A stretch of DNA of 64,000 nucleotides from Heliocybe sulcata. Its lineage: Eukaryota; Basidiomycota; Agaricomycetes; Gloeophyllales; Gloeophyllaceae. A model generated the notes under the pieces. It did no database searches. It saw only the letters and a program-made list of their open reading frames with translations, and had not been told where the DNA came from. The DNA lies in contig ML213545.1 of NCBI GenBank assembly GCA_004369045.1, positions 1 to 64,000 on the forward strand. Direction: 5' to 3'. Shown one piece after another: positions 1 through 64,000 of the stretch. A program made the translations under genes and the position numbers. How positions within the stretch are numbered: the stretch's first letter is position 1; each line of letters begins with the position of its first letter.

Positions 1-551
1 ACGTGAAGAGAAAGGGAAGTCCGATAGATGAAAGTGAAGAGTCGTGACGCGATTGGACATCGGGGATCTCGGGTGCGGTTTGCTTCCGAGATGTGGCGGT
101 GGTGATTGTGGCGTCGTAAACGCAGCGCGGTTACATAACCGCGTTCGAGTTTGTCTCGAGTTTTAGAAGCATCGCACATTGCACCGACGGCATTGTATGC
201 GTGCCTCGATTGCATTGTGTAGGCGATCCCGATCCCGCTCCCTCCGAGACCGTGCGACAAGTGCGCGCTCCGCGACAGCCCGAGAAGTTATCGCACCAAG
301 AGCGCGCCAGGTGCGTTAGAATCGCATCGTCAAGCGGAGTACGATACAAGTGTCTCCCGAAGTGTGCGTATCGAATTGAGACTGCCGCACGACCGCGACC
401 GGTCTGTGCCAATCTACCTTTAGCCCCACCTATACGTTTTACCCTACCCTATCCCTCCGAACGTTTATTATACCCTTCGTCGCCCCGGACCTCGCAGCCA
501 TCTAGCACCAAGGGATTGGTGCTACGCCTTGTGGTTGTTGTTCCCCTTTAG
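1..551. other. Left edge, no gene supported
   Basis: Both strands carry overlapping open frames of about 90-115 codons here, but neither shows a recognisable domain and they shadow each other. A TAG at 549-551 could be a splice acceptor feeding the DUF6589 reading frame that follows. Upstream exons of that gene may lie here in degraded form, but I could not identify them. Confidence 0.4.
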
Positions 552-1809
552 GTCTGTGCGGGTTTCGTCGCGTGTTAGTGCCTTTCAACGAACTTGAAGG
601 ATTGGATGACATCTCAGAAATTTCAGCCGTGTCTGAAGGTGATACAGCCGAGGCAAATCACCGTGCCCCCCATCTCCTTGAGTACCTTAATCAAGTCTTC
701 TCTCCAAAGGGTAAACATGGCGACATCTCATTCGACGAGCTATACACGATTGCATCCCGTGCATATAACAAATATATGACTCAAGAGGCATACGATCATG
801 CTCTAGGCGAAACGAAACGTGATCCAGCACGTTGGGGCAAGGACGGAGCGCTGGTTACCGAAGCTCAGGCTGGTTCTGAGGCTGACAACTGGCGAGGTGA
901 CCGGCAGCTTGCTAATCTCATCCTACGGCTGCGAGATTTTCTTTGGTATTATGAGCTCTGTTGTTCCATTTCGGGTGGCGATAGCGGCCGTGTCATGGAG
1001 GTTCTGAAGGTCTGTCTACCCATTTGTTGCCCTATGCCATTTGCATCGCTATATCTGAGCTACAGATCCTGCGATTCGTGTTCTGGGGCGGTGGTGCTAC
1101 AAATTACGGCAATGAACTACTTGAACTGGCTTGCAACTTCTTATATGAATATCCCGAGCCTCTGGTCACCGCGCTCATGAACAACTATCTAGTCAACCCA
1201 TCCGGACGTCCTGGTCATTGGCAAGAGCTCGATCTACTGCAGGAGCACTACAACCTATGGATCAAAGTCTTGTACAACGAGCGTAGCAAGGACTGGGACT
1301 CGGAGTTCCTACAGAATGTCGTCGCTCTCAATATCAAGGGCTTCTCGAGCGTCAGAGAGACTGTGCTCTCTGAGATGGGTTTCTCCAAGCGTAGCAATGA
1401 CCATAGCGAGGCTAACCTAATGGCCGACTTCAATAGGCTCGGTGACATGCACAGGGAGGCCCAGCTGTTTACCTTTCGAGCAGGCCGCAAGCAACCCTCA
1501 ATATCCACTGATGTACTGGCTCTCGGATGCGAGAAACTTCTTGACAGACAACTGCAGACATTCAAGGATCGTACCTGCCGCCCAAAGCAAAAGTTGGCTG
1601 TACCTCCCGAGAAGCAGTTGGAGGATTCCCTTGGCGGTGTAACTGATGGCTCTGGCTCGAATGACGAAGCTCCCGAAGATGACGAATTTACCAGCAACTA
1701 CGACTTCGAGTCGTTCCCGGCTTGTCCTCTCATTCAATCTGAGGATGGCTCTCTTCAAGCAGAAGAATTCATTTCAATCGAGGAACTACATGGGCTCGAC
1801 AACTCGTAG
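552..1809 (+). pseudogene. DUF6589 domain protein, C-terminal part
   Basis: Two exons join across a 56-nt intron (1010-1065, GTCTGT...TACAG) to give about 393 residues. The blocks WRGDRQLANLILRLRDF, WGGGATNYGNELLELAC, NNYLVNPSGRPGHWQELDLL and LNIKGFSSVRE match, from memory, the C-terminal half of DUF6589 proteins, which are abundant in Agaricomycetes and of unknown function. The tail is acidic. No ATG opens the frame, because the first in-frame codon after the possible acceptor at 550-551 is not a start; the N-terminal half of the family is missing, so I call it 5'-truncated. It converges on the RecQ-like helicase with only 13 nt between the two stops. The pair may be a mobile or dispersed cassette; that is inference. 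The alternative is an intact gene whose upstream exons I failed to recognise. Confidence 0.7.
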
Positions 1810-1822
1810 CATGCTGGGGATA

Positions 1823-4021
1823 CTACTTTTTCTGTACTCTTCTCCTCCGGCACTTTGTATCTCCCTGAGTCACAGCACCAGCATTCTCCTTCCCCTTCGC
1901 TCTCGTCCTCGCTCGAGTAGCTGGCTCCTTTAATGTTCCATCCTCTCCTCGTACTGCCTTCGCTCGGGTAGCAGGCTTCTTGGCCAAGCTGTCCTCTGCA
2001 AGTACGGCTTTGACGCGTTTACGCTCTCCTGCGCTTGAGGGGCTAGCCTTCTTGTCGCTCTGATCCTCTTGTATTAGTAGGCGGAGGACCTTCGGTAATT
2101 TTGATGGTCCAGCAGTCGGTTCAGTTTGAGCGCCGGAAGACACAGCATCGCCAGAGGTCGCCTTGGTTACTTTTCGGTTTGCTATCTTGGTGCCCTCGGT
2201 CCGCTTGTCAAGTATTGCGACCTCCACCTTCAGCTTCCGATCGGCGGCAATATCATCGAAGCTATCTAGAATCTTGTCGACATATTCGAATAAGGCCTTC
2301 CCGTGATTCGGAAACTCTTCCCAGTCGTGGAGAAGTGCTTGGAGGCGCTCGAGGTCAGTAACCAAGTGCAGCTTCTTGCAAAGCCGCTCTCGCAAGAAGT
2401 TCGGAAAGAAAAAAGTGGCTGGAATGTGGGTTCTACTGCCGCGATGGGCAATCCAGCGCCGTACTGCCCAGCTATCGATCATCCGACGAGCAGCCGGAAA
2501 CATCATGTCTTTGTCGAGAGTCAGATGTGTGCCATCAGATCGCATAGACTTTGAGGGTTTATCGTCCTGGGGCTCCATAGAAGCAACGTGCCTTGCGACT
2601 TCTTGCTCATGACTACTGTCAGGCTCATGGAAGATACAGCAATGTTCCGGAATGACAAGCACATCATCGTAATGTTGGCATAGCACGCCGCGAGGGCATA
2701 GCTTCGCGGAAGCATTGAACCAAGCTCTTGTGACCTGAGACATCTCTTCCCGACGCTTCTTATCAGCTATCTGGCTCTTGTTATTCTTCCATTCGTCCTG
2801 GGGGACATCTCGTACCCAGCGCGGAGCGTAAGTCACCGCGTAGCCTTGGAAGCCATTCCGAGCAGTGCGACCGATCTCTTGTACCATGCGTGAGAGAGAT
2901 CTAGCCAAGCCAAAGATGACAACATATTCGATATCGGAGACGTCGACACCGTAGGTGAATGATTCTGAGGCAACGATGATCCTATGCTTCCCGCTGCGCA
3001 AGTTATCCATACAGGTGTGCCGATAGCCCGCTGAGAGGACAGAGTTGAATGGCATAATGATCTCGTCGTGGTCCGGAAGGTCATTTGGAAGCAGGGACTC
3101 AAGAAAATCAAGAACAGCATGGCCTTCCTTGATGGTTTCGCAGAAGACGATAGCCTTCGGGATATCAGCAGGCGTCCGAGCAGACATAGGAACCATCCAG
3201 GCGATATCGTACTTAGTCAAGCCACTAGTGGGATACTCAAAGAACCGAGGAATATATTTGATGTTCGGTCAATCAAGGGGAAGCTTCCTGAGAGTATACA
3301 TCGGCTCTTTGAATCGGAGAGAACCCAGGACTTTCCAGAGAGCTTGCCCAGTGGGTGGAGTCGCCGTAACTGCAATGAAGCGCACAGTATCTGCCAGACG
3401 AGCCCTAAATTCACCGATGTCGCGATAGCAAGACCTGAATTCTTCGCCATGCTCGTGAATGAGATGAAACTCGTCGACTCCGACTAGGCGGATCAGGTTG
3501 CGAAACTTCTTGGAGTCCAGCTTCTTACGAAAGTGTTCGGACTTGAGCATTTCTGGAGACATGATCACTAGATCCCAGAGACCTTGCTCGACCTCGCTGA
3601 AGAGCTGCCGAGGCGGGGTGGCGCAGGACGCGGCGCGTACCGTACCTCGATTGATAGCAAGAGCACGGAGGTTCCTTGCATTTGCGGACTTGGCCTGAGT
3701 AACAGCTATCAGGTTACACTTGCGTCTCCAGTTTGAATGGCTTACCTGATCTTCACTTAGAGCCTTGGTAGGCACGATGAGGATCTCCAATGCGCACATG
3801 CCCTTCAGCTTCAGTGCCATCAGAGGAGCGAGGAACAGTGCCGATTTTCCTTCTCCGCAGCGTGCCAAAGCTCCGACATCCTTGCCGGCCTGTATTTCGA
3901 GTGCAAGGTCCGTCTGGAAATCCTTGAGTTGGGCGTAGTTCAGCGCGCGGGCCACGACGGTTCGGTACCACTCTCGAGAGCCTACTTCGACTGCTGAGCT
4001 GTCTTCCATAGGAACATCCAT
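1823..4021 (-). pseudogene. RecQ-like DEAD/DEAH helicase with one in-frame stop
   Basis: This is a superfamily 2 helicase of the fungal RecQ-like type. Motif I is ARCGEGKSALF, motif II VDEFHL (a DEAH variant), motif III VTATPP, motif V VASESFTYGVDVSD and motif VI QEIGRTARNG. A Cys/His cluster follows motif VI, then a Lys/Arg-rich tail. The start chosen is the ATG at 4021 (MDVPMEDSS); a longer frame reaches 4171. A 51-nt intron (3745-3695, GTAAGC...CAG) sits between SEDQ and AKSANARN and is itself open. The frame is continuous for about 715 residues except for a TGA at 3271-3269, between LPLD and PNIKYIPRFFEYP. A CGA-to-TGA transition explains it, so this looks like a young pseudogene or a read-through allele. 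The tail abuts the DUF6589 gene. RecQ enzymes unwind DNA 3' to 5'; activity here is not supported while the stop stands. Confidence 0.8.
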
Positions 4022-4171
4022 CGTATTTGTTACAAAGTAAAGTATAAGGAGGAAGCAAGGGTACAAGGAGCCCGATCCAAGAGCTGTAGCGAGCACAGAG
4101 GACTTAAGAGTTTCAGCCACAGCATCTGGGAGATCTCGCGCCAAATCCTTATTTGGTACCGCGTCCCGCAT

Positions 4172-4694
4172 ATGGTGCGTGGCTGTGTGTGGGACACCGT
4201 CCGAGAAAGGGCAAAGACCAACTTCTGCCAGCGCTATCCGTAGAGTTCACTAGTCTAGATATTGTGCGAACTCAGGTCTGTGAATCACACCTGCTTTGTC
4301 GTGAGCCTCCCGGTGAGCTGAATGTAGCTGCGTAATTGAGGGTCCGATGGTACTGCAATGGCTGACATACAGACGAGTGCGTTACGCATAACAATATTGG
4401 CATCCTCACATTCCACCCGGGCAGAGAAGCCGCCTCGTTTCCGCACTGGCGCTCCATGCGAAAGGCTTACATTATTTATATGCCTTCCGTGTATCCCATG
4501 CGTCTGAATTGCCTTGAATTTCCCTCCCCACAGCGCGGTGAGCTAATTCGCAGCATTTGAGACTAAGAAATTGAAGAAATCGTCAATAGGTTGGAGATGT
4601 CAGGGGTCTTCCGTGTTACAGTTACCATTCGTCACGTGAACCGTATCACTTGATCGACTGAACCTCTGCAGACGGATTGATACCTGTTGATACC
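4172..4694. other. Intergenic, junction to duplicated block
   Basis: I see no gene here. The right end is the breakpoint where FunK1-like sequence begins abruptly near 4690; in the other copies the homology continues further upstream. Confidence 0.4.
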
Positions 4695-5422
4695 ATGGAG
4701 AACGAGGGTGCCCGCCTTCGAGGTCGGACGGTAAGCTAGCATAGTGCACTTTTGCGGTGTCATGCTTAATGGCAACTGAACATCAGGGAACCTGGCAGTT
4801 CGTCTCGCACTCGCTACTCCAGGACCCAAGCAAGATGCACACTCTCCAGGACGATCTTGAGTCTTCTTTCTGGACTCTTCTCTATACGTCCCTACATCTG
4901 ATCCCCTGCTCTCTATCCAGGGAGGATGTGGCGTACATGCTAAGGACAGTCTTCGATGAGGCGAAATGGGACGACAGGATAGGCAGTTACGTCGGCGGGA
5001 TCGAGAAGTATATCATGATAACCTACGGCAAGTATCTCCAGCGAGGCATCCTCAGCGGGACATCTGGGATTGTCTTCGTGGCTCAGCCGCTGAATGAGTT
5101 GTTGCGTTCCATCCGCCGCCTCTTCCTTTGTTGGTACATGCGCATTTATGACATCGGCGAGGACCTTTCGGACATTGTCAGATCCGAATCCGACAAGCTC
5201 TTGACCTCAGAGGCGATTATCCAATTGTTCAAGGACGCATACACGAATCCGGGATGGAGTCACGAGATCGCGGACAGGCAAGAAGGGCTTGTTCCCGAGA
5301 CGGGCCACGACGGCTCCTCTAAACGCCCCAACGCCGAAGTGGGCGAGCAGTGGAGGAAGACTCAAAGAATATCCCGAGCCAGCGACGCCACGAGCTCTCG
5401 GCTGGAGATGCTCGACGAATAA
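4695..5422 (+). pseudogene. FunK1 kinase copy A, C-terminal fragment
   Basis: This is the C-lobe end of a fungal-type FunK1 protein kinase. Two exons are joined by a 56-nt intron at 4731-4786 (GTAAGC...CATCAG), the position of the last intron in every copy in this window. After the intron the frame reads GTWQFVSHSLL, the family signature HTLQDDLESSFWTLL, then KLLTSEAIIQLFKDAY and a Lys/Ser-rich tail ending SRLEMLDE. The catalytic loop and the metal-binding Asp region are absent because the copy starts at the ATG at 4695, just before GARLRGRT. The frame is open for 223 codons, but a kinase cannot result. A RIX7 tail fragment follows on the opposite strand, as in the other units. Its 3' flank is a direct copy of the flank behind FunK1 copy D. 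Confidence 0.75.
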
Positions 5423-5799
5423 GTAGGTTATAGTGCTCAGTGCTCCTGCATACGCCTCAAATCTATTGTATATTATGCTTCCGTCTATCTCATGCATCTT
5501 AGTCCGTCCGGTATTGGCTGATGTCAATATCACTTGTTTATCTCTTCCTCTCCATGGCGCGAACCGTATCTGAAACAGACGTTCACGCAGAGTTCTGTAT
5601 GCCGTGTCCCGCTTCCGTCTGGCCATTGTACGTCTATAGCTTGGATTGCATACGTGCCAGTTCATCTATCAATGGTAGCCGACCTTAGTAAGCTTCAGGA
5701 CGCCGTCATGCGCCTTGAGTCGCAGGAGCAAAGGATATAAGCTCTGAACCGCGTAATTATGCATACCGACGCAGCCTCGTAGTTGGATTACCCACGACA

Positions 5800-5905
5800 T
5801 ATATCACGCAACTTTCTGCCTCCGCTCAGCATTCTCATCTCGATTACCGCCTTCGTCACAGGCCACCCCGCATACCTGTCTCTCAGCGCCACATACCTCC
5901 TCTAG
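5800..5905 (-). pseudogene. RIX7-like 3' fragment (unit A)
   Basis: On the minus strand this reads RRYVALRDRYAGWPVTKA, matching the last residues of the intact RIX7-like protein (RRRYAALRDRYAGLPVTGG). Only the final 30-35 codons remain. It follows FunK1 copy A tail to tail, the same order and polarity as the FunK1/RIX7 pairs further right. Confidence 0.65.
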
Positions 5906-5924
5906 GTGCAACATGCGAGGGAGG

Positions 5925-6015
5925 TGATTCTCCGGGACCGAGCTCACGTGCGGTCCAGCCACAGGCTTCAGGAAAGAACATCCCCATCCGGGGTTGGCGT
6001 CTATGCATTGTGGCA
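5925..6015. repeat. Short dispersed repeat, second copy near 35.05-35.11 kb
   Basis: About 80 bp here, containing GGGACCGAGCTCA and ACATCCCCATCCGG, recurs at roughly 35045-35112 in the same orientation with small differences. No coding potential is evident. It lies just outside the left end of the palindromic block. Confidence 0.5.
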
Positions 6016-6136
6016 TGCTGTATAGCTAGGAAGGTGCCATTATACATTGTCGTCCACCAAAAGAGAACTGTCCCTTCACGATCCGCGCTAGGGTCTGGTC
6101 GCTGAGAAATTTCGGACTTCGATCCTCCGGAGTTAA

Positions 6137-8175
6137 TTATTGTCGCCTCTTGATGATGCACTCGAACGTCTCTGGATGACTTCATTTACCCAGCAGGTGT
6201 TATAAGATCGTCAGAGACTAAGACCACATCTGCAATATCCACGTACCTAATGGATCCATCGGTAAACTTACCGGTCGGGAAAACCGGCTTTCCGTCCTTC
6301 ACTGGCGGCTCTATGTGAAAGGTAGCAAGCAGTGAAGCAAACACCAGCCACATCGTGGCGTCTGCTAGGTGAACACCTGCAATTAACTCAAATGATGAGC
6401 TACAGCAGGAAGATGGCAGGGTGGCAGTTACCAGGACATGCCCTACGCCCAAAGCCGAACAGGAAATCTCGCGGGTCCTGCTGCATCACTTGACCTAGAG
6501 TGGATAGGAAACGTTCTGGCTGAAACTTATTCGGGTCGGGGTACGTCTTCGGATCCTTGTAGTAACCTCTGTGCACCTGTAAGTTTGTCACCGCGCTAGG
6601 AGACCATGTGGCGTAACGTACGCGACATTGGTCATGATAATAGATCCCTTCGGGATGAAATACTCCTCATGGACGTCATCTTCCAGCGCAAGGTGAGGAA
6701 GACCTGGAATGGCAGATGCTATCAGTCTGGCCTTCTCCCCATAACTCGCCTACCAGTAGGTCCGAAAGTATAGAAACGCAGAGTCTCGAGATAGAGCGCC
6801 TGCACGTACGGCAGGCGTTCGCGATCTGCCAGACACGGTGCCTGCCCAGAACCGACTACCGCGTCGAGCTCGGCTTGCGCTTTCTTCTGTTCATCGGGGT
6901 GAATCGTCATTGCCAGGAACAGCACTTCGATTCCGGCCACGGTCTAAGTTGGCGAACCATGTTCAATGACGAGACAAATGAGATGAATTCGTCTCCTTAC
7001 CGTGTCAGCGCCCCCTAAGTTGCACTGAAGGTTAGTGCCGGAAGCAGTGGAGAGTGGGTGAAGCACGAACCGCTGTATATCCCAGCTGCGGCCCACTTCA
7101 GTGTATGTTCCTCCTCCCGAGTCACGTTCTTGCGGGATAGTTGGTCGGAGAGGAAACACGGCTCAGAGACTCCTGTCATCTGTTCAGTCGTCAGTCTCTA
7201 TTTGTGAGCGAAAGGACGATCAGGAGTACAATCCGTTCTTTCGCCCAATTATAGGGACGATTGAGCATCTCTTGAAGCGTCGCGTGGTACAGTCTAGCCT
7301 TGCGTTTCCAGGTCGCGCCGGGGAACCATTCTGGGATGTAGCGCACTGCGTGTGACGTGAGCTTACACAGTGCCACCGGACGTACACGGAGTACTTACAT
7401 ATTGGAAACACATCAACGAGGAAAGCATTCGCACCTGTAGCTTCGGAGAAGTGCTCCATGGCCTCATCTACCAGATTTACTAGCATATCATCCTCTTCAG
7501 AAGGGGTGTATCCATACGCCATTCGCAAGACGATCGACCCAGCCAACCTTGCGCAACGATATCAATACGCGATGTCAATATCATGGTTGAAACACCTACC
7601 TGCGAGTATGTCTTACCCACTCCTCTGGCGTAGAGTTAATTCGCTGCACATACATATCCACCTCTTGCTCAAGCAATGCCGTGAAGCCCTCCATCTTCGC
7701 TTTAGTGCCGATAAATTGAGACAACAGTCTGCGATATTCGCTCCACCGATCACTCGGCTGAGTTAGCGCAGGACCTTCCCCCCATCCTATAAGATCACCA
7801 GCCATAATCAGCTTCGGGCGCCCATTGTATATGCGACTTTTCTTGTTGAGCATGTCTATGGCGTATCGAGAGTCGTTCAGGACGATGATGCTTTGACCGA
7901 ATGCTGATACGTAGACGATAGGACCTGCGTAGTATGTTGGTGGTGGTTGTTGTGTATATTATGATAGATATACCGTATATTTCCGCCCATTTACGGAAGG
8001 TGATCCATGGTTGAGACCTGGGTAGGTCAAAAGCATTGCCGACGACGGGTAGTCCGAGTGGGCCAGGCGGTAAAGGGGCCGGGAAGCGCATACTTTGGCC
8101 GACAGCATGGAGAATGACAGCTGCAACGACTACTCCTCCTAGAAGAGCGCTGAGAGTAGTCATCCCGCTGTCCAT
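6137..8175 (-). CDS. Microsomal cytochrome P450, intact, 502 aa
   Basis: Eleven exons splice to exactly 503 codons. An N-terminal membrane anchor (ALLGGVVVAAVILHAVG) precedes the Pro-rich hinge FPAPLPPGPLGLPVVGN. The I helix carries SGGADT, with its codons assembled across two introns; the K helix has ETLR; PERF precedes the heme loop FGFGRRACPG with the Cys ligand. The last exon encodes SHPETFECIIKRRQ. Introns are 7973-7925, 7599-7548, 7398-7346, 7229-7180, 7070-7015, 7000-6944, 6753-6704, 6617-6577, 6431-6377 and 6246-6180. The overall pattern resembles basidiomycete P450s annotated as O-methylsterigmatocystin oxidoreductase-like; the substrate is unknown. It is expected in the ER with cytochrome P450 reductase. 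It is divergent from the truncated FAD monooxygenase to the right. The right palindrome arm keeps only its last exon. Confidence 0.9.
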
Positions 8176-8696
8176 AGCGCCCGTTTCGAACCGTCTGCGC
8201 TGGTGTTCAAGAACGCGAGGAGATGTCGACTATCACAGTACACGCATACAGCTCGAGCTGATGTATCATACAGGTCGCCGTTAGCTGGTCCGCACATGCC
8301 GACCAGCGTCATAGTGGGTCCTCGCATTCGGACAAGGCGGTCGACCGGTCATGTCGGAGGAGCAGGAAAGCATGTCGGTGGACCAGAGAAAGCTAACCAA
8401 CACGTCTTCCTGCTTGAATGCGCAAACTAATTGCAGCGGATACTACACGTGGCATCATGTTCACGAACCTACTCTGTAGGCTTAGTGAGACGGGATCAGA
8501 GATGACGACTTCAGGCGATGTTCAAGGTTGCTTACCAAATTTCCGAAACTTCATCGTAAAGACAAACTTCATCACTTTATTGGATGAGTCTGGTCTGGAG
8601 AGTGTGAGCGTCCTCGACGTAGACCGTGCAGAAGAATATTGTGGAACGCGTCCAGTCACGAGTCACCTGCCTCTTGATAAAACTCACGTGACTGGA
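8176..8696. other. Spacer between P450 and monooxygenase
   Basis: This is the shared upstream region of two divergent genes. An open frame at 8418-8891 on the plus strand runs into the monooxygenase in the wrong frame and is not supported as a gene. The missing N-terminal part of the monooxygenase would be expected here but is not visible. Confidence 0.4.
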
Positions 8697-9585
8697 GCCT
8701 ACGCGCGCACGGCATCAAGGCGATCTTCTCTGACGGCTCCTCCCACGAAGGCGCTCTCCTCGTCGGGCTGGACGGCGCCCACTCCGCCGTCCGCGCCACC
8801 CTCTGCCCGGCCCACCCAAAGCCGGACCCGCTCCCCGTCCACCTCCTCGGCCTCGAGCTCACCCTCACGCGCGCGCAGATCGCTCCCTTAATAGCCATGG
8901 ACCCCGTGGTCATGCTGGGAGACAGTCCCTTCGGGATCTGCGGGTTCTTCGCCGTCCTCGCGAGCCCCGAGGTTACGGCACCGCGTCCCTCGAGCCTGGG
9001 GAGCATAGGTGGCATGTCCAGCTCAATGTTTCGTGGTTGGAAGCCGAGGGAGCGCCTGGCGTCCCGGAGGGTAATGACGCTAGGATCGCACTCCTCAGGG
9101 AGAGATTAAGCCATATGTGGAGAGAGATGAGGGACGCTGTGGAGGGCAGCATCACGCCCGAGACGACCATAAATACTTTGACTATAGCTGACTGGGTAGT
9201 CCCCGACGAGGGCTGGGACAACCTAGGCGGACGAGTGACACTCGCCGGCGATGCCGCGCACACCATGACGATGTGTAAGTCCCCACTCCCGCATCCGCTC
9301 ACCGCATCGCTGACCTGAGTCAACCCAGTCCGCGGCGAAGGGTTCAACAACGCCGTTCTCGACGTGGCCAACCTCGTCAGCACCATCTCCGAGATCTACT
9401 CCACTCCCACTGTGGATGAGGATAAGCGCGCCGCGTTGATTACTGAGTACGATGCAGAGCTCTGCGATCGCAGCCCGCGTGTTGTTATTGCGAGCAGGCA
9501 GCAGTGCTTTATGATACATGACTGGGAGAAGTACGAGGCGTGGACGAAGGCGAGTCAGTGGGGCGCGCCGCATCAGAAGGTGTAG
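8697..9585 (+). pseudogene. FAD-dependent monooxygenase, 5'-truncated
   Basis: This is the central and C-terminal part of a flavin monooxygenase of the aromatic hydroxylase type. FSDGSSHEGALLVGLDGAHSAVRATL matches the region around the conserved DG motif (quoted pieces are separate blocks: SHEGALLVGLDGAHS). After a change of frame near 8960-9000 it continues WHVQLNVSWLEAEG, then the FAD-binding motif GGRVTLAGDAAHTM, and GFNNAVLDVANLV. A 54-nt intron lies at 9275-9328. The N-terminal GxGxxG half is missing and at least one frameshift is present, so it is not functional. A copy of the last exon, nearly identical, lies in the right arm at 25827-26067. Confidence 0.8.
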
Positions 9586-9619
9586 GGTTCGCGTAAGTTG
9601 CTGCCCTATTGTGATGGAA

Positions 9620-10392
9620 GTGCTATCGCTGGATAATGTATAAATCCCCGCTCACCAGTAGACCCGTAGAAATAGGTGGAGATAATTGTGTTCTGGTCGT
9701 AGCAATGGCATTGCCATATGATAGGTAACCTCGCCCCTCATCAGCAAATATCTCATAAGAGGAAGTACAATGAGTGGTAGTTGCAGTGAAGTCCTGTTGA
9801 CCAATCGAGCGAGGAACATCGGTGGTGCTGGCAAAGGAGGACAAGTTTGCTAACAGAGGTGCGCCCACGTATATCTTCGTTCGAAATCAGGTGGTCCAGA
9901 AGCGGTACTTATACCGGAGACAGCATCAGAGACTGGGACCGAAGATGAGAGCAGCTCAGAGAGTCGGTATCGCGTGAAAGCATCACCAGGAAGCTCAGAT
10001 GAGAGGAAAAGGAGCAGATATTCCGGATCAAGAGCATTGTTGACGTGTTGGGCTCGGCAAGGACAGATTGAGGACAAATCACGTTTGACACTCAGAGAAT
10101 ATCTGGCTGCACGAGTACGGAGCGTACTCAGTGTATCCCAGAACTCCCGCAAAAAACGTCTGACCATCGACGTGAAGATTTTGACCGCCATCGAGCCAGA
10201 GTAAAATCCGATCAGAATGCACGCGTAGTAGACACTACAGACCTCTCTGTTACTCCCGATGTGCGTCCGGAGCCGAGGTTCTATGCCAGAGTAGCAGCGG
10301 TTCGATGCGGCTTGCTTCATGTATATCCACACCAAATTAATTGATAGGCCTTGTCGACGCTGGCAAGCGGCGAGTATGCAGTGGGTTCTCAA
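9620..10392 (-). pseudogene. Conserved remnant of unknown function, left-arm copy
   Basis: Two open stretches on the minus strand contain NALDPEYLLLFLSSELPGD, RLSELLSSSVPVSD, SSYEIFADEGRGYLSYGNA and TRTQLSPPIS. The mirror copy at 25315-25825 preserves the same reading frames (NALDPEYLLHVLPPELSGD, SYEIFPDERGGHLSYDNA, ARTQQSPPIS), with differences that mostly keep residue character. That suggests a formerly coding C-terminal domain rather than chance. The two frames are not joined by an obvious intron. I do not recognise the family. It converges on the monooxygenase. Confidence 0.45.
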
Positions 10393-10860
10393 AAACGTTG
10401 ATACAGACGTGTAGGCACGCTAAGGGCAGAACTCGATAGCGAGCACGGCTGTTGTCGAAGACCGTGGAAGTAAGAAACGTGCAAACGACGGGTCACTGTC
10501 TCATCTATGATCACGTGCCACGTGACTGAGACGCATGCCTCCACGCCATTGTACCCGTCAATGTAAGCGAACGGTCCTCTGGGTTCGCCTCTTCCACCGC
10601 CATTGATTCACCACTAGTCACTGACCAGGAGTTTTCTCTCGCGACGCTTGGGCTGGAGAATTTTGTAGCCAGGGCGCGTATATTATGCTGATGCCGGACC
10701 CTTGGGCGCTGAAAAGCCTTGTGGTTAACTTATGCAGCATAGGGGACAAGTTTACTCGGGCACAACTCAATATCTTAACCTCAATTGTGTGGCCTGGTTG
10801 CTCGCGTTCGAACCGAGCCGTTCGCTCTCCTCCACTAGCACTGCCTACAGACCACTGTCC
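10393..10860. other. Spacer upstream of the left RIX7 copy
   Basis: No gene is seen. The stretch from about 10740 onward is alignable with the reverse complement of 25120-25260 in the right arm, so the duplication covers the upstream region of the RIX7 copies. Confidence 0.45.
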
Positions 10861-11020
10861 GGGGTCGTTCTATACTAGGACCCAAGACTCGCCAAAATTT
10901 GTCCAAGTCGCGTTCTTCAAGTTCACTTCGTTCAGCCGTCCGGGATGGATATTCCCGTAAGTCACTATATTTTTATTCTTCAGTGTCTTATGACAACGAG
11001 TTAGGTAGGCACCGAACTCA

Positions 11021-12725
11021 TTGAACAGGTCGATGCAAGGCCTCTGGTCGTCGCATCGGCGAAAGGTGAACTTGAACGCCGTACCCGTGTTTTCTGTGAG
11101 TAGCCCGCCAGCGGTAACACCATCCAAGGAGAATGCCGATGACGGCCAACTACCTTCAAATGGCGACGCTGAAACCCCCATGCCGAATCCCAGACCCGCA
11201 GCCGTACCCCCCGCTCCCGACCCGTCGACTTCAGTTACGAACAAACGGAAGACTCGCATGTCCAGTACAATCGAGTAACAAGCGCAGAAATCTCAATTCC
11301 GGCGTGGCATCTGGGAAGGACTCGTCCACGAGGCTCTCGGTTGTGTGGGATAGACGCATGTGTGGAGACGCTGCTCGAGTTAGTGGCGATCCCGCTGTGC
11401 TACCCGCTATGGCAGGAGTGAGTATCCGTCGTCTATATATCTGTCCTGCGCAATAACGTGTATGCAGGAACTGGGCGTGCCATTCATCAGCATCTCTGCG
11501 ACATCGGCTGTGTCGGGGATGTCAGGAGAGTCTGTAAAGACGCTGCGGCATACGTTCAAGGAAGCCAAGGTGTGTGTTACGGAAGTAAATTATTCGTCTC
11601 TCGTCTCTTACACCTTGGTACCGATTAGCTCTCTGTCTAGTTCATAGATGGCATCCGCCATCCCCCAAAAAAGCGAGAGTGCCCAGACCCATGACGACTT
11701 CTTCCTCCTGTCTCTCAAGCAAGTCCAGCTCTCATCCAAGTGTGAGGGCTTCGCGATGATCCAGACATCACCTGAGCGGAGGTCGGCACACTGCGGGCAC
11801 CAGAGACAAGCTCTAGATGGTCATCATGCAGCCGATAGGGAGGCCGGCGCGTGGGCATCGAGGCGGATGTGGCGTGACCGCCTGGATGCCGGAAGACCTT
11901 GCTTGCGAAGGCGGTGGCGAACGAGACCAGGGAGAACTTTATAGTGTAAAGGGACCGGAGCTGTTGAACAAGGTCAGCTCGATGTGATTCACCTTGTTTA
12001 ACTCCGGCTGACCGGCTATCTGCTTTAGTATGTCGGAGAGAGCGAGAGGGCTGTGAGGCAGGCTTCTACACGAGCACGGGCTTCAGCACCGCGCGTCGTC
12101 TTCTTCGACGAGATAGACGCGCTCGTCCCACGTCGTGATGCTCCACTGGTAAGGCGGTCCCTTTTGCTTCCTCTTGCCCAGCTAAACCCAGCGGCTTTCA
12201 GTCCGGATCCTCAGCGCATGCGTTCAGTACCACGCTCACCGAACTCGATGGCCTGGATTAGCGCAAGGCCGTGTACGTCCTCATCGCGACCAACAGCCTG
12301 GATATGATCGACGGCGCAATGTGCCGCCCAGGCTGGCTCGACAACCTCTTATACGTGGACCTGCCCTCCGCGGACGAGCGCATCGAGATCATGCGCACCG
12401 TCACGCGCAAGGTCTGAAGACGCGGTGATGCAAGTCGAGCAGCTAGTGAGGGAGACGGGGGTGGTGGCGCTGCGGAGGACGTCAGAGCGGTTGGAGGTTA
12501 TGGACGGGGAGGTAACGGAGGTGGTGAAGGAAGTGGCCTTTCAGGTGGATGATTTTATGAAGGCTGTGGACAAGATTGGGCCGAGTGTGAGTGCGGCGCA
12601 CAGGAGGAGGTATGCGGCGTTGAGAGATAGGTATGCGGGGTTGCCTGCGACGGGAGGCGGGAAGCGGGGGAGAACGATGAGCGGAGGCAGGGAGTTCTGT
12701 GATTTACTCATGCTGCGAGCAATCT
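11021..12725 (+). pseudogene. RIX7-like AAA ATPase, decayed left-arm copy
   Basis: The start reads SMQGLWSSHRRKVNLNAVPV, followed by the Pro-rich linker, as in the intact right-arm copy. Between CCGCTGTGCTACCC and GCTATGGCAGGAG near 11400 a deletion has removed the first Walker A motif. Later pieces correspond to ELGVPFISISATSAVSGMS, part of the second ATPase module ([19 protein letters not shown]) and the C-terminal KIGPSVSAAHRRRYAALRD. The pieces lie in different frames with several gaps, so it is a clear pseudogene. It converges on FunK1 copy B. Confidence 0.8.
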
Positions 12726-13152
12726 GATTACGAGTGTTACCTGATTAAACAAAACTATCTGAGGTCGACTATCGAACGCACTGGCCCGTGAGATTTTCAG
12801 ACTCTCTAGGCGTAGAAGAGGGTACAGTGTGTAATCTCATTCCTCAAATCCTGAAGTCGACCTCTGTCAGGCCTTGTGAGGATTCGCGCGGCGGGAATTA
12901 GAATAAATAAATGACATAAAAAATCAACCAATACTGGAGGGGCATGAGACAGAAGCATAGATGTACGATAAATCACGACTAGATAAATTTGAAGCGCCCC
13001 CTGGGAAGGAAGAATAAATAGACGATACAAAAATCCGAATCGACCTAGGGAGAAGGGAGAGACGCGCCCGCTACATGGAAGCATGAATCCACAAAGGATT
13101 CAAGGAGTGCGTGAAAGCACATACCACTGATACAACCTCCCGCAGGGCCTGC
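12726..13152. other. 3' flank shared by FunK1 copies
   Basis: No gene is seen. The sequence is a diverged copy of the FunK1 3' flank at 14520-14840 (same orientation) and at 21900-22430 (inverted). Shared landmarks are TGACATAAAAAATCAACC-type and ATCACGACTAGATA-type strings. It shows that the duplicated units extend several hundred bases beyond the FunK1 stop. Confidence 0.5.
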
Positions 13153-14146
13153 TCACTGATCGAGTATCTCCAGCCGAGCACTCGTAGCGTCACTGGTCCG
13201 AGACTTGCGCTGAGTGTTCCTCCGCTGCTCACTTCCTTCTGTGACGACGCGTTTGGAGGAGCTGCCCCCGGGCCGTCCCTCCTCGGAAACAAGCCCTTCT
13301 TGCCTGTCCGCGATCTCGTGACTCCAGTCCGGACTGGTGTACGCCTCCTTGAAGAGTTGGATAATGGCCTCCGAGGTCAAGAGCTTCTCGGCTTCTGCTT
13401 TCGCATCCAGGCGGCGCGTCTCACGGAGTGCCATGATGTGGTACGTGTCCCAGTCCTGGAAGAGGAAGAGGAGGGACTGCACCAGATCATTCAGCGGAGT
13501 CGCCGGATCACGAAAAATGATCGGTGGTGTCCCAGCGATACTGTTTGGTTTAATATAGTTGCCGTGCATTATTATCTTCAACTTTTCGTTCTCGCCAACG
13601 TAAGAGCCTTGGTCGTCGTCCCACCGAGACTCGTCAAAGACTGTCTTTAGCATGTTCGCCAGACGCATTCCCGATAGAGAAGAGGGGATGAATTTTAGGG
13701 CCGTATAGAGAAGAGTCCAGAAAGAAGACTGGAGATCGTCCTGGAGCGTGTGCGCCTTGTATGGGTTTATAAGGAGCTGATAAGAGAGAAACTGCCAGGT
13801 TCCCTAATGTCCAAACGTCCTTTAGCATGATAACGAGAACATGTGCTATGCTCGCTTACCGTCCGACCTCGGCGACGCGCACCCTCGGTGTCAAGGGTCT
13901 CAACCCGTCTGCACTGGTCCCAGTTAATTAAGATGCCATGGACGTCCCCGTTTCCGTGCGGTACGAATAAAATATTGCGCGGACTGAAGTCTCTGTCTAG
14001 CATACCTACTTTGCTGTACGCTTCACAGTGGGTTCAAAATGGCTGCGTAAGCAAGTTGCGGCATTTAGCAAGGAAAAGGTCGACGTACCGATCAGTACAT
14101 CATGCATAATCTTGACAATCGCGCACTGCGAGTGCGAGGCCGACAT
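13153..14146 (-). pseudogene. Mini-FunK1 copy B
   Basis: The ATG at 14146 opens MSASHSQCAIVKIMHD, a fusion of the first six residues of the long FunK1 to its C-lobe. Downstream are MLDRDFSPRNILF (the HRD motif reads DRD), INWDQCRRVET, then the 56-nt intron and GTWQFLSYQLL, HTLQDDLQSSFWTLL and KLLTSEAIIQLFKEAY. The last exon is open to the stop at 13153. The first intron has GTACGT, but the acceptor used by the other copies reads TTTTGAA instead of TTTTTAG or GTTCAG, so splicing into frame seems lost. It therefore looks like a pseudogene that kept a long open frame. A CATATAAA box lies at 14198-14191. Confidence 0.7.
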
Positions 14147-14842
14147 GTTAGTAGACGTGGAGATGAGGATGTATCGACACCGTTACCCTGTTTTATATGC
14201 AGCTAGTATTTCTATTTGGCTGCAGCCCTGCGACTTGAGTCATGCTGTGTCAATTTGCGGGAAGGTTGCGGGAAGGAACAAGGGAAGAGGACGCGACAGT
14301 CACGTGCATCAGCGATGGCAGTGCGGTTCGCACGTGTGGCACGCATGTTGCGTCGGTATCGATTCGTGCGCGGTTCAGAGCCGATGGATGATCGAACAGA
14401 ACTCACTGAGGTCCGACTATCAGTATACGAACACGCCCGTAGAATTTCCAAACTGCAGGGACCAAGAGGAGCAGTGTATAATCCGATTCCTCAAATCATG
14501 AAGTCGACCTTGAGCTTGAGGCTTGAGCTTGACGATTCGCACCGCGGGACATTAAAATAAATAAATGACATTAAACATCAACCAATACTGTACGGACTGA
14601 GGGGCATGAGATACACAGAAGCATAGCTGTACGATAGATCACGACTAGATATCTTAAACCTAAAGCGCCCCGGCGCGGGGGAAGAATCGATAAATGATAC
14701 GGAAATCGGAAGCAACCTGAAGAGAACGCATAGACGCGCGCGCTACAGGGAAGCATAAACATATACAATGAACTCGAGAAGTGCGTGAAAGCACGAAGCA
14801 CTAATAGAACCTTCCACTAATAGAACCTTCCGCAGGGCCTAT
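14147..14842. other. Promoter of copy B and 3' flank of copy C
   Basis: No gene is seen. The left part holds the copy B promoter, with GATGCACGTGACTGTCGCG (minus strand) around 14310-14292 and a TATA-like box. The right part is the conserved FunK1 3' flank. B and C are therefore tandem, same-strand copies about 1.7 kb apart. Confidence 0.5.
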
Positions 14843-15837
14843 TTACTCATCGAGCATCTCCAGCCGAGAACTCGTAGCGTCGCCGCTCTGAGACTTGCGT
14901 TGAGTCTTCCTCCGCTGCTCGCTTGTTTCAAGTTTTGCAATTGCGCGTTTGGAGGAGCTGCCCCCGGGCCGTCCCTCCTTGGGAACAAACCCTTCTTTCC
15001 TGTCCGCAATCTCGTGACTCCAGTCCGGATCGATGTATGCATCCTTGAAGAGTTTGATAATGGCCTCCGAGGTCAAGAGCTTCTCGGATTCGGATCTGGC
15101 AATATCTGAAAGGTCCCCATCGACGTCATTAATGCACATGTCCCAATAACGAAAGAGGCGGCGGAGGGAATGCAACAACTTGTTCAGCGGAGTTGCCGGA
15201 TGATTAAAGATAATCGGAGTGTGCCCAGCAATACCATTCTGCAGAATATAGTTGCCTTTGCTTATGATCATATATTTCTGGCTCCCGCCGACGTAATAAC
15301 CCAAATCGTCGTCCCATCGAGCCTCATCGAAGACTTTTGACAGCATATTCGCCAACGGCATTCCCGATAGAGAGGAGGGGATGATCCGTAGAGCCGTATG
15401 GAGAAGAGTCCAGAAAAAAGACTGGAGATCATCCTGGAGCGTGTGTGGCTTGCCTGGGGTCATGAGGAGCCAATGAGAGATAAACTGCCAGGTTCCCTTG
15501 ATGTTCAGTCGTCCTTGAGCATGGTACCGCAAACATGTGCTATGCTCGCTTACCGTCCGTCCTCGGAGGCATGCACCCTCGCTGTTCAGGGTCTCAACCC
15601 GTCTGCACAGGTCCCAATCAATCAAGATGCCACGGACGTCCCGGTTTCCGTGCGTTACGAATAAAATGTTGCACGGACCGAAGTCTCTGTCTAGCATACC
15701 CACTTTGCTGTACGCTCCGCAGTGGGCTAAAAATAGCTGAGTAAGCAAGGTGCATGCAGCAGGGAAAAGGGCGATGTACCGATCAGTGCATCATGCATAA
15801 TCTTGACAATTGCGCACTGAGAGTGCGAGGCGGACAT
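14843..15837 (-). CDS. Mini-FunK1 copy C, open, 294 aa
   Basis: Three exons (15837-15780, 15726-15554, 15496-14843) give exactly 295 codons. The protein starts MSASHSQCAIVKIMHDAL and keeps only the kinase C-lobe: MLDRDFGPCNILF (catalytic loop with DRD in place of HRD), LIDWDLCRRVET (metal-binding Asp region), GTWQFISHWLL, HTLQDDLQSFFWTLL and KLLTSEAIIKLFKDAY. The N-lobe with the ATP-binding loop and Lys is absent, so catalysis is unlikely. If expressed, it could be a pseudokinase-like fragment (inference). All splice sites are canonical and a TATATAA box lies 47 nt upstream of the ATG. It is head to head with copy D. FunK1 kinases are expanded in Agaricomycetes and their substrates are mostly unknown. 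Confidence 0.65.
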
Positions 15838-15883
15838 GTTAGGAGACGTGCAAATGAGGATGTATCGATACCCTTACCCTGCC

Positions 15884-16157
15884 TTATATATACAGTTGGT
15901 TTTTTTAATTGCTTGCAGCTCTGCGAATCGAGTCACCTCAGACTTGCCAGTGTTAAGTTGTGGCAAGAACCAAGAGAAGACGCGATAGTCACGTGCATCA
16001 GCGATGCGGGGCCGCGAGGCGCATCCGCACTGCCACCGCTGATGCACGTGATCGCCACGTTCTCGTGCCTTGTTTCTTCCCGCAAATTGCCAAGGCTAGT
16101 CTTGAGGTGACTCGTGTCGCAGGACCACCGGCAGCTACAAATGCTAACTGTATATAA
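15884..16157. promoter_or_regulatory. Palindromic bidirectional promoter between FunK1 C and D
   Basis: Copies C and D start head to head. TATATAA boxes lie at 15890-15884 (minus) and 16151-16157 (plus), each about 47 nt from its ATG. Between them is a perfect 14-nt inverted repeat, CACGTGCATCAGCG at 15990-16003 and CGCTGATGCACGTG at 16037-16050. Each half includes the CACGTG hexamer, also found upstream of copies B and E. The palindrome centre of the whole block falls here, near 16020. Confidence 0.7.
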
Positions 16158-16203
16158 GACCGGGTGACGGTGTCGACACATTCTCATCATCGCATCTATC
16201 AAC

Positions 16204-17175
16204 ATGTCGGCCTTGCGCGCCCAGTGCGACATTGTCAAGATCATCCATGACACACTCGTCGGTACATCAGTACTCAGTCTTTGTCGTTCCAGGCTGCACC
16301 TTACTGATGAAGCTACGTTCGGATTGTACAGAAGCCTACGACAGAGCAGCTGTGCGACACAGAGACCTGCGTACTAGTGCGCAGAACAGCTTATTCGTAG
16401 CTCGCGAGAGCGGCGGTGCCCATGGCACCTTAACTGCCTGGGACCTGTCCCTGCGAGGTCGGACGGTAAGCGATCATAGCACATGTTCGCGTTATCACGC
16501 TCAAGGACGCTTGGACATTAGAGAACCTGGCAGTTTGTCTCTTATCAGCTCCTCATAAACCCAAGCAAGACGCACACGCTCCAGGACGATCTCCAGTCTT
16601 CTTTCTGGACTCTTCTCTATACGGCCCTAAAATTCATCCCCTCTTCTCTATCGGGAATGCGTCTGGCGAACATGCTAAAGACAGTCTTTGACGAGTCTCG
16701 GTGGGACGACGGCCGACGCTCTTATGTTGGCGGGAACGAAAAGTTGAAGATAATAATGTACGGCACCTATATTAAACCAAACAGTATCGCTGGGACACCG
16801 CCGATTACTTTTCGTGATCCGGAGACTCCATTGAATAATCTGGTGCAGGCCCTCTTCGCCCTCCACCACGATTGGGACATATACAGTAATCCGATGAACA
16901 ACGAGAGGTACCGTTTAGCTGCAAAGCCGGAAGCGGAAAAGCTCTTGAACTCGGAGGCCAACATCAAACTCTTCGAGTATGCATACAGCGATCCGGAATG
17001 GAGTCACAAGATCCCGGACAGTCGAGAAGGGTTGTTCCCAGCAATGGACGTGGCCGCTGCTCCGAATGCACTAGCTCAGAAGAGGGCGAGCAGCGAAGGA
17101 AGACTCAGCACAAGTCCCAGCCCAGCGACACCACTGGCACTAGCTCGCGGCTGGAGATGCTCAATGAGTAAGTAG
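16204..17175 (+). pseudogene. Mini-FunK1 copy D
   Basis: The ATG at 16204 opens MSALRAQCDIVKIIHDTLVG, the same internal fusion as copies B and C. The catalytic region is worn: RHRDLRTSAQNSLF keeps HRD, but the DWD motif reads AWDL and the RRVETLNTEG segment is missing. After the 56-nt class intron beginning near 16468 the frame gives HTLQDDLQSSFWTLL, MRLANMLKTVFDESRWDD and KLLNSEANIKLFEYAY. Near 17050-17100 the frame shifts relative to the other copies: the expected end SSRLEMLNE lies in another frame. I call it a pseudogene. The segment from its last exon through 18045 is a direct repeat of copy A and its flank. Confidence 0.7.
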
Positions 17176-17598
17176 GCCCTACGGAAGGTAGTATTAGTGC
17201 TCGGTGCCTTCATGCACTGCTCGAATCTGTTGTATATTTATGCTTCTATTAATCTCATGCATCTCAGTCCGTTCGGTATTGGCTAATGTTAATGTTACTT
17301 ATTTGTGCCTCCTCTCCACGGCGCGAATCGTAGCTGTAACAGACATTCACACAGAGCCGCGTCCTGCTTCCATCTGGCCATGGTACGTCCATATTTTGGA
17401 TCGCATATACGTGCAGTTCGTCTATTGATGATATTCAGCCTCAGTGGGTTTCAGTACACCGTATGCATGCATCTTGGGCCGCGGGCGTGAAGGGCATCAC
17501 CTCTGAACCGTGTCCCCATGGATATCGACGCATCATCGCAGTTGGATTACTCACTACCTATATCACACAACTTCCTACCTCCGCTCAGCATTCTTACC
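17176..17598. other. 3' flank of FunK1 D, direct repeat of 5423-5800
   Basis: No gene is seen. It aligns in the same orientation with the flank behind FunK1 copy A, including TAATGTTACTTATTTG-like and ATCACACAACTT-like strings. This shows that the A and D units are direct duplicates. Confidence 0.5.
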
Positions 17599-18055
17599 TT
17601 ACTTCCTGCTTCCCGTCACAGGGAAACCCGCATACTTATCTCTCAGCCCACGTATCTCCTCCTCTGCGCCACACTCACCCTCGACCAAATCTTCTCCACC
17701 GCCTTCACAAATCATCCACCTCAACCGCCACCTCCCCTCCCATCTCCTCCAACTGCCCCAACACCCTCCGCAGCGCCCCCACCCCGACCTCCCTCGCAAT
17801 CGCCGCCAGATCAGCGCCGCTGTACCCCTCGCATCGTTCCCTAACAAGCTGTTCAGTCTGCGCCAGTGCGTCTGCAGCGCCGAGCGGCACCTTGCGCACG
17901 ACGGTGCGCATGATCTCGACGCGGGTGTCGCGGAGGGCAAACCGACGTACAAGAGCCTGTCAAGCCTTCCTGGGCGGCACGTTGCGGAGTCGATCATATC
18001 GGGGTGGTTCGTCACGGCGAGGACGTACACGCCCTCGTAAGCTTCCCACAATGCG
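17599..18055 (-). pseudogene. RIX7-like 3' fragment (unit D)
   Basis: The minus strand begins [20 protein letters not shown], followed by [15 protein letters not shown], and ends [13 protein letters not shown]. This is the end of the second ATPase module and the C-terminus of the RIX7-like protein. At least one frame change follows LYVGLPS, since the later residues are correct only in another frame. It ends abruptly at about 18050, next to a FunK1 fragment. Confidence 0.7.
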
Positions 18056-18075
18056 AAGTGGGATCGCATTTTTGG

Positions 18076-18220
18076 CTGCACGTCGGCGGGACCCAGAAAC
18101 TGATCATGATGAACCGTGGTGACTATCTCAAGCGGGGCACCATCAAGTGGAAGCCTGAGATGGTCTTCGATCCCTCCCCTGCGTGTTCCATGTTTGGTAC
18201 CTGGGCACTAACTGCATGAC
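18076..18220 (+). pseudogene. FunK1 fragment F
   Basis: A short open stretch reads [20 protein letters not shown], then [12 protein letters not shown]. It corres­ponds to the VGGNEKLKIIMHGNYI segment of the other FunK1 copies. About 45 codons remain. It abuts the RIX7 fragment and appears to be a separate, more diverged insertion or duplication scar. Confidence 0.55.
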
Positions 18221-19340
18221 CCCCAGCGAGTGGCGTTTGGATATGAAACCGGAAGCATAGCTTTTGCGTGGACTTCCGGTTCTTTCATCACGAAAGGTTA
18301 GCTATCGACTTTAGTCGGGCTATACGGGCAGAAGCCGGTATTGATACATTTTTGGGCACTATAAGGTGATCATAACGGCGACAACAAGTACCTCGTGAAC
18401 GATGCGCCATCTTCAAGTTATTTTCCTTGTATTCCACGTCCCGGACAAGTATCACAATCCCGCGGACACGCTCGAGGGTAGGACGGCCACGGAGCGCAAG
18501 ATCTCTACTAATGGAATATTGGAAACGGCGAATGAAAGCGAGCATGGGGGCATAAGTCCTTGTATTCAGAAAAGCGGGCACGCGAGCACTGTCCGCGTAG
18601 ACTGCGTGGCATTCGTGTATGACTCATGTCTACAGTAGGAATCCAATAGGTATCTCAGCTCCCGATACCTGTAGTGCGGGCCCGTTCTACATGAATTTAT
18701 TTGTAGAACGCCACACGGGAAGCAAGCTGTAAGGGCACTCCTCTGCTGGGGTAGATTCCATGAGGGTGGCATGTTCCATATGCTGCAGCGTCGCCGCATG
18801 TGCTGCTTTGCTATATCAAAGGCGTCAGGCGGAAACGGAATTTCCGGCCTGGAAGTTCGAAGCGTCGAGATTGCTCCCCGTCGGGCTCGACGGCCTCTGG
18901 AAGTGATACGCGAAGAAGAATGGAATACGGCCTTAGCACAAGGAAAATATAATGGACGTACATTCGAATTTGTTTCAACAAAGGGACTCATGAAAACCGA
19001 AGGGATTTGTGGGCGCTGGTATGCAGGCGAAATGAATTTCGTTTGCCGTCGTCCCCGGCATTCACGCCCGTTGCGACCCAGAACGCAAGTTGCACGACAA
19101 GAGAATCAATAACGTGTTGTATTATGCTTGCGATCTAGCCGCCCTTGTTGCTTGTCTGGCAGGAGAAGGAAAGCAGTGGTGAATTTGGGACGCCACACCG
19201 GCAGAATCCTGGAGAAGAACCATGCACGTGACCGTCGCGTCTTGTTCCCTTGTTTCTCGCCACAACCTGACACGGCAAGTCTGCGGTGACTCGCATCGCA
19301 GGGCCAACGTGAATTGCACATAATAATACCGCGCCGTACG
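18221..19340. other. Spacer upstream of FunK1 E
   Basis: No gene is supported. A plus-strand frame at 18771-19112 (113 codons) has no recognisable domain. The last 150 bases form the copy E promoter, containing ATGCACGTGACCGTCGCG near 19212. Confidence 0.4.
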
Positions 19341-19347
19341 TATATAA
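19341..19347 (+). promoter_or_regulatory. TATA box of FunK1 E
   Basis: TATATAA lies 47 nt before the ATG at 19394. The same box and spacing occur upstream of copies C and D, and the CACGTG-containing element lies about 120 nt further upstream. Confidence 0.6.
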
Positions 19348-19393
19348 GCCAGGGTGAGGGTGTCCATACGTCCCCATCATCACCTCTACTAAT

Positions 19394-21896
19394 ATGTCGG
19401 CCTCACACTCTGGCTCTGCCTCTTCGCCCATCAAGGGTACTCGAGCTGGTTACCAAGAACACGCTCAGAAGAAACGAGAACACGTTGACCAGGAGCATCT
19501 TAAGATTGCTCGGGAAATGTCTGGATACTTCGTCGGCCCTATGCCCGTCGAGGACTTTCTCGCCGAGTTCACTCCTTCCTCAGCTCTTCCTGAACACGGA
19601 TCAGCGTTCAAGGATGCTTTTAAGCCCATGGCTGATGTTACTGGGTCCTCGAATGCGTCGAAGACGCCAGCTCAGGGCAAGGCGCAGGGTGGCGCCAAGG
19701 CTGGAGGCACGTCCTCTGAAAGTCGCCACGACGACTCCACTGCCGCGACCATATCTGGAGGCAAGCGTAAGCAACGCAAGGAGTATGCTATGTATCCGCA
19801 ATTTGTGAGTTGCTTCTGGCCATGTTTACATCTTCACAAGCTGTCGTCTGATCGTCGCCGTAGATAAAGAGTATCAACGACGCGTCGCTATGTCCAGGCC
19901 TGAAATTTGTGGACACCTCTAACAAGCCCGATAAAAGTGTTCCCGAGGACGTGAAACCAGACATAAGTGTCTACCCTCAGAACTCCAAGCTCACTACGAC
20001 ATCCTGGAAACATGTCGAGCTCGCTATCGAGCTCAAGGCCACCAGTGCACAAGATCCTTTCGTAGACCCTAAAGTTAAGGCATCTGACGCGAGCGAAAAG
20101 CAGTCCCCCGTCCCTCCTCAGTCCTCGGAGATGTCGGAAGAGTCTACTGAGAGGCGCTTCGACTCTCTGACCCTCCAACGCTCGGAGACTTATTCCCAGG
20201 AGGGCGGCAGAAAGACGCCATACGAGTTTGAGAGGGGCAGCGATGAAGCTATTAGAATCAGAGGCCAACTGGCAGACTACGCAACGCTCCAGTGGCAGCA
20301 TCAATTTCGTCTTTTCCTTTTCCAAGTCATCATCTTCGGCGACTTGGCCCGACTGCTTCGCTATGATCGGACGGCTGTCGTTGTCACAGATGCGTTCAAG
20401 TATCAAGAGACCCCCTACTTGGCACAGTTCTTATCCCGCTTCAATCAAATGACCGGGGCTCAGCGCGGAAATGATCCCACTGTCACTCGCGCCTCCACTC
20501 AGGAACGCGACCTGGCGGTGGAGATCTTGCGCGCCTACAAAGATCACGTCGACAAAAAGAACATGTGGAAAGTGGAAGTACATGATCAAGCCGGCGTCAA
20601 GAATCTGATCATTTCCAAGCCTACCTTCCGCTCCCCTGCAACTACCGGTCGAGCCACTCGATGCTATGTTGCAGCCGATTTGGCTGAGCGTAAACCCGTC
20701 TTTCTCAAGGACTCTTGGCGCTATGTTGTAGACGGCATGGAGCGTGAAGGAGATATCTATGAGCGCTTGCACAGCAATCACGTTTCCAATATCTCCAAAG
20801 TGCTCTACCACGGCGACCTGCTCGATACTACGAAAGGCGATCGTCAGTCCACGATCAGCGCAGAGCTGGCCAAGAAGCCATGGGCAATGAAGACGAGGAC
20901 GCTTGACAAACATCAACATTATCGTATAGTGCTGGATGTGGTCGGCCGCAGGCTGAATCAAGCACCGAGTTCCTGGGCGATTGTGAAGATCATCCATGAT
21001 GCCCTCGTCGGTACGTCTGTCTTTGCCACGTTATGCGGACCCTCACTTAAACAGCTACGTTCAGCCCATTGGGAGGCCTACAGCCAAGCAGGGGTGCTTC
21101 ATCGGGACCTGAGTCCGCATAACATCTTATTCATAGACAATGGGAGCGGGGACGTCCATGGCATCTTGATTGACTGGGACCTGGGCCGACGGGTTGAGAC
21201 CCTGAACACCGAGGGTGCGCGTCTCCGAGGTTGGACGGTGAGCGAGCATAGCATATGGTTGCGGTATTCCGCTCAAGGCCGTTTGGACATTAGGGAACCT
21301 GGCAGTTCGTCTCTCATTGGCTACTCAGGGCGTTCTGGACTCTCCTCCATACGGCCCTGAATATCATCCCGTGTTCTCTATCTGGAATAACTCTGGCGAA
21401 CATGCTAAAGACAGTCTTCGACGAGGCTCGGTGGGACGAGGTTCTGGGTTGTTACCTTGGCGGGAACGAAAAATTGAACATAATAATGCACGGTCACTAT
21501 ATTCTCCCATACTCTGCAACTGAACGAGCTCAAATTACCTTTCATGATCTGGCGACTCCACTGAATGATCTGGTGCAGTCCCTCCTCTTTCTCTTCCAGG
21601 ACTGGGACACGTACCACAACATGGCGCTCCGTGAGACGCGCCGCCTGGGTGCGAAAGCAGAAGCCGAGAAGCTCTTGACCTCTGAGGCAATCATCCAACT
21701 CTTCAAGGACGCATACACCAATCCAGCCTGGAGTCACAAGATCGCGGACAGGAGAGAAGGGCTTGTTCCAGAGGAGAGACGGGGCAGCTCCTCCAAGCGT
21801 GCCATCGCAGAAACAAACGAGGAGCAGAGGAAGACTCAGCGCAAGTCTCAGACTGGCGACGCTACGAGTTCTCGGCTGAAGATACTCGAGGAGTAA
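19394..21896 (+). CDS. FunK1 fungal-type protein kinase, long copy E, 777 aa
   Basis: Four exons splice to exactly 778 codons; introns are 19805-19863, 21011-21064 and 21238-21293. The N-terminal 200 residues are low-complexity and Ser/Thr-rich. The kinase region carries GVLHRDLSPHNILFI (HRD catalytic loop with the downstream Asn), ILIDWDLGRRVETLNTEG (the DFG-position Asp in the FunK1 form DWD) and GTWQFVSHWLL. The family block HTLQDDLxS, present in copies A-D, is missing here through an in-frame loss of about 16 residues, so activity is uncertain. The tail is Lys/Ser-rich. This is the only copy with the N-terminal domain and the N-lobe. It converges on the complete RIX7 gene. FunK1 kinases are related to fungal choline-kinase-like folds and expanded in mushrooms; the targets are unknown. 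Confidence 0.85.
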
Positions 21897-22430
21897 GTAG
21901 GCCCTGCGGAGGGTTGTATCAGTGCTCTGTGATTTCACGCACTCCTCGAATCCTTTGTATATTTATGCTTCCGGGTAACGCGCGCGTCTGTCCGTTCTCT
22001 TCAGGTTGATTCCGATTTCCGTATCATTTATTTATTCTTCCTCCCCACCGGGGCGCTTCAAATTTAAAGATATCTAGTCGTGATCGATTGTACAGCTATG
22101 CTTCTGTGTATCTCATGCCCCTCAGTCCGTACAGTATTGGTTGATGTTTAATGTCATTTATTTATTTTAATGCTCCGCGGTGCCAATCGTCAAGCTCAAG
22201 GCTCAAGGCCTCACAGAGGTCGACTTCAGAATTTGAGGAATTGGTTTATACATCGCTCCTCTTGTATCGATCCTACAGTTTGGACATCCCATGGGCGCGT
22301 TCGCGTACTGATAGTCGACCTCACTCAGTTTCCTTCGATCACACAAGAGAAGGAGCCATGGTGTCCGAGCCGCGCACGAATCGATACCGACGCAACGTCG
22401 TAATCATATTGCTCGCGGCATAATCATAAC
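21897..22430. other. Shared 3' flank between FunK1 E and RIX7
   Basis: No gene is seen. It is the inverted counterpart of 12730-13150 and 14520-14840. AT-rich strings such as TGTCATTTATTTATTTTAATG recur in shortened form in each copy. It probably holds the terminators of two converging genes. Confidence 0.5.
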
Positions 22431-24970
<2,540 letters not shown>

Positions 24971-25314
24971 CGACCTGTTCAATGAGTTCGGTGCCTACCT
25001 AACTCCTTGTCATAATACACTGAAGGATAAAAAAATAGTGACTTACGGAAATATCCATCCCAGACGGCTGAACGAAGTAAAGTTGAAGGACGCGTTGAGG
25101 ACGCGACTTGAATAAATTTTGGCGAGCTTTGTTTCGGGGTCCTAGCCAATACGTCAAGACCCCGAACAGCTCATAGTGATCAGTATTTGTGGCCAGAGGG
25201 CAGTGGGCTCAGAACGCTAGCGAGCAGGCCACACAATTGAAGTTAAGATATCTAGTCGTGCCCGGATTGACCGTCGTGCTTTTCTGACGGTGGCTAACTC
25301 TACTCTAGTGCTCT
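24971..25314. other. Upstream region of RIX7, duplicated in left arm
   Basis: No further RIX7 exon is recognised. On the minus strand a donor-like GTAAGTCACTAT and acceptor-like GAGTTAG occur at about 25053-25005, which would allow an upstream exon. Its translation shows no family match. The same arrangement occurs at 10950-11010. Confidence 0.4.
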
Positions 25315-25826
25315 TTTTTGGTCTTCGCGGCCAAAGGTGGAGGATCCCCCAAGGAAAATGGGCACGACCTGAGTCACTTTTGGCCTATAACAACGCCCTC
25401 GATCCAGAATATCTGCTCCATGTCCTCCCTCCCGAGCTCTCTGGCGACAACTTCATTTGATACCTACTGTCTGAATTGTCCTCATCTCCATTCCCAGTCT
25501 CCTCTGAGTATACCACTTCTGATTACCTGATTCCGAACGAGACTGTCCAGTGCGCGCAGCTCTCAGTCCTCATTCTCCTTCTCTAGCTAACAGGTCACGC
25601 TCCGGCAATATCCCTTTCTCGGCTGCTTGCTAGGGTTTCACTGCGACTACGACTCATCGCACTCATCTTACGAGATATTTCCTGATGAACGCGGAGGTCA
25701 CCTATCGTACGACAACGCAATTGTCACGGCAAGAACACAACAATCTCCACCTATTTCTGCGAGTCTATTGGCGAGCAGGGCTTTATACATTTCCCCGACG
25801 GCAACATTTCCATCGCAATAGCGCAA
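25315..25826 (+). pseudogene. Conserved remnant of unknown function, right-arm copy
   Basis: This is the mirror copy of 9620-10392. Conserved blocks are NALDPEYLLHVLPPELSGD, SSYEIFPDERGGHLSYDNA and TARTQQSPPIS. Stop codons interrupt the frame between blocks, so it is broken here, but the blocks agree with the left copy at the protein level. The family is not recognised. Confidence 0.4.
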
Positions 25827-26067
25827 ACCCTACACCTTCTGATGCGGCGCGCCCCACTGACTCCCCTTCGTCCACGCCTCGTACTTCTCCCAGTCATGTA
25901 TCATAAAGCACTGCTGCCTGCTCGCAATAACAACGCGCGGGCTGCGATCGCAGAGCTCTGCATCGTACTCAGTAATCAACGCGGCGCGCTTATCCTCATC
26001 CACAGTGGGAGTGGAGTAGATCTCGGAGATGGCGCTGACGAGGTTGGCCACCTCGAGGACGGTTTAT
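25827..26067 (-). pseudogene. FAD monooxygenase, last exon only
   Basis: The minus strand reads VANLVSAISEIYSTPTVDED, then ALITEYDAELCDRSPRV and ends SQWGAPHQKV. It matches the last exon of the left-arm monooxygenase with only a few substitutions. Everything upstream has been deleted, and the break lies directly against the last exon of a P450 copy. Confidence 0.8.
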
Positions 26068-26115
26068 GAAGTCATCCGGAGACGTTCGAGTGCATCGTCA
26101 AGAGGCAACAGTATT
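26068..26115 (+). pseudogene. P450 last exon, right-arm remnant
   Basis: The plus strand reads HPETFECIVKRQQ, matching the last exon (HPETFECIIKRRQ) of the intact P450 at 6137-6179. The stop following Q in the intact gene reads TAT here. Nothing else of the P450 remains in this arm. Confidence 0.7.
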
Positions 26116-26344
26116 TGACTCTGGAGGATCAAAGTCCGAAATGTCTCAGCGACCGGACTCTAGCGCGTTCCGTTGGCGAGCGTAAAGGGACAGTTCTCTT
26201 TTGGCGGACGTCAATGTATAATGGCACCTTCCTAGCTATACAGCATTTTGAACGCAGTACGACGATAATCCAAGGTCATTCGGGAACGAGAAGGCACATA
26301 TGCAAATATGCAAAGACTGGAGAACGGGTATGCCCGCCCTCTCG

Positions 26345-27390
26345 CATCACGTCTTGCAATCGCGCTTGTGATGCTTCCAATCGCCGCGCTGACAAGCCCT
26401 AGGCGGAGCGCAATACCTCGCCTTCTTACACCGACCACAACTCAAAACCAGCCGATCTTCTCTCCCGCAGAACGCACAACACACATCGCCCCTCCTCATC
26501 CGCCTCGCGTCTTCCTCCTGGACCACACGCTTCAACGTCCTGTCCTTATGCTTCTGAGTAACGGTCCCCAACAGGCTCCTCGGGCACGTGTGCCCGCTGT
26601 TCTCCACGACATCGACGTTCCCGCCGTGCGCGAGGAACCAGCGCAGGGCATCTACTGCGCGGGGGAGGTCCCGCGCGTCCCAGACCATGCAGATCTCGTG
26701 CGCGGGGACCTCGCCGTAGCGGTTCCGGTGGTTGACGTCGCCGCCCGCGTCGTACAGGAGCCGCGCCAGCTCCGGGTCGAACGCGGGCTTGGTGGAGACG
26801 CTGTGCGCGAGGGCGGTGGTGCCGGAGACGTCTGCGCCGTCGACGGGCAGTTGGGCTACTTGGCGATGGCGAGGTGGCTGGACGCGAGCTGGGTGGCGAG
26901 GAGGAGCACGTTGTAGATGGGGACGTTTGTGGGGCCCCAGCGCAGCCCGTAGAGGTCGGCTGACGCGGACGTGCGCCCGAGATCGTCTGGTTGGCCGGCT
27001 GCCTTGTGCTTTTCGACGCGGGGTTTGGAAATCCCTTTTCACACCCTCGAGATCGCCCATGAGCAAGGAGCGGCCGTAGGTATCGAGATCACATGTCGGG
27101 TCGAGATAGCGGGAGGTGGCGTAGTTGCGCAGGCGTTGCGCTTCCGCGCCTTTGACGGGTCCGTCGCTGGGTGTCCTGTGAGTCTCGTGCTACTGGAATA
27201 GATATTGGCAGACCTGGTGATGAGTTCGTCTGTAGATCTGAGTAGACAGGATATGATCAGGCAGTTGTTACCGAGTGAGTAAGTCGCGTGAGTGGCATGG
27301 AGCGTACCTCCCTTGCCCTTTGTCCAGGCCCTGCGTAACTGACATGATTTCTGCCCTTATCCTTGCTTCGTCGCGTGTCACACGTCTCAT
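26345..27390 (-). pseudogene. Ankyrin/MYND zinc-finger protein, frame-disrupted
   Basis: The ATG at 27390 opens MRRVTRDEARIRAEIMS. Small exons follow (introns 27307-27238 and a very short 38-nt one at 27213-27176), then LRNYATSRYLDPTCDLDTYG. An ankyrin-like region gives ADLYGLRWGPTNVPIYNVLL, GADVSGTTALAHSVSTK and DAGGDVNHRNRYGEVPAHEI. The C-terminus is a MYND zinc finger: CAFCGREDRLVLSCGRC, YCAPPRACQRGDWKHHKRDC. The frame changes twice, near 27010 and near 26863, without convincing introns, so the gene is probably broken. A sequencing error or an unusual intron is an alternative. MYND-ankyrin proteins are common in mushrooms and usually bind partner proteins. Confidence 0.7.
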
Positions 27391-28589
27391 AATATCAAGA
27401 AATTTGGTTGGATGGTGTATATGTAAATGAGAGACTCAGACGACTAGAACCGCAGTTCGAGATCAAGAGACGCGATGTGATGTGACGGGAAAAGCGTGCG
27501 ACGACGCGTAGCAATCACGTGGTGCGAACACTCGTCTCAAAGTATCCCTATCGAGTGCGCATTTGGCAAGTCCGCAGTATAGAGGTTGCAGCTGTACATG
27601 TTGTGAGTTTGACTCCACGCAGCAAGGATATCGACCCTCGGGTTCGAATGCGTAGGTACAGTACTTGTGTAAGGATGGCTACACTACGATTTTGCCACGG
27701 TCGCCCTTTTATGTCTGTCCATTCTATAGTCTCCTTTGATATTCTGTCCCAACTGTCTTCTCTGGGGTATAGTGCACATTGGGAGGTTGGTTTCCGTACG
27801 ACGACGAGAGGAGAACAGGCTTCTTCCACAACCGAAGGTCTGTCCTGTCGATACGCGAACGTAGCTATGCTATTCATATTCATGCATTTCGTCTTGCGAT
27901 CTGGATGTATACAAAGTATGTCATCTAAAGCAGCGCACATTCTGGAAGGAAATAGCGCGAAGGACGGATACAGCCAATCTCCGAGCTTGCAGGAGGATAA
28001 TCCATCTACTTTTGCGAGACGTCGCCGCTCCGTAGCGAAGTGTATCTCCGTATGAGCAAGAAACGGCTCTTGCATTTCAGCATGTTGTAGTTTAATGAGA
28101 GCTTATTTAACGTTTAGTCAGTAAATACCCGTGCGGAGAAGAACAAGTCGCAACTTGACAGTTACTGACAGAGAATTGGCAGTGATTTGGACCCCTAGGG
28201 TGTATACAGCGTGAGCAGGCATTTATGTGGACACGTTGACTGTACCTGCGCGTGGTAAACAAGTGATTGATCCAAAATAACAAGACTGTAGCTCACGGGC
28301 GTCGCAAATAGGATTCCCCGCAGTCATGGTAGCGTTTGGGACACCCGTGTGAGGCGTCAAGAAACCACAATCAGTTGGAAAGACCGGAGCGTCGCATGGA
28401 CGACGCGGACAGGTAGCGATGAGAAGTGCTGCCAGATTGGTGAGATGACCTCGGTCGGTAAAGACAATCTCTATTATCACTGTCAACGGGTATATGAGCG
28501 ACTCTGGGCCTGGAATAGAGGAAGCGAAAGGCCTCACCAGAACCCCGGGGATAGTCCTTCCACGATGCACATGACGTCGGCAAAGTTGA
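27391..28589. other. Intergenic, no supported gene
   Basis: Long open frames overlap on opposite strands at 27519-28075 (about 175 codons each), but neither has a recognisable domain, a clear start context or splice-supported extension. I do not call them. Confidence 0.4.
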
Positions 28590-29859
28590 TCCGTTAACGT
28601 TAAGATACAAGCTTTAAGAGTGTGACAATCGAGTTCCGCTGCGAGATGAAGTGGCGGTACGCGAAGGCGACACGATTGACGTGACTTGTAGGTGTCGGTG
28701 GGTGCGAAAAGTCAATCTTGAGCTCGGGATCTTCTGCTGGCAGTTTAAGCTTCGGGACTACCTCTGATCGCCGACCGGGCTTGCTGCGACGGTATGCATC
28801 CATACCTTCAAGTATCTTCGCCTCTCGTTGCAAAAGAAGTGTCGATGGGCCTGTGAGGAGTCTTAATGATCAGATGTTCGGCCATAACAAAACCTACGGT
28901 CCTGGACACGGAACAGAAACGAGATCTGCGCAAACGTAAGGGCGATACACGCCACTTGTGGGTGCGTATGGGTCCATAAATTTAGACCGACGCCTAATTA
29001 TAGCAAAGTCCGCTCCGGATTCGAGTGAAATAACCGTGCTGAAAACCATCGAGCATATGAACCACGTACAACAGAGGTTATCTTTCTGACGCACCTCACA
29101 TTCAACCATCCCAGTGCCCTTTGCTTGTACTCGGATGGCTGCCACGAAGCCCTGCCCTAACGCCGGCCCGCGCACCCCGACCCGATCTCCCGGTCCACGC
29201 CGTTGGTCCCAGTTTATCCACAAAATAGCGCCCACTTTGCCATTGTCCCGCCCAACCCAGCAACGCCACAGGGTCGCCATTTCCAATCCCACCTCGTGTC
29301 CGCAGCGTGGTCGTGGCGAAGAAGGCCTGGGCAGCTTCGCGTGGGAGCGATCGCACCAGCACGCCCGGATGTCGATCTCTGCCCAAACTGAGCGTCCCCG
29401 CTAATTATAGCGCTGTGGCGAGCACTCTCGAGCATGTTATACGACTTGTTCATCGTCTATGCTCATCATTTATCGCAATGGCCAAAAAAACCGGCTCATC
29501 GACGGACTGGAGGGAGAATACCTCGCAGGACGCAAGGCTGCAGTGATCGACCGGCACAGCGGTGCCGTGGCCAAAGGTCAAAGTGCAGGACCGCCTTCCT
29601 AGCACTTTGACATCAAGACGGGACCCACAAACCGTTCTTTGTGACGCCCACAAGGCTTAAAAGTCGCCTGCAATTTCCCCTTGCCCATATCCCCCCACTT
29701 CCGAGCACCTATCGCCTCCGCGTCCGATACCTCCCTTTACGCGTTAGCCCTCTGCTGAATACGCGATCAACATCACTTCGACGCCACTCGCCACACTCGC
29801 GCTCGACGCCACTCCGCCCAACGCACACCCTCGCATCCAACACAAGTCCACGACTCACC

Positions 29860-31556
29860 ATGCCCGACTCACCTCCGCCCACCACCCCCAAACCAGGCGC
29901 CGCCTCGCCGCCCCAAGACCCCGACACATTCGACATCTGGTCCTGGCTCAAATTCACCGACGACAAGGTACGCCTCCCCCTCTCCTCCAACCAAACCCAC
30001 ACTAACTCGCCACACAGACCCCAGAGCCAGTCGAAACCCCCGCAGACACACCCGACCCCTGGCTCGCCATCGCCGACTTCTGCACCGCCGTCCTCCCCCC
30101 TCCCTCCGCCACCGCCCAACCCGCCCTCCGCCGGCGCACCCTCGACGACGCCCGCGTCCTCGGCAACCCCGCCGAGATCATGGGCCCCCCCGTCCAGTCC
30201 ACCCACTCCACCGCATCCGCACCGCCACCCATCTCGCCTCCCCTGCCCTTGCCCGTCCCCGAAACCACATCCTTCTCACCGGCGCCCCAGCCCAGCCATC
30301 TAACCTGGTCCGCAGACCTGACCATGGCAGACTTTGAGTTCAACATGGTCAGCCGCGCGGACCTCTTCCTCACCGCGCCAGCACTCACTCACCGCTCGCG
30401 CGAGCCCACGCCTTTCACCTTCCGCGAGCCCACGCCCTTCACCTTCCGCACGCCCATCCCCACCTCCCGCCGCTCCGTCACCCCACCCCGCGCCTCTCTC
30501 TTCTCAGACAACTCCGACGCGCGCTCCGCACAGGGCGGCAGAAAAGTCATCGAGATCTCAGACGACTCAGACGACGAGCAACGCACCCGCACCCGCACCC
30601 CTCCCCCTCCCTCCCTTCCTTACCCGTCCTCTTCCAGACGCGCCAGGACTCCTCCGTTCACGCCGACTAGGAACGCCACCCCAGGCCCAGGCCCTTCGAC
30701 AGTCGCTCGCCGCCAACACCCCCCCGCACCCGCCTCTCCTCCCCCCACTCCACGGCCCTACACAGGCGGCAAGGCTCCCCGCAACCTCGAGCTCCACCGC
30801 CAAACGCCCTACCCACCCTCAAAGCCCCATCCCCAGCCCAAGAACAAGGGCAAGCAGCGTGCCCCCGCCGACGACGACGACGAGCCCACGCAGACAAAGC
30901 GAAAAGGCAAGCAGAAGGAAACGCCACTCGAGGCGGACGTACCGCGCCCGGTCCTCGCGCTCAACTTCGACCCCGCAGACTACGACTTGTCCTTGTCCGC
31001 TCAAGACGAGGGAGAGGAGGAGGAGGAAGAGGAGGAGGAGGAGCGGCGCGCCTCCTCGTCGGCGGTACAGCTCGAGGACACCGAGGAGGACGAGTACGAG
31101 CCGAGCGACGACAGCGACGACGAGCGCGACGGCAGCTGGTCTCCGAGCGGCAGTGGCAGCGGCAGCGGCACCCAAAAACGCAAGGCGTCCAAACCCAAGC
31201 CCTCCACCTCTCCCGCCCGTCCCTCCAAAAAGCAACGCACCCTCCCCTCTCCCGCCCAGCTGCGCAAAACCACGCGGCACGGCGCCTCCGAGTGGCTCTG
31301 CCCGCACGCGGGCTGCGGGCACCGCACCAAGGCCAAGGGCGACATGGACCGGCACCTGCAGAGCGCGGCGCACATGGCGCCCGCGTGGGCGTGCAAGCGG
31401 TGCGGGCACCCGTTCCAGAGGCATGATTCGATGAAGAGGCATTGTGAGGGGCGGGCGTGTCCCGGGGGGAGGCATGCGGTGGGGGAGTGTGATGGGGCGC
31501 ATGAGCATGGGTGTGAGGACGAGGAGGAGGAGGAGGAGGAGGGGGGGAGGCGGTGA
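29860..31556 (+). CDS. C2H2 zinc-finger protein, 548 aa
   Basis: Two exons (29860-29967, 30018-31556; 50-nt intron) give exactly 549 codons. The first 300 residues are Pro/Ser/Thr-rich and disordered, with a perfect repeat of REPTPFTF and a [15 protein letters not shown] block. An acidic run of Glu follows at about residue 370, then a basic segment. Two fingers close the protein: WLCPHAGCGHRTKAKGDMD with RHLQSAAH, and WACKRCGHPFQRHDSMKRHC. The C-terminus is again Glu-rich. A nuclear, DNA-binding role is inferred from the fingers. A TATA-like CTTAAAAG lies near 29655, where the paralogue has TATATAAG. The very high C content of the exon makes many shadow frames. The paralogue is at 60455-62240. 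Confidence 0.8.
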
Positions 31557-32905
31557 TGGAGGGTGCCACCAAGAGGGGGGCGGTCGAGTCCTATGGGTTT
31601 GGGTACGGCTTTTGTTCGCGCAAGTGGCATTCTTCGGTTTCGATGGATGATTTCGCTTACCTTTTGTATTGTTCGTCGCGGCTATCATTCACGTTTTTCT
31701 CTCTTCGCTATTGTTCATTGTCCACATCGTGTAGTTTAGTTTCCTGCTTCGGTCGTATTATCTTGGTGTAGTTTATTGACGTCCTGTTGTATTTCTTTCT
31801 TATTCATTCTCTTGGATTCAAATTCGGGCTTCAACTCAGTGAACGCACACCAGCTGGGACGAACGCAGACCGTGGGTCCAAACACAACATAGGGACTGTC
31901 GTGTCCATGAGCAGCGCCGCCATCTCGCACTAAAACGATGATGATCCCGAGCGACTAGATCGCGAAAAGAACAGCAGATTAGGAACGAACGTCGGTAGAC
32001 AAGATTACTCGAGGTCCGTCCGTATTGGCAGCGACTGCTCCTCCTTCGCCAGCGCATCCCAGTCTGCCGATCAAGTTATAGCATGCTGAACAGACCACTA
32101 CGCGGAGAGCCGAGTGAAGGATAAATGGAGTACCGCACCGTAAACGTGACTGGAAAGCACCAGAAGAAGTCCAGAAGGGTCACTGGGTCTTCACGAAGAG
32201 GGAATGACGTGAAGCTGCTTGAACACCGCTGCGTAAAGGAGGAAGAGCTTGTGAATCCACGGGCGCCAACCAAATAGACCCGCGAGCAACGGGAACGCAG
32301 ACGATCTTCGCCGTACGGAGGAGGGTGCCGTGGAGTCTCGGTTTTCCAGTCAGGATAACGATCTTCTTGGGAGGCCTCTGAGTAGATCGAGAAGAGGAGA
32401 GTCATACAAGATGAGCAGCGATACCGACATCGACCTCGCTGTTCTCTCTAATCCGAGAGACAGTGCATCAGATGCACAGCACCGACGGGACCAAAGAGAC
32501 CGATGCCTACCTGTCGCGGTATAGATGCGTCTCCACGACGCCCGTCGGTCATCTACTGTAATCGCACCTCCTCTACCGCTTCGGCAGCATCTCCACCGCC
32601 ATTTATACGTCTACCAGGAGCAGGGGCCTGTGCTTGTAGCATAACAGAAGTAGCCCGTTTCCATAGTTTGTGGGTCCCCTCTTGACGGGCGCCTAATCGA
32701 CGACGGGCGAAGAAACCTCAGGTGCGGAGCGTAACGCGATTCTCTCATGCATACGCTGGCTCAGAGACGGCAGGAGCTTCAGCAAAGAGCTAGAAGATGT
32801 TGCAGGCTCAGCGGGGGACGGCGAGAAGGCAGGTAAGAGTGGAATAAGAACACGTCAATATTCAATATTCAATACCAGCGACTGCCGGCATTGGCCGATG
32901 GCCCT
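31557..32905. other. 3' flank of zinc-finger gene 1
   Basis: No gene is supported. The region is duplicated at 62390-63136. On the minus strand a TATA-like box (CGTATAAATGGCGG near 32612) and donor-like sequences at equivalent places in both copies (CGACAG before GTAGGC, GAGAG before GTAAGC) hint at a transcript. No protein frame is conserved well enough to call. Confidence 0.35.
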
Positions 32906-34263
32906 TGCCCCTCCCCGCCACCTTGTTCGATCCGGGCTCTAGTGAAAGCCGTCACGCACGCGTGCAAACAACGAAACTTTCCGCTCGGGGCGAAAGGTCG
33001 TCTGTCATCACATTTACATGCAAGCCTAGGTTGCGCTCGTTTATGCCGATTGCCTTCACAGGTATGGTTTGAGCGACTACTATCCCAAATATTAAGAGCA
33101 AGCGCGAGCGACGAAATGGATCGAGCGGAACGTCCACTGGCTTAATGTTTCTACTTGCTCACTGCACATGAATATTAATAGCCGGAACAGATCGATTCCA
33201 TGGCAGACGTAGAATGAACGTGAGCCCAACGACCCTACTCACGCTGAACCCGAGTCTACGAGGGTAGTACCCTCATCCTCGTCAGTCCTGACCTGAATTC
33301 CGCTTGTCATGCTTTCAGAATGCCCACCTTGATCTACGCTTACATTTGTGCAGTACGTCTCCCCCTCCTCCCGCCTCACACTCATTCTTCTCCCTTTCCC
33401 TCAGAGGTGCCGAATCCCAGCCACTCGCATCGCAATTGCACCTCTATATCCATGCCTCTTGTGCCATCCCGGATTATAGTCTCTACTCCATCCGCTATCC
33501 CAGCTAGACAAATGTGTGCTTCTTCTATCCCTACAAAGCATCTCTCTACAGAAGACAAGCGCCAGCGCCCACACAACTTCTCACAAGCTCTACGATTCAG
33601 AATGGACTAGCCATACTGCCTTCAAAATCAAAAGCACGACTCAAAATGCGAGCTTATCTCTCCTCGCACATCTGTACGCAACGCTCCTCTGCCAGGCACA
33701 GACTGTTTCCTAACGGCTCATTATCCTCTACTCCAAATTCATCGCGACAAACGCCCTTGCTCCCCAACACCCTCACCCCTTTCTTATTCCCAACCCGCTC
33801 ACTGTCTTTTCACCACCACCATTACCTCCCTCGCGTGAAGCACGTCTATCAAGCGCCTCACCTCCACGCCCACTCATTGCTACTACGCTTCCGCCGCCTG
33901 CGAATACACACATTTGTGCGTACGAACATATTTAAGCTCACCCGACACCGCGTGTCCTTATGTGCCACTCTACTTACAGAGCCCCGAGCGATCTTCAGGC
34001 ACACGTCGGATCAGTGTTTACTCAGCTTCTACTCTGCTGACACCGAACCTCCCCGGTCATCACGGCGATGCTGAGGCAGGTTTGTACCAGCGGGGATAGC
34101 AGCCGTTCTCGGTCCTCAATACTTGTGGGGAAGATCTCTCCCATGGTGCACGTTCATCTTTCCTAGGTCTCTGCCTTTAAAAGAGGAGCACAAGCGTCTC
34201 TATCATTCGCCATCCCCACGACAGCGGAGCACCAGAACCCCTCCTACCCGCTCTCACTCCCAG
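32906..34263. other. Intergenic, no supported gene
   Basis: Several pyrimidine-rich open frames occur on the plus strand but have low-complexity translations. The last few hundred bases probably contain the promoter of the secreted protein that follows. Confidence 0.4.
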
Positions 34264-34863
34264 ATGCGTCTCGCCTTCGTTGCATCCGCTCTCTCTGCGC
34301 TCGCAGCGCCCGTCCTGGGCGTTGTCATCAGTACGCCCACTAACAACTCCCCATCTCACTTTCTTCAACTAACGTCACACATCCAACAGCCACAACAGAA
34401 ACAGTATCTTACATCCAGACCTGCCCCTACTTCGTCTACACGCCCTACTGGACAGTCACCGACGCAAGCGTCACGAAAACCCTATCTCTCCCATCCACGT
34501 ACGTACCTACTCTCTCATCAACGAACACATCTGATCAGCCTGCGACGGTAGGACCACCTCAACCTTTTACGTCACCGAGTTCAGCCTGAGCGGCATCCCC
34601 ATCTTCACCTTACCGACCCCGCCCGCTTCCCTCGATCCCAGCGCAACATATACAACCACCGTCGTAGACTACGTGCGTGTCGAATTGCGCCACCAATTGC
34701 TCTTGCGTTGACTTGTTATTGTCTGTAGCCGTGCACCACGACAGAGGGCGTCGCGACGATTCCCACCACGAAGACCGTCTATAGCGGTACGACCACCACC
34801 ACGGCGTGGGCCGCGACTGAGACTGTCACGAGCGTTGTGGCGACGTTGACGTATTTTGGTTAG
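34264..34863 (+). CDS. Small secreted Thr-rich protein, 143 aa
   Basis: Four exons (34264-34330, 34390-34498, 34552-34672, 34729-34863) give exactly 144 codons. A clear signal peptide, MRLAFVASALSALAAPVLG, is followed by TETVSYIQTCPYFVYTPYW, TTSTFYVTEFSLSGIPIF and a Thr-rich tail TVYSGTTTTTAWAATETVTS. The two Cys residues (TCPY and PCTT) may pair. Length and composition fit small secreted proteins of mushrooms or cell-wall-associated O-mannosylated proteins; the function is unknown. All introns are 53-59 nt with GT-AG ends. I know of no named family for it. Confidence 0.75.
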
Positions 34864-36279
34864 GATGGGAAGGGAATGGGTATTGTTTGTCGTCTTTAGT
34901 TAGTATTGTCGAGCAATGTGCCACATTCGTGAACGTGCAATGAAGAATGGCTAAGCCGACGGCATCTCGTTTGGGCCGAGTAAAAGCGCCCGAGGGTTAA
35001 CGCCCTCTCTACCTTCATCTGGCCCACACTCCTTGCTCCAGGTACCTCCGGGACCGAGCTCAGCGACAGGCCTCAGGAAGAAACATCCCCATCCGGGTTC
35101 GGCATCTATGCATGGTGTCAACAGACTGCCCCATGGCCCATGGGTGTCCTCTCGGTTGTATCAACACGAGAAAGGGGATCCTCTGTCTCACAAGACAGCC
35201 TAAGTGTTATCCGTACCTGGTCGATGATCGACTGTCGACTCGTCTAGCACCCGAGTTCAATCGGCGATGGCGACCGCACTATGGTCATATCGAGTGCAGT
35301 TTCCGAAGACCGCTGACCACTTAAGGGGACGAGATTCATCGGACTTGTTGGCTCGCATGCTAAGCATCAACCTGAAAACCAACGATCAAAAGAGGCACAT
35401 AAGAGACGCGGCCCACTGCCATTGCTTGGCCTCAGTATGTGGTGTATCTCCTCTCATAGTCCGAGGGTCTCATTCGCAGCAGATCCGTCTTTTCGCTCTC
35501 GCACCCGCACTGCGCGTGCAAGTCAGTGAGTCCTTCCACGTACTGCTCTTGCTCTCAGCGCATATCGCCCCACTATACAGCCTCCACATGGACGACACCT
35601 ACATCCAGACTTGCCCCCACACAATCTTCTACCCGCCCCGACGATAAAAGCAGCTTCTACCACAGAGACCATCTCTCTACCGTACACCATCCTCCTGACA
35701 GCCCATGACAAAACAAACTGAGCGTCTCTCCGTTCTAACACGACGAACACATTCTCAGTGGCATAATTCTCCCTGTCTTCTACGAGCCCACGCCGACTGT
35801 CGTCTACTATGCCAGTGCCCGCGCCGCCTCTTTAATCTTTCTGCCGCTGATGTAGATGGCTGCCAAGGCTTGCACGACGTTTGAAAAGACTGTGATCTTG
35901 TCGATCTCCTTGGTAGCACCTCGCCCCTGGATCTCTTGGATGCTCGGAGGTCGATTGTCCCGAGTCTGGCCTCCAGTTCGAAGGTGGGATAACCTCTTCG
36001 CTCCTTTTCTCGAGGAGAGTGCGAGCGTCCACCCCGGCTAATAATCCTGCGTCAATACAACCTCGCGGGTCTGTTGAACGGTCCACGCCCCGCACTGGAA
36101 CGGGACTCCCAAGCCATCGGTCAACGGATACCCCCATTCGCTCCGGATCCATCGATAGTAGGGATATCGGACAGCCCACTAGCATTCCGCTGGCCAGGCT
36201 GCCGCAGACAGACACCATCAAGCCAGGCATACTCTACGCCTAGACGGTGCAGTCCATCGCACACTGCTTCACTGGCGAC
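34864..36279. other. Intergenic with possible secreted-protein relic
   Basis: At 35045-35112 lies the second copy of the short repeat seen at 5925-6015. At about 35590-35640 the plus strand reads DTYIQTCPHTIFYP, close to SYIQTCPYFVYTP of the secreted protein at 34.3 kb, so a decayed copy may lie here. No other gene is seen. Confidence 0.35.
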
Positions 36280-36842
36280 TCATGACGCATGACCATTTAC
36301 AGGGGCGTCAAGGCCAGTGGGACACGACGACATATCCCTCAGTCCCCGTAGACCAGACGGGTGGCATCGATACCCGCAGTACGCATATGGGACCACTGTA
36401 AATCCCGCAACCCCCGGGAATCTCAACTCCCATCGGAGGAAGTCGTCGCTGGTTACGGAGTTCTGGAGGCGTGCCAGCTTGTCCTCATCCCCAAGTGTGA
36501 TCTGTAGCGTGTCCAGGTTTCGTGAGGACTCTGGGGAATGCCCAGCTCCCAAAGCCGTAGCGGTGTGTGCTGTATAAGAGAGATCCTCAGCAGCGCCTTC
36601 ACACCGCACTCTGCTTTCCAGTCGATGTGCCAGGGGTCCAAGGTACCTCTGAGATTGAGACCTGGCTCTCTGCAATCGAGAAAAGCGTCCTCGGGGGATA
36701 AGATGTCCGCCTCCCACCCACCCGGCGGTATATGTCGGAGCTGGACGTCTTCGTTCCGCCGGAGAAGGCTCCATGGAAAACACGTCTTCACCGACTCGAG
36801 GTAAATACTTACTGACTCGACCAATCCACCAGCCCGGTCCAT
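36280..36842 (-). pseudogene. Unidentified protein-like frame, probably broken
   Basis: The minus strand reads RNEDVQLRHIPPGGWEADIL, DAFLDCREPGLNLRGTLDPW and KALLRISLIQHTPLRLWELG in one frame. Another frame continues DEDKLARLQNSVTSDDFLRW and FPGVAGFTVVPYAYCGYR. Composition looks protein-like and the change of frame falls near 36540. No family was recognised. Upstream exons may lie in 36900-37260. Confidence 0.3.
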
Positions 36843-37300
36843 TAGCTGAAAAGGCCCACCAGGCTATCTCTTGGGAAGGAATAATGCGAGGTCGTATGCT
36901 TCGACTAGCTCGAGTAGATGTGTCGACGAGGGTGATTCACCAAGAACGCCAACCCATGGTAGACTCAGCCGGCAGAGAACACGGGATAAGCGCCAGTACA
37001 TGATGCAGAGGTGCCTTTTCTCGCGTACGGTCTTCCAGCGTCGAAACAGAAATAATAGTCATTTCCCTGATGCGCTGGGTCGACTAGTCGGTATCTATAC
37101 GTAGTGGGCGAGACAAAAGCAAGCGTCAACTGTCCCGGCTGCAACAAACGTGCGCAAGCGGTGCTCCTCCGAGTCGTAGTCGTGTTCGGAATATATAGTC
37201 TAATGTACAATCGATAATCCACTTCTTCGTAATCTCCATCAATCCTATCCATCGTCCTCCGCAACGTGCATCAAACAACCACGCACCTCCTCACGCCTCC
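36843..37300. other. Intergenic
   Basis: No gene is supported. A minus-strand frame at 36965-37264 could be an upstream exon of the unidentified frame to the left, but nothing confirms it. Confidence 0.35.
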
Positions 37301-39125
37301 TCACGCCTCCCCCACCCGCTTCACGACCCCGCCCCTCAGGCCGGGTACGTCCACCCGCTCGTTGCGCCTCCAGAACTCCACCACCAGCTCCGCCACGCGC
37401 GCGGGCGCGTCCTGCAATAACACAATAACACATTAGAACCTCGGGAGAAGAGGGACGCAGAACGGGATGGGGAGCGCACCTCGTGCACGACGTGCCCCAC
37501 CCCGCCGACCACTTCGAGCTGGAACTTGCCTTGCATCTGGCCGATCATGAGGGGTTTGTCGAGGCTAGAGAATGAGAGCGATGTGTAAGGGGGGTGGTGT
37601 GGAGATGGGGGAGGGGAGACGCACCGGTCCGTCCCGGCGAGGATGAGCAGCCTCGCGGCGCGCGTGGCGAGGAACTTGGACGAGAGGGATGTGAACCAGC
37701 CTGCTCGTTGTATCGCAGGGGATGGGATGGGTCGTAACATAGTAAGATAGGCATAATACAAGAGGAAGAGGGAATATAAATGATTGAGCGCATACAGGCA
37801 TGAGCTGAAGATTGACGCACTTTCCCAGTACTCTGCTGTACTGCGCAGCGGGGTCCTCCATACGTATTTTTTGGGGCCTGGTGGATCGTGTGAGTGAGGA
37901 GGTGCGAGGTGTAGTGAAAGGAGAGAGGAGGTGCGAGAATGCAACTCATGAAGAACCGCCTCAGCTCGTTACCAATCATAAAGTACCCAGCATCCACTAA
38001 GCCTAGCCCCAAGCATTCAACAGCCATATGAGCGGAGTACTTACCCGACGTAGAAGGCACGACGATAGAGGGCACCGACACGCGCGCAGAGGCGGGGTTG
38101 TGGATCTGGTTCGCTTGGATGCTGGGTGTTCGTGTGAGTATACTCTGCATAACCAGGGAGAGAGAGGACAAGGAGACGCACTGCCACCCCACTGCCTCTT
38201 CGACGCTATCGAACCCCTCCGGACGCGCGTTGAGGATCTGGGGCATGTACGGGAGCGCCTCGAGCGCTGTGCCTACGCGGACGAGTCAGCGTTCATGCAA
38301 GTGAAAGAGAAAGCACGTGCCTTCGACGACGTCCAGGACTGCGACGCCCAGGACGGTGTACCCTGCGCTGAGGAGGTGCGGGGAGGCGTGCACGACGACG
38401 GCGCCGCCCATGCTGTGGCCTACGAGCTAGGGATGGGGTGGGAGGAGGGGATGGGGGTAGGCGAGGATGACGCACCAGTAGCGCTGGGGCTGTCTTCGGA
38501 TCTGGGAACACGGTCTTGACGAGCTCAGTCAGGTCTTCTGCGAGTACGCCGATGGAAAGGTCCTCGTCCGACGCTCCGTCAATCGGGACAGTCTTCCCTA
38601 AACCACCAAACACCGTTACCTCCCACCCTAATATGAGACACAGGCAGACGCACCGTGCCTCCGCGCGTCCACCGCCAACACCCCCAGCTCGCCCCGGCTC
38701 TGGCGCTCCACCTCCTTCGCAAAGCACGCAAAGCTCAGGCCCGAGAACCCCGCGCCGTGGTGGCACACCGCAACCGCCCCGTTAGAGGTGGAGGCGGGTG
38801 TGGGCGGGGTGTAGTAAACGCGAAAGTCGAGCTGCCGGGACGGGGCAGAGACTTGGTTGGCGGAGGCGAAGTAGGAAGCAGCGGAGAGCGGGGCGTAGGC
38901 GGGGTTGGGCGTGGTGGGCGTGCGCCGCGGGCTGCGGGGTGTTAGAGGAGGTGAGCATGGGAGAGGAGGGAGGACGCACAGGGCGGTGGGCGGGCGCATC
39001 TCGCCGAGGGAGCTGCGGGCTTCTTCTTCCTCGTCGACGTCTTCTTCGTCGTCGTCGGGGTGGGGAGGCAGCTGAGGCAGCTTGGAGATGCGTGCTTGCA
39101 GGGCGGAGCGGTAGAGATCGGACAT
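37301..39125 (-). CDS. PPE1: Protein phosphatase methylesterase 1, 382 aa
   Basis: Ten exons splice to exactly 383 codons. The alpha/beta hydrolase hallmarks are VCHHGAGFSGLSFACFAKEV, the nucleophile elbow LVGHSMGGAVVVHA (catalytic Ser), LDVVEGTALEALPYMPQIL, and GKFQLEVVGGVGHVVHEDAP with the catalytic His. The family is PME-1/Ppe1, which removes the C-terminal methyl ester from the PP2A catalytic subunit; it acts in cytosol and nucleus. Length is typical. Introns are 38979-38932, 38653-38598, 38475-38427, 38320-38273, 38181-38122, 38044-37878, 37820-37701, 37624-37565 and 37479-37412. The fourth begins with GC (GAAG before GCACGT), an apparent GC-AG intron. The N-terminus has an acidic stretch (DDDEEDVDEEEE). 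It is on the same strand as GET4 upstream. Confidence 0.93.
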
Positions 39126-40050
39126 GGTGGTTGTGGCTGAGGAGAATGCACGATCGATCTGTGGCTGAGTTGGGTGCACGTGACATTGTGGCGTGCAGCA
39201 GCTGGTAATGTCTGCAGCTCTCATCAAGTATCTCGATACACTTCGCAGTCCTCTGTATCTCTGTGCTCGTACCCGATAGTATTCATTCTTCCCGGGTGCT
39301 GCGTACTTTCAGGTCGCACTTGTAACCTTGACAGTCTACGGCTTCGTGATATACTACGCTGCCCTCGCCTCCACAACTCAACATCCTAGTCCTCTCTCCC
39401 ATCAATGTTCGGTGGCACCACAACAAGTTCTCTGTCCGCGTGTACAGGCTGGACATCATCGCAGCATTCAGGCTCCCTCGTACTCCCAAGACGCGAACAA
39501 GAAGAAACCTGCGACCTCCACCCGTTACTCTCCTAACATCAACGAATGCCATGCCCACTAGGCGCAGAACTCGTGTCCGTATTACTGCTGCAAGGTCGAG
39601 TCGTCACGCGCGCGTCAGTACCAGTAATTCCCCGAGTCATAGTCCGAGCTCGTACGCTCAAATTCCGTATAGCATGTCGAGGACTATGGTATTTCTGAGA
39701 AGTCGTAGTGTTCAGAGATGGCGCATTTTCGTAGAGGATACCGACATTATTTATAACAACACCCAGCTGCTTTACTTCGTGAAAATCCGATGACAGAAGA
39801 GCGATTCGTCACTAGATATCCAGATGGCCGAAAGACAGGTCTCTGTAGGCATAGTAAACAAACTGTCTTGCACACATGCATGCATATACGAGCCCACATT
39901 TGCGTATACAAACACGAATGGACAGTATTAAGCGAATCCGACACGCCAAATCTCTCCACTAACACAACCTCGATGCCGTTGACCCGCACCCTTCACTCAC
40001 ATATGCTCCCCAAAAACAAAACCCACCCAGATCAACGCACACCACCAACT
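39126..40050. other. Intergenic between PPE1 and GET4
   Basis: No gene is seen. It holds the PPE1 promoter and the GET4 3' region. Plus-strand frames here are short and without domains. Confidence 0.45.
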
Positions 40051-41394
40051 TCAATCCAACCCCGCCGCCCCCGTCCCGGGACTTAAGACCCTCCTCACAC
40101 TCTGCTGCCCCCCACCCGGCGCGCCCCCAAAAAGCGACGCCATCACATCCCCCAGCGGGTTCGCAGCCTGCGTGCGCGGCGGCGGGATCGCAAAGTACAG
40201 CGTCGCGATATCGTGCAGCGCCTACACAATCGACTTAATACCACGGCAAAAAGGAGGAAGGGAAGAAGGGAAAGAAGGCACGCACAGCTCTGACGCCCGG
40301 ATCTGCTAGGAGCCCCCCGCGCGCGCCGTACGTCCCGCACAGGCGCACCCACGCCTCGCGCATCGTCTTGCTCTTGTCGCCGTTTGCGCGCTGGCACGCT
40401 AATACCGCGAGCTGGGAGAAGTTCCACGCCGCGTCTGTGGTGAACGCGATGCTATCAGCTGTATCGGCGTCTTTCCTGGGGACGGAGAGGGCGGAGGAGG
40501 AGAGGGACGGGCGCGAGGAGAGGAGGGTGCTGGTGAATGTGGTGATGAACGCGCGCGCGGCGAGGATGTTGCCGTTTTGGAGGTGCCTTTGTGTATATTA
40601 GGTCCGATCAGCAGGGAAGGATAGAGGGGAAGGAGGAGGAGGGATGGAGCTTACGGGATGACCCCGCGCAAGGCAAAGGCCCCTGGGGGCGCGGACGTCG
40701 CCTCGCACCACTCGGCCATCATCTGCCCCAGGAGGCGGGCGCTGTCGCGGAGCCCGGCGGCGAGGAGGTGCGGCTCTGCGGTGTCGAACGCGCCCTCTGG
40801 TCCGACGTGTCAAGCGGGGAGGCAACAGAGAGAAGAGGGGACGGACCTTTGTAGAGGAGCTCGCCGATGTAGTGGTGCAGCGCCGGGTCGCCGGCGGGGC
40901 AGGGCCCGTGTTTCGCTGACCAGCTGACGCATGGACGATCGATGAGGGCAAGGACGGGGGTGTATACTACATAGGAGAGACGTACGCGATGGACTTGTCG
41001 ATTGTCGTCTTCCGCCAGGATCCTCCAGGCCCCGTGAGCGCGATCAACTGCGTGAGCCTGCCTACACCCCTCCCATTCTCAGCCCAATCCCCACCCCACC
41101 CCCCACACGAACAAACGCACCTCGGCTCTCCTCGCCCACTGTCTCCTGCTTCTGCTCGTACACATCAATCAAGAACCCAGCGAGATCCGTCCCGCTGCCC
41201 TGCTGCCCCGCGGTGAGCAGCGCGCGCGCGCTCTGGAAGAGCACGGCGATGGCGGTGGAGTATTGGGAGGCTTTGGCGTAGCGCGAGGCGAAGGTGCGGG
41301 CTTTTTGGTGCGCTTCGTAGGCTTGGCCGGAGGTGATGAGGGGGAGGATGGCGGAGAGGGCGCGGTCGGGGGAGGGGGAGGGGGAGGGGGGCAT
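40051..41394 (-). CDS. GET4: GET4, tail-anchored protein targeting factor, 346 aa
   Basis: Six exons (41394-41121, 41061-40986, 40923-40847, 40796-40655, 40586-40286, 40221-40051) give exactly 347 codons. ITSGQAYEAHQKARTFASRY and KASQYSTAIAVLFQSARALL are the alpha-helical repeats of the GET4 (DUF410) family. Later come HHYIGELLYK, the NGNILAARAFITTF helix and FSQLAVLACQRANGD. Get4 pairs with Get5 and the chaperone Sgt2 to hand tail-anchored membrane proteins to Get3 in the cytosol. Length is slightly above yeast (312). All introns are GT-AG, 50-68 nt. No disruption is seen. Confidence 0.92.
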
Positions 41395-42383
41395 TGCGCG
41401 AGATAAGATGGAGGAAGAGAGAGAGCTTGATGGCTTCGGGAGTTGCCGGGCTTCGTTCGCTCACGCCTGCTTACTGTGATGTGGAGATCTGTTCTTTACG
41501 CGTTAAACGTTAAGGAACTGGATCAGGCGAGTCGTATTTAATCCGTACACAGAAACAACGTTAACGAGTCCTCTAGAGTACTGCACTCTCTTCGTCTGTT
41601 CGATGCTCGGCTTTTCGCATACTCGAACAGGTCTGTGGGTACCAAGTCTGCTGCCCAATGAAAATCGCCGTCAATATTATGCAGTGCCATGTCGTGACTC
41701 CGTTGTCTCCGTGAATAGACACTGTGGCTAATCATGAATTGAAACTCGAGCGGATGGTGAGTGAGCGGCTCGGGGTAGCGTACAGCACGCCTCCACTACG
41801 AGATATATTATTTGCCAAGTCCATGGTTGACATGCGAATGAGTGCAGGAAACCTCTACCCAGCTTCCGGAATGGGTAAGCAAACGAGAGCGAGAAACGCA
41901 CGAGCAAGGTGAGGACGCGACTGTCATAATTTAAAGCTGGTCCCACCTTCGAGGGTCTAAGGAATAGCAGTAAAGTAGCCAAGCTATAGTCAGTACTTGG
42001 CCCTTGCTCGCCATAGTTCCTTTACCGCACTCGTCTGGTCGTAAAGCAGCAGCATCGAGAACAGACACACGCGAGAGCGGTGGCGGGCAGACGACGTGCT
42101 GGCGAAAACAATTCATATAATTGGTTGCAGGAATGCGGCAATTACGATAGGCGGGCCATACGGCGTCGACAATTGCAACTTGCATCGTCGTAACTACAGC
42201 AGAAAGTCTGTGGCCATGGGATTGCTTGTGATTTAGGAATGCCACCTGACCGAGAAATACGGCGGCCACGTGGCCCGATCAATGTCCAGCGGCGACCACG
42301 CATGTGATTGCCCACCCCCACCGCTATATCTGCCGCTCCCTGCGGGCGAGCCATCACTCCTACTCACCCACCTCGACAACGCC
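41395..42383. other. Divergent promoter region GET4 / dehydrogenase
   Basis: No gene is seen. GET4 and the cytochrome b5-dehydrogenase gene are transcribed away from each other from this stretch. No clear TATA box was found. Confidence 0.45.
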
Positions 42384-44804
42384 ATGGCCGACAAGCAGCT
42401 CAAAGTATTCACCCGCGAGGAAGTAGAGAAGGTATGTATTCATCCCTCACGACCCGCACACCTAACTGACAGGCGCAGCACAACACCGATGGTGACCTGG
42501 TGAGCACCCAAGGGAGGCGGGGGAAACAGGCACTGACAGAAACCAGTGGATCATCATCGACGCAAAGGTATACGACATCACCCGCTTCAAGGCCATGCAC
42601 CCCGGCGGCCTCTCCGTCCTCACAGACCCCGAAATCGGTGCGCCCTTCTCCCCCTCCCCCTCCCGCTCACCCCTGAGGCCTGACCCCTTGCCAGCCGGCC
42701 AGGACGCCACAGACGCCTTCTACGGCCTCCACCGCCACGAGGTCCTCGAGCGCCCGCAGTACGCCCGCCTCCAGGTCGGGACCATCAAAGACGAGCAGCC
42801 CGCCATCGTCGCCCGCGTCAAGGGCGAGCTCAGCAAAGTCCCGTATGCGGAGCCGACGTGGCTCAGCGAGGGCTATTACAGCCCGTATTACAAGGACACC
42901 CACCGCGCGCTGCAGAAGGCCCTAAGGGAGTTTGTGGACGAGGTGGTGTACCCGGATGCCCAGGTGCGTGTAATCTCGGGCTTTGGTGAGGTGCTGGGTA
43001 CTCAGAAATATTGGCAGGCGAGGGAAGAGGATAATAAGCGCCCGAGTTTGTCGGTTATTGACGAGATGGCAAAGAGAGAGCTTCATGCGATGCGCATGGG
43101 TCCCGGGAAGCACCTCAAAGGCCGCACACTCATGGGCGGCATCGTCAAGCCCGAGGAGGTGAGTTTCGCCCTCCCTCCCGTTCTATGCACACTAATCGTG
43201 TATGTAGTTTGATTACTTCCACGAGGTATGCATCCTCTCTCTGCTCTAAGCGCTTACCAACCCTTTTCCCTTTCCCTTTCCTGCCCGCACCTGACATGCA
43301 GCTCGTCATCACCCAAGAATTCACACGCATCGGCGCACGCGGGTACGGCGACGGCCTCCAGGGCGGCGTCATCATCGGCCTCCCGCCCGTGATCAACTTT
43401 GCGCGGCCGGAGCTGCGGGACAGGGTCGTCGCGGAGGTGTTGAGCGGTGCGTGGTTTCTCTCTCTTGCATTATTTTCTCTCTCCTGAACTCACCTTCTTC
43501 GCAGGTAAGAAATTCATCTCGCTCGCCATCTCGGAAGCCCATGCAGGGAGCGACGTTATGGGTCTCCAGACGCGCGCTACGAAGAGCGAGGACGGGAAAG
43601 AGTGGATTATTAACGGGACGAAGAAGTGGATCACGAACGGGACGTTTTCGGATTAGTGAGTCTTTCTCCTCCCTCTAACTCACGACGTGTGGGGCTGATG
43701 GGCTTTGGGTAGCTTTACGGTTGGATGCAGAACGGAGGTGAGCGTCTGACTCGAAGAGATCGTGATAGGGCGAGGGCGAGCGCTTACGGGGTGGGCAGGA
43801 GGGACTGACGGTGATACTCGTCCCGCGCACGGAGGGCGTCGAGACGAAGCCGATCAAGACGAGCTACAGCACAACGGCGGGGACGGCGTACATCACCTTT
43901 GACAACGTGCGCGTGCCGGTGGAGAACACGCTCGGCCCGGAGGGCGGAGGGGTGTTTGTGATTCTCAGGTGCGGTTTGGTCCTTTCGAGATGGAGATGGA
44001 TGACTGACGGGTTGGGCAGCAACTTTAACCATGAGCGGTGGGTGATGTGCTGTTCGTCTGCGCGCTCGCAGAGAGCGATTGTGGAGGAGTGTATGAAGTG
44101 GGCGAATCAGAGGAAGGCGTTTGGGAGGCCTTTGGCGAGGTGAGTGCGGCTCCGCTTTGGATATAATTTTCGTTGGTGTCTTTTACTCCCGAAAGATATT
44201 GGCGGTTTGTTCGTTGTCGAGTTTTCTACGGTTTATATTTCAGTGTGATTGGACCTTGTATTCGAGTTCGTTCCTACGCAGTAAGCGCACGAAACTGACT
44301 CTTTGTCTTCGTTCATAGCCAAGCAGTCATCCGGAATAAGCTCGCGGGCATGATCGCGCGGACAGAGAGCGTGCAAGCGTGGCTCGAGAACGTGACATGG
44401 CAGATGTGCAACATGGTGCGTCTCCTCCCCTCCCCTCCTCCCCCCCTCCCTTCTCACATGCCCACCCCCAACTGCAGACATACAAAGAACAAGCCCAGAA
44501 GCTCGCAGGCCAAATCGGGCTGCTGAAGATGTACTCGACGCGCAGCGCACAGGAGACCGCGCAGGACGCTGTACAGATTTTCGGCGGGCGCGGGATCACG
44601 CGTGGCGGGATGGGGAGATTTATCGAGCATGTGCGTTTCCCCTTCCCTTTTGCTTTACGTGATGCTTTTTTTGACTGGGGATGGGGTGGGTAGTTTCATA
44701 GGACGGTGCCGTTTGATTCGTTGTTGGGTGGTGCGGAGGATGTGCTTGGTGATTTGGGGGTGAGGCAGGCGATTAAGGCGATGCCGAAGAATGCGAGGCT
44801 GTGA
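42384..44804 (+). CDS. Cytochrome b5-acyl-CoA dehydrogenase fusion, 523 aa
   Basis: Fourteen exons splice to exactly 524 codons. The first 100 residues form a cytochrome b5 domain with the heme loop MHPGGLSVL and the second ligand in YGLHRHEVL. The rest is an acyl-CoA dehydrogenase: [20 protein letters not shown], the FAD/substrate stretch [58 protein letters not shown] and [13 protein letters not shown]. This fusion type occurs in fungi and is thought to oxidise fatty acyl-CoA or related substrates in mitochondria or peroxisomes; the exact substrate is unknown. Exons 2 and 6 are micro-exons of 21 nt (42479-42499) and 18 nt (43208-43225). The longest intron is 179 nt (44140-44318). The ATG at 42384 gives [18 protein letters not shown], the usual start of the b5 domain. 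Confidence 0.92.
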
Positions 44805-45200
44805 GTGTGGGAGGTGGTGTGCGAGGGTTTGTTGTATTGTATGTACGGTGTAGAGTTTAATGCGTGTGGTTTGGTTTGACGCATAGGACTTTGTAGGTTC
44901 TTGTGTTAGGGAAAGCAGTGCTGCTGCAGGAGCCTCGGACTGCGCTGGTTATCAGATGTTGAAGCGTGCAAGTAGTTTTGCCCGTGAAGGTTTAAGTCTA
45001 TCGATCCGTGCTACAATTTTAGATGCTTCCCTACACCGGATGCAGAAATACGGATGGAGCTGTATGAATAGCAGAGACTATCTAAGACGTCGACGAGCTG
45101 TTGAAGCCATAGTGTCTAGATCTACTCTCTATCGCGACAGAGGTCTGGTCACTCAGCTGTTGAAGCGAAGCGCAAAGTCGCGGCTACGGTCGACATAGCA
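44805..45200. other. Intergenic between converging genes
   Basis: No gene is seen. The dehydrogenase and the methyltransferase-GT8 gene converge here. Confidence 0.45.
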
Positions 45201-47041
45201 TCAATTCTTCAGAGCAGCAGCACTCTCCGCCACGATGTCCCTGAACCGCTGCGTCCCCTCCTTCACAGCCCTCTCCACCTCCTCTTCGCACCTCTCCTCC
45301 CACGCCGGACTCGCTCTCAAGCCCTTCCACGCCGTCCCGTCCAATACTGCCCACCACTCTTCCCGGTAGGGATGCCCGCGTAGCTCCACGGCTTCTCGGT
45401 GTACACATGCGAGGTGGAGGTGTCGAGAACCTGCGCCATGCGCGGGGACACGGGCCCGGTAAAGTGGACGATGGCGGGGGACTGCAGCTTGTTGAGCGCG
45501 AGCGCGGCGCGTTGGGTGGGGTGGACGTAGGAGTGGGGGGAGGGGGAGGAGCCGAGGTTCTGCGCGTTCCACTTGAGGTCGAGGGCGGTCCAGTAGGGCC
45601 GGGAGAAGGTGTTCAGGGCGTCTTGGTCCGGGTGACGCATGTTCTGCATTTCGGAGGCGAGGGTCTCGAGTTTGGAGAGGTCGGGACGGAGTTTGGGGAT
45701 CTGGATGTGAGGACGGTGGCTTTGTCATGTGGTTTTGGAGATGTAGAAGAGGTGGCTTACGTCTAGAAGAAGTACTCCAGCGTTGAAGTAGGCGTCCTTT
45801 GGCACACCAGGGTGACCGAGTGGGTAGCGAATATCAGGGACGGCGGCGATGGCGTTGCCCCGCATGTCGGTGCGCCAGAGCTCGCCGAGGCTCTTCCGAC
45901 ACAAGATGTCCGCGTCAAGGTAGAGAACCTTTTCAATGGGCACTACCTTGATCAGATCCACTTTGGCCCAAGGTGTACCGAGCTTGGACGCTAGGCTGTT
46001 CTCGGGCAATGAGAGGAAGGAGAGTGTGACGGTGGCCGTGGCGGAAGCGGATGGCGGCAAGGATGTCTGGATGCGCTCCTTGTCGAGCTCTGAGAGCCCA
46101 CAGTCAAGTATGTACACCGTGACTGGCTCGTCGGCGTGCTCGGCCAAGCTGCGAATGGCTACAGCAGCTGCCATCGCGTACTTTGAGTCGACAGTGAACG
46201 CCACGGACATGGTTGCCGGGGGCGCAGTGTGGCCGTTCACTTTCTCCTCTACCGCTTGCATCCTGGAGGTCTCGTACGACAGAGGATGCGCCGCGGGGTT
46301 GTCGCTGTAGAGTGTCCTCACGAGCGTGGCTTCGTCGGTGTAGCCTTTGGCGAGGAAGCCGAGGCGCAGGTCGATGGTTTTGCGGATGATCATCTGGTAG
46401 GCGTCCGAGAGCTTCTCGTATTGTCCGGCGTGAAGGTCTAGGAAGGCGTCTATGCCGCGTCTGGGGTGATGAATACTGGCAACAATATCAGTCATCGATA
46501 GAGTGGATTCTTGAAAGTGAACAGTCTACCTGGTCTCTGGCTCTCGTTCCCACCTGTAATCGTCGAAAATGATGATGGATCCGTTACGAGCCAGCCGCCA
46601 AGCCAGCTCGCCGTCGAGGAAGGTATCGTCTCCCTCATGAGACCCATCAATGTGAATCCAGTCAAAGCCAGGCTCAGGCGAAGCTATAGACTCGTTCAGG
46701 AGCGTCATAAGGCCCGGGGCACTAAAGTCGTCGACAATCCTGTACGCCTTGCTGCACCGCTCGAGATTGCGCTTCATGAGATCGTAGCGTTGACGACCCG
46801 CGTCTGTGTGCAAAAGGTCAAAGTGGTCGACGCATACGATCTCGCCGTCCGCTTTACAGAGGTTCTCTGCGAAGAAGACGGCGGATCGGCCCTCCCAGGA
46901 GCCGACCTCGAGGATGCGCGGAGAGTCGATCTTGACGAAGGGGAAGAGAGTGGCCCATGTGTACTGGTGGAACGAGGACCAGTCTTGACTGGCGGTGAAT
47001 TCGTACTTGTCGGAGGATTGCTGGGAAGAGGTACCGTTCAT
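45201..47041 (-). CDS. SAM methyltransferase-GT8 glycosyltransferase fusion
   Basis: Three exons (47041-46530, 46460-45761, 45700-45201) encode about 570 residues. Residues 1-170 are a class I methyltransferase of the Methyltransf_24 type: RILEVGSWEGRSAVFFAENL (SAM loop), EIVCVDHFD and DWIHIDGSHEGDD. From about residue 265 a GT-A fold of family 8 follows: SVAFTVDSKYAMAAAVAIRS, then VLYLDADILCRKSLGELW with the DxD metal motif, DAYFNAGVLLLD, and LKWNAQNLG. GT8 enzymes move a sugar from a nucleotide sugar; acceptor and methylation target are unknown. The last exon is one base short: WSYAG and HPYREEWWAVLDGTAWKG lie in different frames, meeting at about 45372-45380. This is either a single-base deletion or a sequence error. 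The intron at 46529-46461 links the two domains, so they form one transcript. Confidence 0.8.
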
Positions 47042-49048
47042 ACTGGAATCGGTGTGGAGGCGATGATTGTCTGACTGTACTTACAGAGACTTATATGTAG
47101 TTGGAACTGTTGACTCGTCAAGTAAGTCCGCGGAGAAGAGAAAGAATAAGAAGGATGATAGGGAGAGTACGGCATCGCAATTCTCCATGCGAAGCTTGCT
47201 TCTGGATTCTGAGTTATTTAGCTAACCCTCTTCACCAGAGACCCATTAAAGTTGGAACTTTTCTCCGCAGATTTCAACTCTGCAGACTCTCATCATCCCA
47301 ATGCGGACGAGTATGAAAACATCGAACCGTTGGCACTCTAAAGGCGCACTCGTGAACTCACCAAATACGATACGAGGTGGGATAGGTTACATACCTTTCT
47401 CGCCGGAACGCCGGAGTTTTGATTATGGATTCCCAGTTCTTCAACTGGCCTCTTCACCAGGAGCCGTCAAATCTGGAACTTTTCTCCGCAGATTTGAACT
47501 CTGCAGACTCTTATCATCCCAATGCGGCGAGCTTGAATATATCGAACCGCCGGCACTCCAAAGGCGCATACGTGAACTCACCAAATACGATATGAGGTAG
47601 GACAGGGTCCCTACTTTTTTTGCCGATACGCCGGTCGTCCTCCTGCCTTGTTGAAGACTTTAGGTGGGATCATTAGTTAGGCTTCGGTGCAGCTATTCTT
47701 CCTAGATAGCCATTCCATTTGGGTAATGCGAGACGCCGAGCTCTGTTTCGGTTCTTTGGTTTTGCGAGAATTCTAGATCTGTCTTTAATGGTCCCACATC
47801 TATGAATATGGCATCAGTGACCATAACGGGTGTACAGAGAATCAAGCACCTTGATCATCTTCGAACCTCTGTGGTAGAATAGGTGCTGAGACGTTGGACG
47901 GTAAGACGGATCCGGGGAACAGACGGCCTGCATCCTCTGCCGTACAGGACTCAAAGACGGACGCTCCGTTGATTCGGTGTCATTGTTGCTATATCTTCCT
48001 GCAACGCCGCTATCTTCCTGTAAAGCCGCTTCACTGAGTTATGATAATGACGGAGAGATACAGGGCTGAGACGGCGTGGAAGGGAAGATCTGGCAACTAA
48101 GGAACCTATATAGCATACCTTTCCGCGTAGCAAGATACTTGGAAATGTAATTGAGCACAGATGTTGGATGCGACGACTGCAGGTTGCTTCCTATGCGGAA
48201 ATCCCCGGGCTGGGTTTAGGAAATACCCGAGTACCATTCACATCAGTGTTCGCTTCATCACGCTGTATTCCCGCTCAAGCGGCGCAGCCCAACATTTCGT
48301 TTCTGTTGGGCTTATGGTAGGTTATTCTAGGGATAAGCAAATGTACGGTGGATACTCGGCTCCAGTTCATACATTTACAGGAGATATTCCACCGCCGGGC
48401 TAGGCGCCAGCTTGTCTATTCCGACCAAGGCAGGTACCAGGTAACACAGCCATGGCCCTCTCTTTAGTGAGCAAACTGATAGCAACTCTCTCACCAGAGC
48501 AGCCTCTAAGGATTGCGCAATTGAATCCATTTATCACTGACTTCCATTCTCTTCCAGTGTATCTAACACCCTGAGTTCGTATCCGCTCCAGATGGGGTTC
48601 TCCACACGAGTTTTCGTGCTTGACTGCGATCACTTCGATTCTCTGACGCATGCTGCCCCCCTCGAAGGCGTTAGGGTGCGTCTCTTTGAAATAGAGACGG
48701 CCACCGACTCGTTATCTACCATAGTTATCCAGCACCGTCCAGGATCTACTTCTCATGTGCGTCAACGTAGGTACGGGGGTTCCGATCCTTACTGGGGCTA
48801 GAGTCACATCAATGATGTTACAGAACAATTGTCTGTTAATTTATAATTGCCGCAGACTCAGTGTGTAAAAAACGTATATCGCAAGGGGGTCCAACATATG
48901 AAGCCTACAGCTGAAGACAATAAAGAGAGTATCTACGGTACGGATGTCTAAGCGAGCAAAATTCTAAGCCATAACATGCCTCTTCTAACTTTCTAATCTC
49001 ACGACCAGCCGAACAATACAAGTAAGGAGCCGATGACCGAGTGAAGCA
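47042..49048. other. Gene-poor region with a tandem repeat
   Basis: Apart from the tandem repeat at 47227-47638, no gene is supported. Small open frames at 47951-48800 show no domains. A 22-nt hairpin CGTCTCTTTGAAATAGAGACG lies near 48679, too weak to name. Confidence 0.4.
47227..47638. repeat. Tandem duplication of a decayed exon-like unit
   Basis: Two direct copies of about 190 bp (47227-47418 and 47449-47638) start CCTCTTCACCAG and share GAACTTTTCTCCGCAGATTT, CATCCCAATGCGG and CTCACCAAATACGATA. Each is bounded by acceptor-like CTCCGCAG and donor-like GTGGGATAGG or GTAGGACAGG. Translation on the plus strand gives a shared pattern ending RRxRELTKYDxR. Both copies are degenerate. The source gene or element is not recognised. 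Confidence 0.6.
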
Positions 49049-50972
49049 TTACGCTGAGTGGATAGGACGACTGGGCGCTAGGAACCACATAACACCAGAA
49101 GCAGCGAGAAGGGCCACCACAGCCGGTTCGACGACCCAAATACCCTTTTTTGTCGCTATAATCCCAACAATCACTGGTTCTTTCCGTCAGCAATTTGCCG
49201 AGAAATGAGCACCATTCGAATCTTACAAGGGAAGAAGGCGCTCCCGGACTGGCCGATACTGCACATCACCGAAAAGGCGTCGGCGTGCATCGATCTAGGG
49301 ACGAGGTGGGATGCCATGACAATGCCCGCCGTGTAGAACGTCGAGACGGCTAGTCCAATGAGAGCAGTAGCGGCGGCTGTTGAGGAATAAGATGGCACTG
49401 CCCAGGCGATGGCTTCTAACGCGAGCGCGAATGCCAGGTAGACGAATACCGCTCGCCGTTCGCCCATACGCACGTTCAAGACCGGAAGGACCATTCGTCC
49501 TACGGCAAGCCCGAGGTAGAAGGTACTGGCGACCCATGAGGCGCTGCTTGGAGAGCCATTGCGAACCTAATCGAGTGAGCAAGGATTAGTTAGGGTCGAA
49601 AGTGGGATAAAGAGCGCTATCCCCACTTTCAGAACGTAAGTGACGATCCACCCGCCTCTGCAATTGGCATCAGACCATTATCCATCCTCCGATGTGACTG
49701 ACGTACATAGACTCTTCGGCACTGAGTATTCGTGAGATAACAGCTCGCGATGTTGCGAAGAAGCAGTACGTACCCGACGTAGAACATTTCGAACAGTGCG
49801 AGAGTCCATACAGTACGGCTTCGCAAAGTATCTCGAAGACCGTACTGTCGGGTTGTGGAGATTATCTCTTCGGGTGTCTGGGGCAGCGAATGCAGTGTTC
49901 TAAAAGAAAACCACACTAGCGCAAGTACAGGCACGCTCATTCCCAGGCACGTCATGTAGAAGAAGTGATACTGGATCCCCGGTACTGGTAAGCTTCCGGT
50001 TCGATAGGAATAGTTAGTACGTACGGGTACTCCTTTTGTTACCATTGTAGTCGCAACCAGCGGAGAAGCAAATGCTCCGAGGCCAAAGATACCGTGGAGT
50101 ACTCCAGTATAGACGAGCGGCTTGGGAAGAAGGGCAAAGTACGCGTTGATCAAACTCAGCTGTAGAGGTTGGTCAATAGTCGTTCTATGATGTCGATAGT
50201 TTGAGGTGACCTTACCTCCCCGGCGAATGCGAAACCGAAGAAGCAGAATCCGAAGCACATAGGAACAAAGCTTGCTTGCTGACAGCTGTTCAGAATGCTC
50301 TGTGTGGATATCAGCTCTAGCCGAAACAGCGAGCTACACTGATAACGTACTCCAACAAGCCCGAAAACGACCGCACAGATGAGCGTCGGTCCGTACCCTA
50401 TCCTCCTGGAAGCAGGACCGATGCTAAGAGCCGCTACCGTGTATCCCAAGAACGTGCAGATGAACAGGATGGCAACCTCGGAGTAATCGAGACCGTAGGC
50501 CTTCTCGATGTAGGGAAGCAAGGCTCCGGTCGCGCCCATACTGTAGCAACGAAGGGTGTGAGTGGTAATCTCGGCTCAGGGCGACGGGTACTGACTTCCA
50601 TCCACCGAGGAATAGGGTGACAGCCGAGGTGAACATACGCATATTCCTCAGGGAAGCAGTCTCAGACCAGTTGTCCGTCGCAAGAACGGGCGTGACTGGC
50701 CCGGGCCCTGCTACCGGCGGCGGTTGCTGGATTTCTTTCTCATTGCCGACCACGGATGGTGTAAGGAAAGCTTTGATCTCGACCTCTGGAGTAGCTACGA
50801 GTGAAGCTGCATTCGAGGACTGACCAACCTTCTCGTCATAGGCAAGAGACGGGAGATTAGACACGAGGAGCTTATCGACGTCGCCAGTGGAAAGTTTCGG
50901 CGTACTGAGGAGTGTCGGGGTGCTCGCTCCACTGTACTTCCCGACGTCGTTTAGCGGACCTTCCGTGGACAT
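49049..50972 (-). CDS. Major facilitator superfamily transporter
   Basis: The ATG at 50972 opens a soluble, Ser/Pro-rich N-terminus of about 115 residues, followed by about 12 membrane helices. MGATGALLPYIEKAYGLDYS is the loop after helix 1, then VAILFICTFLGYTVAAL, IGPASRRIGYGPTLI (the A-motif region GPxxRRxG), QASFVPMCFGFCFFGFAFAG, LSLINAYFALLPKP, TGVLHGIFGLGAFASPLVAT, NGSPSSASWVASTFYLGLAVG and IVGIIATKKGIWVVEPAVVA, ending MWFLAPSRPIHSA. Several 49-67 nt introns interrupt it (for example 50595-50541). The join near 49650-49700, around GGWIVTYVLK, has two possible acceptors and is uncertain. It resembles fungal permeases annotated as general-substrate MFS proteins; substrate unknown. Plasma membrane is inferred. 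Confidence 0.85.
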
Positions 50973-52827
50973 CTCGAAGCTGGAGGAAGCTTTGCGGGGT
51001 GGAAGATGGACTGGGGTTTGCTACACATAATAGAATCATTTATGACTTTCGTACGAGTCGGCCAACGTTGATGGCCTTGTAAGCCGAGGGCAAACCGTAC
51101 TCCATACTCGTAGAGAAAACGCGTTCTGGAAACGGTCCGCAGCAGAGGATTGGATCTTGGACGAAGGAAGCCGGCGGTGGACCGAGATCTAACTAACGCA
51201 GAGGCCCGACAGTTTACGTTCAGATGGATAACGAGTAAGATGGAGTTGTCTGGGCCCGATCGCCGAGGCATCTGTGTGCATTGCTTACGACAGTCCTGGG
51301 GAATCCCAGCGGAGTGGTTGGCCCATGCAGCAGGTCAGGGTCGATGGACCGCAGAAATAGGGCCATAATGAATATCGCAACGCGGGCAAGGAGAAGATCA
51401 GGCACCCGATTGGTGGGATATGCAGGATCTCCGGCCTCCGGTAGCAGTGAATGCTATACAGGAAGCGCTACAAATATAAGCACCTACTCCGTCATTATAT
51501 CATATCTGCAATCAGCAAGAGACCGATCCTATTTCCAGATGAAAGTGACTTGCCGACGAGGCCCCATGGGACTTTATGAAGAATCTAGTCTGTTTCAGTT
51601 TGCGAATAGAGATGAAGGGTAGTTTAGCACCGGAAAAGACTACCTTTAGATAGATAACCCGCGTCGATAACCACGTCCTAGTTTTGACATGTGAGTCCAT
51701 CATTTACTCTAGAGCGCTTTAGTGACGCACTATGGACAACCCCGTTCGGCTTGTCTCCTTCCCCGCCACCTGCGGGGTTAGGCGGATAAGCTTTGACTTT
51801 CCTGATTCACGCCTTGAGCGACTTCGGGGCCAGAGTCTGGACAACGTTCGAAGAACGGCATGAGTACGATACGCGAAGTATACGTACAATCTGTGATGAA
51901 ATGCACACATAGATAACTGTTGCTCGGATGCAGCCTTCGCTGTACTCGGTAACAATTGCAACGGTCTTCTCAAGTGCACACGCGTCGTTTACCCTGTAGT
52001 ACCCAATACTGACGGTAGCTATCGGATAGTGACTATGGCGGCATTGGTCCCAGTTGGCTACTCCAAGATGATGAAGTTAAGGCCGCCACTGTACCCTTGC
52101 ACCGAGAGCGTGCGTGGAGGCCCAGGGTCTGTGAAGGTCGTAACATAAATCACACAAAGCACTGACCTTAGATGAGGTCTTTGGGCTGTAGGTTACGTGC
52201 CACTAATGCCGCACCTGAGGCCTGAGCGCTGAGCTCCCTGCGCGGTCCGAGAGCATCTACTGAGGTTCGTATAGAGCAGGATCTCGGCAGGAGAAGCAGT
52301 GCGCCGCAAAAACGCTGGTCGTATCGTTGCTGAACGAAGCCAGATAGAATGTAGGCAAGTATGCTGGGGTCGAACCGCAGGAGATGTTTCTGAAGCCGTC
52401 CCACTCTGAGATCTGATTATGGATCAATCACTACGCGAAGCCGGTATAGATATAGGCAAAGTCCTGTTTCAGACAGAGTTCCAAGCAGCGGCATCGATAA
52501 TGCCAGTACCAGAAAGCCTATAGCTAGTCACATCAACCGAATGACACGTAGTCTGACTGGATCCGTAGAGCGACTGGCGTGATTTAGATCCTGAAATCGC
52601 CATAACAAGAGACTGGGAACGCCGAGTGATTCTTCCAGTATCAAAAATATAGGCAGGATAAGAATTTCTCGAGGGTCAAGCAGGACTTTTATGTCGTGAT
52701 TCCTCTCGCACAGTCCGTAAAGCTTAGTAGGATTCAGATCACGTGGCTTCCACGTGGAACATGGCTTTGCCCGCCCGCAACTTTGCCGCAACCTACTATC
52801 CTTACAGCACGACTTCTCGTTGTCTCT
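50973..52827. other. Intergenic, no supported gene
   Basis: Short open frames on both strands are without domains or conserved splice structure. The right end includes the ICT1-like promoter. Nothing else is recognised. Confidence 0.4.
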
Positions 52828-53594
52828 ATGTCGTTTCTTGCTTTTTCTGATAGTCTAAAGGTCTCCGTATCTCTCGCACTTCAATCTGGCACCTTTGTTC
52901 GGCACTCTCACACGTTACCTAAACCGCCAAATCTCCAGTTGCTCGAGACTTCAAGTGATATGCAAAGCGCTCGAAATTGGGCAGCTAAATTCAAGGAACA
53001 ATCGATACCAAGAAGTCTCATAGATCTCAGTTTTGCGAGGAGCTCTGGACCGGGTGGTCAGGTATGCTTTGCTGGTCGTCCTCAACTGTAGTCATTTGAA
53101 AAGCGACCGAATACGATCCACACTTTTCAACCGGTGTAGAATGTGAATAAAGTCAACACAAAGGCAGACGTACGATGTTCGATTAAGGAGCCGTGGATAC
53201 CGCCATGGTCTCACAAGGCGCTACGAGCTTCGGTACGTCCACCTAACCCACTAGTCGCGTCTCGACTGTGAATGAATCGTTGAAGTCGTACTATGTGGCA
53301 TCTAGTGATACGATACATGTCACATCCACTGTGCACCGGTCTCAATCTCAGAACGTAGACGACTGTCTAGGAAAGGCAAGTTTGACTATGTAGGTCTGAA
53401 AGACTACCAAGTGACCGCTATTGCAGCTCCGCGCCATCATCGTCGATGCAGCAACTACGATGATAAAGACGGAACCTTCTGAAGCACAGAGGGAACGCGT
53501 CCGACAACTTCAAGCTAAGTCGGATAGGAGACGCCGTGAGGAGAAGATGTACCAGAAGAAGAAGAAGGAAAGTCGTAGCGGGAGTTGGGATTGA
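52828..53594 (+). CDS. ICT1: ICT1/Pth4-like mitochondrial peptidyl-tRNA hydrolase, 194 aa
   Basis: Four exons (52828-53061, 53140-53232, 53286-53375, 53427-53594) give exactly 195 codons. The class I release-factor motif SSGPGGQNVNKVNTKADVRC is split by intron 1 right after GGQ. HVTSTVHRSQSQNVDDCLGK and a basic tail (DRRRREEKMYQKKKKESRSG) match the ICT1/MRPL58 and yeast Pth4 family, which hydrolyses peptidyl-tRNA on stalled mitochondrial ribosomes. The start at 52828 yields MSFLAFSDSLKVSVSLALQS, a weak presequence; an upstream ATG at about 52763 with another exon is possible. The third intron begins GC (GGAAAG before GCAAGT), a textbook GC-AG intron. It converges on the laccase gene with 171 nt between stops. 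Confidence 0.9.
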
Positions 53595-53765
53595 GGTACG
53601 TGGTGCGCCCAACCTTCCACATTTGAGTCGCGAGGTTAAAGAGATACGGTTTCTGATATTAAGCGTTCGATGATACACACTTCAGCGCTTTAGCCGGGAA
53701 TAAGCGCTATTATTGGTGCTATTAATCTACAATACCAGCAAATACGTAGTAAATTACATGCGACA

Positions 53766-56391
53766 TCATATCGGGTCCGTGAAGATTGGACGAAGTCCAT
53801 TAACATTTCCGTGTCGTATAAGGGAGTGTGAAGCCTCGTCGCTTAATGGTGAGTCTGATTCCCTGTCAGGATGGAACTTGGGCACAGGTCGTACCAAGCC
53901 TCTGTCGAGAATGTCAGTGCCGGGCGTAAATGACGTATTCAAAAAATACTGACTGGGAATAGGTGAGTTTGTTGCGACAACCTGGTCAGGTTCTTCCGCC
54001 ATCACGACCGCGAAACCGCTGAAAGAACGTTACTTTAAGGGACGTACGGAGCGTTTTTAATATGTGTACTCACTCATTAAGATGGTAGTCGATGTGGCTA
54101 AGCGCGGCCCCATAAGTACTTTTCCGAGTTGCGTTTCCAGGAACAGACACTCACCAATGCATGAACCAGGGCCCGGGGTTGTCTGTCCTGAAGCGGATCG
54201 TCGTCCGGTCGCTGTCGGTATTGCCAATAGACACAGTGTCGCGGATGACCGGGTTATCAAAGTTGTAGCTTGCGTTACCGGCACTACGGACAACCCAGAA
54301 GGTGTGCTGTCGCAGTGCATGTCAGTCGCTGAGAAGGTGCGTCGTCGTAAACACTTACGCCGTGAAGGTGGATGGGGTGCTATATAAAATTCTGTCAGTA
54401 CAGCCAGCGCGATGGTATGAAGGGGATAAGACGTACGGGACTAGGACCAGTATTGTTCGCGTAGAACGAGATCTCTATCGTCGAGTTCCTGGGTAGTGGG
54501 TAGACACTGCCCGTCGGCAGGAGTTCCTGCGCCTTGTAATTCCCATTCAGGATCTGTAGCATTACAGGCAAGGGAGGGTTCTGGTAAGTCGTGCCGTTCA
54601 CATGGAAGGCTGTGTCGCTTATATCCTAGTACAAGCTTCAGTTGAGCATCCTCTGGAACTTCGATTACGGATACGTACGAATGTGGTGTTGAAGAAGAAC
54701 GACTTGTCGACGGCGCCTGGGGCGCAACCTCCGGGCTAGAATTCGTTAGGCTAAAGATTGGATTGCAGCGATAGAGCTACGTACTGTCTTCACGTGATGG
54801 AGAGGCTGGTAAAAGCCGTTAGCACGATGCTTACAACTGGACTCGTTGAGACGTACGTGAAGGTCAGTCTCCAGGAGAGGCTTCTTCGGAGTGCTGACAA
54901 CGGTAGCGTTTGGCAGAGAAAGAGGAACGCTTTTGTATCGAAGTATGGCCGCGTTGAGTGAAGAGTCATTCGAGTTTACCGTTGAACCCAGGTTCGGGTT
55001 CGCATGCACCCCTACACGGAATGTAAGCCAGGACACGAGGCGGGTACGAAGCTTACTCACAGTAGTTGGCAGGCTTTTGATTCGCATGAAGCTGTCCAGC
55101 AAGTTAGTATGGAAAAGACGCGATGACTTGGTAGCAGCCATACAATGAAGGAGTATCTTTGGCCTACAACAGAGGAATGAATATGGGTGCGTAGCGCGGA
55201 TTCGTGTGTATGTCACGTACCCGCGTGGATCTGAATCTGATCAACCTCAGATACGGATTCGACAGTAACACCATCAGCTTCAATAACGGTCATCTTATGT
55301 CCGTCAATGGTGAAGTTGTAGTACGGGTCGCAGGACGTATTGATCAGGCGGAATCGGTACCTGTGAAGAGTGTGAATTACAGCGTTGACGGTGCTTATGT
55401 CTTGTAGCGTACCGCTTGCCGTGCTCGACCTCAATCTGTGAGAGGTAATCCGTTCCATTATAGGTCATATCGATAGTTCGACCTTTTCCGTTTATAGTCG
55501 TGGCGTCGTTCGTGCTAGAGAACCAAGTATCAGTCAAATGAACGATGGCTGATAGAAAAGGTGACGTACGGAAATGGGAACGTCTGGTTCAAGGCCAGAG
55601 GTTGATGATACCTGCAAGATACTATGAATACTGCAACCAGACTACTGCACCTATCAATGCTCACCAGTCCGCAAGGGTGATGACAGTGGTTTCTGCAAGG
55701 CACAATTGCCGGTGAGCCGTGGCAACTGAAGGACAAGCGGATAATCTTACCATCATCGACGTCGTAATCGTCATAGTACGGATCATCAGGATCATAAATA
55801 ACCAATGGACCCCTCAGACCGTCGCAGTACTGGGTTCCGATATGAGAATGGTACCAGAAAGTACCGGCTTGCCTCGGGGACGTGAAGTTGTATAGGAAGT
55901 GGTCGCCTGGATCAATAGGGCACTGGCTGACCCAAGCGGCGCCATCGGACCATGCTGTCTTGTGCTGTAACATGCCGTGCCAATGCTGCAGAGTGCGATG
56001 AGAGTTGAATAGCCGATACACCAAGAGCTTCACATACTATGGTTGTAGACGTCTCCATCGTCCTGTTATCGAGCTTGTCAGTGGTATTGAGGAGAAACCT
56101 TTGTCCCTGGGAGAAAGCGACGCGTTAGTTTCATGTGAGTGACACGAGCTCGCTACTCGCCTTCTCCGCAGAGATTAGTGGAGCGGGGAAGACACCGTTT
56201 ACAAGTACAGCACTGGCACATATCCCGTCAGTGTATCCTCTCCAGCCTACGATATGTGCTACTCACGAGCGATTATGACCATCGGGTGATATAAATTTAT
56301 TAACGACGTCAAGATTCGTGATGTGGTCTTTTGCGAAGGTTCCCGTAGCCAGGGCAAGCGTGAGTAGGATAGAAAAAGAAGCAAAAGACAT
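53766..56391 (-). CDS. Laccase (multicopper oxidase), 564 aa
   Basis: Seventeen exons splice to exactly 565 codons. A signal peptide ([20 protein letters not shown]) starts the protein. All four copper blocks are present: [45 protein letters not shown] (own 21-nt exon, 54379-54359) and HCHIDYHLNDGF. Other laccase marks are [20 protein letters not shown] and [11 protein letters not shown]. Differences from the usual signature are Ile for Phe in block 3 and Tyr for Trp in block 4; the ligand His and Cys are kept. Intron 2 (56160-56107) starts with GC. After AEEPDQ the C-terminus is an unusual tail of about 70 residues ([20 protein letters not shown] onward). Laccases are secreted and oxidise phenols with reduction of oxygen to water. 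The intron at 54856-54736 (121 nt) may hide a small exon. Confidence 0.9.
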
Positions 56392-57830
56392 TTAGATTAG
56401 GCGAATTTGTCGCCAAGATTAAACTGTGTGTACTGGATTGAAGAGTTAGAAGGTAAGACTCGATGTTGGTGGATGAAAGCGATCCTCCCGCTCGGTTTAT
56501 AAACTGCTGGGCGCCCAATCACTCACTCTGAGACAGACACTTGTCCGGAAGGAGGTGGACATTGTGAGGGCAGTGTAGACAGAGTCATACGCGCCGACGC
56601 TGCATCGCATCGTCAACTAGACGAACCATGCACATTGTTTCATGCTGCGATGCTAGAAAGACGGGGCGCCCTTGGTGGTGGCGCTGCTGGATAGTCAGGG
56701 ACGGAAGTCGATAATGCGATCATGAAGGCTCACCTGAGGTTGCTGTGGCCAACGAGACTAGATAATGGAAAGCCTCTGGGAGATTACCCTGACGCGGTCG
56801 TCGACCTACACTATCGTTGGCTAGCGTAGCATATCCAATACCAATGGAGAGGATGTTTTTTCCAGCCAAAAGACTCATCGAGGGAGCTTCGATATCTCCT
56901 AAGTCTGCAATCAATATGTTATTAGTTTCATCGTGAAATGCATCGAACAGGTCTAGCACAGCGCTTACCACGGAGAGTCCACCGGACATTTGAGAGAGCG
57001 ACGCTAGTACTGCGACTGCGTTTGCTAGACTATTGCGAATATGCACTGGTTCCTCGCTCATTGTGAGTCACTAAGAATTATCGCCGACCACAGCGGCGCG
57101 GTCTACCATGCGCATCAAACCCGGGGATTACCCTCTGGCGGAGGCTCCAACATGGCCAAGCATGTCTGCAAACAGGCTCAGTGCTAGTATGATACCTGCT
57201 AGTAGCAGCCGGCACTATGGATAACACTCATGAGGTACAGCGATGGGGCGTGAACTACGGATGCATCGAAGTGGCGGCCAAGAGCCTTCAACTGGTGCAA
57301 GTTGTGGCGTAGGATCGGCACGGCCCGGCTAAGCAGGGAAACGTTCGCGGGGAAGAACGGGATCCGGGAAAGGAAGGTTCCTCCACGTTCAACCTCTACC
57401 ATCATTCTATTGGCGGTATCTGTGCCGTAGGTAGGAGCCCTTCAGCAACGCTAGTGATGCACTAAACTCGCTTCCGTGCTGAACCAAGCTGGCCCATAAC
57501 AGCCTACCTTTCCAGCTTGGACAGAAACGCATCAAGCAGTCCCGGCAAAGTAGGATTTATCTGTGGCGTAGGAGAAGGGCCAATACGCCCGCCGTGGCTT
57601 TTGCGGTATTTTCTCCTTGCCGATATGCTCATGAGCTGTGTCTCGTACAATGATCCAACGCGTTGGGATCGGAAGTTCAATAATCTCGGATGAAGATGGC
57701 GTGGCCAAGAGCGCGCGCGCTTTTTTAGCCTGAAACACAAGCACAGGTTGGCAGAGCCTTACTAGATATAAGATGGCGTCCTTACCAAAAGATGTCCAGG
57801 TCTTCAAGTCGCTTACCGCACGAAACAGCC
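56392..57830. other. Intergenic with minor open frames
   Basis: It includes the laccase promoter at the left. Minus-strand frames at 56720-57061, 57199-57405 and 57504-57888 are listed or rejected separately; none has a recognised domain. Confidence 0.35.
56720..57061 (-). CDS. Uncharacterised small open frame, 113 codons
   Basis: It starts MSEEPVHIRNSLANAVAVLA and contains SQMSGGLSVVSAVLDLF and LAGKNILSIGIGYATLAND. Composition is protein-like. A strong branch point and acceptor (ACTAATAAC, TTGATTGCAG) with a donor GTAAGC occur inside it near 56970-56912, so an exon-intron structure is possible, but the spliced frame closes at once. I do not recognise it. Confidence 0.25.
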   Translation of the reverse strand: MSEEPVHIRNSLANAVAVLASLSQMSGGLSVVSAVLDLFDAFHDETNNILIADLGDIEAPSMSLLAGKNILSIGIGYATLANDSVGRRPRQGNLPEAFHYLVSLATATSGEPS

Positions 57831-58272
57831 ATGAATCTCTTATATGCAATATTGCTCGCCTTCGTGGCCACGCTGGTGGCCGCTGCACCCTGGACGGTTC
57901 GTAGTATTATGCTCCTTCATCTGGAGAAGCGATATTGATTGACACTTTCAGGACGATGGAGTATCTACTACTCAAACCCATAGTCAAAAGCACCATACGC
58001 GCTTGCGCGGAGAGAAACATCTACCGCCTGAGAAGACGGTCACTGAGACGGTGACGGTGACTGTGTCCGAGTCGCCTGCGCCTACCGTAGCCAGCACCAC
58101 CGCGACTCCCAGTGTTGTGGTATTCTCTGCGGAGCGTATCTACAACACCATAGTGAGCAGCCAGCTCACTCAGCAGACGAGTACGATCACTTGGACGCAG
58201 ACCCGTGTCTCGGCGCCGGCGCCCACATCTACGGCGACGACGACGGCAAGTACTGTAATTACTATCCAATGA
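57831..58272 (+). CDS. Small secreted Thr/Ser-rich protein, 128 aa
   Basis: Two exons (57831-57896, 57952-58272; 55-nt intron) give exactly 129 codons. The first exon encodes a signal peptide, MNLLYAILLAFVATLVAAAP. The mature part is basic at first (SQKHHTRLRGEKHLPP), then TVTETVTVTVSESPAPTVAS and a Thr/Ala-rich end ATTTASTVITIQ. There are no Cys residues. The tracts of TVT and TTT suggest O-mannosylation, as in cell-surface proteins of fungi. No named family was recognised. The TTTETV and TETVT composition recalls the secreted protein at 34.3 kb, but no alignable block is seen. Confidence 0.7.
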
Positions 58273-59199
58273 TTGCTGCATGTGAGGGGCTTGTCTTATT
58301 CTCCACATCATGGTCGACTGATATGGTGGCTGTAGTATAGGCACCTGAATGGCGCACACGCTTCTCTTAGTCCACGTTATATTCCCTCTACGTGATTGTA
58401 CCCTCCGATGTCCTATGCTATATCCGGTTCTAATTGACTTATTCGCCTGAGGTGGGCGCGTCTGGAAGCTGTGGATGAAATTTAATATTGAACGATAGCA
58501 TATGACTGACGATGTACAACGCTAATATTCTCGCGCCGAAAGTTGATGCACGGCTATAGACACGAGTCAGACACTAGTTATCTGTGCTGGTATCATTCAT
58601 ACAGGGTTTCGGGATAGACATGGTGTAGTAATGCGAGGAATCTGCGAGCATGGGCTCAAGGATCGCGATTGGATGAAGAGCAAGTAGAAGAACGATGGGT
58701 TGGATGTATACACCATGGCAGAAGGTCAGCCGATTTCCGCGGGCTCATGCTGCGTAAGGCTCGTCACGCCCGCTTTTGTTGTCAAAGACGATCATGCGAT
58801 GTACATCAAGAGCGTCTCCTTCCATCTCGCGTCTAGTAGCTGTGTCACGCGACCGAGGCCTCCCCGCGAGGTTTCCGGGAACGCTTGCTATCTTCATGGA
58901 CGCTCTTCTTTGCAAAAGGAGAAGAATACAATGCTACAGTACACGGCCATCAATGTATAAAGAAAAAGTGGAACAAAACGGCGGGGTGCGAGGCACGCTA
59001 GAGCGCGAGTAAGGTAGAAGGCCGTCGCGAGGTCTCGCACCTTGGTGACGTTCCAAGACCGGTGTCCTGTGGGTATCGATCTTGCTCACCTCCTTTGTCA
59101 CTTTAGCACAACGATCACATCCGAAAGGGCATCGGATACCCTCGTCGGCTGATGATCCAGTCGGAGATGGGATCCGTGCGTATATCCGGACATGCGGCA
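58273..59199. other. Intergenic, no supported gene
   Basis: No domain-bearing frame is seen. Its right end is the left border of the second zinc-finger duplication unit. Confidence 0.4.
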
Positions 59200-60211
59200 G
59201 GAACGTCACCTGGACGAGTTAAACAAGTGCCAATGGTATAGGATACAGGCTTCTCGATGTCCGCTGACAGATTGCGTGGCAGTACGCGAAGACGATACAA
59301 TTGACGTGAATTGTGAGAGTCAGTGTCAGCGAAAATCCAATCTCCAGCTTGGGGATCTTCTACTCGCAGTTTGAGCTTCGGAGCAATGTCTGATCGCCGA
59401 CTGGGATAGAAACCAAAGCTCGCAGGATTGTTGCGACAACTTCGAGGACTTGCGTCTCTCGGTCGGAATGGAGTGTTGATTGGATTCAAATGAGTCGTCG
59501 TGGGTCAACCTGACTGTGAGAAGGGTCTTGAGCACGAGATGGAAGTGAGATCTGGGCAAACGTAAGGGCCATACGCGCAGCGTGTGGGTGCCTATGGGGC
59601 CATAGACTTATACGAATACCTAACACCGAGCTCTAGCTAGATGACTGTGGTGGGAATCATTGAGCATGTTAGTCGCGTACAAGCACTGTTATTTTAATTG
59701 TGCACCTCACGTTCAGACACATTGTTGGACCTTTTCTTGGTAGGATTGTGGTCTGCAAACGACCACGAAGGGCGAACAATGGACGCCAGCTCTAATACTG
59801 GCCCGTGCATCTAGCAAACCCTTGCTCGCCATTGTGTGGTCAAACGCAGTGCAGCGTCAGGCGTCGACATTTGCAATGCGCCTCGTTTCTGCGGCGTGCT
59901 GCAGCGTGCTGATGGCAAAGCCTCCGTGGGACCGCTTGCACTGCATTTTGTAATGACGATCGGTGTCCTAAATAGGTTTCAACGCTAATTATAGAGATGT
60001 GGCGAGCTCCGTTAGACTCGTCTATGGTTAGGATTATCACAAGCAATAGGCAACTGGATGGACTGGAGGAAGGATATCTTGCAGGATGGAATAGCGAGGC
60101 GATCGACCGGCACAGCTGTGCCGTTGCGAAAGGTCAAAGTGCAGGGGCACCTTCCTAGCACTTTGACATCAGGACCAAACCCACAAACCATCCTTTGTGC
60201 CACCCCACCGG

Positions 60212-60219
60212 GTATATAA
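60212..60219 (+). promoter_or_regulatory. TATA box of zinc-finger gene 2
   Basis: GTATATAAG lies about 240 nt upstream of the ATG, soon after the duplicated string GCACTTTGACATCA. The equivalent place in copy 1 reads CTTAAAAG. Confidence 0.5.
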
Positions 60220-60454
60220 GCCGTCCAAATTTCCCCTCGGTCCTACCACCCCCCACATCCGAAACTGTCAACTGCGTGTCTCTCCCAGCCCAACACCTTT
60301 ACGCATCAGACCTCAGACCTTTGCTCTATACTCGAGATCAATCTCATCTTGACGCCACACCGCCGAACACGCTCGCCACAGTCGCGCTCGAAACGATCCT
60401 GCACAACTCGTACTCACACTACTCTCCAACATAAGACCACCACTTCGATAAGCC

Positions 60455-62240
60455 ATGTCCGAGTCCACCTCGCAGAACAATACACCGGCATCCCAAGGCG
60501 TCGACAACGGGCGAATGCCACCGGGCAATCAACCTGCCACGGGCGACATCGGGTCATTGGACAAATGGGTGCAGGACGAGGTACGCATTGTCTTATATAT
60601 GATGAATGAATATAGCCTTACGTGACGCGCACACATCCGAGCCACTCGAAACCTTTATGCCAACATCCACACCTACTACAAGCGAATTACCCAGCGATAC
60701 GACCACACCAGACTCTTGGGAGGCCTTGCATGAGTTCTACACTGCTCTCTTTGGCCCTTCAGCAGACACCGCGCCAGATGTATCACAGGAAGGGGCTATG
60801 AACGACACCACGCCGTTGGGCGGCCCCGCGGATACCATCGGCCCTCCCATCCAGTCATCACAGTATAACTCCACTACCATACCGCCGCACCAGCCTGAAC
60901 ACGTCGCCGAGACGGCACCTGTAACATTCACACCTGCACCACAGGGCCCGTTGCCCACCTGGCCAACGGCTTTCACGCTGCCCTCCTGGCCAACGGATTT
61001 CATGCTGGCCAACTTTGAGCTCAGTACGGTCAGCCCCGCCGATGTCTTCCTATACAGTCTCACCAGCGAAGCAGCGGAACCTACTCACCACTCACCCGAG
61101 CCAACACTGTTCCCATTCCGGGCACCCATCCCTACATCCCGTCGCTCGGTAACACCACCCCATGTCTCTCCGCCTGCCGACGACGGAGATGACAATAACT
61201 ATGCATCCTCTGCACGAGAAAGCTTAGATACTGTGATATCCGACAACAAGGACGGAGCTTCTGCAAGGCTGTACGCGGGCGGGAAGAGCCAGCGTACCCC
61301 AGTTTCGCGCTCGCATCTATGCAGCGCAGCTCGCAGGAGCGACACTCATGTCTTTTCTTCGGCTCCTCACCCGACCTCTGGTCACCCTAGACGTGTTGGG
61401 TCTCCTCCTCCCATGTTCGTGTCGAGTGAGAGAAGCACCACACTAGGAGCTAGTCCTTCGACTTCCGATCGCCGCGAACCTTCCTCAGTCGCGCAATGGA
61501 CCGGGATGCCGGGCCCTGGTCCCTCTACGCTGGCAACTGCCTCTCACCCATCTATGTTGTTAGATAAGTCCCGGGCCTACACCGGCGGCAAGGTCCCGCG
61601 CAACCCCGAGCTCCATCGCCAGACGGTGTACCCCAAGTCCAAGCCCTCGAAGGCCACGAAGGGCAAGACCGGTAAGGGCAAGCGGCGCGCACAAGACGAT
61701 GGGGATGAGGACTACGTACCTGAGAGGACGACGAGGAACAGAAAGCACAAGCAGAAGGGGACCGAGGTTCCCCAGCCCGGCCTCGCGTTGAGCTTCGACA
61801 TAGCGGACTACGACTTGTCCGAAAGCGAGCCGCTCCTGGCCAGGGTGACACGTTCGAGCGGCAACCCCATCGCTTCTTCGTCCGGTGTGCAGCTCGAGGA
61901 CCTACAGCCAGAGGCCATCCACGCCGAGCTTGACGAGGACCAGGACGGTACCGATGAATACAAGCCGAGCGACGGAAGCGAGAGTGCCAGCACTAGCCCC
62001 GAGCCCAACCCGCCGAAACACAGGACCACCGTCGCAGTTGAGAAGTCGAAGAAAAAGCCTCCTCCCGAGAGCTCCAAGCCCGCCTGTCCCGAGTCCCGCC
62101 TCGAGCCGCTCCAGGTGACGCACGACGGCATCACCAAGTGGATTTGCCCGCACGATGGCTGTGATCACCGCACCACGTCCAAGGGCGACATGGGCCGCCA
62201 CATGCAAAGCAGACGCCATGTGGGCCCGCAATTCTTCTGA
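60455..62240 (+). CDS. C2H2 zinc-finger protein 2, second finger lost, 574 aa
   Basis: Two exons (60455-60580, 60642-62240; 61-nt intron) give exactly 575 codons. Regions in order are a disordered Pro/Thr/Ser-rich half with [35 protein letters not shown], a basic then acidic stretch, and one finger [19 protein letters not shown] with RHMQSRRH. The stop TGA at 62238-62240 stands exactly where the paralogue has the first Cys codon (TGC) of finger 2. In the same frame after the stop, KRCNRLFQRADPLKRHC still follows, so this is a nonsense change that trims one finger. The splice acceptor is displaced 9 nt from that of the paralogue. It could be a working one-finger protein or an early pseudogene. 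Confidence 0.8.
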
Positions 62241-63245
62241 AAGCGGTGCAACAGGTTGTTCCAGCGCGCCGATCCGCTGAAGCGACATTGCAAAGGAGGG
62301 AAGTGCCCCGGAGGCACGCATAGTCCTGAGGAGTGTGCACCACCACCACGACGAGGGCCTCGAGGAAGAGTGGAGAGGCAGAAGACTCAATAGACGAACG
62401 CCAGGAAGAGAGGAGCGGACGAAGGTGTCTGCATATAGATTTGGTTACGGGCTTCTGTTTGCGCAAGTAGTATTGTTCGAGTTCGATTTTCTGGTGATTT
62501 CGCTTACATTCGGTCTTGTTCGTCACGGCTATTACCTTTCACTCTCCCCCTATTGTTCATGCTCCATACCGTGTAGTTTAGCTTCCTGCTTCGTTCTCCT
62601 TGTCCGGCCGTATACCCTGTAGTTTATGGGGTTCCTATAGTTTCTTACTTCATCAATTAGATTCTATTTTGAACCTGAGCTCACTCACCAATGTCAATTA
62701 CTACCATAAAGACAGACTGCGGAGTCTGCCAGTCAGATAGATGGTGTGGAGGATACATACGCAAGACGTGCCGAGCCGTACGAGAGCGCCATACGATCAA
62801 GATGGGCAGCGATAGGGACATCGCGCTCATTCCTGTGTCCAACTTGGAACAAGATGACATTAAACGTTCATTACCGACTGTTAGAGAAGGCCGATGCTTA
62901 CCTCTCATAGTATAGACGCGTCCTGAAGATGTCCCTGTCGATGCGGTCGGACTTCCACTGCTACAGTGATCCACCGGCACAAAAGCGTAGAGAGAAATAC
63001 AGTACTGTCATAAACATACCGTTTAGAGGCTTCCAGAGCCTGAGCAAAGAGAAAATCCTGCAACGTCCTAACAATGAGCGGGAGACATAAGTAGTATGAC
63101 GAGACGGTAAAAACAACTTCCGGCATTGGCCGATGCCATCTCTACGCCATCGCTCTACGCCTTGTCGCTCTCGCTAAGCATCCCAGTATACATTCAGGAT
63201 CGTTCGAATTGTTTTCGATCCTGCGACATACAACGGCTCACAACT
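62241..63245. other. 3' flank of zinc-finger gene 2 and LysM promoter
   Basis: The first 100 bases still translate as the second finger and tail after the stop. A minus-strand frame at 62681-62980 is not conserved in the duplicate and is not called. The last 110 bases precede the LysM gene. Confidence 0.4.
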
Positions 63246-64000
63246 ATGTCAATCACTTCCCGGCGCCCTCAGCACATCCCAGCACCGCTCTGCCTCGCAT
63301 GCGCCTCCTCTCTCCCGCCCAAACCGTCCGACTCTGATCTATACCACACCCGGTGCTGCAACCGACCCATATGCCCCGCTTGCGTTCAGAGGAACCCGAG
63401 GTTAACGCGGTACGATCCTTGTCTGGCTTGCTTGGGCGGCGTTCGGGCTGTCAGTAGAAAGACAGGGGAAGAGGCGAGGAATGTGGATGCGGCGGTGAGA
63501 GATGAGGATGTGTTTGTGGTGGGAGAGGAAGAGGAGGAAGGGGATGATGTGTCGCTGAGCGATACGCTTGTGCCTGAGTCTTCGGACGGGTTGACGGAGG
63601 TACTTGCGGCAGAGACTCAGGCTGAGAACCTCCCCGCCAGCTCTATATCTGCTCCGGCAAAGTACTATATCCAGCCTGGAGACACGCTGCTTGGCATTTC
63701 TCTGAAATTCCATGTCGATGTGGGTATACTCCCTATAGCATCTGCTTGGGCCATATATACTCATACGCTTCTTGCAGGGTCGCCACCTCTGTCGTCTCAA
63801 TAACCTTCCCACCACTACTCTAACTACGACCCCTCACATCTTACACACCCGCCGTCTCATAACCCTCCCGCTGACCGCCAAGACGCAAGGCAAAGCCCAC
63901 GTCTTCACGGGGGACATCCCGCCAACCTCAGAAGACGCAGTGCGAGACAAGGTCAGGGAAGAGAAACGCAGACGAGAGGTCGCGCGCAGCCGGTTCCAGA
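63246..64000 (+). CDS. LysM-domain protein with N-terminal Cys cluster, partial
   Basis: The ATG at 63246 (MSITSRRPQHIPAPLCLACA) is chosen because it just precedes the Cys cluster; an in-frame codon at 63126 would add 40 residues. Three CxxC pairs (CLAC, CPAC, CLAC) plus RCCNRP suggest a zinc-ribbon-like fold. An acidic linker follows, then the LysM block KYYIQPGDTLLGISLKFHVD, continuing after a 58-nt intron (63720-63777) as GRHLCRLNNLPTTTL. No signal peptide is seen, so this is probably an intracellular LysM protein, unlike secreted chitin-binding effectors. The frame runs into the window end at RREVARSRFQ. Its promoter coincides with the border of the duplicated zinc-finger unit. Confidence 0.8.

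What the first reader, a model, noticed from the sequence alone, without database searches (positions are those of the whole stretch)
6013..26243. A 20-kb imperfect palindrome built from FunK1 kinase, RIX7, monooxygenase and P450 genes
Both arms carry the same gene order in mirror image around about 16020: FunK1, RIX7, an unknown remnant, FAD monooxygenase, P450. Each arm has kept different parts: the left keeps the intact P450, the right keeps the long FunK1 and complete RIX7. Such arms can convert one another or drive further rearrangement. Arm divergence argues against an assembly artefact.
Basis: seen in the sequence. Interest (0 to 1): 0.75.

Follow-up and report, generated by a model that had tools for sequence, protein, structure and literature searches.

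The report
Mirrored cluster of half-kinase genes
In a fungal genome, a stretch that looks like a DNA mirror image is part of a larger cluster in which copies of a fungus-specific kinase gene, most of them lacking half of the kinase, were multiplied in both orientations around a ribosome-assembly gene while their remaining protein parts stayed readable.

Summary
The mirror symmetry is real: best inverted self-match 1935 bits, at most 37.4 in 30 Markov controls. It is not one palindrome. An inner, spacerless palindrome (14750-17246, axis about 15998) is two FunK1 copies, F2 and F3, head-to-head on a shared promoter; outer arms (6015-14125 against 20974-26246) have other axes, mostly 17.55-18.0 kb. 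The right arm holds the full-length FunK1 (F4) and the only intact-looking RIX7 found. The left holds a broken RIX7, the P450 and the FAD-monooxygenase; the right keeps only a monooxygenase tail.

The array continues on contig C31, which probably abuts the window's left edge: the two contig ends carry complementary parts of a DUF6589 gene. The two loci hold 10 copies, one a fragment, of a FunK1 subfamily found nowhere else. Five copies share one junction fusing promoter and start codon to the kinase C-lobe, without the N-lobe. Exon 3 is open in 9 of 9 copies tested, dN/dS 0.36-0.65. A 157-bp tract shared by oppositely oriented copies suggests conversion.

Best reading: local duplication and conversion that amplified an N-lobe-less, probably non-catalytic FunK1 gene still under selection.

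The parts
506..1806 (+). 3' part of a DUF6589 gene near the contig edge; a complementary 5' part lies near the end of contig C31
   Evidence: PF20231 positions 228-303 and 297-410 here, 2-213 at C31:234074-234703
1826..4246 (-). RecQ-like DEAD-box helicase (subfamily name recalled)
   Evidence: PF00271 E 7e-14 and PF00270 E 2.8e-14
4649..5902 (+). F0: FunK1 copy without 5' end, exon 3 open; RIX7 3' tail scrap in 5763-5902
6015..6185 (.). outermost left-arm block, mirrored at 26066-26246
   Evidence: 86%
6200..8163 (-). cytochrome P450 gene, left arm only (3' end approximate)
   Evidence: PF00067 E 8e-6 for 7599-7958; N-terminus at 8134-8163 and haem-type motif at 6430-6459 by eye
8681..9582 (+). 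FAD-dependent monooxygenase (start approximate)
   Evidence: weak PF01494 on two stretches; motifs by eye
9353..10041 (+). monooxygenase tail and following block, mirrored at 25389-26062
   Evidence: 79%
10757..12706 (+). R1: broken RIX7 copy
   Evidence: matches R4 in several frames, some with stops
13153..14146 (-). F1: FunK1 copy without N-lobe; exon 3 open, a stop just before the conserved part of exon 2, DWD changed to NWD
14843..15837 (-). F2: FunK1 copy without N-lobe; exons 1, 2 and 3 open
15838..16203 (.). shared divergent promoter of F2 and F3 and axis of the inner palindrome (about 15998); mirrored TATA-like and CACGTG elements
16204..17172 (+). F3: FunK1 copy without N-lobe; DWD changed to AWD, frameshift near the 3' end of exon 3
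17563..18035 (-). R3: RIX7 3' fragment with stops
18036..19221 (.). linker without a match in the genome in the search made (a search that also missed known matches of its neighbour)
19222..19411 (+). promoter and first codons of F4, homologous to those of F1, F2, F3, C31b and C31d
   Evidence: not listed by the search
19394..21896 (+). F4: the only full-length FunK1 copy of the subfamily found
   Evidence: PF17667 E 1.3e-28; 19864-20961 has no second match in window 1-30000 or C31:222000-230999
22431..25264 (-). R4: RIX7/NVL AAA-ATPase, the only intact-looking copy found (ends approximate, exons not resolved)
   Evidence: AAA and lid domains; best solved match NVL E 5.1e-73
25389..26062 (-). 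right-arm remnant with the monooxygenase tail
26066..26246 (.). outermost right-arm block, next to the remnant; about 3.2 kb present on the left is missing between them

Best explanation
This is a locally amplified segmental-duplication array around what is probably the fungus's single RIX7 gene. An ancestral unit (FunK1 and RIX7 facing each other, followed by the monooxygenase and the P450) was duplicated several times, in direct and in inverted orientation; nested inverted duplications give the palindrome look. In one ancestral FunK1 copy about 1.56 kb was deleted, removing the kinase N-lobe and fusing promoter, start codon and about six codons in frame to the stretch just before the catalytic loop. 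This form spread: five copies keep promoter, start and the same junction; other copies lack the 5' end. The duplicated RIX7, P450 and monooxygenase parts decayed or were lost, while the last FunK1 exon stayed open. The copies exchange sequence by gene conversion, also between opposite orientations. Shown: layout, shared junction, open frames, dN/dS below 1, one conversion-like tract between opposite copies. Inferred: that the short proteins are made, are non-catalytic and act by binding partners or substrates of FunK1 kinases; the deletion rather than a gain in F4; order and mechanism of the duplications.
For: Layout. Junction: F1, F2, F3, C31b and C31d begin MSA(S/L)(H/R)(S/A)Q and have the exon-1 donor at nucleotide 58; their promoter block is found at these 5 places (which misses the diverged F4 promoter). 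Frames: exon 3 open from acceptor to a stop in 9 of 9 copies, in F3 with a late frameshift; neutral simulation on the terminal branches predicts 27.7 stops, joint probability of none 3e-13 (branch lengths from the weakly supported tree). dN/dS 0.36-0.65 in 36 of 36 pairs; six short copies mean 0.48, codon bootstrap 0.38-0.61. Internal control: R1 and R3 fall into several frames with stops. Conversion: F1-F3. Private subfamily: 10 of 14 matches lie at the two loci, the other 4 are 34-37% identical.
Against: F0 and C31c lack the shared promoter and start yet keep exon 3 open, so an open exon does not show expression. F1 has a stop before the conserved part of exon 2, C31a a stop in it, C31b lacks the DWD stretch, F3 has a late frameshift; only F2 and C31d are open in all three exons. 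Exon 2 shows no more relaxation than exon 3 (dN/dS 0.44, 0.23-0.68), which sits poorly with loss of catalysis. The RIX7 control is not clean: C31 keeps one RIX7 stretch of 150 aligned residues without a stop. Conversion from F4 could help keep frames open. The tree has 0 of 6 inner branches fully supported. No transcript data. AlphaFold gave no usable model (mean pLDDT 32.4 and 43.9), and the exon-3 profile found no solved relative up to E 10.
Confidence: 0.6

Rival explanations
1. All copies without N-lobe are dying pseudogenes; frames are still open because decay is recent and conversion from F4 keeps refreshing exon 3.
For: Most copies carry a defect in exon 2 or 3 or lack a start. F4 groups with F1 and F3 on the tree, and conversion-like runs exist. 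One decayed RIX7 piece on C31 also keeps an open stretch.
Against: Short copies differ at synonymous sites by mean dS 0.58, far for recent refreshment of the whole exon; dN/dS is below 1 between copies that share the deletion; R1 and R3 in the same array did decay.
Confidence: 0.25
2. A single old inverted duplication (a true 20-kb palindrome) that later lost different parts on each side.
For: Both arms share the order FunK1, RIX7, monooxygenase tail.
Against: Different axes, strong direct repeats, five FunK1 copies in the window, and the same unit in mixed orientations on C31.
Confidence: 0.1
3. Assembly artefact: wrong joins of repeats or alleles produced the mirror layout.
For: The array touches a contig edge, and repeats break assemblies.
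Against: Copies are only about 66-86% identical; the inner axis is a symmetric promoter; the same promoter and junction recur on C31.
Confidence: 0.05

Closest known systems
FunK1 (Pkinase_fungal, PF17667) lineage-specific kinase expansions
   Same: FunK1 profile match and lineage-specific duplication, as described for Paracoccidioides and Coccidioides (passages of PMC3203195)
   Different: 10 copies of one subfamily in a mixed inverted and direct array around RIX7, most without the N-lobe
Palindrome arms kept alike by gene conversion (for example mammalian Y chromosome; recalled)
   Same: inverted copies with signs of sequence exchange
   Different: arms only 76-86% identical, gapped, with several axes; exchange also suggested between copies of the same orientation
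Pseudokinases that arise from duplicated kinases (Mad3/BubR1, passages of PMC3591445)
   Same: a duplicate that lost the kinase domain or its residues
   Different: here the N-lobe alone is missing and the short form was multiplied; loss of activity not tested

Membership tests
FunK1 kinase (PF17667) | profile match over the curated cut-off | tested here: met
   F4 100.3 bits and F2 38.1 bits against 24.1; F0 22.5 and F1 14 bits are below it
FunK1 kinase (PF17667) | N-lobe present in the short copies | tested here: not met
   F4 19864-20961 matches only itself in window 1-30000 and C31:222000-230999; the F2 match starts at profile position 298
Active protein kinase | catalytic-loop HRD...N and DxD-type motif (recalled) | tested here: inconclusive
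   F4 has HRD...N and DWD; 6 of 6 short copies with exon 2 depart from F4 at one or more of these places, F2 only at H, C31d at N and W
Active protein kinase | phosphotransfer activity | not testable with these tools
   needs biochemistry
Palindrome (single inverted repeat) | one common axis for all mirrored blocks | tested here: not met
   axes at about 15998, 16.1 and 17.55-18.0 kb
Arms under gene conversion | tracts of unusual identity between arms | tested here: met
   F1-F3 Bonferroni 0.018 among 36 pairs; the cross-arm pairs F2-F4 and F1-F4 pass only in the four-copy test
RIX7/NVL AAA-ATPase (R4) | two AAA domains and best similarity to NVL or Rix7 | tested here: met
   (on the middle frame only)
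RIP-mutated repeat | raised composite RIP index; C-to-T changes concentrated at CpA | tested here: not met
   composite index negative in 23 of 23 1-kb windows of 4-27 kb; C-to-T differences not concentrated at CpA

The most novel reading that the evidence does not exclude
A fungal kinase subfamily has been turned into a diversifying array of proteins without the N-lobe (pseudokinase decoys or regulators), kept readable by selection and reshuffled by conversion across direct and inverted copies, around an essential ribosome-assembly gene and beside its one full-length kinase.
Probability: 0.25. Interest if true: 0.65.

Novelty: new variant of a known kind. Interest (0 to 1): 0.5.

Why it matters
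FunK1 kinases are greatly expanded in several fungi, the mushroom Coprinopsis cinerea among them, and their function is not established (passages of PMC3591445 and PMC3203195). If selection keeps the C-terminal half without the ATP-binding half, that half does something by itself; this cluster, with one full-length kinase and many short relatives, is a place to test what. It also shows how a palindrome seen in raw sequence can be the visible part of a mixed array.

Tried and rejected
RIP as the cause of arm divergence: rejected. FunK1 genes being specially prone to opposite orientation: rejected as a general claim, 15 of 24 neighbours within 40 kb against 14 of 21 for P450. Frameshift counts from DNA alignments were set aside because gap placement made them unreliable (they gave 2-24 for exon 3 as well); protein-level matching was used instead. 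P450 and monooxygenase at first seemed absent (searches scored only 20 of 113 and 92 of 262 candidates); some searches found them, so that doubt was wrong. Structure predictions were uninformative. Telomere: only scattered TTAGGG-type hexamers, no array seen at the window's start or the end of C31. RecQ-like helicase as a subtelomere mark: 4 weak matches elsewhere, no support. Papers: seven searches; judged by titles and abstract beginnings, none listed treats FunK1 in inverted arrays or FunK1 without the N-lobe; the library is partial and I read passages of two papers only.
Full report
WHAT WAS CHECKED. The window is contig C43:1-64000 (contig length 85,774) of a 31.6-Mb, 51-contig genome. 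Self-comparison confirms antiparallel matches between about 6-14 kb and 21-26 kb, far beyond chance (1935 bits against at most 37.4 in 30 Markov controls).

ANATOMY. The symmetry has more than one axis. The inner one (about 15998) is spacerless: F2 on the minus strand and F3 on the plus strand have their start codons 366 bp apart and share a mirrored promoter with TATA-like and CACGTG elements. The main outer blocks centre at 17.55-18.0 kb, the small outermost one at 16.1 kb. Direct repeats are prominent too. In all, the window has FunK1 copies F0 to F4, RIX7 pieces R0 (in F0), R1 and R3, and the complete-looking R4. Only the left arm has the P450 and the body of the FAD-monooxygenase (weak). 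The right arm passes directly from the monooxygenase tail block (to 26062) to the outermost block (from 26066), so the 3.2 kb of left 6186-9352 have no counterpart there.

A LARGER ARRAY. A search with F2's promoter and exon 1 lists five places: F1, F2, F3, C31b and C31d; it misses the F4 promoter, which one search shows, and the partial one of C31a. A search with F2's exon 3 lists 14 matches: five in the window, five on C31:223.4-231.8 kb (one a fragment), and four elsewhere at 34-37% identity. C31 also carries RIX7 pieces. C31 ends at 235,722. Its last 1.7 kb holds DUF6589 profile positions 2-213 on the plus strand; window 710-1404 holds positions 228-410 on the plus strand; the only other DUF6589 matches are on C9 (whole) and C16 (positions 9-181). 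C31 and C43 are therefore probably neighbours, with one DUF6589 gene interrupted by the gap. At least 1.7 kb lies between the two halves where C9 has none, so something may be inserted there. This stays inference until reads are seen: no sequence overlap was found between C31's end and the window's start, and C16 too carries only a 5' part.

THE SHORT KINASES. F4 (19394-21896) is full-length. F1, F2, F3, C31b and C31d begin with a homologous promoter and start, MSA(S/L)(H/R)(S/A)Q, and then join at once the sequence just before the catalytic loop; 5 of 5 have the exon-1 donor at nucleotide 58. The F4 stretch from about 19411 to 20973 is missing in them. A shared junction suggests one ancestral deletion before the copies spread. 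Catalytic positions vary: F4 HRD/DWD; F2 DRD/DWD, F1 DRD/NWD, F3 HRD/AWD, C31a HRD/D-stop-D, C31b HGD and no DWD, C31d HRD/DGD with N changed to K in the loop.

SELECTION. Exon 3 runs open from splice acceptor to a stop in 9 of 9 copies tested; the tenth, C31:231510-231791, is a fragment and was left out. In F3 a frameshift changes the last part. In 36 of 36 pairs dN/dS is 0.36-0.65. For the six short copies the mean is 0.48 (0.38-0.61) in exon 3 and 0.44 (0.23-0.68) in exon 2 (F0 and C31c left out, stop codons skipped); for F0-C31c it is 0.48 (0.34-0.68). Simulated neutral substitution on the terminal branches predicts 27.7 stops where none is seen. These tests treat tips as independent and use a weakly supported tree. 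That the 5'-less copies F0 and C31c pass too is unexplained: other promoters, or recent loss of the 5' end. F2 and C31d are open in all three exons. As an internal control, RIX7 copies R1 and R3 are broken, but the control is not clean: the C31 RIX7 piece has one open stretch of 150 aligned residues while its middle part falls into three frames with one stop.

CONVERSION. In a GENECONV-like permutation test with nine copies and 36 pairs, F1-F3 (opposite orientation) share 57 consecutive polymorphic sites over 157 bp (p 0.0005, the floor of 2000 shuffles; Bonferroni 0.018), and F0-C31c share 20 (Bonferroni 0.018). F1-C31a and F2-C31b fall just short (0.054). In the four-copy test F1-F3, F2-F4, F1-F2 and F1-F4 pass (Bonferroni 0.003-0.024) and F2-F3 and F3-F4 do not (0.087, 0.285). 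So exchange is supported between opposite copies and probably between direct ones.

RIX7. R4 shows AAA and lid domains of two AAA modules, and the best solved relative of its middle frame is NVL (E 5.1e-73). With that frame as query the best-scoring match outside the array is 42% identical (C17); some short matches of under 40 residues are higher, up to 74%. R4 is probably the only RIX7. Its full exon structure was not resolved. That RIX7 is essential is recalled from yeast.

VERDICT. Observation partly confirmed, interpretation partly supported. The mirror layout by itself is ordinary local duplication. The unexpected part is that what was amplified is a kinase gene without its N-lobe that still looks protein-coding. 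Interest 0.5.

Noticed in passing
window 506-4246; C9:895870-899226: DUF6589 lies beside a RecQ-like helicase here, and on C9 a DUF6589 gene also has a weak match to that helicase within 3 kb: a possible recurring two-gene unit. No paper in the library holds the term DUF6589.
   Followed up: partly
window 28629-31754 and 59254-62596: A second, direct duplication about 30 kb apart in the same window (three blocks, 68-77% identity).
   Followed up: no
G000 C15:87960-93805 and 102435-108267 (L017-L019): Another inverted FunK1 pair with 5.8-kb arms, 93% identical, kinase frames of 634 and 635 aa.
   Followed up: partly
G000 C35:118547-136544 (L020, L021 in part): FunK1 hits in the order plus, minus, minus, plus, the order also of F0, F1, F2, F3; the last three are DNA-similar.
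   Followed up: no
window 47196-47634: Tandem duplication of about 219 bp, 82% identical.
   Followed up: no
window 26350-27189: Frame with a MYND finger (E 2.2e-9) and weak ankyrin matches just outside the right arm.
   Followed up: no
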